A DNA stretch of 64,000 nt from Streptomyces sp. NBC_01244 (GTDB lineage Bacteria; Actinomycetota; Actinomycetes; Streptomycetales; Streptomycetaceae): positions 7,564,001-7,628,000 of the forward strand of contig NZ_CP108488.1 in the NCBI RefSeq assembly GCF_035987325.1, written 5' to 3'. This document shows positions 1 through 64,000 of this stretch, piece after piece. A program made the position numbers and the translations under genes. Each line of letters opens with the position of its first letter. Within the stretch, counting starts at the first letter, position 1. The notes below the pieces were generated by a model that had not been told where the DNA came from, did no database searches, and was given only the letters and a program-made list of their open reading frames with translations.

Positions 1-460
1 CTTCGAGGACGGCGGCTTCGTCATCCCCGAGCTCGCCCGCCTCGTCAAGGAGGCCCCCACCGTCGCCATCGGCACCGACGACGACACCGAGGAGGTCGTC
101 CGGATCTCCCAAGGCCGCGTCCAGTGCCGGTACTTCCCCATCGTCGTCCTCACCAGCAACGGCGAACGCGATTTCCCGCCCGCCTTCCTGCGCCGCTGCG
201 TCCGGCTCCACCTGGACCCGCCGGGACCCGACAAACTCGCCCGCATCGTGCGCGGCCGGCTCGGCGTCGACATCGAGAACAGCGACGAGTACCGCGATCT
301 CGTCCGGAGCTTCCTGGAACGCGCCGAGGACGGCGACCTCGCCACCGACCAGCTCCTCAACGCCATCCAGCTCCGGCTGGCCGGCGCCTGGTCCGCCCCC
401 GGCGACCGCGAACGCTTCCTCGCCACCGTCATGCACCACCTCACCGGACCCTCCGCGTGA
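1..460 (+). CDS. MoxR-type AAA+ ATPase, C-terminal part (5' end outside window)
   Basis: The reading frame is open from base 2 and ends with TGA at 458-460. About 152 residues are visible. They read as the second half of a MoxR-like AAA+ module: a stretch with VVLTSNGERDFPPAFLRRC, which matches the sensor-1 strand and the arginine-finger 'FLRRC' segment of MoxR ATPases, followed by a helical lid domain. The Walker A and B motifs lie outside the window. The stop overlaps the GTG start of the next gene (GTGA, 457-460), so the two proteins are translationally coupled and probably work together. MoxR ATPases are known to act as chaperone-like partners of vWA proteins, and the next protein carries a vWA-like domain. 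Assignment to the MoxR group is an inference from the C-terminal motif. Confidence 0.8.
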   Translation, partial: FEDGGFVIPELARLVKEAPTVAIGTDDDTEEVVRISQGRVQCRYFPIVVLTSNGERDFPPAFLRRCVRLHLDPPGPDKLARIVRGRLGVDIENSDEYRDLVRSFLERAEDGDLATDQLLNAIQLRLAGAWSAPGDRERFLATVMHHLTGPSA

Positions 461-3400
461 TCGAGAAACTCCTCGCCGCCCTGGCCGAAGGCGCCGAGGA
501 CAACAGCCCCCGCCCCGGAGTCGGAGCGGAGGAGATCGCCGACATCCTGTGGCTCGCGACCAGGGTCGACGCGGCCGGCCCCCGCCCGGATCCCCCCGGG
601 TCACCCCCGGCGGGCGGCCCACAACCAGCCCCCGATGGCACGGAGTTACCCGCCAAGGCGCGCGGCGGCGCCGTCGAACCGGGCGTCCAGTACTTCCCCG
701 CGGCCGCACCCGCACCCCCACTCGCACCCCCCGCCCCCGACGGCCCCGCGGAGCCCGCCGCCGGCCGGGCCGCCGGAGGCACCCCGGGCGGCGCGCCCGC
801 GTCGCCCGCGCCGGCCGCGCGCCGGGGCACCGCGGTGCGGCTGCCGCGCGCCGCCACCCTCGACGACCCGCTCGCCCTGATGCGCGCCCTGCGGCCGATC
901 GGCCGCCGCAGCATCGGCGGCCCGGGGGAGGAGCTGGACGAACAGCTCACCGTCGAGCGCAGCATCGAGCGGATGGTGCTCACCCCGGTCCTGCGCCCCG
1001 CCGAGAGCCGCTGGCTGGACGTGGCCCTGGTCGTCGACTCCCACCACTCGATGCTGCTCTGGTCCGACCTGGTGGAGGAGGTGCGCGGAGTCCTCACCCG
1101 CAGCGGGGTCTTTCGCGACGTACGGACCTGGCGGCTCACGGGGACCGGCCCCGGCGGCGCCCCCATGGTCGCGCACCATCGCGACAGCCCGCCCCGCAAC
1201 CCCCTGGAGCTCGTCGACCCGGCGGGCCGGCGGCTGATCCTGGTGCTCTCCGACACGGTCGCCGGCGGCTGGCGCGAAGCCCCCCTGCGCGGTGTGCTCC
1301 GGCAGTGGTCGGCGCACAACGCCGTGGCCGTACTGAACGTCCTGCCCGAGCGGCTCTGGACGCGCGGGGCGGTCCAGCCGGTCCCCTTCGCCGTGCGCGC
1401 GGACCGGCCCGCGGCGGCCACCCGCTCCTGGCAGCGCGTCCCGATCGCCCGGCGGGCCCGCGGCGGCGGGGCGGTGATCCCGGTCGTCGGCATCGCCTCC
1501 GGAAGCCTGGCCCGGCTGGTGCGGGTGGTGTCGGGCGACGGCCGCTGGCGGCGGCTCGCGTGCCTGCGCCTCGACGCGGAACCCGCGCGCGGGGGCCCGT
1601 ACGGGACACCCGGGGCCCCGAAGTTCTTCCCGGACCCCCTGGAGGCGGTGGAGCGCTTCCGTGCGAGCGCCTCGCCGACGGCCCAGCGCCTCGCCGACCA
1701 CCTGGCCGCCGTACCCCTCACCCTGCCCGTGATGACCCTCGTACGCCGCTCCCTGCTGCGGGACTCCGAGCACGGACACCTCGCGGAAGTCGCCCTGGGC
1801 GGGCTGCTCGCCCCTTGGGATGGTGAACAGGACGCCGACACCGCCCAGTTCGAGTTCCTGCCGGGCGTACGGGAAGCCCTGCTCGGGTCGCAGCTGCGCG
1901 GGGACGTGGCCGCCGTGCGGGAGTTGGTGCGGCGGCGCGTGTGGGAGTACATGTCCCACACGCGCGGCACCGGCCGGGACTTCACGGCGATCCGACGCGG
2001 ACCCCGGGGCGGTGGGCGCCGCGAACTGGCCCCGGAGGCACTGCCGTTCGCCCTGGCCGCCGGGCCGGTGTCAGGTCTGGCCGACCGGGTGGTGAGGGTC
2101 CGCTTCGAGCCGCATCGGGAGCAGGCGGTGGGCGTGCTGTTGTCGCCCCGACTGGTGCTGACGATCGGCGAGGCGGCTCAAACCCAGCGGACGAGCGCCA
2201 CCGCCTGGGTCCGGGTCGGGGAACAGGAGTTCCTCTGCTATCAGACCTGGGGAGACGGGGCGGCGCCCCAAGTGCTCCTGCTGGTGTCCGACATGGACCT
2301 CGTGGACCCGGCGGACTGGACGGAGCCGGCCTGGGCGGAGGGGTTCGCGGCCCCCGGGGAGCACCTGGTCGTGGACGGCGCGACCGACCAGGGCGAGGCG
2401 GTGGCGCTGACCGGCGAAGTCCTCCCGTACGAGGGGGAGCGCAACGGGGAGCTCGTCCGGCTCTCCGCCGAACCGGAGGTCTGGACCCACTACGCGGGCT
2501 CCCCGGTCTCCCGCGACGGCCTGCTGGCGGGCATCGTGCACAGCGTGTTGCCCGACCGGATGGTGTTCCTGACGGGGCAGGCGCTGATGGAACAGCCCGG
2601 ATTCCGCGAGGTCGTGGCGGCGCACCGGGCCTCAGGGAGCGAACGCTCGGGTGTCTGCCTGGCAGTTCGCATCCATGTGCACCTGGGGCCGATCCACCGG
2701 TCGGTGGAGGAGGTGGTGAGCGGCATCCTCCTGCGGGCGCAGGGGGAGCCCGACGAGGGCGGCCGGGTGCGCTCCAATGGAGACGGGGTTCTGTTCGTCC
2801 CCATCGAGGATCCGGGTGCTCTCGGAAGGTCCGGCGTGATGCTGGCCGCGCTCCCCGGGGAACTGGAGCGGCTGCGCGCAGGTTCCGGCGAATGGGAGAT
2901 CTCCCTGGTGGTGGCCCTGGCCAGAGGGCTGTTCACGCCCGACATGCAGGGCCCGGCGGCGCACGAGGCTCACGTGTTGGTCCGCCGCATGGAACACCTC
3001 GGCGTGCGGCTCCGTTCCGGAGAGCCGGGAACGCTCGTCATCGTGAAGGGCGAATCGCTGCTCGGTGTCGGCGGGCTGGAATCCCTCGCGATCGAGCCGA
3101 TGCCACTCGCGGAGCGGCATCCGCGCGGGTGGATCTGGACCGACTCGCCCGCCGAGGTGGGCCGGGCGCTGATCGATGCCGAGCTGAGGACCGAGGACCC
3201 GGGCGTCGGCTGGCCGCGCTGCGGGTACGGCGGCACGCAGGCGGATCCGGGCGGCTGCATCGGTATCCGACTGCCCGGCCGCCTGCGCTGCCTCACCCAC
3301 GTGTCGGCGGTGGAACGGGCCGAGTACCTCCACGCGCTGCGGCCGGGCTCGGAGGTGGACTTGCGGGGCACCACCTTCAGCGACGACCTGCTCGACCAGC

Positions 3401-4140
3401 TGCTGCTCGCGCTGCGCGAGCCCGGGGTGCGGCAGGTGAGGACGGGCCAGGCCCTCTTCGACCGGGCGCGTTTCACCGGTGACTGGGCCACGCCCGGGGG
3501 CGAGTTCGGGGGACGGGTCTCCTTCGATCGGTCCGTCTTCGAGGGGCAAGCGGCGTTCGAAGCGGCTCACTTCAGGGGAAGTGCCTCCTTCGGCCGGACC
3601 GACTTCCGGCGCGGCGCGACCTTCGACGCTGCCGTGTTCGACCGTGAAGCGCGTTTCGTCAGGGCGGACTTCAACGGCAACGCCGGATTCGCGGAGGCCG
3701 TGTTCGTCCAAGACCTGGACATGACCGGGGCCGAGGTGTGGGACAGGGCGCGGCTGGGCCGGATGCGGGTGGGCGGTGCCGCCGACCTCGCGCACACGGT
3801 CTTCCACGGCCACAGCGACTGGAGGCGGACCACCTTCCTGGGGCCCGCCACCTTCGCGTCCACCGTATGGGGCTCCGGCGCGGTGTTCGACCAGGTCCGC
3901 TTCGAGGGCCGGGCCTCCTTCGACCACGCCACCTTCGCCGGACCGACCTTCTTCAAAGGCACGTTCTTCGCGGACCGGGTGACCTTCGACGCGGCCGACT
4001 TCGCGGACCACGGGGAGTTCATGAACACGACCTTCGCCGATCGCACGGGGCTGCCCGAGGCGTGGCGGACCCTCCTGCCGCCGTCGGGCGCCGCGACGTT
4101 CACCCTGGGCGGCGCGGCTGATGGAGGCACAGAGGCCTGA
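457..4140 (+). CDS. SAV_2336-like vWA / pseudo-protease / pentapeptide-repeat protein (1227 aa)
   Basis: The GTG at 457 is chosen because it overlaps the stop of the ATPase gene and begins a sensible helical N-terminus; upstream in-frame codons lie inside the ATPase gene. Order of parts: an N-terminal helix and a Pro/Ala-rich linker (to about residue 130); a vWA-like domain with a degenerate MIDAS, D194-S-H-H-S198; a trypsin-like domain (about 540-725) ending in YAGSPVSRDGLLAGIVH; a region (about 727-890) with GDGVLFVP that recalls class III nucleotide cyclases, without obvious metal-binding aspartates; and from about 915 the leader and repeats of a pentapeptide-repeat domain (A/S-x-F units). 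The trypsin-like triad is missing: the His site reads VLTIGEA (Glu572) and the Ser site has Ala680. The likely role is a scaffold, sensor or effector partner of the MoxR ATPase. Domain names are by-eye matches. Confidence 0.75.
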   Translation: MIEKLLAALAEGAEDNSPRPGVGAEEIADILWLATRVDAAGPRPDPPGSPPAGGPQPAPDGTELPAKARGGAVEPGVQYFPAAAPAPPLAPPAPDGPAEPAAGRAAGGTPGGAPASPAPAARRGTAVRLPRAATLDDPLALMRALRPIGRRSIGGPGEELDEQLTVERSIERMVLTPVLRPAESRWLDVALVVDSHHSMLLWSDLVEEVRGVLTRSGVFRDVRTWRLTGTGPGGAPMVAHHRDSPPRNPLELVDPAGRRLILVLSDTVAGGWREAPLRGVLRQWSAHNAVAVLNVLPERLWTRGAVQPVPFAVRADRPAAATRSWQRVPIARRARGGGAVIPVVGIASGSLARLVRVVSGDGRWRRLACLRLDAEPARGGPYGTPGAPKFFPDPLEAVERFRASASPTAQRLADHLAAVPLTLPVMTLVRRSLLRDSEHGHLAEVALGGLLAPWDGEQDADTAQFEFLPGVREALLGSQLRGDVAAVRELVRRRVWEYMSHTRGTGRDFTAIRRGPRGGGRRELAPEALPFALAAGPVSGLADRVVRVRFEPHREQAVGVLLSPRLVLTIGEAAQTQRTSATAWVRVGEQEFLCYQTWGDGAAPQVLLLVSDMDLVDPADWTEPAWAEGFAAPGEHLVVDGATDQGEAVALTGEVLPYEGERNGELVRLSAEPEVWTHYAGSPVSRDGLLAGIVHSVLPDRMVFLTGQALMEQPGFREVVAAHRASGSERSGVCLAVRIHVHLGPIHRSVEEVVSGILLRAQGEPDEGGRVRSNGDGVLFVPIEDPGALGRSGVMLAALPGELERLRAGSGEWEISLVVALARGLFTPDMQGPAAHEAHVLVRRMEHLGVRLRSGEPGTLVIVKGESLLGVGGLESLAIEPMPLAERHPRGWIWTDSPAEVGRALIDAELRTEDPGVGWPRCGYGGTQADPGGCIGIRLPGRLRCLTHVSAVERAEYLHALRPGSEVDLRGTTFSDDLLDQLLLALREPGVRQVRTGQALFDRARFTGDWATPGGEFGGRVSFDRSVFEGQAAFEAAHFRGSASFGRTDFRRGATFDAAVFDREARFVRADFNGNAGFAEAVFVQDLDMTGAEVWDRARLGRMRVGGAADLAHTVFHGHSDWRRTTFLGPATFASTVWGSGAVFDQVRFEGRASFDHATFAGPTFFKGTFFADRVTFDAADFADHGEFMNTTFADRTGLPEAWRTLLPPSGAATFTLGGAADGGTEA

Positions 4141-4151
4141 GCCGCTGAGCG

Positions 4152-4925
4152 CTATCCGCTCCGCCGGAGCAGGAAGAAGAGGCTGGGCCCGAAGTTGAGG
4201 GCGGCCAGCGGGCTCTGGACGCGCTGCTCGACCGCCAGCAGGCGGTCCTCGCCCAGGCTCCGCTTCAGCCGGCCGCTGCGCATGTTGGACACGGACAGCT
4301 TGTCCTCGACCCGCAGCCCGGCGTCCGCGAACTGCCGTACGACGGTGTCGGGATGGTGGTTGACGAAGGGGATGCTGCCCTCCGCCACCTTCTCGGCGGA
4401 GCGGATGTCCACGGGCCCGCGCGGGACACCGCGCAGCCGCTTCGCGTAGCGCAGCTTGTTCAGCATGTGCGCGGAGTTGGCCACCTCGATCAGGGCGCGT
4501 CCGCCGGGCTTCAGCACGCGCGCCATCTCGCGCAGCGTGGGGCCGGGGTCGGGCAGGTGGTGCATGACGCGGATCATGGAGAGGAGATCGGCCGAGCCGT
4601 CGTCCAGCGGAAGGTGGCCGGGGCGCATGTGGTGCGCCGTGATCCCGGGCCGGTCGGCGAGCAGCCGGCCGGCGATGGCCACGTGCTTGGCGCTCGGGTC
4701 GAACATCATGACCCGGTCCGCGTACTCCTTGAGGAGCGGGCTCAACCGCCCGAACCCGCCGCCCACTTCGCAGACGAGTCCGTAACGGCGGCCGCCGATC
4801 AGTCGTTTGACCGCGGCTATCTCCGCCGCGTGTTCGTAGTCGCGCCCCTGCCAGTAGGCGACGTAGTCCTCCGACTCGTCGTCGTACTGATCGCCCCGTG
4901 CTTCACCGCTGTCCATGTCGTCCAT
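4152..4925 (-). CDS. SAM-dependent class I methyltransferase
   Basis: The product is about 257 residues of a Rossmann-fold methyltransferase of the Methyltransf_11 type. Motif I is VCEVGGGFGRLSPLL, the acidic post-I residue lies in VMMFDPSAK, and the motif II/III region is ADLLSMIRVMHHLPDPGPTL followed by a VLKPGGRALIEVAN strand. The start at 4925 (MDDMDSGE) is preferred over an upstream extension with no plausible ribosome site; ATG 4916 is an alternative. No substrate can be read from sequence. The gene converges on the vWA-like gene with 11 bases between the stops, and no terminator hairpin is obvious there. Confidence 0.85.
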   Translation of the reverse strand: MDDMDSGEARGDQYDDESEDYVAYWQGRDYEHAAEIAAVKRLIGGRRYGLVCEVGGGFGRLSPLLKEYADRVMMFDPSAKHVAIAGRLLADRPGITAHHMRPGHLPLDDGSADLLSMIRVMHHLPDPGPTLREMARVLKPGGRALIEVANSAHMLNKLRYAKRLRGVPRGPVDIRSAEKVAEGSIPFVNHHPDTVVRQFADAGLRVEDKLSVSNMRSGRLKRSLGEDRLLAVEQRVQSPLAALNFGPSLFFLLRRSG

Positions 4926-5016
4926 GTGCCGCCCCCCGCATGTGCGTGTGTGGCGCATCATCTCGGCGGATTCCGGGGGAGGCAACGGCTCCGGCGTGTG
5001 GATGCTGCGCGGATTT

Positions 5017-5048
5017 CCGGGTGCGGGGCCCGTGGGCCCCGCACCCGG
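5017..5048 (-). terminator. Perfect 15-bp stem terminator of the vWA operon
   Basis: Bases 5017-5031 and 5034-5048 are perfect reverse complements, 15 bp and almost all G/C, with only GT between them. The hairpin starts seven bases after the stop of the leftward gene ending at 5055. There is no U-tract, which is common for actinomycete terminators. Confidence 0.75.
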
Positions 5049-5054
5049 GCGGGA

Positions 5055-5837
5055 TCAGGCGGTGGGCGGCACCCGTCCCGGTCGGCCCGCGCCGCGGGTC
5101 AGGCGGTAGCCGCCGATGCCCGCGAGGGCGGCGAGCAGGCCGCCGGCCGCCGTCCAGAGCCAGCGGTCCGACCACCAGGTGCCCGACCAGCCGTCGGCCG
5201 GTGCGACACCGGACGCCGTGCCGGCGCCGGGGACGATCGGCACGGCCAGGGTGTTGTCGGCGGCGTAGGCGCCGCCCATGTCCTCGGCCTCGGCCCGCAG
5301 GCGTGCCCGTACCGGCTGGCCGAGGTCCTCCTGCGCGAGGTCGGTGACCGTGAGCCGGACGTAATAGGCCCCCGGCAGCGGGTCGTTGGCCCACTGGTCG
5401 GCGCCCGAGCGGACCGGGCGCAGGGTGCACGACAGGTCGACGGTAGCGGCGTCCTTGGCGGCCGTACCGGTCTGCGTGCCGTACATGCAGGGCTGGCGGC
5501 GGCGCAGGCCGTCGTACACGTCGAGCTGCCACGTGGAGGCGGAGTGCCGGCCCGTGGCGGCGGGCAGGGTGACCGAGGCCCGCAGGGTGGCGCGCTGGCC
5601 CGAGTCCAGGGGGAGCACCCAGTAGAGGTAATCGCCCGTGGAGGCGTCGGCCGTGGCCTCCTGCCCCAACTGGAGCGGGGTGGCGGTACGGAAGGCCGTT
5701 CCGGCCTCGGTCGGACCCTTCCCGGCGCCGCTCGGGCTCGGCGACGGCGAGGCCGCCACCCCGAGCAGGCCGCCGCCCACGAGCAGGGCGGCGGTCAGCG
5801 CGCGTCGCACGCTTCGGTCATGTCTCAGGGCACTCAT
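5055..5837 (-). CDS. Secreted/membrane-anchored protein paired with vWA protein
   Basis: The product is about 260 residues. The start ATG at 5837 shares one base with the upstream stop (TGATG), so it is coupled to the vWA gene. It has a signal peptide (MSALRHDRSVRRALTAALLV, then a small-residue region), an extracellular beta-rich domain with two cysteines, and a C-terminal membrane segment (WTAAGGLLAALAGIGGY) before a short basic tail. The upstream protein has the same signal peptide, ectodomain and C-terminal anchor plan, and both contain similar 'YYVRLTV / RWYRVSV' beta segments, suggesting two partners in one cell-surface complex. I do not recognise a named family. Confidence 0.75.
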   Translation of the reverse strand: MSALRHDRSVRRALTAALLVGGGLLGVAASPSPSPSGAGKGPTEAGTAFRTATPLQLGQEATADASTGDYLYWVLPLDSGQRATLRASVTLPAATGRHSASTWQLDVYDGLRRRQPCMYGTQTGTAAKDAATVDLSCTLRPVRSGADQWANDPLPGAYYVRLTVTDLAQEDLGQPVRARLRAEAEDMGGAYAADNTLAVPIVPGAGTASGVAPADGWSGTWWSDRWLWTAAGGLLAALAGIGGYRLTRGAGRPGRVPPTA

Positions 5838-7099
5838 CAGTTGGTCCTCCAGACCGCGATACGCCAGCGGGAGACCCAGCCCCACACCAGTCCGGCGAGG
5901 AGGCCGGTGAGCGCCAGTGCGCCGAGCAGCCACCAGCCGCGCCCGAGGCCGAAGGAGGCCACGTCGGAGGCCGCGTCCGGTCCGTCCACCACGTCGATGG
6001 TCAGCTCGACCGGCATGCCCGGGGTGGTTTTCACCGAGGCGGGCGCCGAGAAGGAGTTGCTGACCTGGAGGCACACGGTCTCGGCCGGCTCCTCGTCGTC
6101 GTCGCTGCCGGCCTTGGGATAGCGCAGCCCGGACGAGATCAGGTCGGTCCGCCCGTCACCGGCCTCCTGGCCGCGTACGATCTCCCGGCCGCTCTGCGTC
6201 GTGGCGCGCAGCAGCACGCCGTAGTCGTTGTTCACGGCGCGGTCGGACCCGATGCTGACCGAGGCCCGCAGTTCCCGGCCCGGGGCCACGGAAACCCGGT
6301 ACCAGCGGTGCTCCCCGAAGCTCTCGCGGTCGCTGTAGAGCCCGGGCTTCAACTCCGGCGCGCCCGCGCACTGCTTGGCGCCCTCGGTGGCCACCGGATT
6401 GACCACCGGTGTGGCCGCCCGGCCCACCAACTGCTTGACCCTGCCCGACAGTTCCGCCGTGTGCTGCACGGAGGTGTACGTGCCGCCCGTGGCCTCGGCG
6501 ATACAGATCAGCTGGTCGCGGGTCTTGACGTCGGGAACCAGCCCGAGCGTGTCGATGACCAGGTGGATCCCCTGGGCCGCGATGTCCCGGGCCACTTCGC
6601 AGGGGTCGAGCGGGGCGCAGGTGTCCTCGCCGTCGGTGATGAGCACGATCCGCCGGGTGGCGTCGCCGCCCTTCAGGTCCTCGGCGGCCCCCAGCAGCGC
6701 CGGTCCGATGGGCGTCCACCCGGTGGGGGCCAGTGTGGCCACCGCCGTCTTGGCCTCGGTCCGGTCCAAGGGGCCCACCGGATAGAGCTGCTTGGTGTCC
6801 TTGCAGCCGAGGTTCTTGTCGGGGCCGGGGTAGTTGGCGCCCAGGGTCCGTATGCCGAGCTGCACCTCGTCGGGTACGGCGTCCAGTACCTCGTTGAACG
6901 CCTGTTTCGCGGCGGACATCCGGGTCTGTCCGTCGATGTCCCGCGCCCGCATCGAGCCGCTGACGTCCAGCACCAACTCGACCTTGGGCGCTTCCTTGGC
7001 CACCGGCTCACCGGCGGCGGCACCTGACGGGAACAACCCGACAGCGAGGGTGACGAACAGGCCGCACGCACTGGCCCTCACCCATCTTCTAGTGATCAT
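5837..7099 (-). CDS. Secreted vWA-domain protein with C-terminal membrane anchor
   Basis: The product is 420 residues. It starts with a signal peptide (ITRRWVRASACGLFVTLAVG), followed by a von Willebrand A domain with an intact MIDAS, LVLDVSGSM, at about residue 45, then a conserved ITDGEDTC segment and 'TLGLVPDVKTRDQL'. A beta-rich module follows, and a C-terminal transmembrane helix (WWLLGALALTGLLAGLVWGW) with a basic cytoplasmic tail. This is the Ca-activated-channel-like / YfbK-like vWA architecture. vWA domains bind divalent metal and protein ligands. The gene has its own leaderless promoter and forms a two-gene operon with the following anchored protein. Confidence 0.85.
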   Translation of the reverse strand: MITRRWVRASACGLFVTLAVGLFPSGAAAGEPVAKEAPKVELVLDVSGSMRARDIDGQTRMSAAKQAFNEVLDAVPDEVQLGIRTLGANYPGPDKNLGCKDTKQLYPVGPLDRTEAKTAVATLAPTGWTPIGPALLGAAEDLKGGDATRRIVLITDGEDTCAPLDPCEVARDIAAQGIHLVIDTLGLVPDVKTRDQLICIAEATGGTYTSVQHTAELSGRVKQLVGRAATPVVNPVATEGAKQCAGAPELKPGLYSDRESFGEHRWYRVSVAPGRELRASVSIGSDRAVNNDYGVLLRATTQSGREIVRGQEAGDGRTDLISSGLRYPKAGSDDDEEPAETVCLQVSNSFSAPASVKTTPGMPVELTIDVVDGPDAASDVASFGLGRGWWLLGALALTGLLAGLVWGWVSRWRIAVWRTN

Positions 7100-7134
7100 C
7101 GCCGGATCGTATTGAGATTCCCCGCACCCACCAA
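7100..7134 (-). promoter_or_regulatory. Leaderless promoter of the vWA operon
   Basis: On the minus strand, TTGGTG (7134-7129), a 17-base spacer and TACGAT (7111-7106) stand exactly six bases before the ATG at 7099. Transcription would start at or next to the start codon. No Shine-Dalgarno sequence is present, which supports leaderless translation. Confidence 0.6.
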
Positions 7135-7212
7135 ACCGAGCACCCGTTCGGCAGGCTCATGGATCCGCCACCGGCCGGTGCCGCGCGGCGCGGCACCGGG
7201 ACGGCCGACCAG

Positions 7213-7234
7213 GGATCCATAGAATGGCTCTATG
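7213..7234 (+). promoter_or_regulatory. LysR-type operator overlapping promoter and start codon (site 1)
   Basis: GGATCCATAG-N7-CTATG covers 7213-7234, with core CATAG (7218-7222) and CTATG (7230-7234). This is a T-N11-A palindrome of the LysR type. It contains a -10-like TAGAAT (7220-7225) six bases before the ATG at 7232, so the regulator could block or tune its own leaderless transcript. The same core is repeated downstream of the gene (site 2). Confidence 0.65.
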
Positions 7235-8152
7235 CCCATCTCTCCGCGCGTCCCGGACCTGCCCGCCCTCGACCTGCTGCTCAGCGTCATCGAGCTCGGC
7301 AGTCTGGGGCGGGCCGCCGAGGCACACGGCATCAGCCAGCCCTCGGCCAGTTCCCGCATCCGCTACCTGGAGAAGCTCGTCGGCCTGCCCGTACTGGAAC
7401 GCTCCTCACTCGGCTCGAAGCCCACCCCGGCCGGGGCGCTGATCGCCGAGTGGGCCCGGACCGTGATCGACGCGGCGCACGAGCTGGACGCCGGCATCGG
7501 CGCCCTGCGCGAACGGCGCAGCTCCCACCTGAAGGTCGCGGCCAGTCAGACGGTCGCCGAGTACCTGGTCCCCAAGTGGCTCATCGGGCTGCGGGCGCAG
7601 CACCCCGCCACCAGCGTCGCCCTCGAATCGGGCAACTCCGCCGACGTGGCCCGCGCGGTCCTGGACGGCCGCGCCGAGCTGGGCTTCATCGAGAGCCCCC
7701 GCGCGCCGAAGGGGCTGGAGAGCCACGCGGTGGCCAGGGACCGGCTCCTGGTCGTGGTGGCGCCGGCGCACCCCTGGGCCCGGCGCACCGCCATCACCCT
7801 CGACGAACTGGCCACCGCCTCGCTGATCCAGCGGGAGGCGGGATCGGGTACGCGCACCGCCTTCGAGCGCGCGATCACGGCCCACCTGCCCGACTGGAAG
7901 CCCTCCGCCCTGCTGGAACTGGGCTCCACCACCGCCATCAAGACCGCCGTGGCCGGCGGCGGGGGCCCCGCCGTGCTCAGCTCGCTCGCCGTCGCCGACG
8001 AGCTGGCCGCCGGCACCCTGCGGTCCCCGACGGTCACCGGTCTCGAACTCGGCCGCTCGCTACGCGCCGTCTGGCCCACCGGCCGGCGTCCGACCGGGCC
8101 GGCCCGGGACCTGTACGCCCTGGCCCGCAGGCAGCTCCCCGCGGGGGCGTAG
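7232..8152 (+). CDS. LysR-family transcriptional regulator
   Basis: The product is 306 residues. The N-terminal winged HTH is typical: LLLSVIELGSLGRAAEAHG, then ISQPSASSRIRYLEKLVG and LPVLERS. A linker helix and a two-lobed periplasmic-binding-like effector domain (about 90-300) follow. The ATG at 7232 lies directly behind a -10 hexamer and inside a palindrome, so the mRNA is probably leaderless. The matching palindrome after the gene lies upstream of the small membrane gene and the DsbB-like gene, which makes these two the probable regulated operon. The effector molecule cannot be told from sequence. Confidence 0.9.
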   Translation: MPISPRVPDLPALDLLLSVIELGSLGRAAEAHGISQPSASSRIRYLEKLVGLPVLERSSLGSKPTPAGALIAEWARTVIDAAHELDAGIGALRERRSSHLKVAASQTVAEYLVPKWLIGLRAQHPATSVALESGNSADVARAVLDGRAELGFIESPRAPKGLESHAVARDRLLVVVAPAHPWARRTAITLDELATASLIQREAGSGTRTAFERAITAHLPDWKPSALLELGSTTAIKTAVAGGGGPAVLSSLAVADELAAGTLRSPTVTGLELGRSLRAVWPTGRRPTGPARDLYALARRQLPAGA

Positions 8153-8164
8153 GCGGCGGAAGGT

Positions 8165-8186
8165 CATAGATCCGCTCTATGGATCC
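8165..8186 (+). promoter_or_regulatory. LysR-type operator upstream of the membrane-protein/DsbB operon (site 2)
   Basis: CATAG-N7-CTATGGATCC covers 8165-8186, the same core and spacing as site 1. Here the GGATCC extension is on the right arm, whereas in site 1 it is on the left, so the full half-site appears to be GGATCCATAG. It lies about 80 bases before the ATG at 8265. Confidence 0.65.
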
Positions 8187-8264
8187 ATTGATCCGTTGCC
8201 ACTACCGGGCCGGAACTCCCCGCCGGAGGATGAACGCGTAAGCCTCCGATGAAGCAGGGACACC

Positions 8265-8423
8265 ATGTACACCATCCTCTTCCTCCTGATCTCCGTATGC
8301 GTCCTGGCGGTCGTCCGTGACGGGCCGGGCAGGACACGGCTCCTGCTGTGGGCGGGAACCCTGAGCGTCACGCTCCTCGGCTTCCTCCCCCACCTCGACC
8401 GCGCCTTCAACCTGAGCTTCTGA
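8265..8423 (+). CDS. Small membrane protein (52 aa)
   Basis: The frame MYTILFLLISVCVLAVVRDG… ends in …RAFNLSF with TGA at 8421-8423. It has an N-terminal hydrophobic helix and a second one (LLLWAGTLSVTLLGFL). AGGGA lies a few bases before the ATG. Its stop is 12 bases before the start of the DsbB-like gene, whose ribosome site (GGAGGAGCAGGA) starts inside this stop region, so the two form an operon. No family is recognised. Its position behind the LysR palindrome suggests co-regulation. Confidence 0.65.
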   Translation: MYTILFLLISVCVLAVVRDGPGRTRLLLWAGTLSVTLLGFLPHLDRAFNLSF

Positions 8424-8435
8424 GGAGGAGCAGGA

Positions 8436-9116
8436 ATGCCTATCACCGAAACCACCGAAGCCACCGCGACCGCCGCGACCGCCGCGACCGCCGAACCCAC
8501 CGCCACCCCCGTCGTCCGCCCCGCCGGGCTCTCGCACCGCCTCGGCCTCTGGTTCGCCCACGCCTACGTCCTCGGCATGTGCGCCACCATAGGCGGCGCC
8601 TACGTCTTCCAATTCGGGCTGTGGGAGTACCCCTGCCCCATGTGCCTCCTGCAGCGGATGTTCATGCTGCTGAGCGCCATCGGGCCCGCCATGATCATCG
8701 CCCGCTCCCGGAAGGGACCGGTGACCACCCGAGAGTTCGCCTCCGGCTGGGGCGTCGCCATCGTCTCGGCCCTCATCGGCGGGACCGTCTCCGGCGCACA
8801 GGTGCTGATGCACATCGCCCCCGGGGACCCCGGGTACGCCGGCGCGCTCTTGGGCCTGCACCTGTACACCTGGGCCGCCATCACCTTCTTCCTGGCCGCC
8901 CTCGCCGCCGGCGTCAACCTCGTCCTGGCCGATCAGGCCGCACCCCTGGATGCCGCGGCCGGCTCGCCCGCCCTTCGCCGCGCCGCCACCCTCACCCTGG
9001 CCGTCCTGGCGCTCTTCGCCGTCAGCAACTTCGTGGCCTGCTTCTTCCTGCAGGGATTCCACTGGCAGATGCCCGGAGACCCCACCAGCTACCAGTTCTT
9101 CACCGACCTCTTCTGA
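8436..9116 (+). CDS. DsbB-family disulfide bond formation protein
   Basis: The product is 226 residues with an Ala/Thr-rich N-terminus and four hydrophobic helices. The DsbB signature is present: after the first helix, YPCPMCLLQRMFML carries the CxxC pair next to the quinone-binding Arg. DsbB proteins pass electrons from a DsbA-like thiol oxidase to quinone in the membrane. The second extracytoplasmic cysteine pair of E. coli DsbB is absent; the only other cysteines are one in helix 1 and one in the last helix (FVACFF). The protein may be a reduced, DsbB-like variant, possibly helped by the small protein encoded just upstream. The strong ribosome site GGAGGAGCAGGA fixes the start. Confidence 0.8.
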   Translation: MPITETTEATATAATAATAEPTATPVVRPAGLSHRLGLWFAHAYVLGMCATIGGAYVFQFGLWEYPCPMCLLQRMFMLLSAIGPAMIIARSRKGPVTTREFASGWGVAIVSALIGGTVSGAQVLMHIAPGDPGYAGALLGLHLYTWAAITFFLAALAAGVNLVLADQAAPLDAAAGSPALRRAATLTLAVLALFAVSNFVACFFLQGFHWQMPGDPTSYQFFTDLF

Positions 9117-9128
9117 TTTTCCCCCCGC

Positions 9129-9180
9129 ACATGCCGATTCCCCGGCCGGCCACCTGGCCCGGCACGGGGCATCGGCATGT
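9129..9180. terminator. Bidirectional terminator hairpin between convergent genes
   Basis: The outer arms ACATGCCGAT (9129-9138) and ATCGGCATGT (9171-9180) pair perfectly, and the inner CCCC (9140-9143) pairs with GGGG (9166-9169), with further GGCC/GGCC pairing in the loop. It lies between the DsbB-like gene and the leftward transporter gene and can serve both. Confidence 0.75.
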
Positions 9181-9189
9181 CCGGATCCC

Positions 9190-9230
9190 GCGGGTCAGAG
9201 TCCCGCAGGCCCGGATCCCGCAGGCCCGGA
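9190..9230. repeat. Short direct repeats CCCGCAGGCCCGGATC
   Basis: Two adjacent near-perfect copies of CCCGCAGGCCCGGATC, with a related partial unit before them (CCCGCGGGTCAGAGT), fill the space between the hairpin and the stop of the transporter gene. The position is non-coding and no function is evident. Confidence 0.5.
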
Positions 9231-9234
9231 TCCG

Positions 9235-10350
9235 CTACGTGGCCGGGGCGAGGGTGCCGGCGAACAGTCCGCGCAGCGTCTGGATCCCGGCCGTGAGCCA
9301 GGCCAGCACGAGGAACACGTACAGCCCACCCGCGAGCCAGGCGCAGGCGGTCAGCCCGGTGTGCCGTGCGAGCCCCTCCGCGCCGGTGACACAGGTGCCG
9401 ACGGGGAAGGTGAGGGCCCACCAGGTCATCGAGAACCCCATGCCCTGGCGCCGGGCCCGCAGGACCACCGCGCCCGCGAGCGCGAACCACAGCAGGGCGA
9501 AGCCCATCGTCGGCACCCCGTAGAGCACCGCGAGCATCCTGAAGCCCTCGGCGTAGGGGGCCGGGAGCACCTGCGGCGCCGCGTCGGCGAAATTGTTCGC
9601 CGCCGTCGTGGACTGCCCCAGCGGGCCGAGCACCAGGAAGAGCGTGGGCGTCAGGGCGAGCGGCAGCCGCGGGCCCGCCAGCAGCCGGGCGAAGACGATC
9701 GGCAGCAGGCACAGCGTCGCCAGCAGGCTCATGCCGAACATCGCGTAGCAGCCGAGCAGGAGGGCCTGCTGCCACTGGCCGGCAGGCAGGTGCGGGAGCA
9801 GGAGCGGTCCGAGCGCGGCGGCGACCATGGGCGCGACCACGGGCAGGATCCACACCGGTGAGGCGCTGCCCGGCTTCAGCTCGTGCCGCAGCGCCATCAG
9901 ATAGGGGATGGCGGCGGCCACCAGCAGCCCGACGGCCGTGCCGGCCGTGTAGAGCACCGCGTCCACGGCGACGGCCGCGCCCAGTCCGATCCAGTCCTTC
10001 CCGATCAGCAGCGTGCCCGCCCCCACCGCCAGCAGGGCCATGGAGAGGCAGCCGTAGAACGGTGCCACCGTCGGATCGAGCAGATGGGCGCGCGCCTGGT
10101 CGCCGTGGCGGGCCCAATGGACCGTCCGGGTGACGAGGAGCACCGCCAGCATCACCGCGGACAGGGCCCAGACCACCGTGCACGCCGTACGGAGCCCCGG
10201 GATGTGCCAGGGGAGGGCCACACCGGCGTTGGCCACGATGGCCGTGCCCATCACGCTCGCGTACCAGTTCGGGCCGAGCTGTCGCACGCGCGAGCCCCGG
10301 GATCCGGTCAGGGTGGGGAGCGCGGAACTGGTCCGGGAGGGTGCCGTCAT
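9235..10350 (-). CDS. TDT-family (TehA/SLAC1-like) transporter
   Basis: The product is 371 residues with about ten hydrophobic helices. The N-terminal WYASVMGTAIVANAGVALPW and later WWALTFPVGTC segments match the tellurite-resistance/dicarboxylate transporter (TDT) family, which includes TehA, Mae1 and the SLAC1 anion channels. It sits in the cytoplasmic membrane. The substrate cannot be assigned: sulfite, C4-dicarboxylate or another anion are all possible. It stands alone, convergent with the DsbB-like gene. Confidence 0.85.
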   Translation of the reverse strand: MTAPSRTSSALPTLTGSRGSRVRQLGPNWYASVMGTAIVANAGVALPWHIPGLRTACTVVWALSAVMLAVLLVTRTVHWARHGDQARAHLLDPTVAPFYGCLSMALLAVGAGTLLIGKDWIGLGAAVAVDAVLYTAGTAVGLLVAAAIPYLMALRHELKPGSASPVWILPVVAPMVAAALGPLLLPHLPAGQWQQALLLGCYAMFGMSLLATLCLLPIVFARLLAGPRLPLALTPTLFLVLGPLGQSTTAANNFADAAPQVLPAPYAEGFRMLAVLYGVPTMGFALLWFALAGAVVLRARRQGMGFSMTWWALTFPVGTCVTGAEGLARHTGLTACAWLAGGLYVFLVLAWLTAGIQTLRGLFAGTLAPAT

Positions 10351-10525
10351 ACGTCAACGGTGACCGGCCGCGCTCACCCCGACCAGTCGGCGTCCCGGCG
10401 GACGGGGCCGCGGGGCGCAGGCGGGACGACGGGGAGCCGGAGGCTTCCCCGGCGTTCCGTACGCTGCCGGCGCAGGCGCGATCCGGCGATGGCGGTGAAC
10501 ACGGACTGGATGGCCACCAGGTACA

Positions 10526-11455
10526 TCAACCGGCGGTGGACGAACTGCCGGGGCGGCAGCCTCCACAGCGGGCCGGGGGTCCCGGCGGCCGGGTGCGGGG
10601 ACCGTGCTGTCCGGCGCTCGGCCCCGGGGTGACGGGACGCCGGCTCGGATCGGCTTTGCCGGGGTGCTTGGGGGTGGCGGCCCGTGGGTTGCGCGTCGGT
10701 GCGGAGGCACTCGGTTCCGGCTCGCCGCCCTGGACGGGAGCGCAGTAGTCCCGAACACCGGACCGGCCGCCCGCCGCCGCGACCAGCGCGGTGAACCGCC
10801 GCTCGGCCAGCACCTCCTCGGGGCGCGGACCCGGGGCGCGGGTGAAGGCCCGGCACAGCTCGGCCAGGTCCGCGGGCAAGTCCGCGGGCAACGCCTCGGA
10901 CGAGCGGCCGGACGCCCCGGGGGACGGCGCGGGAGACGCCCCGGGGGGCGGCGCGTCCGCGAGCAGGGTGTTGGGCGTGGGGGAGGAGGCCGGGAGGGCG
11001 TGCTCGGGGGCGCTGCCGAGGATGGTCGGCAGGCTGCCCGTGCCCGCCGCGACGGCCACACCGCCGAGGGCGGCGGCCAGTACGGCGGCTGCGACCTTCG
11101 CGCCGAGGAGCGTCGCCGGGGTCGGCAACGACCGCCTCGAGGAGGCCGGTACGGGTCCGGAAGCGGAAGCGGAAGCGGATGCGGGTCCGGATGCGGGTAC
11201 GGCCGAGGCGGCGAGGCGGGCGGTCCGGAACATGGCGAGGGCTTCCGGCTCGCCGGACAGTTCGTTCTTGCCCGCCGGAGCGGCGGCTGCGGCGAGCAGC
11301 CCCGCGAGGGCTTCGTGACGGTCCGAGGGGCCGTGCGAATCCGCCGACTCGGATACATCGGACGCACCCGGCGTGCCCGGGGCCTGCGACCGGGCACCGG
11401 CGAGCAACTGCTCGGCCGTGGCGCGATCGATCCGGCGGGATCGGTGGGTGCTCAT
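10526..11455 (-). CDS. Putative membrane partner (possible anti-sigma factor) of the ECF sigma gene
   Basis: The product is 309 residues. The start overlaps the stop of the sigma gene as ATGA (11452-11455), the arrangement usual for ECF sigma/anti-sigma pairs. It has a cytosolic N-terminal helical segment (about 1-100), one transmembrane helix (KVAAAVLAAALGGVAVAAG) and a Pro/Ser/Ala-rich extracytoplasmic part with two cysteines around 'LAELCRAF' and 'VRDYCAPV', ending in a basic Pro-rich tail. No zinc-binding HxxxCxxC anti-sigma motif is seen in the N-terminal part. Role as anti-sigma factor is inferred from position and topology only. Confidence 0.6.
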   Translation of the reverse strand: MSTHRSRRIDRATAEQLLAGARSQAPGTPGASDVSESADSHGPSDRHEALAGLLAAAAAPAGKNELSGEPEALAMFRTARLAASAVPASGPASASASASGPVPASSRRSLPTPATLLGAKVAAAVLAAALGGVAVAAGTGSLPTILGSAPEHALPASSPTPNTLLADAPPPGASPAPSPGASGRSSEALPADLPADLAELCRAFTRAPGPRPEEVLAERRFTALVAAAGGRSGVRDYCAPVQGGEPEPSASAPTRNPRAATPKHPGKADPSRRPVTPGPSAGQHGPRTRPPGPPARCGGCRPGSSSTAG

Positions 11456-12213
11456 GTCGTGCCCTTCAGCGTCGGAGCCGTCGTCGGTGTCACTCCTGGG
11501 GCGGAAGTTTCTTCGGACCGCCCCTGACCACCCGGTTCACCCGGTCTGCCCCCGCTGCCCGCGGTCTCCGCCGTCTCCGCGCCCTGCTGTTCGAGGAGTT
11601 CGGCGAGCTTGCGCAGCCCGCGGTGCGATGCCATCCGTACCGCCCCGGCCCGTTTCCCCAGCACCCGCGCGGCGCCGGCCGCGTCCAGGTCCATGACCAC
11701 CCGCAGCAGCACGGCCTCCGCCTGATCGCGGGGCAGGAGGGAGATCAGGGCGAGTGCCGCACCGGTCCCGATCGTGGTCAGCGCGGCGCCCTCGGTGTCC
11801 TCCGCGGCCGCCCGGTCGTGCAAGTACTCGACCGGTACGCTCACGGCCGGCCTGCGGCGACGTCGCCGCAGCAGGTCCATGGCCCGGTTCCGGCCGATCG
11901 TCGACACCCAGCCGCGGAACCCGTCGAAGTCCCCGCTGAACGAGCCCAGATCCCGGGATATCTGGAGCCAGGCCTCGGAAGCCACGTCCTCCGCGTCCTC
12001 GCCGACCAGGACGGTCAGGTAGCGCAGGAGCACGGGCTGTACCGCACGGAACAGGGCCTGGAAGGCCGCCTCGTCCCCCTGCTGCGCCGCCAGCACGGCG
12101 CCCGTCATGTCTCCCGGGGAGCCCTGGGTTCCCGGGGCAGCCCGGGTCCCCGGTATGCCCGCTCCGCTGTCGGCTCCGCCGAACTCCTCCGCACTGTGCA
12201 CGCGGGACATCAT
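11452..12213 (-). CDS. ECF-family RNA polymerase sigma factor
   Basis: The product is 253 residues. Region 2 is clear: DEAAFQALFRAVQPVLLRYL, then EDVASEAWLQISRDL and the FRGWVSTIGRNRAMDLLRR DNA-melting helix. Region 4 covers ALISLLPRDQAEAVLLRVVM and the HTH AAGAARVLGKRAGAVRMASHRGLRKL. It therefore lacks sigma regions 1 and 3, as ECF factors do. A disordered Gly/Thr-rich C-terminus of about 40 residues follows. It lies 80 bases downstream of a Ser/Thr kinase gene on the same strand, and overlaps the next membrane-protein gene, suggesting kinase-sigma-partner signalling. Confidence 0.9.
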   Translation of the reverse strand: MMSRVHSAEEFGGADSGAGIPGTRAAPGTQGSPGDMTGAVLAAQQGDEAAFQALFRAVQPVLLRYLTVLVGEDAEDVASEAWLQISRDLGSFSGDFDGFRGWVSTIGRNRAMDLLRRRRRRPAVSVPVEYLHDRAAAEDTEGAALTTIGTGAALALISLLPRDQAEAVLLRVVMDLDAAGAARVLGKRAGAVRMASHRGLRKLAELLEQQGAETAETAGSGGRPGEPGGQGRSEETSAPGVTPTTAPTLKGTT

Positions 12214-12293
12214 GCGGCACCGGGGCCCGGGGGCTCATCCCGGCGCGACGGCCCGCCTTACTCGGACGGCGAGAGGTCCCGTGCCGACAGGCC

Positions 12294-14795
12294 CTAGACC
12301 GGGGAGGGTTCGACGGAGGACCACCCCTTGGCGGTGGGAGTGAAGACGATTCCGCCCACCACCAGGAAGCCGGACGGGCCGTCCGTCCCGGGGCGGACGC
12401 CGCCCGGGACGGTGAACCGGCCCGTCTGCTTGCGGGAGGCCAGGTCGATGACCATCCCCGAGGTCCGGCAGCGTACGTACGCCAGCCCATCGGTCACCAC
12501 CACCGCGTTCGCGGCCTCCGGGCGCTCCGGGTCGGTGCACTCCTTCGCCAGCGGAATCCGCCACACGGCGCCGCCGGACTCCTGGTTGAGCTCCATGAAG
12601 CCCGGATCGCCGCCCGCCGCGGTCGCCATCAGGTACACCTTGTCCCCGGCCGCGGCGGGCCCGGACAGGGTCGTTCCGGCGTACGGCAGGTCGGCGCTCC
12701 GGCGCTGGGCCGGCTCACCGCGCAGCACGCCGGCCCCGTTCTCCTTGCTGCACAGGAAGACGGTCGCCTCGTACAAGTCCCTGGCCAGCGTCAGTCCGCG
12801 GGTCTCGCACGTCCCCGGCATCGCGAAGCGGGTGCCGTCCTGGGGAGTCCCGAACGGCAGCTTCTTGCCCGTGGCACCGTCGAGGGCGGTCACGAAGGTC
12901 TGGAAGCCCATGTCGGCCTTCTGGGTCCGTCCTTGTACGTACACCCGGTCCCCGTCCACGCGCAGCGCCGGGTAACCGTCCTCGGACCCGGACACCGCCT
13001 GCTGCCACAGGAGCTTCCCGTACCGGGTCTCCAGGGCGGTGACCGTGCCCGACGCGGAGACCGCGAACACGCGGCTGCCGGCCGCGTCCAGGACCGCCCG
13101 CTTCAGCTTCTCCTTGGTGGGGAACTCCCAGCGGGGCGTGCCGTCGACGAGGTCCAGCGCGGTGAACGCCTTGCTGCCGGGCACGATCACCGTGTGGGTG
13201 CCGGTGACCGCGCCGGGGGCCACGAGCGGAGCCTGCCCTTCCACGGAGTCCTGCAACAGCTGCCCCCACAGGAGCTCGCCGGTCGCCGCGTTGAACCGGC
13301 TGAGTCCGTCGCCCGGAAGCTCCTTGCCGGGGCGGAGCTGCGTACACACCAGTGAGGAGTCCGCGTACACGCAGGCCCCCTCGTCCTTCGCGCCGTCCCA
13401 GGCCCGCCATCCGGCGGGGCGCCGGGCGGGCGCGTCCGCGTAGGCCCGGCTGCCGGCCGGGCTGCCGCCGTCGGTGGCCACGTAGGGGGCCAGGGTCCCG
13501 GTGACCGACGGCCGGGAGGGCGTACGCGTGGCGGCGCCGGAGGAGCCGGGGAGTACGGAGGGCCCGGTGGACGGAGCAGGGGCCTTGGCGTCGTCCCGCG
13601 TGCCGCCGTCCCGTGGGGCGAACCCCAGGAAATAGCCGCCGCCGACCAGCAGCGAAGCCACGAGCAGCCCGGTGAGCAGGGTGCGTCTGCGCGGCCCGGA
13701 CATCCGCCGGGGCCGCAGGCCCGCCGGGTCTCCGGCGGGGCCGGTCGGTGGCCCCGACGGCCGGGTGAGCAGCCCTTCGACGTCCTCTGCCCCCTCCCGG
13801 GAGGCGGCGGTCGAGCCCGCAGGGCCCCGGGTTCCGTCCGCGTCTGCCCTTGAGTCCGCATGCGCGACGGCACCGGCCTTCGGCTCCGCTTCGGCGCCGG
13901 CCCGCGAGCCGGTCCAGGTCCCGGCTCCGAGGGGTTTACGGTCCTCCCCATCCGGGTCCCCGTCCCCGCGGAGCGGGCTCTCCCAGTCGGGCGCCGGGAT
14001 CCGTGCCAGCGCGGCCAACAGCTCGTCCGGTCCCGGCCGGGCTGCCGCCTCCTTGGCCAGGCACGCCCCGACCACGGCCCGTAGCGCATCGGCCAGCCCC
14101 GCGATGTCCGGCGCCTCCGACACCACGCGGTAGGCCGTCATGTAGTGCGACTCCGCGTCGAAGGGCCCCCGCCCGGTCGCCGCGAACACCAGCACCGACC
14201 CCAGCGAGAACACGTCCGACGAGGCCCGCACCCGGGCCGGAGCGGACAACTGCTCCGGCGACATGTACGGCGGCGTCCCCAGGATCTGCCCGGTCGAGGT
14301 CAGCGTCTGCTGCCCGGCCGCCCGCGAGATCCCGAAGTCGATGACCCGCGGCCCGTCGTCCGTCAACATCACGTTGTCCGGCTTCAGGTCACGGTGGATC
14401 ACCCCGGTGGTGTGCAGCTCGCGCAGCGCCTCCACCAGTCCCAGCGCGAGCACGCGCAGTTCGCTCCCGCGCAGCGGCCCGTCCGCCTTCACCCGCGCGC
14501 CCAAGGTCCACCCCGGCACCAGCTGGGTGGCCATCCAGGGCCGCTCCGCGTCCGGGTCGGCATCCACCACCGCGGCGGTGAAGGCCCCGCTCACCCGCCG
14601 GGCGGCCGCCACCTCCTGTCGGAACCGGGTCCGGAACTCCGGGTCGTCCGCGAACTGCTGGTGCACCAGCTTCACCGCGACGAGCCGACCCGAAGCGGCC
14701 CGCCCCGAGTACACCGTCCCCATCCCGCCGGAACCCAGCCGGGCGATCAGGACATACCCGCCGATCGCGCGCGGATCCCCGTCCCGCAGTGTCAT
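12294..14795 (-). CDS. Membrane Ser/Thr protein kinase with PQQ-type beta-propeller sensor
   Basis: The product is about 833 residues. The start ATG at 14795 gives MTLRDGDPRAIGGYVL, the normal beginning of these kinases; upstream in-frame codons are rejected. The Hanks kinase domain (about 10-275) has the glycine loop LGSGGMGTVYSG, VAVK, HRDLKPDN, DFGISR and MSPEQL. A Pro/Ala/Glu-rich juxtamembrane stretch, one transmembrane helix (LLTGLLVASLLVGGGYFLGF) and an extracellular PQQ-like repeat domain (repeats such as 'LDLVDGTPRWEFPT', 'LETRYGKLLWQ', 'ALDGATGKKL') follow. It would sense an outside signal and phosphorylate cytosolic targets; the neighbouring ECF sigma factor is a candidate. Catalytic residues look intact. 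Confidence 0.9.
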   Translation of the reverse strand: MTLRDGDPRAIGGYVLIARLGSGGMGTVYSGRAASGRLVAVKLVHQQFADDPEFRTRFRQEVAAARRVSGAFTAAVVDADPDAERPWMATQLVPGWTLGARVKADGPLRGSELRVLALGLVEALRELHTTGVIHRDLKPDNVMLTDDGPRVIDFGISRAAGQQTLTSTGQILGTPPYMSPEQLSAPARVRASSDVFSLGSVLVFAATGRGPFDAESHYMTAYRVVSEAPDIAGLADALRAVVGACLAKEAAARPGPDELLAALARIPAPDWESPLRGDGDPDGEDRKPLGAGTWTGSRAGAEAEPKAGAVAHADSRADADGTRGPAGSTAASREGAEDVEGLLTRPSGPPTGPAGDPAGLRPRRMSGPRRRTLLTGLLVASLLVGGGYFLGFAPRDGGTRDDAKAPAPSTGPSVLPGSSGAATRTPSRPSVTGTLAPYVATDGGSPAGSRAYADAPARRPAGWRAWDGAKDEGACVYADSSLVCTQLRPGKELPGDGLSRFNAATGELLWGQLLQDSVEGQAPLVAPGAVTGTHTVIVPGSKAFTALDLVDGTPRWEFPTKEKLKRAVLDAAGSRVFAVSASGTVTALETRYGKLLWQQAVSGSEDGYPALRVDGDRVYVQGRTQKADMGFQTFVTALDGATGKKLPFGTPQDGTRFAMPGTCETRGLTLARDLYEATVFLCSKENGAGVLRGEPAQRRSADLPYAGTTLSGPAAAGDKVYLMATAAGGDPGFMELNQESGGAVWRIPLAKECTDPERPEAANAVVVTDGLAYVRCRTSGMVIDLASRKQTGRFTVPGGVRPGTDGPSGFLVVGGIVFTPTAKGWSSVEPSPV

Positions 14796-14832
14796 GTCCC
14801 GCCCCGCCCACCCGAGTACGTCCGTCGGCGGC

Positions 14833-14860
14833 ACCCTATCCCGGACCTGCGCAATCACAA
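14833..14860 (-). promoter_or_regulatory. Candidate promoter of the kinase gene
   Basis: On the minus strand TTGTGA (14860-14855), a 16-base spacer and TAGGGT (14838-14833) make a plausible housekeeping-type promoter. The transcript would start near 14826, about 30 bases before the ATG at 14795. Confidence 0.4.
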
Positions 14861-15086
14861 GCTGAAGGCACCGGGCCCCCGCCGACCCGCAGACGTCACG
14901 CCGAACGCAAGGCGTCCGGGGGAGAGACCCGGGCGGCCCGCAGTGCTTCATCGCGCGGCCAGGTGCCGCCACGCACCACGGCGAGGTCGCGGCCACGCCC
15001 CGCACGGGCGGGGGACGACGGTCCGCGTCCTCCTGCCGGCCCGCGACAGGGGCGGAGTCCACAGGAGTTGATCCGGCCGGGCAGTG

Positions 15087-16418
15087 TCAGACGGCCCCCC
15101 TGGCGTCCTCCGCGCCGTGGCCGCCCCGTGAGCCGTCCCGCGTGCCGCCCCGTGAGCCGTCCGGCGGTACGGGCGCCTCCCGATGTCTGAAGTTGACGAC
15201 CATGGCCTTGGCCATCGCCAGGGGGTTCAGGAAGCGCACCGGACCGATCAGGCGGGAAGCGAACAGGTGCATGTGCCGCGCCATCGCCTCATCGCGGGCC
15301 GCCGCCGAGAACACCAGCCGCTCCCCGGGATTGAACGGACGGGCCTTGGCGAAGTCGACGGCCAGGCGCTGGTGGCCGCGAAGGCGCCACTGGTGTCTGC
15401 GCGCGTACCGTGCGAGCGATCTGTCGAGCCTGCCCCGGCCGGTCAAGGCCGGGGCGACCGCCTCGGCCAGCCACTGCGCGCTCTGCAGGGCCCACCCGCA
15501 TCCCACGCCCCACAGGGGGTCGCCGGTGAGGGCCGCGTCGCCGACGAGGGCCAGGCCCGGTGCGGTCGGCTTGCGCATGAGGAGGGGGTAGTCGATCGTG
15601 CCGATGATCTTCGAAACGCGCTCGGCCGCATCGATGGGCGGCGCCTCGGGCAGGGCGCGGACGAACGCGGAGAAGCTGCCCTCCAGGTCTTCCCGGAAGG
15701 CCGGGAGCTTCTCCTTCTCCGGGAGCACCGCGATGACCGTCACCCCGTCGTCGTTCGGGAACGCGTACGCCATGTCGGGTTCGAGGAACCAGGTCTGGCC
15801 GACCCCGCCGGGCAGCGGAAGGCCGCGGTAGTGCGCGAGGTAGCCGAACCGCGTGTTCTCGTACGTCCAGGTGCGGAGCCCGGCGAACTCCGCCACGGGC
15901 GAGTCCTTTCCGTCGGCGCCGACGACCAGGCGGGCCCGGATCTCGCGCTCGCCGTGCGGGGTCGACGCGCGGACCCCGGCGGTCCGTCCGGCCTCCCGGA
16001 GCAGCCCGGTCACGCGGTGGCCGAGAAGCAGGTCGACGCCGGGGGTCCGGGCCGCACGGGATCTGATCAACGGGTCGAGGGTGCTGCGCCGGACGTTGTA
16101 CCCGTACGGCAACTCGGGTCCGCCCGCCGCCGCCTTCGGTGTGATCCACCCCCAACGGGTGTACCAGCGAGCGGCGTTGCTGAGCGCTCCCGCCTCCTTG
16201 AGGGCGGGGACGAGGCCGAGTTCGTCCAGCACCGGATGGGCGTTGGCGGTGATGGAGTGGGTGCAGAGCACCTTGTACGCCTCGGGGTCCGAGCGGCGTT
16301 CCAGCAGGGCGACGCGGACCCCGCGTCGAGCGAGCAGGATCGCCGCGGCACTGCCGGCGAGACTGGCTCCGCTGATGACGACGTCGTAGTCGTGTTCCGC
16401 GTTCTCAGGCATGGGCAT
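15087..16418 (-). CDS. FAD-dependent oxidoreductase (geranylgeranyl-reductase/monooxygenase-like)
   Basis: The product is about 443 residues. The N-terminal dinucleotide-binding motif VVISGASLAGSAAAILLARRG, the mid-chain VVGADGKDSPVAEFAG (DG motif) and GDAALTGDPLWGVGCGWAL (the second FAD motif, GD) identify a group of flavoprotein monooxygenases/reductases that includes PHBH-like and geranylgeranyl-reductase-like enzymes. Of the two close in-frame Met codons, 16418 is chosen because GGGGG lies about ten bases upstream. The C-terminus carries a short repeat (GSRGGTRDGSRGG) from duplicated DNA around 15115-15165. The substrate is unknown. It lies downstream of the subtilase terminator, so it has its own promoter in 16419-16560. 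Confidence 0.8.
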   Translation of the reverse strand: MPMPENAEHDYDVVISGASLAGSAAAILLARRGVRVALLERRSDPEAYKVLCTHSITANAHPVLDELGLVPALKEAGALSNAARWYTRWGWITPKAAAGGPELPYGYNVRRSTLDPLIRSRAARTPGVDLLLGHRVTGLLREAGRTAGVRASTPHGEREIRARLVVGADGKDSPVAEFAGLRTWTYENTRFGYLAHYRGLPLPGGVGQTWFLEPDMAYAFPNDDGVTVIAVLPEKEKLPAFREDLEGSFSAFVRALPEAPPIDAAERVSKIIGTIDYPLLMRKPTAPGLALVGDAALTGDPLWGVGCGWALQSAQWLAEAVAPALTGRGRLDRSLARYARRHQWRLRGHQRLAVDFAKARPFNPGERLVFSAAARDEAMARHMHLFASRLIGPVRFLNPLAMAKAMVVNFRHREAPVPPDGSRGGTRDGSRGGHGAEDARGAV

Positions 16419-16560
16419 GCGCTGATCGCCCCCTTCGGGGTGGGTGCCGCTGACGGGAGTGGGAGTGGAGTGGTGCAGCACCCACTGGTGTCATGCTCAT
16501 GAAGACTTGTCAAGATCGCGCCGGTCGCGGAGACCGGGCGGGGCCGGTCGAGCCGGGCCG

Positions 16561-16602
16561 GGCCGGTGTGGTCGCCCTTTTCGAGCGGCGGCCACACCGG
16601 CC
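16561..16602 (-). terminator. Terminator hairpin downstream of the subtilase gene
   Basis: GGCCGGTGTGG (16561-16571) pairs perfectly with CCACACCGGCC (16592-16602), with an extra CGCC/GGCG inside. It lies about 20 bases past the stop of the leftward protease gene. Confidence 0.75.
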
Positions 16603-16622
16603 CGGACTGCGAGGGCCGGAAC

Positions 16623-19600
16623 TCAGTCGTCCAGCTCCAGGCGGTGGACGCCGCCCTGGTCGACGCCGGCGAAGAGGTACCGGCCGTCGGGCGAGGCCGC
16701 CAGGGACAGCACGTCCTTGTTCGGCATCGAGCGGGAGATGTTCTGCCAGGTCAGCCCGGAGTCGGTGGAGCGCAGTACACCGCGCCCGCCGGTGGGCGTG
16801 AAGTCCATCCAGCGGGTGCCGGTGCCCGCGTAGAGGGTGTCGCCGACCCGCAGGAGGTCGCAGACGCTGATCCGCAGGGCGCCGGTGTCGGCCTTGGTGA
16901 AGGTCTTGCCGCCGTCCTTGCTGACCCGGATCGCCTGGCCGCCCGTGACCATGGCGCCCGCCGTGAACTGGATGGCGTGCACCTCCGCTTCGGACACCCG
17001 GGTCAGGGTGGCCCCGAAGTCGTCCGAGTAGGACAGCCCCCACCAGCCGCCGAACCAGATCCGCCCCGGCCTGCCGGGGTCGGCCACGATGGTGTCGTGG
17101 TACCGGCCCTGATCGAGGGTCTTCCAGTGGGCTCCGCCGTCGGTGGTGGTGTACAGGCCCGCGGAGCTGGAGCTCTTGTACGAGATCATCATCCGGTCGG
17201 GGTTCGCGGGGTCGACCAGGAACGCGGTCCCGTTCGCCTCCCGCGCGCCGACGTCCGACCAGGTCCGGCCGGCGTCCGTGGTCTTCCGCAGCACCACGTT
17301 GTAGAGGTAATTGACCAGCTGCCAGCCGGACTTCGGGTCCGCCGCGGACGGCTGGAAGCCGACGACACCGGTACCGGTCGTGCCCTCGTGCTCCGCCGCA
17401 CCCCACTCGGGGCTCGCGGCGGGCACCGTGGTGCGGTAGGTGCCGACCGAGGTCCCTGCGAGGAGCTGGTCCCCGAAGGTCGCCAGCGCCGGAACGGACT
17501 CGCCCTGGACGCCGATCCGGCGGTAGCCGCCCTCCCGGGTGGAGCGGAAGAGACCGGCGGCGCCGGAGCCGATCGTGTGGGAACCGTCGGCCCAGCGGTC
17601 GTAGTCGTAGACCACCGAACCCGGTACGGGCTGCGCGGTCGTGGTCCACGTACGGCCGCCGTCGCGGCTCAGGGCGCCTGCGCCGCTCAGGTCGTCCTGG
17701 TAGATGTCGCCGCCCGAGACGTCGACCAGACCACTGGAGGTGCGGCTGGTCTTCTCCACGCTGCGGCCGCCGTCACGGCTCACGTACAGGCCCGAGTCCT
17801 GACCCTGCACCTTGATGGCGAGCAGCGCGCCGTCGGCGTCGAAGCCGCCGATGATCTGCACGCGCGGCGTGGTCTGGAAGACCTTCCGCGCGGGCCGGGG
17901 GGAGCCGGTGACGAAGTCGCGGATGACCCAGATCGCCTGGCCGGCCCAGAGGTACAGGTCATCGCCGCCGATCACGCTCTTGGCGACGTATCCGGTGATC
18001 CCCGTGAGGTCGACCGGTGTCCAGGTGGCGCCGCGGTCCCGGCTGACGAACCGCTCACCGGTGTACTCGGACGTGGCGAGCAGGACGCGGGTGCGGGCAT
18101 CGGCGCTCAGCTCGGTGACCGGGGCCGGCGGGCCGGCCATCCGCTCCCAGCTGCGGCCGCTGTCCTCGGTGCGCATCAGCGCGCCGCCCTCCGGGAACGC
18201 GGACGGGTGCGCGCTGACCACGGCCTCCCACCAGCGGTTCGGATGGCGGGAGTCGATGACCAGGGAAGGCTCGGCCAGCGCGTTGCTGACGGGGGTGTGG
18301 CCCCGCTGCTGCCAGCTCTTGCCGCCGTCGGTGGTGAGCCAGGCGCCCGGGCGGGTGCCCTGGGTCATCACGGCCTGGTTCGGGGCGCCGGGGGCCAGCT
18401 GGGTGGTTCCCACGGCGCTGTTCGGGCCGACCGCCTTCCAGTTCTTCGCCTTGGAGGCGTCGAGCGTCACCTCGAAGGCGCCCGTGCCGTACTGGCGCAC
18501 CGCGCCGGACGCGCCGGACGTGGTGGCGCGGGCGGTCATCGTGTGGACGCCCGAGCCGAGACCGGTGAAATCGGTCCGGTAGTAGGACGGGTCCGCCGTG
18601 GGCGCCGTCGTCTTGGTGTAGGCCTTGCCCTTGGGCGGGGTGACCGTCAGCACCGGCGGTGTGGTGAGGGGCGTCGGGCTGTAGACGTAGACGGTGGTGG
18701 AGCCGTCGTTGGACGGGTCCTCGGCCGGGTCCACGTACAGCGGGATCGCCGCCATCAGGTACGGGACGGTGAGCGCCCGGCCCTCCTCGGGGGACGCGGG
18801 GGTCTTGGGGAGCGTGGGGAGCGCGGGGGACTCGGGGGTGAGGGTGACGCGGCCGCTCAGGTAGTTGGTGGCGTAGTCCGTGACGTCCGGCCGGTCGCGC
18901 TCCACGGTCAGCGTGACCTTCGCGGTGCCGCCCGCCGGGATGCCGACGTGGTCCGGGGTGACGGTGGCGGGGCCGGTCACGGTCACCTTGCCGGAGACCG
19001 CTGCGCTGCCGGTGTTGTGGAAGACGACCTCACGGCTGCCGGTGACCTTCGGCCGGTCCATGTGCGCCAGGCCGAAGGAAACGGTGGCGGGGGAGGCGTA
19101 CAGCCCCGCCCCGGCCGCGGCGGCGGTGTCGAGCCGGCCGCTGCCCTGCGACTGCAGGTCGGGGCCGTCGAGCGGCTTCGCGGAACCGATCACCTCGGCG
19201 CGCAGCCGGTCCGCGGGGCGGTCCGGGTGCAGCTGGCGCAGCAGCGCCGCGGAGCCCGCGGCGAGCGGCGAGGCCATCGAGGTGCCGGACATCCGCCGGT
19301 AGCCCGTGGGCTCGATGCCCCGGGGGACCGTGGAGAGGATCTCCACACCGGGGGCGACGATCTCGGGCTTCAGGCCGAGCCGTTCGGAGTCCGGGCCGCG
19401 GGAGGAGAACGAGGCCATCTCGTCGGTGGAGTCGCGGCCGCCGAGCACCAGCTCGCCGCCGGACTCGGCCAGCGAGGCCAACCGCTGCCCCGTCTCGTAG
19501 TCCACGCCGGTCACCACCAGCCGGTCCAGACGCAGTGAATCGCCGGACTCCGCGGGCGTGGCACCGAGCAGCACCTCGCTCGGCGCGGCGGACGCGGTGC

Positions 19601-20990
19601 GGGTGGGGGCCTGCTCGCGCCGGGGCTGGAGCGGGTTGGCGCGGCTCTTGCCGCCGAACACGACCGGGCCGCCGCCTGCCCCGCCGACGCCGCCCACCAG
19701 GACGGCGGCTCCGCGCCGCTCGGCCTCGCGCCAGGTGTCGAGCTCCTCGGGCCACACGTCGTACGGGTTCACGGCCGGCGGGATCGCGTACAGCACGGCC
19801 TTGCCGGTGACGTCGCCCGCCCGCGCCCAGTCCTCCGCGGTGCCCATGCCGATGCTGACGACCCCGGCGGTCACCGGGGCGGCCGGCGGGTTCGCGGACC
19901 GTCCGCCGCGGTAGCTCTGCAGGGTGTCGCCCGCCACCGTGAGCACGGGCAGCCGGATCCCGCTGGTGGAGGCGCCCACGGCGATGACGCCGGGGGCGGC
20001 GGCCGGGGAGCCGACGGTCCAGTAGCCGGGACCGGAGTTGCCGGCCGCGGCGAAGACCAGGGCGCCGGCGTCCACGGCCGCGGACGCCGCCCGGGAGAGC
20101 GGGTCGCTCGCGGTGCCCGCGCTGTTGCCGAGGCTCAGGTTGATGATGTCGGCGCGGTGCGGATTGGCCGGGTCCACCGCCGCCTCGATGGCCGCGATGA
20201 TGCCCGAGTCGTCGCCGCTGCCGTTCGCGCCGAGCACCTTGTACGCCAACAGCTCGGCGTCCGGGGCGGCGCCGGTGACGCCGCCCCCGGCGGCCGCCTT
20301 GCCCGCGACGATGCCCGCGACATGGGTGCCGTGGCCGTTGTCGTCCATCGGGTTGGCATCGTTGTCAACGAAGTCCCAGCCGCCGACGACCTTGTGGCCC
20401 TCGCCGAAGCCGCCGCCCAGATCGGGATGGGTGTAATCGACCCCGGTATCGATCACGGCGACGGTGACGCCCTTGCCGGTGACCTTGACGCCGCCGGGGT
20501 CCTCCCGGGCCCACAGGGCCGGGTTGCCCACGACCCCGTTGGCATCGGTGTCCAGGGCGCGCGAGGTGCCGGCGGGGCCGACGGACTTCACGCCCGGCAG
20601 CTTCCGCAGCTTCGCCGGGTCGTCGGCGCCGACGGTCATGGCCACGGCGTTGAGCAGCAGCGTGTGCCGGCGTACGGACGTGGCGGCGACGCCGGCGTCC
20701 TTCGCCCTCGCCAGGAACCCGTCCTGCCTGCCGGTCAGCGTCCGGCGCGCGGCCGTCACCTCGGCGGCCTTCGCGTTCCTGGCGTTCTTGGCGGAGCCGG
20801 CCGCGGCCTCCAGCCCCGCGGCGCCCTCGAATTCGACGATGACCCGTTGCGGGCCGTGGCTCGCCTGACCGGAATCGGAATCGGAATCGGGATCGGGGGC
20901 GGCGACGGCCGGCGGGACAGCGGCGAGCAGTCCGCCGAGCACCGCGGCCACCAGGCCCATGTGCGCAGTTCTTCGGTGTGAGTGACCCAT
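16623..20990 (-). CDS. Secreted S8 (subtilisin-like) peptidase with BNR/sortilin-type C-terminal half
   Basis: The product is 1455 residues. A signal peptide (HMGLVAAVLGGLLAAVPPAVA) is followed by an acidic DSDSDSG linker, an I9-type propeptide region (QRVIVEFEGAAG…) and a subtilase domain. Catalytic residues are visible: Asp181 in VAVIDTGVDYTHPDL, His220 in NGHGTHVAGI, Asn in AAAGNSGPG and Ser571 in MSGTSMASPLAAG. A PA-like insert lies between His and Ser. After a beta-sandwich region (about 640-850) come many Asp-box repeats of the form TTDGGKSWQ, SRDRGATWTP, SKDGGKTFTK, typical of BNR/sortilin propellers. It is exported and processed; the propeller probably binds a substrate or surface glycan. 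Half protease, half propeller is larger than a usual S8 enzyme. Confidence 0.9.
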   Translation of the reverse strand: MGHSHRRTAHMGLVAAVLGGLLAAVPPAVAAPDPDSDSDSGQASHGPQRVIVEFEGAAGLEAAAGSAKNARNAKAAEVTAARRTLTGRQDGFLARAKDAGVAATSVRRHTLLLNAVAMTVGADDPAKLRKLPGVKSVGPAGTSRALDTDANGVVGNPALWAREDPGGVKVTGKGVTVAVIDTGVDYTHPDLGGGFGEGHKVVGGWDFVDNDANPMDDNGHGTHVAGIVAGKAAAGGGVTGAAPDAELLAYKVLGANGSGDDSGIIAAIEAAVDPANPHRADIINLSLGNSAGTASDPLSRAASAAVDAGALVFAAAGNSGPGYWTVGSPAAAPGVIAVGASTSGIRLPVLTVAGDTLQSYRGGRSANPPAAPVTAGVVSIGMGTAEDWARAGDVTGKAVLYAIPPAVNPYDVWPEELDTWREAERRGAAVLVGGVGGAGGGPVVFGGKSRANPLQPRREQAPTRTASAAPSEVLLGATPAESGDSLRLDRLVVTGVDYETGQRLASLAESGGELVLGGRDSTDEMASFSSRGPDSERLGLKPEIVAPGVEILSTVPRGIEPTGYRRMSGTSMASPLAAGSAALLRQLHPDRPADRLRAEVIGSAKPLDGPDLQSQGSGRLDTAAAAGAGLYASPATVSFGLAHMDRPKVTGSREVVFHNTGSAAVSGKVTVTGPATVTPDHVGIPAGGTAKVTLTVERDRPDVTDYATNYLSGRVTLTPESPALPTLPKTPASPEEGRALTVPYLMAAIPLYVDPAEDPSNDGSTTVYVYSPTPLTTPPVLTVTPPKGKAYTKTTAPTADPSYYRTDFTGLGSGVHTMTARATTSGASGAVRQYGTGAFEVTLDASKAKNWKAVGPNSAVGTTQLAPGAPNQAVMTQGTRPGAWLTTDGGKSWQQRGHTPVSNALAEPSLVIDSRHPNRWWEAVVSAHPSAFPEGGALMRTEDSGRSWERMAGPPAPVTELSADARTRVLLATSEYTGERFVSRDRGATWTPVDLTGITGYVAKSVIGGDDLYLWAGQAIWVIRDFVTGSPRPARKVFQTTPRVQIIGGFDADGALLAIKVQGQDSGLYVSRDGGRSVEKTSRTSSGLVDVSGGDIYQDDLSGAGALSRDGGRTWTTTAQPVPGSVVYDYDRWADGSHTIGSGAAGLFRSTREGGYRRIGVQGESVPALATFGDQLLAGTSVGTYRTTVPAASPEWGAAEHEGTTGTGVVGFQPSAADPKSGWQLVNYLYNVVLRKTTDAGRTWSDVGAREANGTAFLVDPANPDRMMISYKSSSSAGLYTTTDGGAHWKTLDQGRYHDTIVADPGRPGRIWFGGWWGLSYSDDFGATLTRVSEAEVHAIQFTAGAMVTGGQAIRVSKDGGKTFTKADTGALRISVCDLLRVGDTLYAGTGTRWMDFTPTGGRGVLRSTDSGLTWQNISRSMPNKDVLSLAASPDGRYLFAGVDQGGVHRLELDD

Positions 20991-21027
20991 AGGCGGTACC
21001 TAATGCGGCCCGGTCCGGATGGGGCAA
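20991..21027 (-). promoter_or_regulatory. Candidate leaderless promoter of the subtilase gene
   Basis: On the minus strand TAGGTA (21002-20997) stands six bases before the ATG at 20990, and TTGCCC (21027-21022) lies 19 bases further up. There is no Shine-Dalgarno sequence before the ATG. The spacer is longer than ideal, so confidence is modest. Confidence 0.4.
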
Positions 21028-21072
21028 CGATTCCCCGTGGCCCATTGCTGCCGCTGGCACAGGTGGGCCACG

Positions 21073-22053
21073 ATGGCCCGCATGTCCCAGGAGCTGGCTG
21101 CCGTCGGTATCGACGCCTTCGACGAACAGGTCTACCGCGCACTGCTCGCCCGGCAGGCGGCCGCGCCCGCGGAGCTGGCGGGCGAGCTCGCCGCGTCCCC
21201 GGAGCGGGTGGCGCGCGCACTCGACCGCATGCACGACCGCGGTCTGGTCGGGCGGCTGTCCGGCCCCCGGCGGCGCTATGCGGCCATCGACCCGCAGCAT
21301 GCCGTGGAAGCGCTGATCCAGGAGCGCACCGTGGAACTGGGCCGGGTACGGTCGGCCGCCGGCGAGCTGGCCGGACTCTTCGAGGCCGCCCGGCGCGGCG
21401 ACGCCAAGGAGGTCGAGATCGTCTCCGGCCGGGAGGCGCTGGGCCGCTGGTTCGTACGGCTCCAGCAGGAGGCGAAGCAACAGGTCCGCACCCTGGACCG
21501 GCCGCCCTACGCACTGACCACCGCCAATCCGGTGGAGGAGACGGCGATGCGCGGTGGGCTGACGTACCGCGCGGTGTACGCCCCGGAAGCGCTGGAGTGG
21601 CCGGGCGTGCTGGACGACATCCGGCGGCTGGTGGCCCAGGGGGAGCAGGCCAGGGTGCTGCCCGGACTGCGCATCAAACTGGCGATCGCGGACGACGCGC
21701 TGGCGCTGATGCCCCTGTCGCTGGACCTGACGGACGTACGGGCGGCGGTGATCCGCCCGTCCTCGCTGCTCGACGCGCTGACGGATTACTGGCGGCTGTG
21801 CTGGACCCTGGCGACCCCGCTCCTCGCCTCGCCGGAGCCGGCGGGCTCCGGCGAGGAGTCCGCGGAGCCCGGCGAGGAGGACCGGCTGCTACTCGCCCTA
21901 CTGGTCAGCGGGTTGAAGGACGAGGCGATAGCCCGCCAGCTGGGCTGGTCGGTACGGACCATGCGCCGCCGGATGAGCCGCCTGCACGACCAACTGGGTG
22001 CGGCGAACCGCTTCCAGGCGGGAGCCATCGCGGCCCGGCGGGGCTGGATCTGA
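21073..22053 (+). CDS. TrmB/LuxR-type HTH transcriptional regulator
   Basis: The product is about 326 residues. The ATG at 21073 is preferred because AGGTGGG lies six bases before it. The N-terminal part is a TrmB-like winged HTH (FDEQVYRALLARQAAAPAEL, then ELAASPERVARALDRMHDRG). The middle (about 100-250) looks like a phospholipase-D-like/TrmB effector region. The C-terminus is a LuxR-like HTH (LVSGLKDEAIARQLGWSVRTMRRRMSRL). It is divergent from the subtilase gene with 82 bases between starts, so it is a likely regulator of that protease. Confidence 0.85.
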   Translation: MARMSQELAAVGIDAFDEQVYRALLARQAAAPAELAGELAASPERVARALDRMHDRGLVGRLSGPRRRYAAIDPQHAVEALIQERTVELGRVRSAAGELAGLFEAARRGDAKEVEIVSGREALGRWFVRLQQEAKQQVRTLDRPPYALTTANPVEETAMRGGLTYRAVYAPEALEWPGVLDDIRRLVAQGEQARVLPGLRIKLAIADDALALMPLSLDLTDVRAAVIRPSSLLDALTDYWRLCWTLATPLLASPEPAGSGEESAEPGEEDRLLLALLVSGLKDEAIARQLGWSVRTMRRRMSRLHDQLGAANRFQAGAIAARRGWI

Positions 22054-22059
22054 CCGCGA

Positions 22060-22088
22060 CGACCACCGAGAAATCAAGTTGGTGGTCG
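22060..22088 (+). terminator. Hairpin between regulator and HEAT-repeat gene
   Basis: CGACCACC (22060-22067) pairs with GGTGGTCG (22081-22088) around a 13-base loop just after the regulator stop. It overlaps the -35 element of the next promoter, so it could be a terminator or an operator. Confidence 0.45.
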
Positions 22089-22114
22089 GGAACGTCCCGG
22101 TTAGATTCCGGCCA
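22079..22114 (+). promoter_or_regulatory. Leaderless promoter of the HEAT-repeat gene
   Basis: TTGGTG (22079-22084), a 17-base spacer and TAGATT (22102-22107) lie exactly six bases before the ATG at 22114. The -35 hexamer and geometry are the same as in the vWA promoter at 7100-7134. No ribosome site precedes the ATG. Confidence 0.6.
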
Positions 22115-25100
22115 TGACGATACCGGCGGACAAGTCCCTTCTCGACGCGGTGCGCCGGGCCGACGTCGGCCACCTGGCCGGCCGTCTCGACGCGCGGCTC
22201 TGCCCGCCGGCCGTCTTCGGACTCCTCGTCCGGCACGAGGATCCCCGCGTGCGGTACCTGGGGCTGACCCTCCTGGCCGAGCGCGTCGCCTCGGGCCGTA
22301 CGGGCGACGAGCAGGAGATGGCCGAACTCGCCGGGCTGCTACCGGTGGCGGTGCCGCGGGCGCCGGAGGAAGCGCTCGTCCTGGCGCGGCTCCACGAACG
22401 ACTGGGGCCGTACCTCCGGGAGTCCGGCCGGCCGTCGTGGCGTACGGCGGGGCTGCCGGTACGGGTACGGATCGCCTGGCTGCGCGCCGAGCTCCTGAAC
22501 GATCCGGCAGTGCTCCGGAAGGAGCCTCCGGGTGAACTGCTCCACCAGGCCGTGCGGGAAACGACCGCCGCCTCCGCGCACCGGCCCGGGCAACTCGTGC
22601 AGGAGCTGGTGGACAGCGGCGACCCGGTGTTCCAGGCCGATGCGCTGCGGCTGGCCCGGCAGGCGCTGCACGCCGGCCTGCTGGCTCCCGTACTGGTTCG
22701 CGCACACGTGCTCAGCCTGCTCGGCTCCGGCAGCGCGGACGTCGCCGCCGCCGCGCTGGGGGAACTCGCCCAGCCCTGGGCCGCGTTGGACCCACTTCCC
22801 CCGGGGCGGCTGGCGTCCTTCCTCGCTGCCGAATCGGTGACCACACGGCCCGGGGCGGCCGATGCCGCGCTCGAGGCCGCGGTCCACCACGGACACCGCG
22901 ACCTGCTGTGGCAGGTCATCGACGATCCGGGTCTGCCGCCGCGTCTTCGCCGGCGCGCGATGGAACTGCTCGGTGAGCTGGCCGACCGCGGGGACATCGG
23001 CGCATTGACGGCGGTCGCCGCACGCGACCCGCTGCTGTTCGGCGGTCCGGCGGTGACCTGCCTGCGCGGGCTCCACCGGCGCGGGCACTTCCCGGACGGT
23101 CCGCACGTCCCGTCCCTCATCGGCCTGGCGCTGGCCGATCACACGATCCCGCCCCACGAGCTCGCGACGATCCTGTTCACCTGCCGACAGGAAATGCTCC
23201 GCGTCCTGGTGGACGCGCCCGCCGTCGATCCGAACTGGCCGCGTCGGCTCGCGCTGCTGGTCGCCCTCGCCGGACAGGGGGCGGGGGAGCTTGCGATCGG
23301 GGACGCGATCACCCGGGTCCTCCCCTCGGCTCCCGTGCCGGGGCCCTTCCTCGACGCGATCCGTGCGGTGCGCCACGCGGACGCCGAGGACGCGGTGATC
23401 GCCCTGCTGCCGGCGGCGCCCGCAGCGGCCCTGGACGCGCTGGAGGCCATCGGCGGGCCCCGGACGGAGGCGGCGCTGAGGGAAGGGCTCGGTCTGGCCG
23501 CGGAGCAGGCACAGCAGGGCGCAGGAGAGATCGCGCCGCACCTCCGCGCGGTGCGGAACCGGGCCCTCGAGGTGCTGTGGCATCTGACCGACGACCCGTC
23601 ACGGCGGCGTGCCCTCCTCGTCCGTCTCGATCCCACCGATCTGCCGGTGCGCATCGCGGCGGACCTCGGCGGGCCCGACGAGCGGGAACTGGCCCTCCTG
23701 AGTTCCCATCTGGACCCGGACCAGCCGGTGGCGGCCCTGTGCAGACTGGCCGCACACGGCGGCGCCGGAACACTGCCGGTCATCGCCGACCTGCTCCTGC
23801 GCGTCGTGGCCGAGCTGGCGGCGTCCGGGGAGCCGGGCGGAACCGTCCCGCGACCCGACGGCGGACAGCCGGCCGGGGAGCCCGTGGTCCCGCAGGAGGT
23901 CCTGGACGCCGTACACGACCTGGGCCGCCGGCTCCACGAGCGGGGACGGATCAGGCCGTCCTGCCTGCTCGACGCGCGGACCGCACAAGAGGCGGGGCAC
24001 GCCCTCCTCGCGACCATGGCGCTGGACCTGCTGGAGCGGCCCGGACTGTCGAGCGGCGAGCAGGCGATCCTGCTCGAACTCCTGCTCCGGGCCCCGTACG
24101 TGGGCACCCGTGCGCGAGCGCACCGCCTGCTGCGCCACCGCGACCGGCACGTGCGCAAGCACGTGATCGCGCTGCTCGCCCGAGACGCCACGGGAGACGA
24201 CGCGCAGGCCCTGTCGGCGACGTTGATCGCGCTGACCGCGGCCCAGGACGTCCAGACCATCCGGCAGGCACTGCTCGCCCTCGGCCACGCGCGCGCCCGC
24301 TGGGCCTCCGGCGCGATCGCCGCATGTCTCGCCCACCCGAACATGAACATCAAGAAGACCGCCGCCGCGGTCCTGGCCGGCGCGGGCACCCCCGCGGCGG
24401 TACCGGCGCTGCTCCTCGGGCTCGGCCGTCACGTCAACCCGGGGCTGCGCGGCACGCTCGTCGAGGCGCTGCGCGCCATCCTCGGCGACGCGTACCGGGC
24501 GACCGTCCTCGCCGCCGCCGAACACACCGATGACGGCCGCGCCCGCGCACTGCTGCTGGAAGGCCTCGACCGCACCCTGCCGGCGCGCTCGGTCCTCGCC
24601 CTGGACGACCAGGCGTCACGGGTCGCTCCGGCCCTGCTCGCCCTGGTGGCGGCCGGTCGGGTCCGCCTCGCCTCCGGGACGGTCGAGGACCTGTCCACTG
24701 CCATGGCCAGACACGGCATCACCACGCCCGCCGTACCGCGGTCGGCGGTGGGCACCGGAGCGGACCCGGACGTCGACTCACTGGATGAGCGGGGCTGGCA
24801 CACGCCGGTCGCCCTACGCCTCGCCGCGCGGCCCGAACTGCCGCACCCCACCCGGCTGCGGGTGCTTCGGCCCCTGCTGGCGGACTGGCTGCGCCTGGCC
24901 GCCACCGAACCCGCCGGACGAGCCCGCGTCCTGCGGCTCACGCTCCGGCTCTGCCCCGCACCGTGGACGCCCGGGGAACTGACGGCCTTCGCCCGGTCCA
25001 CCGCGGTCCTGCTCGACGGGCTCGCCGGGGCCGCCACGGAAGACCGGCACGCACTCCTGGCGGTACTCGAAGCGATCGCGCCGACCCTCCCCGCGGTCGA

Positions 25101-26871
25101 GAAGCAGGCCGTCGCCGAGGCGGTACGCGCACTGCCCGGCGCCCCCTCGGACAGCCCGTCCACACTGACGCTGCTCCGCGCCCTCGGCGCGGTCCTGGTC
25201 CGCGCCGACCTCGACCAGGCGCTCGCCTCGGCCCGGCTGGGCACCAGCCCCTGGCAGGCCGAGGCCGCCGCACTGCGGGAGGCCTTCGCCGCACCGCGGT
25301 CCGCTGAGGCCACTGCATCGGCTGCGACGGCACCCAACACGGCATCCAACACGGCATCCACCGCGGTAGGCACTACGTCGGCTGAGGCCGAGGCCGAGGC
25401 GTGGCGGGCCGTGCTCGATGCCGCGGTGCGCACACCGGGCTCCCTGGAGGAATTCCGCCGACGCGACCGCCCTGGCCGGGAGGGCGAAGGCACCGTCCCA
25501 GCCGTCCCAGGCTCCCGGGTCCGCCTGACCGCGCTGATCGAGGTGTACCCCTCGGCCGGCTCCGAGGTCCGCGCCGCCCTCATCGACTGGATGACGGACC
25601 TCCAGCCCCTCGACGCACCACCCTGGACCCTCACCGAAACCGCCCACGCGCCGGCGCCGGTGCCGCGGCCGAGGACCGTGCGGATCGACGACCTCGACCA
25701 GCCCCGCTCGACCGCACTGCGGGACCGCCTGCTGGCCATGCTGAGGGCACCCGATCAGGAACGCCGCCACACCGCGGCCCTCGCGCTCCTGGAATGGCCC
25801 GAGCCCGAGTGCGGGGTTCCCGTGCTCCGAGCGTTTCTGCGAGGCCGCATCGACGTACCCGTCAGCGTCGACCTGGCCCGCGCACTGAGCGCCGTCGACG
25901 CGAGGGAACTCCGCGCGGACGACATCCTGCACGACAGGGTCGCCCACGTGGCGAGCCTGCTCGACCCGTGGGACCTGGAACCACTGGTCCCGCTGCTGCT
26001 GGAATGGTGGGAACACGACGCGCCGACCGGCAGCTCCGCCGTCGGGCAGGCCCTGCACCGGGTCCCCGCCGACGTACTGGCGCAGCGCCTCGGCGATCGC
26101 CTCGGCGCCGGCACCTGGGGGTTGCTCGACCTGCTGGGCGGGCGTTCCCTGCTGCGGACCCCCGCGCTGACGCGGGTCTGCCGCCGGCTGCGCGCCGAAG
26201 GACGCGACGACCTCGCGGACGGCCTGCTCCTCGTGGAAGGTCCGCTGCGCCGCCCGGACACCGTGGAGCAGGATGCCGCCGCGCTGGCCGCGCTCCGCGA
26301 CCGCGCCCCGACAGCGTCGACGGGAGCGTCACACCCCCTGTCCCGGCGGGAGCTGTTGGACCTGGCCCGGACCGGCGACCCGGTGCGGATCCGCCAGGCA
26401 CTCACGCGACTGGCCGAGGGGCACACCGGCCCGGAGGCCGACCGGGACCCCGGACTGCGGGACCTGATCGGCGAGTTGCTGCGTCATCCCAAGCCGAAGG
26501 TCCGCCTGCACGCCCACCGCACCTCGCGGGCCATGCTGGACCGGCAGACCCACCTGCACCACACGTCGGTCCTGCTGGACGACCCCCAGCCGGACCTGGT
26601 GCGCACGGCGATCCGTACGCTCTGCCGCGCGACCTGGGCCCCCGCGATTCCCACGGTGACGGGACTGCTGGAGCACCCGCACGCCGTCGTCCGCAGGGCC
26701 GCGGCCGAGGGACTCGTCTCCATGGGCACGTCGGCGATCCCGGCACTCAAAGACGCCACCGTCCACGCCCGCCCCGACAAGCGGTCCCTCTACGCGGAGA
26801 TCCTCGAACGGGTCACACCCCACCAGGCCCACGACGGCCCGGCCACGGCCAAGGCCGGCCGACACCGGTGA
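22114..26871 (+). CDS. Giant HEAT-repeat-like protein (1585 aa), function unknown
   Basis: The protein is almost wholly alpha-helical, with Leu/Ala-rich helix pairs spaced about 30-45 residues apart. Clear HEAT-like units include HRDRHVRKHVIALLARDA (about residue 680), HPNMNIKKTAAAVLAGAG (about 740), HPKPKVRLHAHRTSRAML (about 1459), DDPQPDLVRTAIRTLCRA (1489) and HPHAVVRRAAAEGLVSMG (about 1521). A low-complexity Ala/Thr/Asn linker near 1067-1095 (DNA repeat ACGGCATCCAAC) divides it. No enzyme motif, signal peptide or membrane segment is seen. Such solenoids are normally protein-binding scaffolds in the cytosol. It is a single-gene unit with its own promoter and terminator. Confidence 0.8.
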   Translation: MTIPADKSLLDAVRRADVGHLAGRLDARLCPPAVFGLLVRHEDPRVRYLGLTLLAERVASGRTGDEQEMAELAGLLPVAVPRAPEEALVLARLHERLGPYLRESGRPSWRTAGLPVRVRIAWLRAELLNDPAVLRKEPPGELLHQAVRETTAASAHRPGQLVQELVDSGDPVFQADALRLARQALHAGLLAPVLVRAHVLSLLGSGSADVAAAALGELAQPWAALDPLPPGRLASFLAAESVTTRPGAADAALEAAVHHGHRDLLWQVIDDPGLPPRLRRRAMELLGELADRGDIGALTAVAARDPLLFGGPAVTCLRGLHRRGHFPDGPHVPSLIGLALADHTIPPHELATILFTCRQEMLRVLVDAPAVDPNWPRRLALLVALAGQGAGELAIGDAITRVLPSAPVPGPFLDAIRAVRHADAEDAVIALLPAAPAAALDALEAIGGPRTEAALREGLGLAAEQAQQGAGEIAPHLRAVRNRALEVLWHLTDDPSRRRALLVRLDPTDLPVRIAADLGGPDERELALLSSHLDPDQPVAALCRLAAHGGAGTLPVIADLLLRVVAELAASGEPGGTVPRPDGGQPAGEPVVPQEVLDAVHDLGRRLHERGRIRPSCLLDARTAQEAGHALLATMALDLLERPGLSSGEQAILLELLLRAPYVGTRARAHRLLRHRDRHVRKHVIALLARDATGDDAQALSATLIALTAAQDVQTIRQALLALGHARARWASGAIAACLAHPNMNIKKTAAAVLAGAGTPAAVPALLLGLGRHVNPGLRGTLVEALRAILGDAYRATVLAAAEHTDDGRARALLLEGLDRTLPARSVLALDDQASRVAPALLALVAAGRVRLASGTVEDLSTAMARHGITTPAVPRSAVGTGADPDVDSLDERGWHTPVALRLAARPELPHPTRLRVLRPLLADWLRLAATEPAGRARVLRLTLRLCPAPWTPGELTAFARSTAVLLDGLAGAATEDRHALLAVLEAIAPTLPAVEKQAVAEAVRALPGAPSDSPSTLTLLRALGAVLVRADLDQALASARLGTSPWQAEAAALREAFAAPRSAEATASAATAPNTASNTASTAVGTTSAEAEAEAWRAVLDAAVRTPGSLEEFRRRDRPGREGEGTVPAVPGSRVRLTALIEVYPSAGSEVRAALIDWMTDLQPLDAPPWTLTETAHAPAPVPRPRTVRIDDLDQPRSTALRDRLLAMLRAPDQERRHTAALALLEWPEPECGVPVLRAFLRGRIDVPVSVDLARALSAVDARELRADDILHDRVAHVASLLDPWDLEPLVPLLLEWWEHDAPTGSSAVGQALHRVPADVLAQRLGDRLGAGTWGLLDLLGGRSLLRTPALTRVCRRLRAEGRDDLADGLLLVEGPLRRPDTVEQDAAALAALRDRAPTASTGASHPLSRRELLDLARTGDPVRIRQALTRLAEGHTGPEADRDPGLRDLIGELLRHPKPKVRLHAHRTSRAMLDRQTHLHHTSVLLDDPQPDLVRTAIRTLCRATWAPAIPTVTGLLEHPHAVVRRAAAEGLVSMGTSAIPALKDATVHARPDKRSLYAEILERVTPHQAHDGPATAKAGRHR

Positions 26872-26888
26872 AGGCAGGAGGAGGGTAC

Positions 26889-26911
26889 GGGCCCCGGTGA
26901 TGCCGGGGCCC
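26889..26911 (+). terminator. Terminator of the HEAT-repeat gene
   Basis: GGGCCCCGG (26889-26897) and CCGGGGCCC (26903-26911) form a perfect 9-bp stem with loop TGATG, 17 bases after the stop codon. Confidence 0.75.
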
Positions 26912-27137
26912 GGCGGACCTCGAAGCCGCCAGCACGGAGTCCTGCGACGCGACCCTGCTGATCACGTGGGTGAGCGTGCGCGGCGAGCGTGTTGCCCATC
27001 TCCCGTGAGGAGGGCGCGTTCCAGCGGGTCCCGGTCCGCTGGCGCTCACGCCATTCCCGGTCGGGCTCCAGTCACTGACGGCTGTGCAGGACCTGGTCGC
27101 AGGCGGCGAAGCCCGTGATGGCCTTTCCGTTCCGGCC

Positions 27138-28523
27138 TCACTCGCCCCTGGTCCAGGCCAGGAAGCGGCTGAACAGGCCGCCCTTGGGCTGCGGCGCGGC
27201 GCCGGCGTTCGTGCGCGAGGGACCGGCGTTGGCGGGTGCGGCGGCCGCCTGCTGCTGGGGCATCCGACCCGCGTTCGATCCGGCCGGCGCGGCCGACCCG
27301 GCCGCCTGGGGAACGGTCCTCGGGGTGAAGCGGATAGGAAGGGTGACCAGCGAGCGGCTCCACGGATTGGGCGCCCAGGTGAGCGACTTGAACGGGACGC
27401 GCAGCTCGACGTCGTGGAGCTGGTTGAGCAGCGTCTCCACGGCGGTCACGGCCATCATGAAGGCCGGGTCCTTGGCGGGGCAGGCGTGCGGGCCCGCTCC
27501 GAACGCCAAGTGCGCCTTGGCGCTGAGCTGTTCGCGGTGCTCCGTCAGCTTCGGGTCGGTGTTGGCCGCGGCGAACGAGACGAGGACCGGGTCGTTGGCG
27601 CGGACCACCCTGTCGCCGATCTCCACGTCGTGCGTCGGGTAGTGGGCGGCGTAGTTGGCGATCGGCGCGAAGTTCCAGAGCGTCTGGGAGACCGCGTCCT
27701 CGACCGGAAGGCCGGCCTGCCAGTCCTCGCCGAGGTACAGGGCGCTGCTGGTGCCGATGGCCGCGGCCAGCGGCGCGGTCCCACCGGAGAGCAGGGTGAC
27801 CAGCTGGTGCAGCACCTCCTCGTCGCTCAGCTGGGCCGAGTGCTCCATCAGACGCGTCGTCAGGTCGTCCGTCGGGCGCCGCCGCTTGAGGGCGATCAGC
27901 TCGGAGAGCGCCCCGCCGAGCACCTCGTCGGCACCGGGCTTCCCCTCGAAGAGGCCGCTGATGCCGGCGATCACGCGGTCGCCGATCTCCGGCGGGCAGC
28001 CGAACAGGTCGCTGAAGACCAGCAGGGGCAGCGGCTGGGCGTACTCGGCCATCAGCTCCGCCTGGCCGCGGATGTCGGTACTGAACTGACTGATCAGGTA
28101 GTTGGCGGACTGCTGTGTCTGCCTGATGAGCTGGTGCTCGTTGACCGTGGCGAGGCTGTCGGTGACGGCCCGCCGCAGTCGGGCATGTGCCGCACCGTCG
28201 CTCATGAGCGCGTTGGGGCGGTATCCCATCATGGGCAGCGCCGGGCTGTCGGCCGGTACGCGGCCTTCACCCAGTGCGTTCCAGCGGCGGGAGTCGCGTA
28301 CGAAGGAAGCGGGGTTCTGCAGGACGTACAGAGCGGCGTCGTAGCTCGTGACGAGCTCGACCTGGACGTCGGGGGCGATGTCCACGGGCGCGCTGGGACC
28401 GTAGTGGCGCAGCTGCGCGTAGTGGCCTTCGGGGTCGGCCCCGAAGGCGGAGCCGTACATCTGGACGTTCCCGTGCGCGGGGCAGCCGGGGGGTATCTCC
28501 TGCGGGTCATGTGGCTGTTGCAT
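27138..28523 (-). CDS. cvnE: Conservon cytochrome P450 (CvnE-type, CYP157-like) lacking ExxR
   Basis: The product is 461 residues. The heme-thiolate loop is FGAGPHACPAKDPAF with Cys348, and the I-helix region reads LLSGGTAPLAAAIG. Where the K-helix ExxR motif should stand, the sequence is SQTLW (279-283). CYP157-family P450s of Streptomyces conservons are known to lack ExxR (for example EQSLW), so this fits that family. The Pro/Ala-rich C-terminus after residue about 410 is an unusual tail. It is the last gene of the cvn operon, ten bases after cvnD, with AGGAGCGCAGGA before the ATG. The substrate is unknown. Confidence 0.85.
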   Translation of the reverse strand: MQQPHDPQEIPPGCPAHGNVQMYGSAFGADPEGHYAQLRHYGPSAPVDIAPDVQVELVTSYDAALYVLQNPASFVRDSRRWNALGEGRVPADSPALPMMGYRPNALMSDGAAHARLRRAVTDSLATVNEHQLIRQTQQSANYLISQFSTDIRGQAELMAEYAQPLPLLVFSDLFGCPPEIGDRVIAGISGLFEGKPGADEVLGGALSELIALKRRRPTDDLTTRLMEHSAQLSDEEVLHQLVTLLSGGTAPLAAAIGTSSALYLGEDWQAGLPVEDAVSQTLWNFAPIANYAAHYPTHDVEIGDRVVRANDPVLVSFAAANTDPKLTEHREQLSAKAHLAFGAGPHACPAKDPAFMMAVTAVETLLNQLHDVELRVPFKSLTWAPNPWSRSLVTLPIRFTPRTVPQAAGSAAPAGSNAGRMPQQQAAAAPANAGPSRTNAGAAPQPKGGLFSRFLAWTRGE

Positions 28524-28533
28524 TCCTGCGCTC

Positions 28534-29094
28534 CTAGCCGAGTTGGGACATGAGGTGTTTCACGAGGGTGATGAGGGCTCGCGCGGAGGAGTTCTCGTCC
28601 CGTACGTCGCACTCCACGACGGGGGTCTCGGCGGTGAGGTTCAGGGCCTCGTGCACCTCGTCGAGCGGGTAGTGCGTGGTGCCCTCGAAGTGGTTCACGG
28701 CGATGGCGTACGTCAGGCCGAAACGCTCGACGAGGTCCAGGACGGGGAAGGACTCGTGCAGGCGCTCGGGATCGACGAGCACCAGCGCGCCCAGCGCGCC
28801 CCGCGAGAGCTCCTCCCACATCTCCTTGAAGCGCTCCTGGCCGGGCGTTCCGAAGAGGTAGAGCACCAGGGTGTCGCTCAGGGTGAGCCGGCCGAAGTCC
28901 ATGGCGACGGTGGTGGTCTTCTTGTCGGGCGTGCCCGACAGGTCATCGAAGCCCACACTGGCCTCGGTGATCTCTTCCTCGGTCCGTAGGGGCTCGATCT
29001 CGGAGAGACTGCCGATGCAGGTGGTCTTGCCGACCCCGAAGTGACCCACTATGAGGATCTTCACCGCGTGGGAGACGTCTGGATCCAGGTACAC
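28534..29094 (-). CDS. cvnD: Conservon small GTPase (CvnD-type)
   Basis: The product is 186 residues with a Ras-like G domain. G1 is GHFGVGKT (17-24), G3 is LFGTPGQERF and the G4 position reads AVNHFEG instead of NKxD, a variation usual for conservon GTPases. The start is GTG at 29094, with GGAG nine bases upstream, and it lies four bases after the cvnC stop. In conservons this GTPase works with the roadblock and sensor proteins in a membrane-associated, G-protein-like signalling complex. Confidence 0.9.
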   Translation of the reverse strand: MYLDPDVSHAVKILIVGHFGVGKTTCIGSLSEIEPLRTEEEITEASVGFDDLSGTPDKKTTTVAMDFGRLTLSDTLVLYLFGTPGQERFKEMWEELSRGALGALVLVDPERLHESFPVLDLVERFGLTYAIAVNHFEGTTHYPLDEVHEALNLTAETPVVECDVRDENSSARALITLVKHLMSQLG

Positions 29095-29098
29095 GCGT

Positions 29099-29491
29099 TT
29101 ACGCTCCGAATCGATTCTTCAGGCCCTCGAGCACGGCGCTGACCAGTTCTCTGTCGACACGTTCGGCGCGCGGTATCGGTGTCCTCGCGAGGATGAGACC
29201 GTCATCCTCCAACTGCGCCAGCAGGATGCGGACGATGCCCAGGGGCAGGTGCGTGTGCCCTGCAACCTCGGCCACGGACAGGAAGCCGTCCGCGACGAGC
29301 TCCATGACCCGCCCCGCTTCCGGAGACAGCGTGCGCGCCGCGGCCCGTCCGTTCTCCACCGCCGCCGTCACGAGCGTCGTGTGCTCGTACTCGTGCTCCG
29401 GGGGCAGCGCACGTCCGTTCGTGATCACGAAGAGGGGGACTAACGGAGAGGTCAGTTCCAGCTCTTCGTCCTGTTCGAACCCATCAGACAC
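29099..29491 (-). CDS. cvnC: Conservon DUF742 protein (CvnC-type)
   Basis: The product is 130 residues. The DUF742 pattern is present: an N-terminal Val-Pro-Leu-Phe-Val-Ile segment (SPLVPLFVITNGRA), then a winged-helix-like part (MELVADGFLSVAEVAGHTHL, GIVRILLAQLEDDGLILART). The GTG at 29491 is the start and overlaps the cvnB stop by eight bases. It sits at the fixed position between roadblock and GTPase genes found in conservons. Confidence 0.9.
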   Translation of the reverse strand: MSDGFEQDEELELTSPLVPLFVITNGRALPPEHEYEHTTLVTAAVENGRAAARTLSPEAGRVMELVADGFLSVAEVAGHTHLPLGIVRILLAQLEDDGLILARTPIPRAERVDRELVSAVLEGLKNRFGA

Positions 29492-30332
29492 GGCCTGTCC
29501 CCTTCCCCGTCGTCGCCGTCGCCGTCGCGGCCAGTCTGGGAACCACCTCGTGCAGACGCGTCGTGAACTGTTCTATGTCGCAGTCGTGTTCGGCGGCGGC
29601 GGCCAGGAAGGCATCGGGTCCGGCCGCCATCAGGAAGATCCAGCCGTGCTGGAACTCGATGACCGTCTGACGCCATTGCGCGTCCTCTACGGCCCCGGCG
29701 AACTGGGAGGTGACCCGGCTGTAGGCGTGGATGCCCGTCATGGCCGCCGAGATCGTGTCCGCGAGGTCGCGGCTCATCCCGTCGGTCGCCCCGCGGGGAA
29801 GGCCGTCCGATCCCAGCAGCACGGCGTGCCGGGCGCCCTTGACCTCGGACATCACCCGGTCGAGCTCGCCGAGGACGAATCCCGCGTCACCGGCGCTCTG
29901 CTGCCGGGGGGAGCTGCCGCGCGGGCCGCCGGCGTCCTCGGTGCTCACCCGCGGGGGAGACGTGAGGTTGTTGCCCAGCCGGGCGACGAGGCGGTGCATG
30001 CGGAAGGAGATCTGCTGCATGTCCACATCGGGCGCCGCCGCCGCGGCGAGGTAGGAGCCCTGCCCCGCCCCGATCAGGAAGCTCCAGCCGTGCGAGAACT
30101 CGATGATGGTCTGGTTCCACTGCCGGTCCTCCTCCGGCCCGGCGAAGTGCGCCGTCGCCCTGCTGAGCGACTGCATCCCGGCCATGGCCGCGGAGATGGT
30201 GCGTACGTCCTTCTCTGCCAGGCCTTCGGTCGCGCCGCGAGGAAGGCCGTCGGCGGAGAGCAGGACGGCGTGCCGTGCACGGGGCACGTTCTGCACGATG
30301 TCCTCGAGCATCCACGAGAGGTCTGCGGTCAT
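29484..30332 (-). CDS. cvnB: Tandem double roadblock/LC7 protein (CvnB-type, duplicated)
   Basis: The product is 282 residues. Two homologous roadblock/LC7 domains stand in one chain: residues about 1-120 (ARHAVLLSADGLPRGATEGL … SRATAHFAGPEEDRQWNQT) and about 148-270 (ARHAVLLGSDGLPRGATDGM … SRVTSQFAGAVEDAQWRQT), joined by a Ser/Gly/Pro-rich linker. Usual CvnB proteins have one domain of about 130-140 residues. The start overlaps the cvnA stop (ATGA). Roadblock proteins dimerise and regulate small GTPases, so this chain could form a built-in pseudo-dimer. Confidence 0.9.
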   Translation of the reverse strand: MTADLSWMLEDIVQNVPRARHAVLLSADGLPRGATEGLAEKDVRTISAAMAGMQSLSRATAHFAGPEEDRQWNQTIIEFSHGWSFLIGAGQGSYLAAAAAPDVDMQQISFRMHRLVARLGNNLTSPPRVSTEDAGGPRGSSPRQQSAGDAGFVLGELDRVMSEVKGARHAVLLGSDGLPRGATDGMSRDLADTISAAMTGIHAYSRVTSQFAGAVEDAQWRQTVIEFQHGWIFLMAAGPDAFLAAAAEHDCDIEQFTTRLHEVVPRLAATATATTGKGTGRV

Positions 30333-31549
30333 GCCTCTTCGGGCCCTTCGAACGAGGTGGCGTCAAGGTTGCGGCCGGAGAGAGTGCCGCGCTGGAAGGC
30401 GCCCAGGCTGCGCCCGGAAGCGCGGCCCGTTTCCCCCGAGGTCCGCGGCGCCGGTGCGGCGGCGTCCGGATCGGGAACACTCGCGATGGGCGCCTGGCGT
30501 GCGCCGCGCTTGGGCAGGCCGTGCATGGTGCGCGCCGTCGCGCTCAGGGGCGTCGTGCTCTGGGGCGTCGCGCCCTGCGGCGGCCGGCTCTCGGCGGTGC
30601 GCCGGATCTCGCTGACCGGAGCCTCCTGGACGGGCGGTATCTCCTCCATGGTCCACAGCTCCTCGGGCAAGAGGACGACGGCCCTGACGCCGCCGTACCG
30701 GGAGACTCCGGTGACGTCGACCTTGAATCCGTGCTGGCGCGCGATCAGGCCGATGACCGGGAAGCCGAACTTCGGCTGGGTCCCGAGCTGCGACAGGCGG
30801 GGGGCGATTTCCCCGGAGAGCAGCGCGGTCGCCCGCTGACGCTCTTCGTCGTTCATGCTGACACCGGCGTCGTCGATGACGATGCACAGGTTGTTCTGGA
30901 CGCGCTGGAACGTCACCTCGATCGGCGCGTCGTGCTGCGAGAAACTGGCGGCGTTGTCGAGCAGCTCCGCGACGGCGAGGGCCACGGGCGCGACCGCCGA
31001 CGCCTTCAGGGCGAGACTGGTCTGCTGCATGATGGCGACCCGGTGGAAGTTGCGGATCTGGCCCTGGGCACTGCGCACCACGTCGTAGACGCTGGCGGGC
31101 CTGTTGCGACGACCGAGCGGCGCACCGCACATGACGGCGATGCCCTGAGCCTTGCGCGCCATCTGGGCGTTGGCGTGGTTCACGTCCAACAGGTCGCTGA
31201 GGACGGTGTGTCCGCCGTACTTGCGCTGGATCCCGTCCAGGAGCGTGGTCTGTTCGGCCGCGAGGCTCTGGAGGAGGCTGGCGGCGCCCTTGAGGACCGC
31301 CTTGGTGTTCTCCTCCGCCGCCTCCTTCGCCGCGCGGAGCGTGGCGTCCTGCTCGCTGCGGAATCTCTGCAGCTCGGCGTGCGACGCGTGCAGGTAGCTG
31401 TCCGCCGTGAGCAGCTGGTGCTTCAGCTCGGCCTCGGTGTGCTCCTTCTTCGCCCCCAGCGCTCTGTTGCGGGCGACGAGTGCCACGACCGCGGCAACGG
31501 CTATCGCCGCCACCGCAACCAGGCACCACACAAGTGCGTCTCGATTCAT
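30329..31549 (-). CDS. cvnA: Conservon sensor-like ATPase (CvnA-type)
   Basis: The product is about 406 residues. The ATG at 31549 (MNRDALVWCLVAV) is chosen because AAAGG lies eight to twelve bases upstream; a longer in-frame extension has no ribosome site. One N-terminal transmembrane helix (CLVAVAAIAVAAVVALVA) is followed by a coiled-coil (about 30-110) and a GHKL-type ATPase domain with the N box ELLDNAASFS and DDAGVSM, then GFPVIGLIARQHGFKV. There is no phosphoacceptor-His domain, as expected for CvnA. A long Pro/Ala/Arg tail ends the protein. It heads the five-gene conservon. Confidence 0.9.
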   Translation of the reverse strand: MNRDALVWCLVAVAAIAVAAVVALVARNRALGAKKEHTEAELKHQLLTADSYLHASHAELQRFRSEQDATLRAAKEAAEENTKAVLKGAASLLQSLAAEQTTLLDGIQRKYGGHTVLSDLLDVNHANAQMARKAQGIAVMCGAPLGRRNRPASVYDVVRSAQGQIRNFHRVAIMQQTSLALKASAVAPVALAVAELLDNAASFSQHDAPIEVTFQRVQNNLCIVIDDAGVSMNDEERQRATALLSGEIAPRLSQLGTQPKFGFPVIGLIARQHGFKVDVTGVSRYGGVRAVVLLPEELWTMEEIPPVQEAPVSEIRRTAESRPPQGATPQSTTPLSATARTMHGLPKRGARQAPIASVPDPDAAAPAPRTSGETGRASGRSLGAFQRGTLSGRNLDATSFEGPEEA

Positions 31550-31672
31550 GGAAACCTTTCCCGGCGCGTGCCATGCGGACGGCTGCAGATACACCTCGCG
31601 AGGCCCCGCAACACAGCTGATCGGCACGGTTCACCTGCTGTTACGCGGAGAGCATGCCGCCGATCCAAATCA

Positions 31673-31707
31673 GCATCTGTGTCGAAATGGAACAAGATCA
31701 CAGATGC
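31673..31707. promoter_or_regulatory. Inverted repeat GCATCTGTG-N17-CACAGATGC upstream of cvnA
   Basis: The arms 31673-31681 and 31699-31707 are perfect 9-base reverse complements in an AT-richer context, 124-158 bases upstream of the cvnA start. It could be a regulator site or a leader hairpin of the conservon transcript. Confidence 0.5.
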
Positions 31708-32120
31708 GGGGATGCTATCACCGGATCTTCGGCCCGCAGGACGCCCACTACAGCACCGCATCCGCCCAACCCGGCTGCCACGACGGCGGGTTGACATGGT
31801 CTTTCGATCCCCTGTATCCGGTGCCGGCCGCCCGTCCCGCAATCGATCTGTTAAGCAGTTCTTCACGAGAGCAGCGGTGATCTCTCACATCTATCCGACG
31901 TGCTGCCGGCCGAACCCCGGACGGGCGGGCCTCACCGGCAGGTTGCGGCGCCCGGTGCGTTGGTGCCGGGCGCGTACGGGGTATTGCCCCCATTTGTGGA
32001 CATCTCTCGAGGATCGGATCGGGGGATCCGGGATGAAGCAGCCGGTCGTCAACGCCGACTCTTACGGGCCTCCGGAAAGGGATGGACGTAAAGGGCGACC
32101 ATTTCGCCACCCATTCGCGC

Positions 32121-32152
32121 CAACCGGCCAACCGGCCGACTGGCCGACTGGC
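32121..32152. repeat. Tandem 8-base repeats (CAACCGGC x2, CGACTGGC x2)
   Basis: CAACCGGC occurs twice (32121-32136), directly followed by CGACTGGC twice (32137-32152). They are non-coding and about 135 bases beyond the stop of the leftward coiled-coil gene. No function is evident. Confidence 0.5.
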
Positions 32153-32286
32153 CGGTCTGTTCGGATGGTCGGCGGGTCCATGGCCGGGCGAGGCGCATGC
32201 GCGCGCCTACTCGGCGCTCGGGCATTCCGTCCTGGTGGCGTGATTTCGCTCTTTCTCCGGCCGCGGCCGTCCGGCTTCGGTTGGGG

Positions 32287-33498
32287 TCACCCGCCGTCCG
32301 CCGCCGCCTCCAGTTCGTGGTGCGGGTACGCCCGGGCGCGTTTTCCCTGGTACGAACGCACGTCGGCTCCGCGGCCCGTGGCCTCGACCCGGCCGAGCAG
32401 CTCCGCGGCCGCTTGGGCCGTCTTGGGTGAAGAGTTGAGGGTGTCGAGGAAGTCCAGCAGGGTCCTCATCGGTGCCGCGGCCATGTGTTCCCACAGGGCG
32501 CGCCGTCGCTCCTCGGGGAGCGTCATCAGGTCGGCGGCAAAAGGCGGCCCCAGCCCCGCGGCGTGGACGTTCCTCATCAGGTGTCCCAACGGGACCCGGA
32601 CGAGGTGCTCGTCACCGCGGTGTGCGAGCTCCGCGAGAACCGCCACGACGCGGTCGGGAGGACGGTAGACGCCGGCGGCCGCGGACAGACTGGGCAGGAC
32701 CGGTGTGCCTTCGCCGGACAGGAGCGAGATCACCTCCAGCGCCTCGGCGGCCGGCCGATCCGTCTGCAGGAGGCACACCAGGACGTCGTCCGGTGCGGGC
32801 CAGGTCCCGCCGTGCCGGTGACGGTGTAGCGCGGCCAGCTCCGGCACGGACCGGAACAGGGCGGCGAACCGGACGAGATGGGACCTGAAGGCCGTCTGGA
32901 ACGGCCCCTGCGGGATCACGTCACCGATCTCCGTGACAACGCCGAGGGGCCGGGACTGCGCGGCATCCCTGAGCAAGGACTCCGCCCTGGAACGCTCACC
33001 CGCATCCCCGAGCCATTGCAGGACCGCCACGATCTCCTCGGCCGGCCGCGCCCAGGCCACATCGGCCAGCTCGCGGCCCAGCGTGCGTACGTCACCGCTG
33101 GACCGGAACCCCTCAAGGCGCCCCAGCAGCACCTCGATCGGCGCCCCACCGTCCCGGTGCAGCCCGGCCAGTTCCTCTTCCGTGGCCAGTACCCGGTCCT
33201 CCAGGTCCCGGCAGCGGGTCTCGGCATCGGCCCGCAGGGCGGACGTATCGGCCAGGTCGGCGCGAAGCCTCGCGATCTCGGCCAGGAGGGCGTCGCGGAC
33301 GGTGGTGTGGTCGTCGAGCGCCAGCCGGAGCTCGACCTCGCGGCGGGCCGCGGCGGTCAGGTCCGCCGACCAGTCGCGGCGCAGGGAGTCGACCTCGCCC
33401 CTCACGGACACGACCTCGGACTCGCGCTTCGCCAACAGGTCGTGCAGCGCCTCCTCCTGACGGGTCAGGCGCGCGATCGTGCGCTGGGAGCGCGTCAT
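32287..33498 (-). CDS. Coiled-coil protein, 3' part of a frameshifted HTH gene
   Basis: The frame has 403 residues from the ATG at 33498. The N-terminal 120 residues are a coiled coil (Leu/Arg/Glu/Ala heptads from RLTRQEEALHDLLAKR to VLATEEELAGLH), and the rest is a helical domain with no recognised motif. The frame also remains open upstream of this ATG and reads ALRSTNPAGYELECLRQE into the coiled coil, directly continuing the HTH protein's HRQRLL. The two frames are therefore probably one gene split by a one-base deletion near 33549-33553. In the intact form it would be an N-terminal XRE-type HTH with a long coiled-coil/helical C-terminus. The ATGA overlap may still allow separate translation. 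Confidence 0.7.
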   Translation of the reverse strand: MTRSQRTIARLTRQEEALHDLLAKRESEVVSVRGEVDSLRRDWSADLTAAARREVELRLALDDHTTVRDALLAEIARLRADLADTSALRADAETRCRDLEDRVLATEEELAGLHRDGGAPIEVLLGRLEGFRSSGDVRTLGRELADVAWARPAEEIVAVLQWLGDAGERSRAESLLRDAAQSRPLGVVTEIGDVIPQGPFQTAFRSHLVRFAALFRSVPELAALHRHRHGGTWPAPDDVLVCLLQTDRPAAEALEVISLLSGEGTPVLPSLSAAAGVYRPPDRVVAVLAELAHRGDEHLVRVPLGHLMRNVHAAGLGPPFAADLMTLPEERRRALWEHMAAAPMRTLLDFLDTLNSSPKTAQAAAELLGRVEATGRGADVRSYQGKRARAYPHHELEAAADGG

Positions 33499-33845
33499 CT
33501 CCTGCCGGAGGCACTCCAGTTCGTAGCCGGCGGGATTGGTGGACCGCAGGGCAACAGGCGTTGTCGGTGGACCTCGGCCTTGGCCTCCGCCATGAGAGGG
33601 CTACCGAGCCTTTGTTCCGCCTCGCGGATGAGGCGGTCGATGAAGTCCTCGGTGGCGAGCCGGCGCCCGTTCAGGAAGCGGGAGACGGTGGAGGCGTGCA
33701 GGTCGACGCGGACCGCGTACGCCTCCTGCGATACGCCCAGGGTCTTGAACAGGTCCGTCAACGTGTTGCCGAGGGCCGCAACCTCGGGCGTCTCGCCCCG
33801 CTCGGTGGCGGACGAACTCGCAGCTGAGCGGGCCATCTCCGGCAT
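33495..33845 (-). CDS. XRE-type HTH protein, 5' part of a frameshifted gene
   Basis: The start ATG at 33845 has GGGGGAGG five bases upstream. The product is about 116 residues with an HTH of the XRE/lambda-Cro type: LTDLFKTLGVSQEAYAVRVD, then HASTVSRFLNGRRLATEDFI. The last 18 residues (PCGPPIPPATNWSASGRR) are Pro/Ser-rich and do not look like a folded terminus, whereas reading one base back gives a good coiled-coil continuation. The natural product is probably a longer DNA-binding or nucleoid-type protein. Confidence 0.7.
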   Translation of the reverse strand: MPEMARSAASSSATERGETPEVAALGNTLTDLFKTLGVSQEAYAVRVDLHASTVSRFLNGRRLATEDFIDRLIREAEQRLGSPLMAEAKAEVHRQRLLPCGPPIPPATNWSASGRR

Positions 33846-33960
33846 CGCGGCCTCCCCCGTGCCTTGCATCCGTACTGGCAACCCTTGCGGCTGTCGCAGC
33901 CTATCCGGCCCGCCCCACGCTGGGGTCGTCAATCAGCCGCTCCTGGAAGGAACCCGCCCC

Positions 33961-34191
33961 ATGGCCACCGCCGCATGGACCTCTGCCGTCGTCGTCGCCG
34001 GCGCCCGATGGGCCGCGCGGGTGCTCATCGTCGGGCTGGCGCTCGTGCCCGTCGTCATCGTGACGCTCTCCTCGGTGCCCGCACTGCTGGTCCTGCCGTT
34101 CTCCCGGCGCCGCAGCGCACAGGCCACCGCCATCGTGCGACAGCTGATCGCCTGGACCCGGGGTCTGCTGGTCACCAGCCGGGAGCGGTGA
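33961..34191 (+). CDS. Small membrane protein (76 aa)
   Basis: The ATG at 33961 has GGAAGGAA about ten bases upstream. The 76 residues hold one long hydrophobic stretch (VLIVGLALVPVVIVTLSSVPALLVLPF) followed by a basic end (SRRRSAQATAIVRQLIAWTR). It is divergent from the HTH gene with 115 bases between starts. No family is recognised. Confidence 0.55.
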   Translation: MATAAWTSAVVVAGARWAARVLIVGLALVPVVIVTLSSVPALLVLPFSRRRSAQATAIVRQLIAWTRGLLVTSRER

Positions 34192-34325
34192 GTCCCGCGG
34201 CCAACCGGCGCGGCGGCCTGCCGATCGCGCGGCTTCCCTCCGGTTCGGCCATGCGGCCCGCCGTCGTCGCCGCGGTCGATGAGCAGCATGCCTGCCGGGT
34301 CACCGTGGTGGGTTCTCCCGCCGGG

Positions 34326-35630
34326 TCAGGCCGTTCCACCGGATTCGTGTGCGGCTTCCCGCGCGGGATCCCCGGGTTCCGGGCGGCCTGGGCCGCCGGT
34401 CGGAGCGGCGCTGCGCAGAGCTGCCTCGACCCGGCGGTTGCTGGTCATGTTCGCCGTGATGGCGGTCATGGCGAGGAGGAGGCCGGAGGCGGCGTAGAGC
34501 GGGGTGCGGATGTCGTACGAGGTGGCCAGCCAGCCGCCGAGGAAGGCGCCGAACGGGGCGGCGCACATGGCCAGCATGCGGGAGGTGGAGGCGACCCGGC
34601 CCATCAGGTGGGCCGGGACGATCGCCTGCCGGAGGGAGGGGGCGAGCACCATCGTGGCGCCCATGCCCGCTCCGCAGACGGCGAGCGCGAGGCCGGCGAC
34701 GTACGGGTTCGGGGCGACGGCGAGGCCCAGGATGGCGAGTCCCTCGACAGCGGCCGTGCAGGTGAGCGCGGTGCCGGTGCCGAATCGGCGGCCGAGGAAG
34801 GAGGCGATGCCCGCGCCGAGCAGGCCACCGGTGGCCTCCGCCGTGAGGAGCAGGCCGAAGCCGAAGGTGCCGATGCCGAGACGATCGTGCGCGAAGAGGG
34901 CGAGCACGGTCTCCACGGCGAGGAAGGCGATGTTCCCGACCGCCGGCCGCAGCGCGAGCCCGAGCAGCAGCCGGTCCCGGAAGACGTACGAGGCGCCGGC
35001 CCGCGCTTGGCGCAGCAGCGACTCGCGGGCCTGCGGTACGGGCCGGGGCGCGGCGGGCAACGACCGTACGAGCAGTGCGGAGAGGGCGAACGACACCGCG
35101 TCGGCGAGCAGCGGAACCGCCCGCCCGAGCGCCAGCAGGGCACTGCCCGCGGGCGGTCCCGCGAAGCCGGACGCGGCGGTCTGGCTGCCGCGCAGACGGG
35201 AGTTGGCGCGCTCCAGGAGCACGGGGTCGCGGCCGAGCAGATCCGGCAGGTAGGCCGTGGCGGCCGTGTCGAAGAAGAGCCCGCCGAGCCCGAGCAGGAA
35301 GGCGACGACCGCGAGCAGCGGAATGCTCAGCACGTCGAGGGCTGCCGCGGCCGCCGGTATCGCGAGCAGCACCGCACGCGCCGCGTCCGCGACCCACATC
35401 GTGCGGCGGCGGTCCCAGCGGTCCACCAGCGCACCGCCGAGCACCCCGAAGAGCAGCCACGGCAGCGTCCCGGCGGCCGTGACGACGGCCAGCGCCATCG
35501 GATCGCGCGTCAGCGTCAACGCGAGCAGCGGCAGCGCCGCATGCATCACCCCGTCACCGAGCGAGGACACCGTCTGCGCGGTCCACAGCCGTCCGAACCC
35601 GGTCGGCAACTTCTTCATGTCCGAGGTCAC
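34326..35630 (-). CDS. MFS transporter (drug-exporter-like)
   Basis: The product is 434 residues with about twelve hydrophobic helices. The N-terminal FGRLWTAQTVSSLGDGVMHA and the loop 2/3 motif GALVDRWDRRRTMW are typical of the DHA3/MefA-like branch of the major facilitator superfamily, which exports macrolides and other drugs. The start overlaps the stop of the ArsR-type regulator gene (ATGA), so the two form an operon. It might export the PKS product, but the position at the cluster edge is the only hint. Confidence 0.85.
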   Translation of the reverse strand: MTSDMKKLPTGFGRLWTAQTVSSLGDGVMHAALPLLALTLTRDPMALAVVTAAGTLPWLLFGVLGGALVDRWDRRRTMWVADAARAVLLAIPAAAAALDVLSIPLLAVVAFLLGLGGLFFDTAATAYLPDLLGRDPVLLERANSRLRGSQTAASGFAGPPAGSALLALGRAVPLLADAVSFALSALLVRSLPAAPRPVPQARESLLRQARAGASYVFRDRLLLGLALRPAVGNIAFLAVETVLALFAHDRLGIGTFGFGLLLTAEATGGLLGAGIASFLGRRFGTGTALTCTAAVEGLAILGLAVAPNPYVAGLALAVCGAGMGATMVLAPSLRQAIVPAHLMGRVASTSRMLAMCAAPFGAFLGGWLATSYDIRTPLYAASGLLLAMTAITANMTSNRRVEAALRSAAPTGGPGRPEPGDPAREAAHESGGTA

Positions 35631-36166
35631 TTGGCGTCCCCCTCGGCCTGGTCGCGCCGTGCCGGGTGGAACAGTGCGAAGACGAGTGACGCGTCCGGCA
35701 GCGACGGATCGGACAGCTCCCGGTACTCGTCCGCCAGTGCCTCCAGCCGTGCCCCCAGCTCCGCGAACTGCTCCTCGGTGAGCCGCAGGTGCGCCATCCG
35801 CACGTGCCGCTCGCCCGCCGCCGGCGCGGCTTCCAGGTCCGCCACCGCGTGCCGCATCAGCAGATCCGGCCCGCCCTCGCCCGGGTCCGGCAGCACGATC
35901 GACCGCGCGGCCATCGCGTAGTACCGCTCGGTGACCCCCCGGACCTTCCGGGTCCGTACCACTTTCACCAGGCCGGCCCGCTCCAGCAGCCGCACGTGGT
36001 AGCTGGAACTCCCCTTCGCGAGCCCCACCCGCTGGGCGATCTGAGTGATCGTCGCCGGCTCGAAGCGGAGCACGGCCATGATCCGGTGGCGCGTGAGGTT
36101 GGAGACGGCGCGCAGCTGCTCGTCCGTGGTGACGTGAAGGGTCTCGGGAATCTCATCGGCAGGCAT
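35627..36166 (-). CDS. ArsR/HTH_20-type transcriptional regulator
   Basis: The start ATG at 36166 gives MPADEIPETLHVTTDEQLRA and about 179 residues. The winged HTH is visible: AVSNLTRHRIMAVLRFEPAT, ITQIAQRVGLAKGSSSYHVRLLERAGLV. No metal-binding Cys cluster is present, so it is not an arsenic sensor; the C-terminal half resembles regulators of MFS exporters. It is coupled to the exporter gene, and a strong inverted repeat starts eight bases upstream of its start codon, a probable autoregulatory operator. Confidence 0.85.
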   Translation of the reverse strand: MPADEIPETLHVTTDEQLRAVSNLTRHRIMAVLRFEPATITQIAQRVGLAKGSSSYHVRLLERAGLVKVVRTRKVRGVTERYYAMAARSIVLPDPGEGGPDLLMRHAVADLEAAPAAGERHVRMAHLRLTEEQFAELGARLEALADEYRELSDPSLPDASLVFALFHPARRDQAEGDAK

Positions 36167-36172
36167 GTCGCC

Positions 36173-36196
36173 AATGGTCAACAACTCTTGACCATT
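36173..36196 (-). promoter_or_regulatory. Operator-like inverted repeat before the ArsR-type gene
   Basis: AATGGTCAA (36173-36181) and TTGACCATT (36188-36196) are perfect 9-base arms around CAACTC, starting seven bases before the ATG at 36166. Size and position are typical of an autorepressor site. Confidence 0.65.
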
Positions 36197-36209
36197 TGGC
36201 AAGGGGGTT

Positions 36210-36245
36210 GGTGCGGCCTCCGGTGCGGCCTCCGGTGCGGCCACC
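36210..36245. repeat. Three tandem 12-base repeats
   Basis: GGTGCGGCCTCC occurs twice, followed by GGTGCGGCCACC, head to tail (36210-36245). It lies upstream of the ArsR-type operator and is non-coding. Confidence 0.6.
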
Positions 36246-36314
36246 CGGGGAGACGCCCTCCGCGAGCCTCGACGGCGGCGCCGCGCAGCCGACCGCCACC
36301 GCCGCCGGGGCAAC

Positions 36315-36376
36315 GTCACAGCGGCAGCCGTGACCTGACAGAAACCCCACACGTCACGATCTGCGGCTGCCGTGAT
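36315..36376. promoter_or_regulatory. Pair of GTCAC/GTGAC-type inverted repeats
   Basis: Site A is GTCAC-N10-GTGAC (36315-36334). Site B is TCACG-N12-CGTGA (36354-36375). Their inner parts (CGGCAGCC and GGCTGCCG) are also reverse complements of each other. Two matching sites 39 bases apart suggest a dimeric regulator of the PKS operon or of both divergent units. Confidence 0.5.
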
Positions 36377-36463
36377 CGGTCATCATGAAACGCATCAAGG
36401 CACCGGCAGGAGTTCCCGCCCGGCCCGCACAAAGACGTGAACGGGCGAAAGGGAAAAGATCCA

Positions 36464-36477
36464 TCCGGAATTCCGGA
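36464..36477. promoter_or_regulatory. 14-base perfect palindrome TCCGGAATTCCGGA
   Basis: A perfect self-complementary 14-mer, 91 bases before the GTG start of the dehydrogenase gene. It is a plausible operator near the promoter of the PKS operon. Confidence 0.45.
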
Positions 36478-36568
36478 GTTCTTTTCTCCCTCACGATGGG
36501 CGGGGACCCTGCAGGTATTTCCGGCCGTTCTGAGCGCCCCGCAACGCCAGCGAGGGTGAGGAGGAGAT

Positions 36569-37969
36569 GTGGCTTCGCATTTCGATCTGGTGGTCCTCGG
36601 GGCAGGCCCCGGCGGATACGTCGCGGCCATTCGGGGCGCTCAGCTCGGCCTTGATGTCGCCATCGTCGAGGAGCGTTACTGGGGAGGCGTGTGCCTCAAT
36701 GTCGGCTGCATCCCTTCCAAGGCGCTTCTGCGCAATGCCGAACTCGCCCACATCCTCACGCACGAGACCAAGACCTTCGGCATCAAGGTCGAGGGCACCA
36801 TCTCCTTCGACTACAACGACGCGTTCCAGCGCAGTCGGCGCGTGGCGGACGGCCGGGTCAAGGGCGTCCACTACCTGATGAAGAAGAACAAGATCACGCA
36901 GCTCGAGGGGCGCGGATCCTTCACCGGACCCAAGGCCCTGCACGTCGTCGGCGGCGACGGCGGCGCCCAGGACGTCACCTTCGACCACTGCGTCATCGCC
37001 ACCGGCGCCACCCCGCGACTCCTGCCCGGTACCTCGCTGAGCGAGCGGGTCGTCACGTACGAGGAGCAGATCCTCGCGGACCGGCTCCCCGAGAGCATCG
37101 TCATCGCCGGAGCCGGCGCCATCGGCATCGAGTTCGCGTACGTCCTGCACAACTACGGCGTGAAGGTCACCATCGTCGAGTTCCAGGACCGCATGGCCCC
37201 CCTGGAGGACGAGGAGGTCTCGGCCGAACTCGCCAAGCGGTACAAGCGGCTCGGCATCGAGGTGCTCACCTCCACCCGCGTCGACGGCATCGACGAGTCC
37301 GGCGAGAAGCTCCGGATCACCGTCACCAGCGGCGACCGGCAGCGCGTCCTCGAAGCGGACAAGGTGCTCCAGGCCATCGGATTCCAGCCCCGGGTCGAGG
37401 GCTACGGACTGGAGAACACCGGCGTCGTGCTCACCGATCGCGGCGCCGTCGACGTGGACGCCCGCTGCCGGACCTCGGTGCCTCACATCTACGCCATCGG
37501 CGACGTCACCGCCAAGCTGATGCTCGCCCACGCGGCGGAGGCCATGGGCGTCGTCGCGGTCGAGACCCTCGCGAACGTGGAGACGGCCGAACTGAACTAC
37601 GTGATGATCCCTCGGGCCACGTACAGCCAGCCCCAGATCGCCAGCTTCGGCTGGACCGAGGCGCAGGCCCGCGCACAGGGATTCGACGTCCGGGTCGCGA
37701 AATTCCCGTTCACGGCAAACGGCAAGGCCCACGGCCTGGGTGAAACCGGCGGCTTCGCCAAACTCATCAGCGACGCCCGCCACGGAGAACTGCTCGGCGC
37801 CCATCTGATCGGCCCCGAAGTAACCGAACTCCTCCCGGAACTGACGCTCGCCCAGCAATGGGACCTCACCGTCACCGAACTCGCCCGCAACGTCCACGCC
37901 CACCCGACGCTGGGTGAGGCCGTCCAGGAAGCGATCCACGGACTGGCAGGCCACATGATCAACATGTGA
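36569..37969 (+). CDS. Dihydrolipoyl dehydrogenase-like flavoprotein disulfide reductase
   Basis: The product is 466 residues starting at GTG 36569 behind GAGGAGGAG. The FAD motif [17 protein letters not shown], the redox disulfide [16 protein letters not shown] (Cys42/Cys47), the NAD motif [17 protein letters not shown], the second FAD motif [16 protein letters not shown] and the C-terminal catalytic [13 protein letters not shown] pair are all intact. It would oxidise dihydrolipoyl groups or another dithiol with NAD+. No E1/E2 partner genes are beside it; instead it stands in front of an acyl-CoA-oxidase-like gene and PKS genes. It may be a housekeeping paralogue, or a dithiol-oxidising tailoring enzyme; the position does not decide. 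Confidence 0.9.
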
Positions 37970-38033
37970 CCCGGAAGCCGCACGAACCCACAAGGGGTCC
38001 GGTACTCGCAGGACGCACCGCGCACGACGCAAT

Positions 38034-39860
38034 ATGCACAACGGGGGAATTACTTTGCATTCGGCACTGACGTCACTCATCCACGATCCGGCGTACGCGC
38101 TGCATGCCAAGCAGCTCGGCGAGGTGTTCGCGGACCCGGTCTTCGACCGGCCCGCCGACCTGAGCGACTCGGCGCGCTGCGCCCTGACGTACCGGCGCCT
38201 GAAGCACCTCAACGACCGCCTCGGCCTCGCCGAGCCGCTCCTCGAGGACCGCGAACGGCTCTTCGCCGTGGTGGAGCACGCCGCTCTCGCGGACCCTTCG
38301 CTCTTCTACGCCGTCTTCCTGCACCACTGCACCACCATGGGCGCGATCCGGGACTTCGGCGGCGGCCGCGAGGACCTCGCCGACGTCGTACGGTCCCTGG
38401 TCGACATGGACTCCATCGGCGCGCTGATGATGACCGAGGTCGGCCGCGGCAACAGCAACGCCGCCATCCGCACCGAGGCCGTCTACGACGCCCGGCGCGA
38501 GGAGTTCGTACTGAGGACCCCGGACGCCGCCGCCGTGAAGTTCCCGCCGGGCGTCTCCACCCCCGTGCCGCGCACCGCCGTCGTCAGCGCGCGCCTCGTC
38601 GCCGACGGCATCGACCGCGGCCTGTTCTTCTTCGTCGTACCGATCCGGGACGCCGACGGACAGCCCTGCGCCGGGGTGCGCATCGCGCCGCAACGGCCGA
38701 CGGCCATGCTGCCGCTGGACTGCGCGCTCGTCTCCTTCGACGACGTGCGCATCCCCTTCCGCCACTGGCTGCGGGACGGCGCCACGCTGACCCCCGCCGG
38801 AGAGTTCACGGACCCGGCCGGTGACGCGCTCACCCGCACCCGCCGCCTGCTCAGCGTCATCCGCCACGCCTGGGAAGCCGCCATCACCGGCCTGGCCGCC
38901 GTCAGCCGGGCCAGCGCCGCCGTCGCCGTACGGCACGCCCACCACCGGCGCACCTCGGGCCGTCACGCCGCCGATCTCCCGGTCATCGCGTACCGCAACC
39001 AGCAGCGCCCGCTCTTCGGCGCCCTCGCCGCCGCGTACGTGGCCGGGATCGTCGCCAAGTCGGTGGCCACGCCGGAGAAGCCCGCCGTCAGCGCCCGCAC
39101 CATCCGTACGACCTCGCTGCTCAAGGTCACCGTCGACCGCCTCGCCGAGCGCGTCACCGTACGGGGCCGCCAGGCCGCCGGCGCCCTGGGCTTCTTCGCG
39201 GACAGCCGCCACCTCGACTACCAGGGCCTCGCGCACTCCTTCAGCACCGCCGCGGCCGACAACCAGATGATGCTGCTCGACGGCGCCCTGACCCTGGCCG
39301 CCGGCGTGGAGTACGCCCCGCCCGTCGACGAAGCGCCCGACAGGGCCGCGCGCGACCGCTTCACCCCGGACGTCTGGACGGCGCTGGCCGGAGCCCGCGA
39401 ACGGATGCTGCACGCGGAGCTCACCGCCGCTCTCCGGGCGGCCACCGCGGCAGGGACGTCCTCCCTCGACATGTGGAACGAGCACAACGCACTCGCCGAG
39501 TCCCTCTCCGAGGCACACGCCCTCTCCCTCGTCCTCGGCACCGTCCGAGAGGCGCTGGAGTCGGTCGACGAGCCCGCCACCAAGGCCGTACTGACCGACC
39601 TGTGCGCCCTCTACGTCCTCGAGGAAATCGCCGCCCACGACGGCTGGTACCTCGCCAACGGCCTTCTCGACCCGGACGAGGTCCGCTCCCTCCCGCAGTG
39701 CGTCAACGGGCTCTGTGAGCGCGTCGCCCCGCACGCCCTGGAACTCGCGGACGGCCTCGACGTTCCCCACGAGGTGGTCGGGTCGCCCCTCGCCGACGCC
39801 GACTACGTCCACGCCCTCACCTCCGGCACCGTGGTCGCGCACCCCGCCACCAAGGCGTGA
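38034..39860 (+). CDS. Acyl-CoA oxidase/dehydrogenase-like flavoprotein with altered catalytic site
   Basis: The product is about 608 residues, the length of acyl-CoA oxidases. Family marks include the FAD/substrate region MMTEVGRGNSNAAIRTEA, FDDVRIPFRHWL and TTSLLKVTVDRLAE. Where acyl-CoA oxidases carry the catalytic Glu (pattern YEGxN), the sequence is STAAADNQMMLL, placing Ala407 at the Glu position by eye. Either ATG 38034 (no ribosome site) or TTG 38055 (GGGGGA seven bases upstream) is the start; the TTG is well placed. It lies 64 bases after the dehydrogenase and 166 bases before the PKS gene on the same strand. It may desaturate a carrier-bound or CoA-bound acyl chain, or have lost that activity. 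Confidence 0.8.
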   Translation: MHNGGITLHSALTSLIHDPAYALHAKQLGEVFADPVFDRPADLSDSARCALTYRRLKHLNDRLGLAEPLLEDRERLFAVVEHAALADPSLFYAVFLHHCTTMGAIRDFGGGREDLADVVRSLVDMDSIGALMMTEVGRGNSNAAIRTEAVYDARREEFVLRTPDAAAVKFPPGVSTPVPRTAVVSARLVADGIDRGLFFFVVPIRDADGQPCAGVRIAPQRPTAMLPLDCALVSFDDVRIPFRHWLRDGATLTPAGEFTDPAGDALTRTRRLLSVIRHAWEAAITGLAAVSRASAAVAVRHAHHRRTSGRHAADLPVIAYRNQQRPLFGALAAAYVAGIVAKSVATPEKPAVSARTIRTTSLLKVTVDRLAERVTVRGRQAAGALGFFADSRHLDYQGLAHSFSTAAADNQMMLLDGALTLAAGVEYAPPVDEAPDRAARDRFTPDVWTALAGARERMLHAELTAALRAATAAGTSSLDMWNEHNALAESLSEAHALSLVLGTVREALESVDEPATKAVLTDLCALYVLEEIAAHDGWYLANGLLDPDEVRSLPQCVNGLCERVAPHALELADGLDVPHEVVGSPLADADYVHALTSGTVVAHPATKA

Positions 39861-39915
39861 CCGTCCTGGTCGCCAAGGCCTGACCGTCCTGGTCAAGGCC
39901 TGACCGCCCTCGTCC
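39852..39915 (+). repeat. Triplicated ~20-base unit at the 3' end of the oxidase gene
   Basis: The segment AAGGC(G/C)TGACCG(T/C)CCT(G/C)GTC occurs three times in a row, the first copy containing the stop codon of the gene. It looks like a recent slippage duplication; each copy repeats the Lys-Ala-stop coding pattern. Confidence 0.6.
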
Positions 39916-40026
39916 CCAACGGCTCGCCGGAGCGCCACTCGGGAGCCGCCTGCCGCCCGCGTACGGAAACTGCTGCCGTACGTCTCCACATCACGCCCGC
40001 GCCCAGGGCCAAGGAGCAGATCCGCC

Positions 40027-43000
40027 ATGCCCTCTTCCATGCCTGCAGCCATGCCCCCGCACGCCCCCGTAGCCGTCATCGGCATGTCCTGCCGGCTGCC
40101 CGGGGCCGCAAGCCCCGAGGCCTTCTGGACCCTCCTGAGCAACGGCACCGACGCCGTCACCGAGGTGCCCGCCGACCGCTGGGACGCGGAGGCGCTCCAC
40201 GACCCGGACCCGGCCGTGCCCGGGCGGTCGGTCAGCAAGCGGGGCGGATTCCTGGACGACATCAGCGGATTCGACGCCGGGTTCTTCGGCATCTCCCCGC
40301 GAGAGGCCTCGGCCATGGACCCGCAGCAGCGACTCACCCTCGAACTCGCCTGGGAGGCCCTCGAACACGCACGGATCGTCCCCGCCGGGGTGCGGGGCGG
40401 GCGGGTCGGCGTGTTCGTCGGTGCGATGGCGGACTCGTACGCGACCCTGACGCAGCGCCAGGGCCTGGAAGCCGTCGGCATCCACACCATGACCGGCGTC
40501 AGCCGGGGCATCCTCGCCAACCGCGTCTCCTACCTGCTGGGCCTGCGGGGCCCGAGCCTGACCCTCGACACCGGCCAGTCCTCCTCGCTCGTCGCCGTAC
40601 ACGAGGCCTGCGAGAGCCTGCGCTCCGGCGAGTCGGAGATCGCGCTGGCCGGCGGGGTCAACCTCGACGTCGTCCCGGACGGCTTCGTCGCCGCCACCAA
40701 GTTCGGCGGCCTCTCCCCGGACGGCCGCTGCCACGCCTTCGACGCCCGCGCCAACGGCTTCGTCCACGGCGAAGGCGGCGGCCTCGTCGTACTCAAGCGG
40801 CTGGACCGCGCCCTCGCCGACGGCGACCGGGTGCTCGCCGTGATCCGCGGCTCGGCCGTCAACAACGACGGTGGCGGCCAGAGCCTCACCTCGCCCGTCC
40901 CCGGCGGCCAGGAGGACGTGCTCCGGCTCGCCTACGAGCGGGCCGCGACCGACCCGGCGGACGTCACGTACGTGGAGGCGCACGGTACGGGTACCCGGCT
41001 GGGCGATCCGGTCGAAGCAGCCGGGCTCGGCGCGGTGTTCGGAGAGAACCGCAGCGTCACCAGGCCGCTCCTGATCGGTTCCGTGAAGACCAACATCGGG
41101 CACCTGGAGGCCGCCGCGGGCATCGCGGGCCTCATCAAGGTCATCCTCTCCCTCGTCCACCGGGAACTGCCTGCCAGCCTCAACTTCGAGACGCCCAACC
41201 CCGAGATCGACTTCGAGGAACTGCGCCTCGAAGTCCGTACGGAGCACGGCCCCTGGCCCCGGGCGGCGGCTGAACCGGACCCGGACGGGCAGGGCGCGTA
41301 CAGGCAGGGCGCACCGCTCGTGGCCGGTGTCACCTCCTTCGGGATGGGCGGCACCAACTGCCACGTCGTCCTGTCGGAGAGCCCGGCCCCGGTCCCCGCC
41401 CCGGCGGTGCCCGCCGAGGCCACCGAGGCCACCGAGGCCACCGAGGCCACCGAGGACAAGGCCTCGTTGCCGTACGTCCTGTCCGCACGCACCGATGAGG
41501 CCTTGCGGGCCCAGGCGCGGCAGCTCCGCGACCGACTGGTGGACGGTCCGGACATGGTGCGCGCCGACCTCGCGTATTCACTCGCGGTCACACGGTCCGC
41601 TCTTGAGCGTCGGGCGGTGGTGGTGGCGGGTGACCGTGAGGGGCTGGTGGCTTCGTTGGGGGAGCTGGCTGCCGGGCGTGGTGCGGGTGGTGTGTCGGTG
41701 TCGGAGGGTCTGCAGGCGTTCTTGTTCACGGGGCAGGGTTCGCAGCGGGTCGGGATGGGGCGTGAGTTGTATGACGCCTTCCCTGTCTTCGCGTCGGCCT
41801 TTGATGCGGTGTGTGGGGCTGTCGACCCGTTGCTGGCTGGGTCGTTGAGGCAGGACGTCTTCGAGGGTGCGGATGGTGTTCTCGATCGCACGGAGCTGAC
41901 GCAGCCGGCTGTCTTCGCTCTTGAGGTCGCGTTGTTCCGGCTCTTGGAGTCGTGGGGTGTGCGTCCCGATGTCCTGGCGGGGCATTCGATCGGTGAGATC
42001 GCTGCCGCGCACGCGGCCGGTGTGCTTTCCCTTGCGGATGCCGCACGACTCGTGGTGGTGCGAGGTGCGTTGATGCAGGCTCTGCCCGCGGGCGGGGGCA
42101 TGGTCGCGGTGACGGCTTCGGAAGAGGACGTCACGCCGCTGCTTGCGGGCCGTGAGGGTCTGTTGAGCCTGGGCGCGGTCAACGGAGCGGAGTCTGTTGT
42201 CCTTTCGGGTGCCGACTCGGCGCTGGCCGAGGTGGTGGCCGTCCTGGAAGAGCGGGGTGTCAAGACCCGTCGTCTGAAGGTGAGTCATGCTTTCCATTCG
42301 CCGTTGATGGACCCGATGCTCGACGAGTTCCGCACGGTCGTGGAAAGCCTGTCCTTCGGGAAGCCCGATCTGCCGGTGGTCTCCACGGTCACTGGCGAGT
42401 TGATTCCCGGTGAGGAGTTCGCTTCCCCCGAGTACTGGATCGGGCATGTCCGTCAGACCGTCCGCTTCCACGACGCGGTACGGGCCCTCGAAGCCCACGG
42501 CGTTACGCGTTTCATCGAGGTCGGCCCTGATGCCACCCTCACCGCCCTGGCACAGACTTCCCTCAGCGGTGGAACGGGGACGGCCTTCGCGGCCTCCCTG
42601 CGCAAGGGCCGCCCCGAAGCCCGGACCCTGCTGTCCGCTCTCGGCACGGTCTTCGCGCACGGTGGCAGGGTCGACTGGGAGGCCTTCTTCGCGGGCTCCG
42701 GCGCACGCCGGACGGACCTGCCCACCTACCCCTTCCAGCGCCGCCCGTACTGGATCGCAACCACGGCCGAGCCCGTATCCGTAGCGGCGTCCGCGTCCGC
42801 GTCCGCATCCGTACCCGAGCCCGTATCGCGTACGCCGGAGCCCGCGGAGCAGCAGTCGCTCCTGGAGCTCGTCCGGGCCCGTGCCGCCGAGGTCCTCGAC
42901 TACGCCGGACCGCACGAGGTCGATCCCACCCGCAGCTTCAGGGACCTGGGATTCGACTCGCTGACCTCGGTCGAGCTGTGCGGCCGGCTGAGCGCGGCGA

Positions 43001-46000
43001 CCGGGCTTCGGCTGCCCGCCACCCTGCTGTTCGACCACCCCACCCCGGCCGAGGTCGCCCGTCATCTCCGTGACGAACTGGGCGGCCGCGAATCCGCCTC
43101 CGACGCCGCCTCCGACGCCATCCGGACAGCGTCGGACGAGGAGCCGATCGCCATCGTCGCGATGAGCTGCCGACTGCCCGGCGGAGTCCGCTCGCCCGAG
43201 GAGCTGTGGGAGCTGCTGGCCGACGGCGGGGACGCGATCTCCGAGTTCCCCGCCGACCGCGGCTGGGACCTCGACGCCCTGTACGACGCGGAGCCCGGCG
43301 TGCCCGGTCGTACGTACACGCGTTCCGGAGGATTCCTCTACGACGCCGCGCAGTTCGACCCCGAGCCGTTCGGGATCTCGCCGCGCGAGGCCACCGCGAT
43401 GGACCCGCAGCAGCGCCTGCTGCTGGAGAGCTCCTGGGAGGCGCTGGAACGGGCGGGCATCGCGCCGGACACGCTAGGCGGCACCCGCACGGGGGTGTTC
43501 ATCGGCCTCTCCCCGCAGGAGTACGGGCCCCGGCTGCACGAAGCAGGCGAGGGCTCCGAGGGGTACGTCCTGACCGGCACCATCCCGGCCGTGGCCTCCG
43601 GGCGCATCGCCTACACCTTCGGCCTCGAAGGGCCCGCCGTCACCATCGACACGGCCTGCTCGTCCTCGCTCGTGGCCCTCCACCTGGCCTGCCGTTCGCT
43701 GCGCTCGGGGGAGAGCACCCTCGCCCTCGCCGGCGGTGTGATGGTGATGTCGAGCCCCGGCATGTTCGTCGAGTTCAGCCAGCAGCGCGGCCTTTCCGCC
43801 GACGGACGGTGCAAGGCGTTCTCCGCCGACGCCGACGGGACCGGCTGGGCCGAGGGCGCGGGCGTGCTCGTCCTCGAGCGGCTCTCGGACGCCCGGGCGA
43901 ACGGCCACGAGGTGCTCGCGGTGATCCGCGGTACGGCGGTCAACCAGGACGGCGCGAGCAACGGCCTGACCGCCCCCAACGGCCCCTCCCAGCAGCGGGT
44001 CATCCGCGCCGCGCTGGCCGACGCCGGTCTGTCCGCCGCCGAGGTCGATGCGGTCGAGGCGCACGGTACGGGCACGCGGCTGGGCGACCCGATCGAGGCG
44101 CAGGCCCTCCTGGCGACGTACGGCCAGGACCGGCCCGAGGACCAGCCCCTCTACCTGGGCTCCCTGAAGTCGAACATCGGGCACGCCCAGGCGGCCGCCG
44201 GTGTCGCCGGTGTCATCAAGATGGTGGAGGCCATGCGGCACGGGGTGCTGCCCCGGACGCTGCACGTCGGCGAGCCCTCGCCGTACGTGGACTGGTCCAC
44301 GGGCGCGGTGCACCTGCTGACCGAGGCCCGGGAGTGGCCGGAGACCGGTCGGCCGCGCCGCGCCGCCGTCTCCTCCTTCGGTGTGGGCGGGACCAACGCC
44401 CACGCCATCATCGAACAGATCGTGCCGTCCGACACGATTGGCCAGACCGACGAGACCGACGAGACCGGGAAGGACCCGGAGGCGGACACCGTCGCCCCGT
44501 CCGCACTGCCGTGGGCCGTGTCCGCGGCGACGCCCGCAGCGCTGCGCGCCCAGGCCGCGCGCCTGCGCGACCAGGTGGCCGCCGATCCCGGCACCGACCT
44601 CGCCGCCGTCGCGCTCTCCCTGGCCACCACCCGCGCCACGCTCAGGGAGCGTGCCGTGGTCGTGGCCGGCGACCGGGATGGCTTCCTGGCCGGGCTCGGC
44701 GCCCTGGCCGACGGCGAGCCGGCCGACCGGCTGGTGACCGGCACCGCCGCCGGTGCCCGTCGACCCGTGTTCGTGTTTCCGGGGCAGGGGTCGCAGTGGG
44801 TGGGTATGGCCGTGGGTCTCCTCGACCGGTCACCTGTGTTCCGTGACAGCATCGAGTCCTGTGAGGCGGCGTTGTCGCCGTACGTGGACTGGTCGCTGAC
44901 CGGCGTACTGCGTGGTGCGAAGGGCGCTCCGGGCTTCGAGCGTGTCGATGTGGTCCAGCCCGTTCTGTTCGCCGTCATGGTCTCCCTCGCGGAGCTGTGG
45001 CGTTCGCACGGTGTCGAGCCGGCTGCGGTGGTCGGGCATTCGCAGGGCGAGATCGCGGCGGCCTGTGTTGCCGGCGCGCTCTCCCTGGAGGATGCGGCGC
45101 TCGTGGTCGCTCTGCGCAGTCAGGCTCTTGTGGAGATCGCCGGGGACGGCGGAATGGTGTCCGTGCCGCTGCCCGCCGCCGAGGTGCGCGAACGGATCAC
45201 ATCGTGGGACGACTTGTCCATCGCCACGATCAACGGTCCCCGTTCCACCGTCGTCTCCGGTAGTGCGCGACAGCTCGAGGAGCTCCTGGCCGTCTACGAG
45301 GCCGCCGATGTGCGGGCCCGTCGTATCCCGGTCGATTACGCCTCGCACTCCGCGCACGTCGAGGCCATCGAGGAGCGTCTGGCCGAACTCCTGGCCCCCA
45401 TCCGCCCCCGCACTCCCCGCATCCCCTTCCACTCCACGGTCACCGGCCGGCCCGTCACAGGCGAACAGGGCGAACAGGACGGACAGGGCGGTCAGGACGG
45501 TCAGGGCGGACAGGGTGACCGGCTCGACGCCGCGTACTGGTACCGCAACCTCCGCCACACCGTCCAGTTCGAGGACACCGTGCGCTCGCTCCTCGACCAG
45601 GGCTTCGATGCCTTCATCGAAATGAGCCCGCACCCCGTCCTCGCGATCGGCGTGCAGGAGACGGTGGAGACCGCGGGTGCCTCCGACATCGCCGTGCTCT
45701 CCTCCCTGCGCCGTGACGAGGGGGGACCCGAGCGGTTCCTGGCCTCCCTGGCCGAGGCCCACGTACGGGGCGTGGCGGTGGACTGGCTGCTCGCCCCGGG
45801 CCCCCGCGCGGCCCTGCCCACCTATGCGTTCCGGCGCGACCGCTACTGGCTCTCGTCCCACTCGGGCGGCGCCGCGGCCCGTGCGGGCGACGCCCGCGAG
45901 GACCGCTTCTGGGAGGCCGTCGAGAACCAGGACACGACCTGGTTCGCCGGTGAACTCGGCGCCGAGGACGGCGACGCGCTCGCGCCCGCCCTGTCCCTGC

Positions 46001-49000
46001 TGGCCGACTGGCGCCGCCAGGGCCGCGAGACCACCGAAGCCGAGGGCCGCCGCTACCGCGTCACGTGGCGCACCCTCGGCGACACTCCGCTGCCCCAGCT
46101 GTCGGGCACCTGGCTGCTCGCCGTGCCCGCCGGGCACGCGGAGGACCCCTGGGTCACCGGCGCCGCCGCGGAACTCACGGCGCGCGGAGCTCGCGTACTG
46201 CCGCTGGAGCTGTCCGGTGCACATGATCCCGACCCCAATCGTGCCCAGGCCCGGGACCGGACCGCCGAGGCCGTACGCGTCGTCGCCGACGGCGCCGAGC
46301 TGTCCGGAGTGCTGTCGCTCCTCGCGCTCGACGGCTCCGGCCCGGCCGCGACGCTCGCCCTCGTCCAGGCTCTCGGCGACACCGGAACCAGCGCACCGCT
46401 GTGGGCCGTCACCCGCGAAGCCGTACGTACGAACGACACGGACGCGCCCAGCGATCCGGTACAGGCGCGCACTTGGGGCCTCGGCCTGGTCGCCGCCCTG
46501 GAGCACCCCGACCGCTGGGGCGGCCTGATCGACGTGCCCGCCGAGCCCGACGCGCACACCCTGCGCCGGCTCTGCGGCATCCTCGCCTCATCCGGCACCC
46601 AGGGAGAGGACCAGCTGGCCGTCCGGGCCCGCGGGATCCTGGCCCGCCGCCTGGTCCGCGCACCGCGCACCGCCGCGGCCGCGGCAGCCGCGGCGGCCGA
46701 CGCGGGATGGCAGCCCCGGGGCACCGTACTGGTGACCGGCGGAACGGGCGCGCTGGGCGCCCGCATCGCCCGCGGCCTGGCCGCCGCGGGAGCCGGACAC
46801 CTGCTGCTGACCAGCAGGCGCGGCGGCGACGCCCCCGGTGCGGGGGAACTGGCCGACGAGCTCTCCGCCCTCGGCGTGCGCGTCACCGTCGCCGCCTGCG
46901 ACGCCGCCGACCCGAAGGCGCTGCGCGCCCTGTTGGCCTCGGTCCCCGGTGACCAGCCGCTGACGGCCGTCGTGCACGCCGCCGGCGTCCTCGACGACGC
47001 CGTCATCGAGGCGCTCACGCCGGAGCAGCTGGACCGGGTGCTGACGCCCAAGGCGGACGCCGCCTGGCACCTGCACGAGCTGACCCGTGAACTCGGCATC
47101 GAGCTGGAGGCGTTCGTCCTCTTCTCGTCCGTCATGGGCGTCCTCGGCAACGGCGGCCAAGCGGCCTACGCCGCCGCCAACGCCTCCCTCGACGCCCTCG
47201 CCCACCTGCGCCACGCGCTGGGCCTGCCGGCCGTGGCCATCGGCTGGGGCATCTGGGGCGGCGGCGGCATGGTCGGCGACGCCGCCGAGGCGCACATGCT
47301 GCAGCGCGGGGTTCCGGCCATGGACCCCGAACAGGCCGTGGCGGCCCTCTGGTACGCAGCGGCCCAGCCGGAGCCCGCGCTCGTCGTCGCCGACATCGAC
47401 TGGCAGCGGTTCGCCCCGCGCTTCGCCGCCACCCGGCCGAGCCCGCTGCTCGCCGAACTGCCGGAAGCCCGCGAGGCACTGGCCGAGGCGGCTTCGGCGG
47501 CTTCCGCCACGGGCACCGCCTTCGCCGGCACCTTGCGCGAGCTCACCGAGGCCGAACAGCTGCGTGCCGTACTGGACCTCGTACGGGCCCAGGCGGCCGC
47601 CGTGCTCGGCCGTGCCCCCTCCGACGTGCTCGCGCCCAACCAAGCCTTCAAGACCTCGGGCTTCGACTCGCTCACGTCGGTGGAGCTGCGCAACCGGCTG
47701 GCCACCGCCGTCGACCTGACCCTGCCCACCACCCTGGTCTTCGACCACCCCACGCCCGCGGCCGTCGCCCAGCACCTGCTGACGATGCTGGTCGGCGAGA
47801 CGACGTCCGGAGCACAGGGGCGGGCACAGCGCGCCGTCCGGGCCGTCCGGGCGGACGGCGACACGCACGCCGCCGACCCGATCGTGATCGTGGGCATGAG
47901 CTGCCGCTTCCCGGGCGGCGCGGACACGCCCGACGGACTGTGGGACATCGTCAGCCAGGGGCAGGACGTCATCGCACCCTTGCCGGACAACCGCGGCTGG
48001 GACACCGGGAAGCTCTACCACCCGGACCCGGAGCACCGCGGCACCTCGTACGCGCGTGACGGCGGATTCCTCTACGGGGCGGGCGATTTCGACGCCGCCT
48101 TCTTCGGGATCTCCCCGCGCGAGGCGCTGGCCATGGACCCGCAGCAGCGGCTGCTGCTGCAGACGTCCTGGGAGGCGTTGGAGCGGGCCGGCATCGCCCC
48201 GGACAGCCTGCGCTCCACCGACACCGGCGTGTTCGCCGGCGTGATCCACCAGGACTACGGCGCGCTGCTGCACGAGGCCCCCGAGGAGGTCGAGGGGTAC
48301 CTCCTCACCGGAAAGTCCTCGAGCGTGGCCTCGGGCCGGATCTCCTACACCCTGGGTCTGGAAGGTCCCGCCCTGACCGTGGACACGGCCTGCTCGTCCT
48401 CGCTCGTCGCCGTGCACCTGGCAGTGCAGTCCCTGCGCAACGGCGAATGCTCCCTGGCGCTGGCCGGTGGCGCGATGGTGATGGCCACTCCCGGCCTCTT
48501 CGTCGAGTTCAGCAGGCAGCAGGGGCTGGCCCGGGACGGCCGTTCCAAGGCCTTCTCCGCCGACGCGGACGGTACGAGCTGGGGCGAGGGCGCGGGCGTC
48601 CTCGTACTGGAGAAGCTGTCGGACGCGCAACGCAACGGACACCGGGTCCTGGCCGTCGTACGGGGCTCCGCCGTCAACCAGGACGGCGCCAGCAACGGCC
48701 TCACCGCCCCCAGCGGCCCCTCGCAACAGCGCGTCATCCAGGCGGCCCTGGCGGACGCGGGTCTGTCCGCCGCCGAGGTGGACGCGGTCGAGGGCCACGG
48801 CACCGGCACCCGCCTCGGCGACCCCATCGAAGCCCAGGCACTGCTCGCCACGTACGGGCAGGAGCGGACGGACGACCGCCCGCTCTACCTCGGCTCCCTG
48901 AAGTCCAACATCGGGCACACGCAGGCGGCGGCGGGCGTCGGCGGAATCATCAAGATGGTCGAGGCAATGCGGCACGGGGTGCTGCCCCGGACCCTGCACG

Positions 49001-52000
49001 TCGGCGAGCCCTCCCCGCACGTCGACTGGTCGGCGGGGGCGGTGGAACTCCTCACCGCGGCCCGGGAGTGGCCGGAGACCGGCCGACCGCGCCGGGCCGC
49101 CATCTCGGCCTTCGGCGTCAGCGGAACCAACGCCCATCTCGTACTGGAACAGGCTCCGCAGTCCGAGGCACCGGAGCCCCGGACGGCGGGCGGGGACGAC
49201 GACCGGATCGGGGTGCCCGTACTGCCTCTGGTGGTGTCTGCGAAGAACCCGACCGCCCTGCGCGCGCAGGCCGAGCGGCTGCTCGCCGCACTGGGCGACG
49301 CATCCCCGGCCGAGGCACTGGACTTCGCCTACTCGGCGGCCACCACGCGCGCGGTGTTCGAGCGTCGGGCGGTGGTGGTGGCGGGTGACCGTGAGGGGCT
49401 GGTGGCTTCGTTGGGGGAGCTGGCTGCCGGGCGTGGTGCGGGTGGTGTGTCGGTGTCGGAGGGTCTGCAGGCATTCTTGTTTACGGGGCAGGGTTCGCAG
49501 CGGGTCGGGATGGGGCGTGAGTTGTATGACGCCTTCCCTGTCTTCGCGTCGGCCTTTGATGCGGTGTGTGGGGCTGTCGACCCGTTGCTGGGTGGGTCGT
49601 TGAGGCAGGACGTCTTCGAGGGTGCGGATGGTGTTCTCGATCGCACGGAGCTGACGCAGCCGGCTGTCTTCGCTCTTGAGGTGGCGCTGTTCCGGCTCTT
49701 GGAGTCGTGGGGTGTACGGCCTGACGTCTTGGCGGGTCACTCCATCGGTGAGATCGCCGCGGCCCACGTCGCCGGTGTGCTTTCCCTCGCCGACGCCGCG
49801 CGACTCGTCGTCGCACGGGGCGCGTTGATGCAGGCCCTGCCTGACGGTGGGGGCATGGTCGCGGTGACGGCTTCGGAAGAGGACGTCACGCCGCTGCTCG
49901 CGGGCCGTGAGGACGTGTTGAGCCTGGGCGCGGTCAACGGGCCTCAGTCCGTGGTCCTTTCCGGTGCCGACAGTGCCATGGCCGAGGTCATCGCCATTCT
50001 CGAAGAGCGGGGTGTCAAGACCCGTCGTCTGAAGGTGAGTCATGCTTTCCATTCGCCGTTGATGGACCCGATGCTCGACGAGTTCCGCACGGTCGTGGAA
50101 AGCCTGTCCTTCGGGAAGCCCGATCTGCCGGTGGTCTCCACCGTCACGGGCGAGTTGATTCCCGGTGAGGAGTTCGCTTCCGCCGACTACTGGATCCGCC
50201 ACGTCCGCCAGACCGTCCGCTTCCACGACGCGGCACGAGCTCTGGAGGCCCACGGCGCGACCCGCTTCATCGAGGTCGGCCCCGATGCCACCCTCACCGT
50301 CCTGGCACAAAGGTCCCTTGGCGGCGGGGCACGGATGGTCTTCGCGGCCTCCCTGCGCAAGGGCCGCCCCGAAGCCCACACCCTCGTCTCCACCCTCGGC
50401 ACGGTCTTCACACACGGCGCCGCGGTCGACTGGGAGGCCTTCTTCGCGGGCTCCGGCGCACGCCGGACGGACCTGCCCACCTACCCCTTCCAGCACCAGC
50501 ACTACTGGCTCACGCCCGCCCCCGGCAACCGCGCCCAGGGCAGTGCCTCGGCCTTCGGCCTGAGCGATGCCGGCCACCCGCTCCTGGGTGGATTCATCGA
50601 CCAGCCCGGAACCGACACCCTCTCCTTCACCGGCCGTCTCTCCCTCCAGACGCACCCCTGGCTCGCCGACCACGCCGTACTCGGCAACGTCCTCCTCCCC
50701 GGCACCGCCCTCGTCGAACTGGCACTCAGCGCCGGCGAACACCTCGGCACCACAACCCTCGAGGAACTCACCCTGGCCGCTCCGCTCGTGATCCCGCAGC
50801 AAGGCGGCATCGACATCCACGTATCCGTCGGCGAGGCCGACGAGGCCGACGAGGCCGGCCGGCGCCCGGTGGGCATCCACTCCCGCACGGGGGACAACCA
50901 GGCCGGCGAGCCCTGGACGCAGCACGCGGGCGGCTTCCTCACCGTCGGGTCCGCGACACCTCCCGCCGGGGCCTGGACGTGGCCGCCCGCCGATGCGGAG
51001 CCCGTGGACCTCGACGCGCTCTACGAGTCGTTCGCCGAGGCCGACTACGCCTACGGCCCCGCCTTCCGCGGGCTGGCCGCGGCCTGGCGGCGCGGAGACG
51101 AGGTCTTCACCGAGACCCGGCTGCCGCAGGAACAGCACGCCGACGCGGCCGGGTTCGGTCTGCACCCCGCGCTCCTCGACGCCGCACTGCACGGGACCTT
51201 CCTCCAGGGCGGCGGCGAGCGGCGGCTCCCCTTCTCCTGGTCCGGGGCGCGCTGGTACGCGACCGGTGCCACGGAGCTGCGTACCCGCCTCGCCCCGGCC
51301 GGACCGGACGGCGGCATCCAGGTCACGTCCTACGACGCCGTCGGCAATCCCGTGGCCTCGGTGGACTCCCTGGTCCTGCGCCCGGCTCCGGCCGGGCAGC
51401 TCGGCCGTCCGGCCGCAGACCCGCTGTACCGGGTGGAGTGGGTCCCGGCGGCGCCGGCTTCCGACGCACCCGCCGTACGGGCCGTCGTACTCGGGCCGGA
51501 CGGTCCGTACCCTGACCTGGCCGCGCTGCGGGCCGCCGTCGCGGCGGGCGAGCCGCTGCCGGAGGCCGTGCTCTGCCCGGTCGGCCAGGCGGCCGATCCG
51601 GCTGCGGCCGACGCCGATGTGACGGCCGACGAGGTACGGGCGGCCGGGCTCCGGGGCCTCGGGCTCCTCCAGGAGTGGCTGGCCGACGAGCTGCTCGCCG
51701 ATTCGCGGCTCGTCCTGGTCACCGCGCGGGCCGTGGCCGTCGACGCGGACGAGGACGTACGCGATCTGGCGCACGCTCCGCTCTGGGGTCTCGTGCGGTC
51801 GGCGCAGGTGGAGCACCCGGGCCGGTTCGCCCTGGTGGACGTCGACGAGGCCGGGGCCGGGACCCTGCGGCTGGTGGCATCCGTCGCCTGTGGCGACGAG
51901 CCGCAACTGGCCGTCCGCGACAAGGCCGTACGAGTGGCCCGGCTGGCCCGGGTGGCGGCGCCCTCGGGCGCTCCCGCGGACCTCGGTCCGGGGACGGTTC

Positions 52001-53346
52001 TGGTGACCGGCGGTACGGGCACGCTGGGTGCGCTCGTGGCCCGGCACCTGGTCTCGGAACACGGTGCACGCCGTCTGCTCCTGACCAGCCGCCGAGGTCC
52101 GGAGGCCCAGGGATCCGGTGAACTGGCCGAAGAACTGACAGCGTTGGGCGCCGAAGTGACCGTGGCGGCCTGCGACGTCTCCGACCGCGAAGCCCTGCGA
52201 CGACTCCTGGACTCCGTACCCGACCTGACGGCAGTCGTCCACACGGCCGGGGTCATCGACGACGGGGTCATCGGCTCGCTGACGGAGGGCCGGCTGGAAA
52301 CGGTGTTCCGGGCCAAGGCCGATGCGGCCCTGCACCTGCACGAGCTCACCCGTGACCTCGGACTGGCGGAGTTCATCCTGTTCTCAGGCGCGGCAGGCGT
52401 GTTCGGCAGTGCGGGACAGGCCCACTACGCGGCGGCGAACGTCTTCCTCGACGCGCTCGCGCAGCGCCGCCGCGCTCAGGGCCTGCCCGCCACCGCCATG
52501 GCGTGGGGACTGTGGGCGGAGCGCAGCGGAATGACCTCCCACCTGGACCGGACCGCGCTGAACCGGCTGTCCCGCGCCGGTTTCGCCCCCATGTCATCAG
52601 CGCAGGGCCTCGCCCTCTTCGACGCGGCCCGGGCGGCGGACGAGAGCACGCTGGTGACGCTCGGTCTCGACCGGCGGGCGCTGCGCGAACAGGCGGCCGC
52701 AGGCAGCCTCCCGCTGTTCCTGAGCGCGGTGGTCCCGGCCCCGGCCCCGGCCCCGGCCGTACGGAGGATGTCGACCGCTGCCGGTGCCGGTGCCGCGGCT
52801 ACTGCCCCTGGCGGAGCGCAGAGTGAGGACACCCTCGCCGAGAGGATATTCGTACTGCCGCAGGCGCAGCAGACCGAGCAACTGGTCGCCCTGGTGTGCG
52901 GCGAGGTCGCGGACGTCCTCGGGCACGCCTCGGGCGCGTCGGTCGATCCCGCGCAGGCGTTCAAGGACCTCGGTTTCGACTCGCTGAGCTCGGTGGAGCT
53001 GCGCAACCGCCTCAACCGGGTCTCCGGCCTCCGGCTGTCGGCCACGCTCGTCTTCGACCACCCGTCCCCGCAGGCCCTGGCCGAGCTGCTCCGCGAGGAA
53101 CTGCTGCGCGGCCGGCGCCCGTCCGCCGACCGGGTTCTCACCGACCTGGCCGCACTCGACGGCCTGCTCGGCTCGGCCGAGGCCGGGGACCCCGCTCGTG
53201 GACGCATCGTCAGCAAGCTCGAGGAGCTGGTGGCGCGCTTCGGGGACCGGCCCGCGCAGACACAGCAGGGGAGCGCGACGGCGGAGGACACGATCGAAGC
53301 GGCCACCGATGACGAACTCTTCGCCCTCATCGACGGCGAGCTGTGA
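40027..53346 (+). CDS. Type I modular PKS: loading module, modules 1 and 2
   Basis: The product is 4439 residues; AAGGAG lies ten bases before the ATG. Loading module: KSQ with Gln184 in place of Cys (LDTGQSSSL), AT with Ser654 and HAFH (754-757) for malonyl-CoA, ACP Ser978. Module 1: KS Cys1211, AT Ser1672 with YASH (1771-1774) for methylmalonyl-CoA, KR with LDD (2322) and Tyr2381, ACP Ser2548. Module 2: KS Cys2789, AT Ser3239 with HAFH (3339-3342), DH with HxxxGxxxxP at His3549 and Asp3718, KR with Tyr4134 and an IDD variant, ACP Ser4319. A C-terminal docking region ([12 protein letters not shown]) ends the protein. The KSQ makes acetyl from malonyl. Predicted product of module 2: 5-hydroxy-4-methylhex-2-enoyl. 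The LDD-type KRs predict B-type (D-hydroxyl) stereochemistry. Confidence 0.95.
40060..41370 (+). other. KSQ decarboxylase domain of the loading module
   Basis: A full ketosynthase domain in which the active-site motif DTACSSS is replaced by DTGQSSS (Gln184, codon at 40576-40578). The His residues in EAHGTGT and NIGH remain. KSQ domains decarboxylate the malonyl group loaded by the adjoining AT, so the starter unit is acetate. Confidence 0.9.
41605..42745 (+). repeat. Acyltransferase copy 1 (loading module) of a homogenised AT set
   Basis: This segment matches 49357-50490 and 55150-56190 over long runs of identical DNA, for example the stretch from GGTGTCAAGACCCGTCGTCT through the malonyl-specific HAFH and the GAGGAGTTCGCTTCC region. 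The block uses more GTG/TTG/CGT codons than its surroundings, so all three copies come from one donor sequence. Confidence 0.85.
49357..50765 (+). repeat. AT copy 2 plus DH start (module 2)
   Basis: The first 230 bases match AT copy 1 almost base for base, and from about 50440 to 50765 the DNA matches the module 3 sequence at 56140-56460 with very few differences (one seen in the first 160 bases after the AT). It shows segmental gene conversion between modules. Confidence 0.85.
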
Positions 53347-53448
53347 GCCGTGAGCATCCCCGGCACCACCACCAGCACCAGCGGCACCACGCCCACCCCC
53401 GTATCCGGACCGATTCCGACGCACGAACGACATCGCGAGGCGAACCCA

Positions 53449-56400
53449 GTGACCACGGCGACGAACGAGGACAAGCTCCGTTCCTACCTCAAGCGGGTCA
53501 CTGCCGACCTGCAGGAGACCCGGAGGCGGCTCCAGGAGATCGAGAACGGCCCCGCCGAACCCATCGCGATCGTGGGCATGAGCTGCCGCTACCCGGGCGG
53601 GGTGGAATCCCCGGAGGACCTGTGGAGGCTCGTGGAATCGGGCGCGGACGGCGTCTCCCGGTTCCCGGCGGACCGTGGCTGGGACCTGGACGGCCTGTTC
53701 CACCCGGACCCCGACCACCGGGGCACTTCGTACGCCGAAGAGGGCGGATTCCTGCACAGTGCCGGCGAGTTCGACCCCGCACTCTTCGGCATCTCACCGC
53801 GTGAGGCACTCGCCATGGACCCGCAGCAGCGGCTCCTCCTCGAGACGTCCTGGGAGGCGTTCGAGCGCGCCGGGATCGATCCGCTGTCCGTCGGCGGCTC
53901 CCGCACCGGTGTGTTCACGGGGTTCATGTACCACGACTACCTGACCCGGCTGTCCGAGCTCCCCGAGGAGCTCGAAGGCTTCAGGGGAACGGCCGACGTG
54001 GGCAGCGTCGCCTCGGGCCGGGTCTCGTACGTCTTCGGCCTGGAGGGCCCGGCACTGACGGTCGACACGGCCTGCTCGTCCTCGCTCGTCACCCTGCACC
54101 TCGCGGCCCAGGCGCTACGCCGCGGCGAGTGCACCCTGGCCCTGGCCGGAGGCGTCGCGGTGATGCACACGCCGGACATCTTCGTCGATTTCAGCCGTCA
54201 GCGCGGTCTGGCTACGGACGGGCGTTGCAAGTCGTTCTCCGATGACGCGGACGGCACCGGGTGGGGTGAGGGCGTTGGCATGCTCCTCCTGGAGAAGCTG
54301 TCGGACGCTCGTCGCAATGGGCACCGGGTCCTGGCCGTCGTACGGGGCTCCGCCGTGAACCAGGACGGTGCGAGCAACGGTCTGACCGCCCCCAACGGTC
54401 CTTCGCAGCAGCGTGTCATTCGTGCGGCGCTGGCGGACGCGGGTCTGTCCGCCGCGGAGGTGGACGCGGTCGAGGCGCACGGCACGGGTACCCGGCTCGG
54501 TGACCCGATCGAGGCCCAGGCCGTGCTCGCGACGTACGGGCAGGAGCGGACGGAGGACCGTCCGCTGTACCTCGGTTCCCTGAAGTCCAACATCGGGCAC
54601 ACGCAGGCGGCGGCGGGCGTCGGCGGAATCATCAAGATGGTCCAGGCGATCCAGCACGGACTCCTGCCCCAGACCCTGCACGTCAGCGAACCCTCTTCCC
54701 GGATCGACTGGTCGGCGGGGGCGGTGGAACTCCTCACCGAGGCCCGGGAGTGGCCGGAGACCGGCCGGCCGCGCCGCGCCGCCGTCTCCTCCTTCGGCAT
54801 CAGCGGAACCAACGCCCACGTCATCCTCGAACAAGCACCCGCAGAGGAACCGGACGCTGCCACCGCGGCCACCCCTGCTCCTGGTGTGGTACCGCTCGTG
54901 CTGTCCGCCGACTCGCAGGAGGCGCTGCGGGAGCAGGCCGCGCGACTGGCCGCCTTCTGGGACGAGAACCAGGAAGCGGCTGTCCCCTCGATCGCGTACT
55001 CGCTCGCGACGACAAGGTCAGCCCTCGAACACCGAGCCGTCGTCGTGGCGGAGGGGCGGGAGGAGGCGCTGCGCGCCCTCCACTCCCTCGCATCCCTCGC
55101 ATCCCTCGCAGAGGGGACGGCGGTGGCCGATGCGGAGCTGGGAGTCGCGGTGCGCGGTTCGCAGGCGTTCTTGTTCACGGGGCAGGGTTCGCAGCGGGTC
55201 GGGATGGGGCGTGAGCTCTATGGGGCGTTCCCCGCGTTCGCCTCGGCCTTCGACGCCGTGTGTGAGGCTGTCGACCCGTTGCTGGGCAGGGCGTTGAAGC
55301 AGGACGTCTTTGAGGGTGAGGATGGTGTTCTCGATCGCACGGAGCTGACGCAGCCGGCTGTCTTCGCTCTCGAAGTGGCGCTGTTCCGGCTCCTGGAGTC
55401 ATGGGGCGTGCGCCCTGACGTCCTGGCGGGTCACTCCATCGGTGAGATCGCTGCCGCACACGTGGCCGGTGTGCTGTCCCTGACCGACGCTGCACGTCTG
55501 GTGGTCGCGCGGGGTGCGTTGATGCAGGGTCTGCCCGCGGGCGGGGGCATGGTCGCGGTGACGGCTTCCGAGGACGACGTCAGGCCGCTGCTCGCCGGCC
55601 GCGATGACGTGCTGAGCCTCGGGGCGGTCAACGGACTTCAGTCCGTTGTCCTTTCGGGTGCCGACTCGGCGCTGGCCGAGGTGGTGGCCGTCCTGGAAGA
55701 GCGGGGTGTCAAGACCCGTCGTCTGAAGGTGAGTCATGCTTTCCACTCGCCGTTGATGGACCCGATGCTCGACGAGTTCCGCACGGTCGTGGAAAGCCTG
55801 TCCTTCGGGAAGCCCGACCTGCCGGTGGTCTCCACCGTCACGGGCGAGTTGATTCCCGGTGAGGAGTTCGCTTCCCCCGAGTACTGGATCGGGCATGTCC
55901 GCCAGACCGTCCGCTTCCACGACGCGGTACGAGCCCTCGAAGCCCACGGCGTCACGCGTTTCATCGAGGTCGGCCCTGATGCCACCCTCACCGCCCTGGC
56001 ACAGACTTCCCTCAGCGGTGGAACGGGGACGGCCTTCGCGGCCTCCCTGCGCAAGGGCCGCCCCGAAGCCCGGACCCTGCTCTCCGCTCTCGGCACGGTC
56101 TTCGCGCACGGTGGCAGGGTCGACTGGGAGGCCTTCTTCGCGGGCTCCGGCGCACGCCGGACGGACCTGCCCACCTACCCCTTCCAGCACCAGCACTACT
56201 GGCTCACGCCCGCCCCCGGCAACCGCGCCCAGGGCAGTGCCTCGGCCTTCGGCCTGAGCGATGCCGGCCACCCGCTCCTGGGTGGATTCATCGACCAGCC
56301 CGGAACCGACACCCTCGCCTTCACCGGCCGTCTCTCCCTCCAGACGCACCCCTGGCTCGCCGACCACGCCGTACTCGGCAACGTCCTCCTCCCCGGCACC

Positions 56401-59046
56401 GCCCTCGTCGAACTGGCACTCAGCGCCGGCGAACACCTCGGCACCACAACCCTGGACGAACTCACCCTCCAGGCACCGCTGGTGATCCCCGAGCGAGGCG
56501 GCGTCCAGCTGCACCTGTCCGTCGGCGAGTCCGACGCGACCGGGGCCCGCACCATCGAGGTCCACTCCCGTACCGAGGAGGACGGTCCTTGGGTGCGGCA
56601 TGCGAGTGGTGTGCTGTCAGTGGAGGTGGAGGTGGAGGTGGGGGAGGCCGGCTTCGACTTGAGCGTGTGGCCGCCGCGGGGTGCCGAGCCGGTTGCCGTG
56701 GACGGGCTGTACGCCGCCATGGCCGAAGCGGGCTTGGAGTACGGTCCGGCCTTCCAGGGTGTACGGGCCGTCTGGCGTCGGGGTGAGGAGGTCTACGCCG
56801 ACGTCGTGCTGTCCGAGGCTCAGGCGCAGGAGGCCGCACGCTACGGTCTGCACCCCGCACTCCTCGACTCCGCGCTGCACGGTGTGTTCCTCGGCGGCGA
56901 CGGGCAGGGCGAGCGGAAGCTGCCGTTCGCCTGGAGCGCGGTGCGCCTGTACGCCACCGGCGCGACGGAGTTGCGGGTCCGGCTGACCCCCACGGGGACC
57001 GACTCGCTCTCCGTGCAGGTCGCCGATGCGGACGGCAAGCCCGTGGCCTCGGTGGAGGCACTCGCGCTGAGATCCGTATCGGCCGCGCAGCTCGGCGGGG
57101 CTGCGGTCCACGACACGCTGTTCCGGGTGGCGTGGAGCCCAGTGCCCGCCACGGAGGCCCCCGTGGGTTCCGGCGGGCTCACGGTGGTCGGCCACGATGC
57201 CGCCGTGTTCCTCCCCGGGCACACCACGTATCCGGACCTGGCGGCGCTCGCCGCCGCCGGCCCGGTGCCCGAGCTGGTCGTCGTACCGTTCCTCGGGACT
57301 CCGGGGACTCCGGGGACCCTCGGGGCGCCCGGACCCGACGCGGCGACCGCGCACACGACCGTGCGGCAAGGTCTGGCCGTCCTGCGGGAGTGGCTGGCGG
57401 ACGAGCGGTTCGCGGACGCGCGGCTGGTGGTCCTGACGCGGGACGCCGACCGCGAGCCCGCCTCCGCCGCCCTGCGGGGCCTGGTGCGGTCCGCCCAGGC
57501 CGAAAACCCCGGCCGCATCGTGCTGGTCGGCACGGACGGGGACCCCGCGTCGCTCGCCCTGCTTCCGGCCGTCGTCGCCACGGAGGAGCCGGAGACCGAT
57601 CTGCGGCCGGGCGCGTCGTTCGCCCGGCGACTGGTGCGCGCGGAAGCAACGGAGGCAACGGAAGCAACGGAAGCAACCGGAGCAAGGGGCTCCGGGTTTG
57701 GTCCGGGGACGGTTCTGGTGACCGGTGGTACGGGCACGCTGGGTGCGCTCGTGGCCCGGCATCTGGTGTCGGAACACGGTGTACGCCGTCTGCTCCTGAC
57801 CAGCCGACGCGGTCTGGAGGCGCAGGGGGCCGGTGAACTGGCGGAAGAGTTGGCCGCGTTGGGTGCCGAGGTGACCGTGGCGGCGTGCGACGTCTCTGAC
57901 CGTGAGGCCTTGCGCGGACTCCTGGGCTCCGTGGCCGATCTCACGGGGGTGGTCCATACCGCGGGTGTCCTCGACGACGGTGTGCTGACCTCGCTCACTC
58001 CGGAGCGCATCGAGAAGGTTCTGCGACCCAAGGTCGATGCGGCCTGGAACCTCCACGAGCTCACGCGGGGACTGGACCTCTCCGCCTTCGTCCTCTTCTC
58101 TTCCGCCGCCGGTGTCTTCGGCAGTGCGGGGCAGGCCAACTACTCGGCCGCCAACGCCTACCTCGACGCTCTCGCCGAGCACCGTCACCACCTGGGCCTG
58201 CCCGCCCTCTCCCTGGCCTGGGGACTGTGGGCCGACACCACGCACACCGCCGGCATGGGAGCCACCCTCAACAACGCCGACCTCGCCCGGATCGCCCGTA
58301 CGGGATTCCTCCCCCTTTCCGAGGCACAGGGACTCGCCCTGCTGGACTCCGCGCTGTCATACGGCGACGCGGCGGTGCTGGTCCCCGCGCCCCTGGACCT
58401 GGCGGCGCTCCAGAGCAGCGGTCGCGAACTCCCGCCGCTGCTGCGCGCGCTCGCCCCTGCCCGGGCCCGCCGGTCGGTCGCCGCGCGGGCCATCGGTGCC
58501 GCGGGTACCCCCGGCGGCACGGCGCTCCCGCTCGCGGACCGGCTGCGGGCGCTGCCCGCCGAGGACCGCTCCCGGTACGTGCGCGACCTGGTCCGTACGC
58601 ACGTGGCGTCGGTGCTGGGCTTCGCCGGACCGCAGGCGGTCGCCACCGGGCGCTCCTTCCAGAACCTCGGCTTCGATTCCCTCAGCACCTTCGAACTGCG
58701 CAACGCGCTGGGCGCGTCCACCGGGCTGAAGCTCCCCGCGACGATCGTGTTCGACTACGCCGACGTCAATGCCCTGACCGAGTTCCTCCTCGGTCTGCTG
58801 CTGCCCCGCGAGGAGCCCGGTGCCCGAGTGCTGGAGCAACTGGACCTCCTGACCGGCACGCTCGAAGCGCTCGGCCCGGACGACGACGGCGTACGCGCCG
58901 CCGCCGGGACCCGGCTGCGCGCACTGCTCGCCGCCCTGGCCCCCGAGACCGCCCCCGTGCCCACCGACTCCGGTGCGCTGGCGATCGAATTGGCGACGGC
59001 GGACGAGCTCCTTGACCTCATCGACGCGGAATTCGGCGACTCCTGA
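53449..59046 (+). CDS. Type I modular PKS: module 3 (KS-AT-DH-KR-ACP)
   Basis: The product is about 1865 residues. The GTG at 53449 begins an N-terminal docking coiled coil ([20 protein letters not shown]); a GTG at 53350, four bases after the previous stop, is possible but gives a non-helical leader. Domains: KS Cys209, AT Ser663 with HAFH (763-766, malonyl), DH His973 and Asp1140, KR with LDD and Tyr1565 (NYSAAN), ACP Ser1744, then a C-terminal docking tail. All catalytic residues are intact, so this module adds an acetate unit and leaves a double bond. The chain would become 7-hydroxy-6-methylocta-2,4-dienoyl. Confidence 0.95.
55150..56465 (+). repeat. AT copy 3 plus DH start (module 3)
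   Basis: The AT core and the start of the DH repeat the loading-module AT (41605-42745) and the module 2 AT/DH (49357-50765) with very few base differences, including identical linkers ([12 protein letters not shown]). From about 56575 to 56870 the DH of this module also matches module 4 (62265-62560). Confidence 0.85.
57700..58290 (+). repeat. KR copy (module 3), near-identical to module 4 KR
   Basis: The catalytic KR part matches 63330-63905 at almost every base, from the GGTACGGGCACGCTGGG region through the Tyr motif to GGAGCCACCCTCAACAACGCC, then diverges abruptly (ATCGCC versus ATGGCG). The ends of the block mark a conversion tract. Confidence 0.85.
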
Positions 59047-59085
59047 CCGCCCCGTCGGACAACTGATCCTGGAAGGAACACCGCC

Positions 59086-62000
59086 GTGGCGGACGAAACC
59101 AAGCTTGTCGAATACCTCAAGCGGGTCACCACAGATCTGCGTCAGGCCAATCAGCGCCTCAACGACATCGAAGAGGAGGCCCACGAGCCGATCGCGATCG
59201 TGGGCATGAGCTGCCGATACCCGGGCGGGGTGGAATCCCCCGAGGACCTGTGGAGGCTCGTCGGGTCCGGCGGGGACGGCGTCACCCCCTTCCCCGAGGA
59301 CCGCGGCTGGGACACCGAGAACCTCTACGACCCGGACCCCGACCACCGGGGCACCTCGTACGCCCGTGAGGGCGGATTCCTGCACAGTGCGGGGGAGTTC
59401 GACCCCGCACTCTTCGGAATCTCACCGCGTGAGGCGCTGGCCATGGACCCGCAGCAGCGGCTCCTGCTCCACACCTCCTGGGAGGTGTTCGAGCGCGCCG
59501 GCATCGACCCGCTGTCCCTGCGCGGCTCCCGCACCGGCGTCTACACCGGCCTGATGTACCACGACTACGCCTCGAAGATCGGTACCCCGCCGCAGGACCT
59601 GGAGGGCTACCTCGGCAGCGGTACGGCGGGCAGCATCGCCTCCGGCCGGGTCTCGTACGTCTTCGGCCTGGAGGGCCCGGCGCTGACGGTCGACACCGCC
59701 TGCTCCTCCTCGCTCGTCACCCTGCACCTCGCCGCCCAGGCACTGCGCCGCGGCGAGTGCACCCTCGCCCTCGCGGGCGGCGTGACGGTGATGTCGACGC
59801 CCAGCACCTTCGTCGATTTCAGCCGTCAGCGCGGTCTGGCCACGGACGGGCGTTGCAAGTCGTTCTCCGACGATGCCGACGGCACCGGGTGGGGCGAGGG
59901 CATCGGCATGCTCCTCCTCGAAAGGCTGTCGGACGCCCGCCGTAACGGGCACCGGGTCCTGGCCGTCGTTCGGGGCTCCGCCGTGAACCAGGACGGTGCC
60001 AGTAACGGTCTGACCGCCCCCAACGGCCCTTCCCAGCAGCGCGTCATCCACGCTGCGCTCGCCGATGCACGCCTGACCCCCGCCGAGGTGGACGCGGTCG
60101 AGGCGCACGGCACGGGTACCCGGCTCGGTGACCCGATCGAGGCCCAGGCCGTGCTCGCGACGTACGGGCAGGAGCGGACGGGCGATCGTCCGCTGTACCT
60201 CGGTTCCCTGAAGTCCAACATCGGGCACACGCAGGCGGCGGCGGGCGTCGGCGGAATCATCAAGATGGTCCAGGCGATCGAGCACGGGCTGCTGCCCCGG
60301 ACCCTGCACGTGAGTGAGCCTTCCTCCCGGATCGACTGGTCGGCGGGGGCGGTGGAACTCCTCACCGAGGCCCGGGAGTGGCCGGAGACCGGGCAGCCGC
60401 GCCGCGCCGCCGTCTCCTCCTTCGGCATCAGCGGAACCAACGCCCACGTCATCCTCGAACAAGCACCCGCAGACGAGAACGAGAACGAGGTCGAAGGCGA
60501 AGGCGAGGTCGAGGGCGAGGTCGAGGTCGAGGTCGAGAACGAGCGGCCCGCGACCCCGGGCGCCGCCCGCCTGCCCCTCCTGCCGTTCCTGCTGTCCGCC
60601 GCTTCCGAGGCGGCACTGTGCGGTCAAGCCGAACGCCTGGCCGCCCACCTGCGGGAACACCCCGACCTCCGGCCGGCCGACCTGGCCGCCGCCCTGGCCA
60701 CCACCCGCGCCACCCTCGACCATCGCGCCGCCCTCCTCGCCCGCGACCGAGGCGAACTGCTGGACGGCCTCGACGCCCTGGCCCACGGCGAGCAGACCCC
60801 CGGACTGGTCCGCGGCACCCCCGTCGAAGGCGCGCTGGCCTTCCTGTTCACCTTCCAGGGCAGCCAGCGCCCCGGCATGGGCCGTGAGTTGTACGACGCT
60901 TTCCCCGTCTACGCCGAGGCGTTCGACGAGGCGTGCGCGGTCCTCGATCCGCACCTGGGGCGTCCGCTCAAGGAGGTCGTCTTCGCCGCCGAAGGCACAC
61001 CGGAGGCGGCGCTCCTCAACCGCACCGGGTGGTCGGCTCCCGCGATCTTCGCGCTGGAAGCAGCCCTGTACCGGCTGTTGGCGCACTGGGGTCTGCGGCC
61101 CGACATCGTGTCCGGCGGTTCGCTCGGTGACTACGCCGCCCTGTACGCCGCCGGGGTCCTCCCGCTCGAGGACACCGCGCGGCTGCTCGCCACGCGCAGC
61201 CGGCTGATCGAGGCGCTTCCCGAAGGGGGCGCGATGATCGCGCTGGAGGCCGGTGAGGACGAGGTCCGCGCCTGCCTCGACGAACTCGGGATCGCCGGCC
61301 GGCTCTCCCTCGCCCTGGTCAACGGCCCGCGCGCCGTGGTGGTCTCCGGCGAGGAGGAAGCCGTACAGGCGACTGCCGCCTACTGGCGCGAGCGGGGCCG
61401 CAGGACCCACCGGGTCGAGGTCAGCCACGCCTTCCACTCCGCGCACATGGAGCCGATGCTCGGCGAGTTCGACGCTTTCGCCCGAGGTCTCGACTACCGG
61501 ATGCCGACCGTTCCGATGATCGACGGGCTCACCGGTCGGCAGTTCCCGGACGGAGAGGTCCCGGGCGCCGAGTACTGGGTGCGCCACATCCGCGAGGGTG
61601 CCCGCTTCTACGACAGCATCCGCACCCTGGAGGCCCAAGGCGTCGCGACGTACCTCGAGGTCGGCCCGATCGGCATGCAGACGCAGATGGGTCAGGACTG
61701 CCTCCTCGACACCGATGCCGACGCGCTGGTCCCCGCCCTGCAAAGGGGCGGCTGCGAACTGGAGTCGCTGGTCACCGCGCTCGCCCGGCTGCACACCCGA
61801 GGCATATCCGTGGACTGGTCCGGCCTCTTCGCCGGGCTCGGCGCCGATCCGCGCGTCGCCCTGCCCACGTACGCCTTCGAGCGGCAGCGCTTCTGGCTGG
61901 CCGGAGGCGCAAGCGCGGGCGACGCCTCCGCGATCGGACTGGCCGACGCCGGTCACCCGCTGCTGGGCGCACGGGTGACCCTGGCGGACGCCGACCAGCA

Positions 62001-64000
62001 CCTGTTCACCGGAAGCCTGTCGCTGCGCAGCCACCCGTGGCTGTCCGACCACGCCGTCTTCGGCAGCGTCGTCGTGCCGGGCGCCGCACTCGTCGAACTC
62101 GTCCTGCACGCCGGGGAACGGGCCGGCAGCCCCACCCTCGAAGAACTCACCCTGGAAGCACCGCTGGTGCTGTCCGCGACGGGCAGCACCCAGGTCCAGC
62201 TGACGCTGGGCGCGGCGGACCCGGCCGGACGGCGCACCGCCGGCCTCCACTCCCGTACGGAGGAGGACGGTCCTTGGGTGCGGCATGCGAGTGGTGTGCT
62301 GTCGGTGGAGGTGGAGGTGGGGGAGGCCGGCTTCGACTTGAGCGTGTGGCCGCCGCGGGGTGCCGAGCCGGTTGCTGTGGACGGGTTGTACGCCGCCATG
62401 GCCGAAGCGGGCTTGGAGTACGGTCCGGCCTTCCAGGGTGTACGGGCCGTCTGGCGTCGGGGTGAGGAGGTCTACGCCGACGTCGCGCTGTCCGAGGCTC
62501 AGGCGCAGGAGGCCGCACGCTACGGGCTGCACCCCGCACTCCTCGACTCCGCGCTGCACGCCCTGTGGTTCCGCGACCAGCAGGGCACCGCCCGGCTGCC
62601 CTTCGCCTGGTCCGGAGTCCGCCTGCGGGCCGCCGGAGCCTCCGCGCTGCGGGTGCGCATCGCCCCGGTTCCGGGTACGGACTCCGTGTCCCTCGCCCTG
62701 GCCGACACCACCGGCGCGCCCGTCGCCTCGGTGGAGGCACTGGCCCTGCGCCCGGTCTCGGCCGGGCAGCTGGCAGGATCCGCGCACCGGAACTCGCTGT
62801 TCCGGGTGGAGTGGGTACCGGTGACCGGGCCGCGCGCGGATGTCCGTACGGCGGTCCTCGGCTCGACCGGGGCGGCCGCTGCCCTCGCCGCGTCCCTGGG
62901 CTGCGCGGCCGTCGCCGACCTCGACGCGCTCACCGCTGACGGGCCGGTACCCGAGGTGGTGGTGGCTCCCTTCGTCGAAGTGAACGGGGCCGACGCGAAC
63001 ACCGCCCAAGCGGTCGTACGGGAGGGACTGGCACTGCTCCAGCGGTGGCTGGCGGACGAGCGGTTCGCGGACGCGCGGCTGGTGGTCCTGACGCGGGACG
63101 CCGACCGCGAGCCCGCCTCCGCCGCCCTGCGGGGCCTGGTGCGCTCGGCGGTGGCGGAGAACCCCGGGCGGTTCGGCCTGGTGGACGTGGACGAGGTCGA
63201 GGCGGCCGGGGCCGCGGCCGCTCTGCTGGGCGGCGACGAGACGCAGCTGTCCGTGCGTGACGGTGTCGTACGGGCGGCCAGGCTGGCCCGGGTGCCCGCG
63301 CCGACCGGAGGGGGCACCGGATTCGGTTCCGGGACGGTTTTGGTGACCGGTGGTACGGGCACGCTGGGTGCGCTCGTGGCCCGGCATCTGGTGTCGGAAC
63401 ACGGTGTACGCCGTCTGCTCCTGACCAGCCGACGCGGTCTGGAGGCGCAGGGGGCCGGTGAACTGGCGGAAGAGTTGGCCGCGTTGGGCGCCGAGGTGAC
63501 CGTGGCGGCGTGCGACGTCTCTGACCGTGAGGCCTTGCGCGGACTCCTGGGCTCCGTGGCCGATCTCACGGGGGTGGTCCATACCGCGGGTGTCCTCGAC
63601 GACGGTGTGCTGACCTCGCTCACTCCGGAGCGCATCGAGAAGGTTCTGCGACCCAAGGTCGATGCGGCCTGGAACCTTCACGAGCTCACGCGGGGACTGG
63701 ACCTCTCCGCCTTCGTCCTCTTCTCTTCCGCCGCCGGTGTCTTCGGCAGTGCGGGGCAGGCCAACTACTCGGCCGCCAACGCTTACCTCGACGCTCTCGC
63801 CGAGCACCGTCACCACCTGGGCCTGCCCGCCCTCTCCCTGGCCTGGGGCCTGTGGGCCGACACCACGCACACCGCCGGCATGGGAGCCACCCTCAACAAC
63901 GCCGACCTCGCCCGGATGGCGCGCACCGGCATCTCCGCGATCACCCCCGAGCAGGGTCTCGCCCTGCTGGACGCGGCCCTGTCACACGCCGACGCGACCC
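59086..64000 (+). CDS. Type I modular PKS: module 4 (KS-AT-DH-KR…, 3' end outside window)
   Basis: The GTG at 59086 follows GGAAGGAAC by seven bases and opens the docking coiled coil [18 protein letters not shown]. The frame is open to the window end (1638 residues). KS Cys206 is intact. A Glu/Val-rich linker (residues about 464-488) precedes an AT that differs from the others: FTFQGSQ (Phe590 for Gly), SGGSLGDY around Ser679 (Gly678 for His of GHSxG), and HAFHSAHM (781-788). DH His989 and Asp1154 and KR Tyr1561 (LDD) are intact. The ACP is beyond the edge. If the AT loads malonyl-CoA the chain becomes 9-hydroxy-8-methyldeca-2,4,6-trienoyl. The AT lineage leaves the extender unit uncertain. 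Confidence 0.95.
60470..60545 (+). repeat. Tandem GAGGTCGAG-type linker repeat (Glu/Val/Gly)
   Basis: Bases 60470-60545 are runs of GAG, GTC, GGC and AAC codons that encode an acidic linker of about 25 residues between KS4 and the unusual AT4. It is a microsatellite-like expansion at the junction where the AT lineage changes. Confidence 0.7.
60835..61905 (+). other. Divergent acyltransferase domain of module 4
   Basis: This AT shares no long DNA identity with the other ATs of the cluster. The nucleophile elbow is GGSLG rather than GHSxG, and the N-terminal GQGSQ is FQGSQ; the catalytic His in HAFH is kept and Ser679 is kept. The YAALYAAG sequence after the elbow is closer to FabD-like ATs. 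It could be impaired or select an unusual extender. Confidence 0.75.
63330..63905 (+). repeat. KR copy (module 4), near-identical to module 3 KR
   Basis: The partner of the module 3 copy at 57700-58290. Only scattered substitutions are seen within the block. Confidence 0.85.

Follow-up and report, generated by a model that had tools for sequence, protein, structure and literature searches.

We found that the stretch of Streptomyces sp. NBC_01244 DNA analysed here (64,000 nucleotides, hereafter the window) opens inside a four-gene operon-like row encoding a hydrolase-like protein, a VMAP (caspase, VMAP-M0 and VMAP-C), a MoxR ATPase and a vWA protein. Judged from sequence, the row is a VMAP ternary system of the caspase type, of which the window holds the MoxR-vWA end. 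VMAP ternary conflict systems were introduced by Kaur, Burroughs, Iyer and Aravind (2020, eLife, PMC7159879). These authors predict that operons of this kind work as an immune or suicide switch of the bacterial cell. They already describe vWA components that carry an inactive trypsin, an inactive cyclase and pentapeptides as modules, and give a multi-domain tail as the norm (Kaur et al., 2020, PMC7159879). Action against invading entities is a prediction for this kind of operon, and no cell-based study of a VMAP system stood out in our literature search, which covered open-licence papers. New here are a fast mosaic tail on the vWA protein (residues 727-1200), an intact VMAP caspase dyad at 6 of 6 loci and a DxHxS MIDAS in the window's clade. 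The features of the two genes within the window are:

2..460, + strand: MoxR-type AAA+ ATPase, 3' part (last 152 of 368 aa)
457..4140, + strand: vWA component, GTG start overlapping the MoxR stop; 1227 aa
826..1992, + strand: vWA domain with flanking extensions, residues 124-512 (matched part approximately residues 185-361)
1036..1050, + strand: MIDAS segment DSHHS, residues 194-198, DxHxS in place of DxSxS
2059..2634, + strand: domain of trypsin fold lacking the catalytic triad, residues ~535-726 (fold from a structure model; triad absent in the alignment)
2635..3192, + strand: tentative cyclase-like alpha/beta domain, residues 727-912 (from model topology); the fastest-evolving module
3220..3300, + strand: putative zinc-binding motif Cys922, Cys934, Cys945, His948 before the repeats, each residue invariant in 57/57
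3349..4041, + strand: pentapeptide-repeat region (PF13576), residues ~965-1195, borders by eye

The original prediction noted a GTGA overlap between the end of a MoxR gene and a 1227-residue protein with several unlike domains, and the sequence confirms it: the GTG start at 457 shares GTGA (457-460) with the MoxR TGA stop at 458-460. The MoxR gene is truncated by the window edge, its true start lying 647 bases before the window (L002:9355-10461, 368 aa). The whole MoxR protein matches Pfam AAA_5 (1.4e-6); the window part alone gives a sub-cut-off match to the MadB ATPase (2.5e-7) and nothing else. What we take to be the Walker A and Walker B motifs lie upstream of the window. By eye, the VMAP-type N-terminal motifs WxhapG and PsWRxa are present in all 12 aligned MoxR proteins, as WWLYQG and PPWRDF in the window operon.

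It had further been proposed that a vWA domain, a dead protease and a possible effector or binding repeat are fused in one partner, which would make this a compact form of such a system, and that further members be sought upstream. The search upstream found a VMAP and a hydrolase-like gene immediately before the window, and the compact form is not supported. The VMAP gene (L002:7207-9279, 690 aa) lies on the same strand, 5' of MoxR, and matches PF20028 VMAP-C at E 1e-35 and PF19916 VMAP-M0 at E 2e-4, slightly below the cut-off of the latter; its N-terminal caspase matches NF047832 at E 1.2e-10, with 41 bits against a curated cut-off of 140. These matches rule out a fused or missing third component. 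The hydrolase-like gene (L002:5699-7210, with 5945 as the probable conserved start) lies on the same strand directly upstream of the VMAP gene; its best Pfam match (E 0.039) is below cut-off and the superfamily call rests on the motifs GHSLG and HGTG, conserved in 6/6 orthologues. The VMAP motifs WAGHG and D[AS]CR are likewise conserved in 6/6 loci, with the dyad H117/C171 intact in all six. We take these motifs to stand for a caspase His/Cys pair and, in the hydrolase-like protein, a hydrolase GxSxG. A genome-wide profile search of the assembly (10.0 Mb, 3 contigs) gave one VMAP-C match and one SAV_2336 N-terminal match. PADLOC, run on the vWA component and the window part of MoxR, returned no match.

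Set beside the systems of Kaur et al., the window operon shows no difference in kind: it has the same VMAP-MoxR-vWA order, VMAP-C, MoxR N-terminal motifs and actinobacterial host, a VMAP of the caspase kind beside a hydrolase-like gene, and a vWA tail made up of an inactive trypsin module, a tentative cyclase-like module and pentapeptide repeats, with DxHxS in the MIDAS of its own clade.

We surveyed 101 genomes of the genus, using for each family, the vWA component included, 150 listed matches out of a larger number. Of the 150 vWA matches listed, 142 are preceded on their own strand by a listed MoxR no more than 1500 bases away, so the second gene is far from being a stranger to MoxR, as it would have to be for the predicted pairing to fail; for 127 of those 150, VMAP-C also lies within 3500 bases, giving the order VMAP, MoxR, vWA. 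One of the other listed matches has VMAP-C only and seven have neither, at least three of the seven at contig starts. At the ten loci with the closest MoxR (at least 58% identity, window included) the vWA component adjoins in all and VMAP-C in nine. A VMAP-C match is present in 84 of the 101 genomes and absent from 17, counts made with a model that misses some VMAPs. We rejected a VMAP-less class of MoxR-vWA loci, since L017 and L022, two of its candidates, hold VMAP-M2 and a caspase match and had been missed by the VMAP-C model. The hydrolase gene was matched at all six loci with a full-length VMAP match (L002, L005, L006 and L008-L010) and at L025-L028; it was unmatched in L011-L013, where the VMAP match does not begin until residue ~283.

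The exception among the ten loci, genome G012 (L007, C1:7004000-7018000), carries a close orthologous MoxR and vWA with no VMAP or hydrolase gene in the 14 kb read, and its sole VMAP-C match lies ~1.6 Mb from the MoxR-vWA locus. This looks like loss of the VMAP and hydrolase genes within the 14 kb read. In two further genomes (G079 and G091), MoxR-vWA pairs with no VMAP-C nearby are followed by radical SAM genes identified by Pfam (L014:1214-2518 and L015:1419-2735, both on the - strand), and the L014 protein scores above the cut-off for the FxsB family of peptide maturases. Two vWA matches of identical score lie near both ends of a 10.7 Mb contig (G049:C1:14483-15871 and G049:C1:10661267-10662655), which fits the terminal repeats of a linear chromosome.

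The vWA component matches the SAV_2336 N-terminal domain (NF041121) at 8e-111. At least 291 homologues were found among 8000 candidates scored; 120 were listed, and those listed with an organism are from Streptomyces. Database entries from Streptomyces named 'SAV_2336 N-terminal domain-related' or 'pentapeptide repeat-containing' belong to the same family, under names that carry no function. We aligned the window protein with 56 of 132 homologous proteins retrieved (alignment A1, 57 rows). Because a Pfam scan of vWA-component sequences gave no vWA or trypsin match, we built structure models, which revealed a trypsin fold and, with less certainty, a fold of vWA type, the two folds whose absence would have told against the original prediction. 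A search of a viral library returned mostly viral serine proteases and polyproteins; PDB sequence searches with the single protein, its profile, the VMAP and the hydrolase-like protein gave nothing significant.

Every row of A1 has DxHxS where the canonical MIDAS has DxSxS, and H196 and D266 are conserved in 57/57; D266 (1252-1254) is probably the second metal Asp of the MIDAS. Over 49 loci, 23 have DxHxS, 15 DxSxS and 11 another form, and all 23 DxHxS loci are near relatives or Streptomyces. The segment EEIADILWL near residues 25-33 resembles the [D/E]xxx[D/E]xxx-aromatic vWA N-terminal motif with the aromatic one residue off. R430, R431, S432 and E438 are invariant in A1 and are candidates for the conserved S, E and R published for the C-terminal extension of the vWA domain. 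The His-Asp-Ser triad of an active trypsin-like peptidase is missing from the trypsin-fold module across A1. The evidence supports a MoxR/vWA pair of the predicted conflict-system kind, in which a single chain joins a dead protease to other modules. The invariant CCCH segment would bind metal, putatively zinc. PF13576 matches five stretches of the vWA component, best at residues 1113-1159, and pentapeptide repeats are present in all 39 sequences scanned, out of the 57 that make up A1. In one more distant vWA component (38% identical; L011:1379-5458, - strand) an EACC1 domain follows the pentapeptide repeats.

We only tentatively call residues 727-912 a cyclase-like domain, from a model whose predicted topology is compatible with a class III nucleotidyl cyclase. 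In hhalign against 15 cyclase domains the best alignment fell in the register expected from cyclase motifs, with a non-significant score of 10.8, and control modules scored higher (trypsin-like 13.9, vWA 12.9, extension 12.6); the 15 domains, picked by motif from 25 loci, are near-identical to each other, which makes this a weak test. No cyclase match was found by Pfam in any of the 39 scanned sequences. The list from a PDB structure search with residues 515-912 was filled by proteases and so speaks to the trypsin-like part.

We then compared evolutionary rates by computing dN/dS (Nei-Gojobori) between the window genes and 5 or 6 relatives, and then 18 relatives. The larger set comprises the 6 earlier loci and 12 of 28 later ones, leaving out L031 and L032 (repeats of L008 and L009), L038 (which matches the core only) and 13 loci from other phyla. 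With 5 or 6 relatives, values were 0.07-0.32 for the vWA core, 0.37-0.78 for the trypsin-like module, 0.72-1.20 for the cyclase-like module and 0.62-0.95 for the CCCH/pentapeptide part; with 18 they were 0.07-0.35, 0.36-0.83, 0.75-1.48 and 0.37-1.12, respectively. The other genes gave 0.18-0.33 (MoxR), 0.16-0.37 (caspase), 0.25-0.38 (hydrolase), 0.16-0.45 (VMAP-M) and 0.32-0.50 (VMAP-C, faster than VMAP-M) with 5 or 6 relatives. Linkers of the vWA protein are fast too (0.33-0.65 for residues 1-123 and 0.17-1.00 for residues 513-540). For the cyclase-like module the bootstrap interval contains 1 in 16 of the 18 relatives, and four close pairs that exclude the window gave 0.63, 0.67, 0.72 and 1.37, with two intervals below 1 and one above. 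These values near 1 may reflect relaxed constraint, and selection for change in this module is possible.

Synonymous sites set the tail apart as well. Between the window and L026, dS is 0.07-0.14 for neighbouring genes and the rest of the operon and 0.11 for the core, against 0.58 and 0.57 for the two tail modules. Because Nei-Gojobori dS inflates where dN is high, we also counted fourfold sites, only at codons with an unchanged amino acid. Fourfold-site divergence of residues 727-1200 exceeds that of the rest of the operon in 7/7 relatives (7 of the 18), with uncorrected p from 0.0046 to 9.5e-22 and, in the strongest case, 0.43 versus 0.094; the trypsin-like module shows no consistent rise (0.13-0.30). 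Pairwise comparison of 32 proteins (the window and 31 of the 56 other A1 proteins) gave 12 pairs, which are not independent, with cores at least 97% identical. In three of these, which involve four proteins, the tails are less than 60% identical; P0005 and P0013, for example, share 99.5% of the core and 52% of the tail. Tree conflict, tried on the same proteins, was discarded as proof of exchange because it is not specific to the tail: when the core is split in two, each half likewise rejects the tree of the other, and nearest neighbours differ in 16/32 between core halves, as many as between core and tail. Because synonymous divergence is raised and near-identical cores bear unlike tails, the tail appears to have been exchanged between lineages. 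This agrees with the recombination that Kaur et al. inferred from chromosome position (PMC7159879), whereas the mosaicism here is measured by synonymous sites.

The dead-enzyme domains and their apparently swapped end section point to recognition rather than catalysis. We lean somewhat towards a caspase-type VMAP system in which the vWA tail is the sensor and the VMAP caspase the actor, because what look like catalytic residues are found on the VMAP and on the hydrolase-like protein, whereas it is the tail, with its dead protease, that varies. In such a system the tail (dead protease, cyclase-like domain, CCCH motif and pentapeptide repeats) would recognise, or act as a decoy for, something foreign or altered in the cell, and the vWA domain would couple it to the MoxR ring. 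ATP hydrolysis by MoxR would then remodel the complex and free the VMAP caspase, which with its partner hydrolase might damage or kill the hyphal compartment and so limit the spread of an invader. All these steps are inferred. Genome G012, with MoxR and vWA and no VMAP in 14 kb, is unexpected under a strict caspase-effector model. A more specific form of the sensor-tail model is conceivable though doubtful: the vWA protein would be a receptor that recombines, its conserved, MoxR-coupled DxHxS core carrying an exchangeable dead-enzyme tail which determines specificity and sets off the VMAP caspase. If true, this would be a bacterial counterpart of immune switches that stay fixed while their recognition ends are swapped.

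Two published proposals agree, in the passages that bear on the point, that MoxR is the switch, and differ on which end senses and which acts: for Kaur et al. VMAP-M senses and the vWA tail acts (PMC7159879), and a 2024 paper reverses this (PNAS, PMC10907252). The latter concerns DGR-linked MoxR ternary systems of Thiohalocapsa which, as its relevant passages describe them, likewise have MoxR, a vWA protein whose variable tail is the proposed sensor, and a VMAP peptidase in the proposed role of effector; their tail has a lectin fold that a retroelement diversifies, whereas here it consists of dead-enzyme modules and pentapeptides. In this lineage, apparent catalytic residues on the VMAP and hydrolase-like protein together with variability on the vWA tail amount to a testable vote between the two, and the alleles with near-identical cores and unlike tails are named swap pairs for experiment. 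Elsewhere, VMAP systems have been linked to type III CRISPR loci (according to part of PMC10910872).

The assignment of Kaur et al. has the VMAP middle region sense the invader, MoxR being switched and the VMAP peptidase cutting the vWA protein, thereby releasing tail modules as effectors or dominant-negative decoys. It was proposed family-wide from architecture (so in the relevant passages of PMC7159879), and inactive enzymes could indeed serve as decoys. We nonetheless consider it unlikely for this operon: VMAP-M is not clearly faster than the caspase or MoxR in these relatives, whereas the vWA tail is, and the protease triad is not kept in the tail.

NorQ-NorD and BatB-type MoxR-vWA pairs are chaperones for respiratory or envelope functions; to our knowledge they come without a VMAP and without such a tail. 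The pair studied here could by analogy assemble or activate the co-encoded caspase and hydrolase, or another complex, in development or stress rather than defence. Known MoxR-vWA pairs do such work (as stated in part of PMC7159879), and the system is common in the genus, as the VMAP-C counts attest. A fast mosaic tail is, however, unusual for housekeeping assembly, and 17 of the 101 genomes have no VMAP-C match, even if the model misses some VMAPs; we regard this explanation as distinctly improbable. That the cyclase-like and pentapeptide tail is decaying, drifting under weak constraint with non-functional variability, would suit the cyclase-like dN/dS close to 1 but is hard to credit when the tail frame is open in 18 relatives as well as the window gene and none of the four CCCH residues varies in 57/57. 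Synonymous divergence is also raised, an effect not expected of drift in a stretch inherited vertically.

A methyltransferase gene (4152-4985, - strand; PF08241, E 5e-18) lies right after the operon; in the stretches compared, just one of the 7 relatives has a match to it. Next to it (5055-7099, - strand) are two ORFs, overlapping as listed, that lie beside the operon in 7/7 relatives, the second over only 60 codons in one of them; they encode a separate vWA protein (VWA_2, E 2e-11) and a 339-aa frame without a Pfam match. Further on, a 1585-aa frame (22114-26871, + strand) has a HEAT repeat near its end (PF13646) as its sole match at E <= 1e-5. Modular type I polyketide synthase genes of 4439 and 1898 aa, with KS, AT, DH, KR and ACP domains by Pfam, occupy 40027-59046 (+ strand) and are followed by a further long ORF (59086-63999) that runs to the window end.
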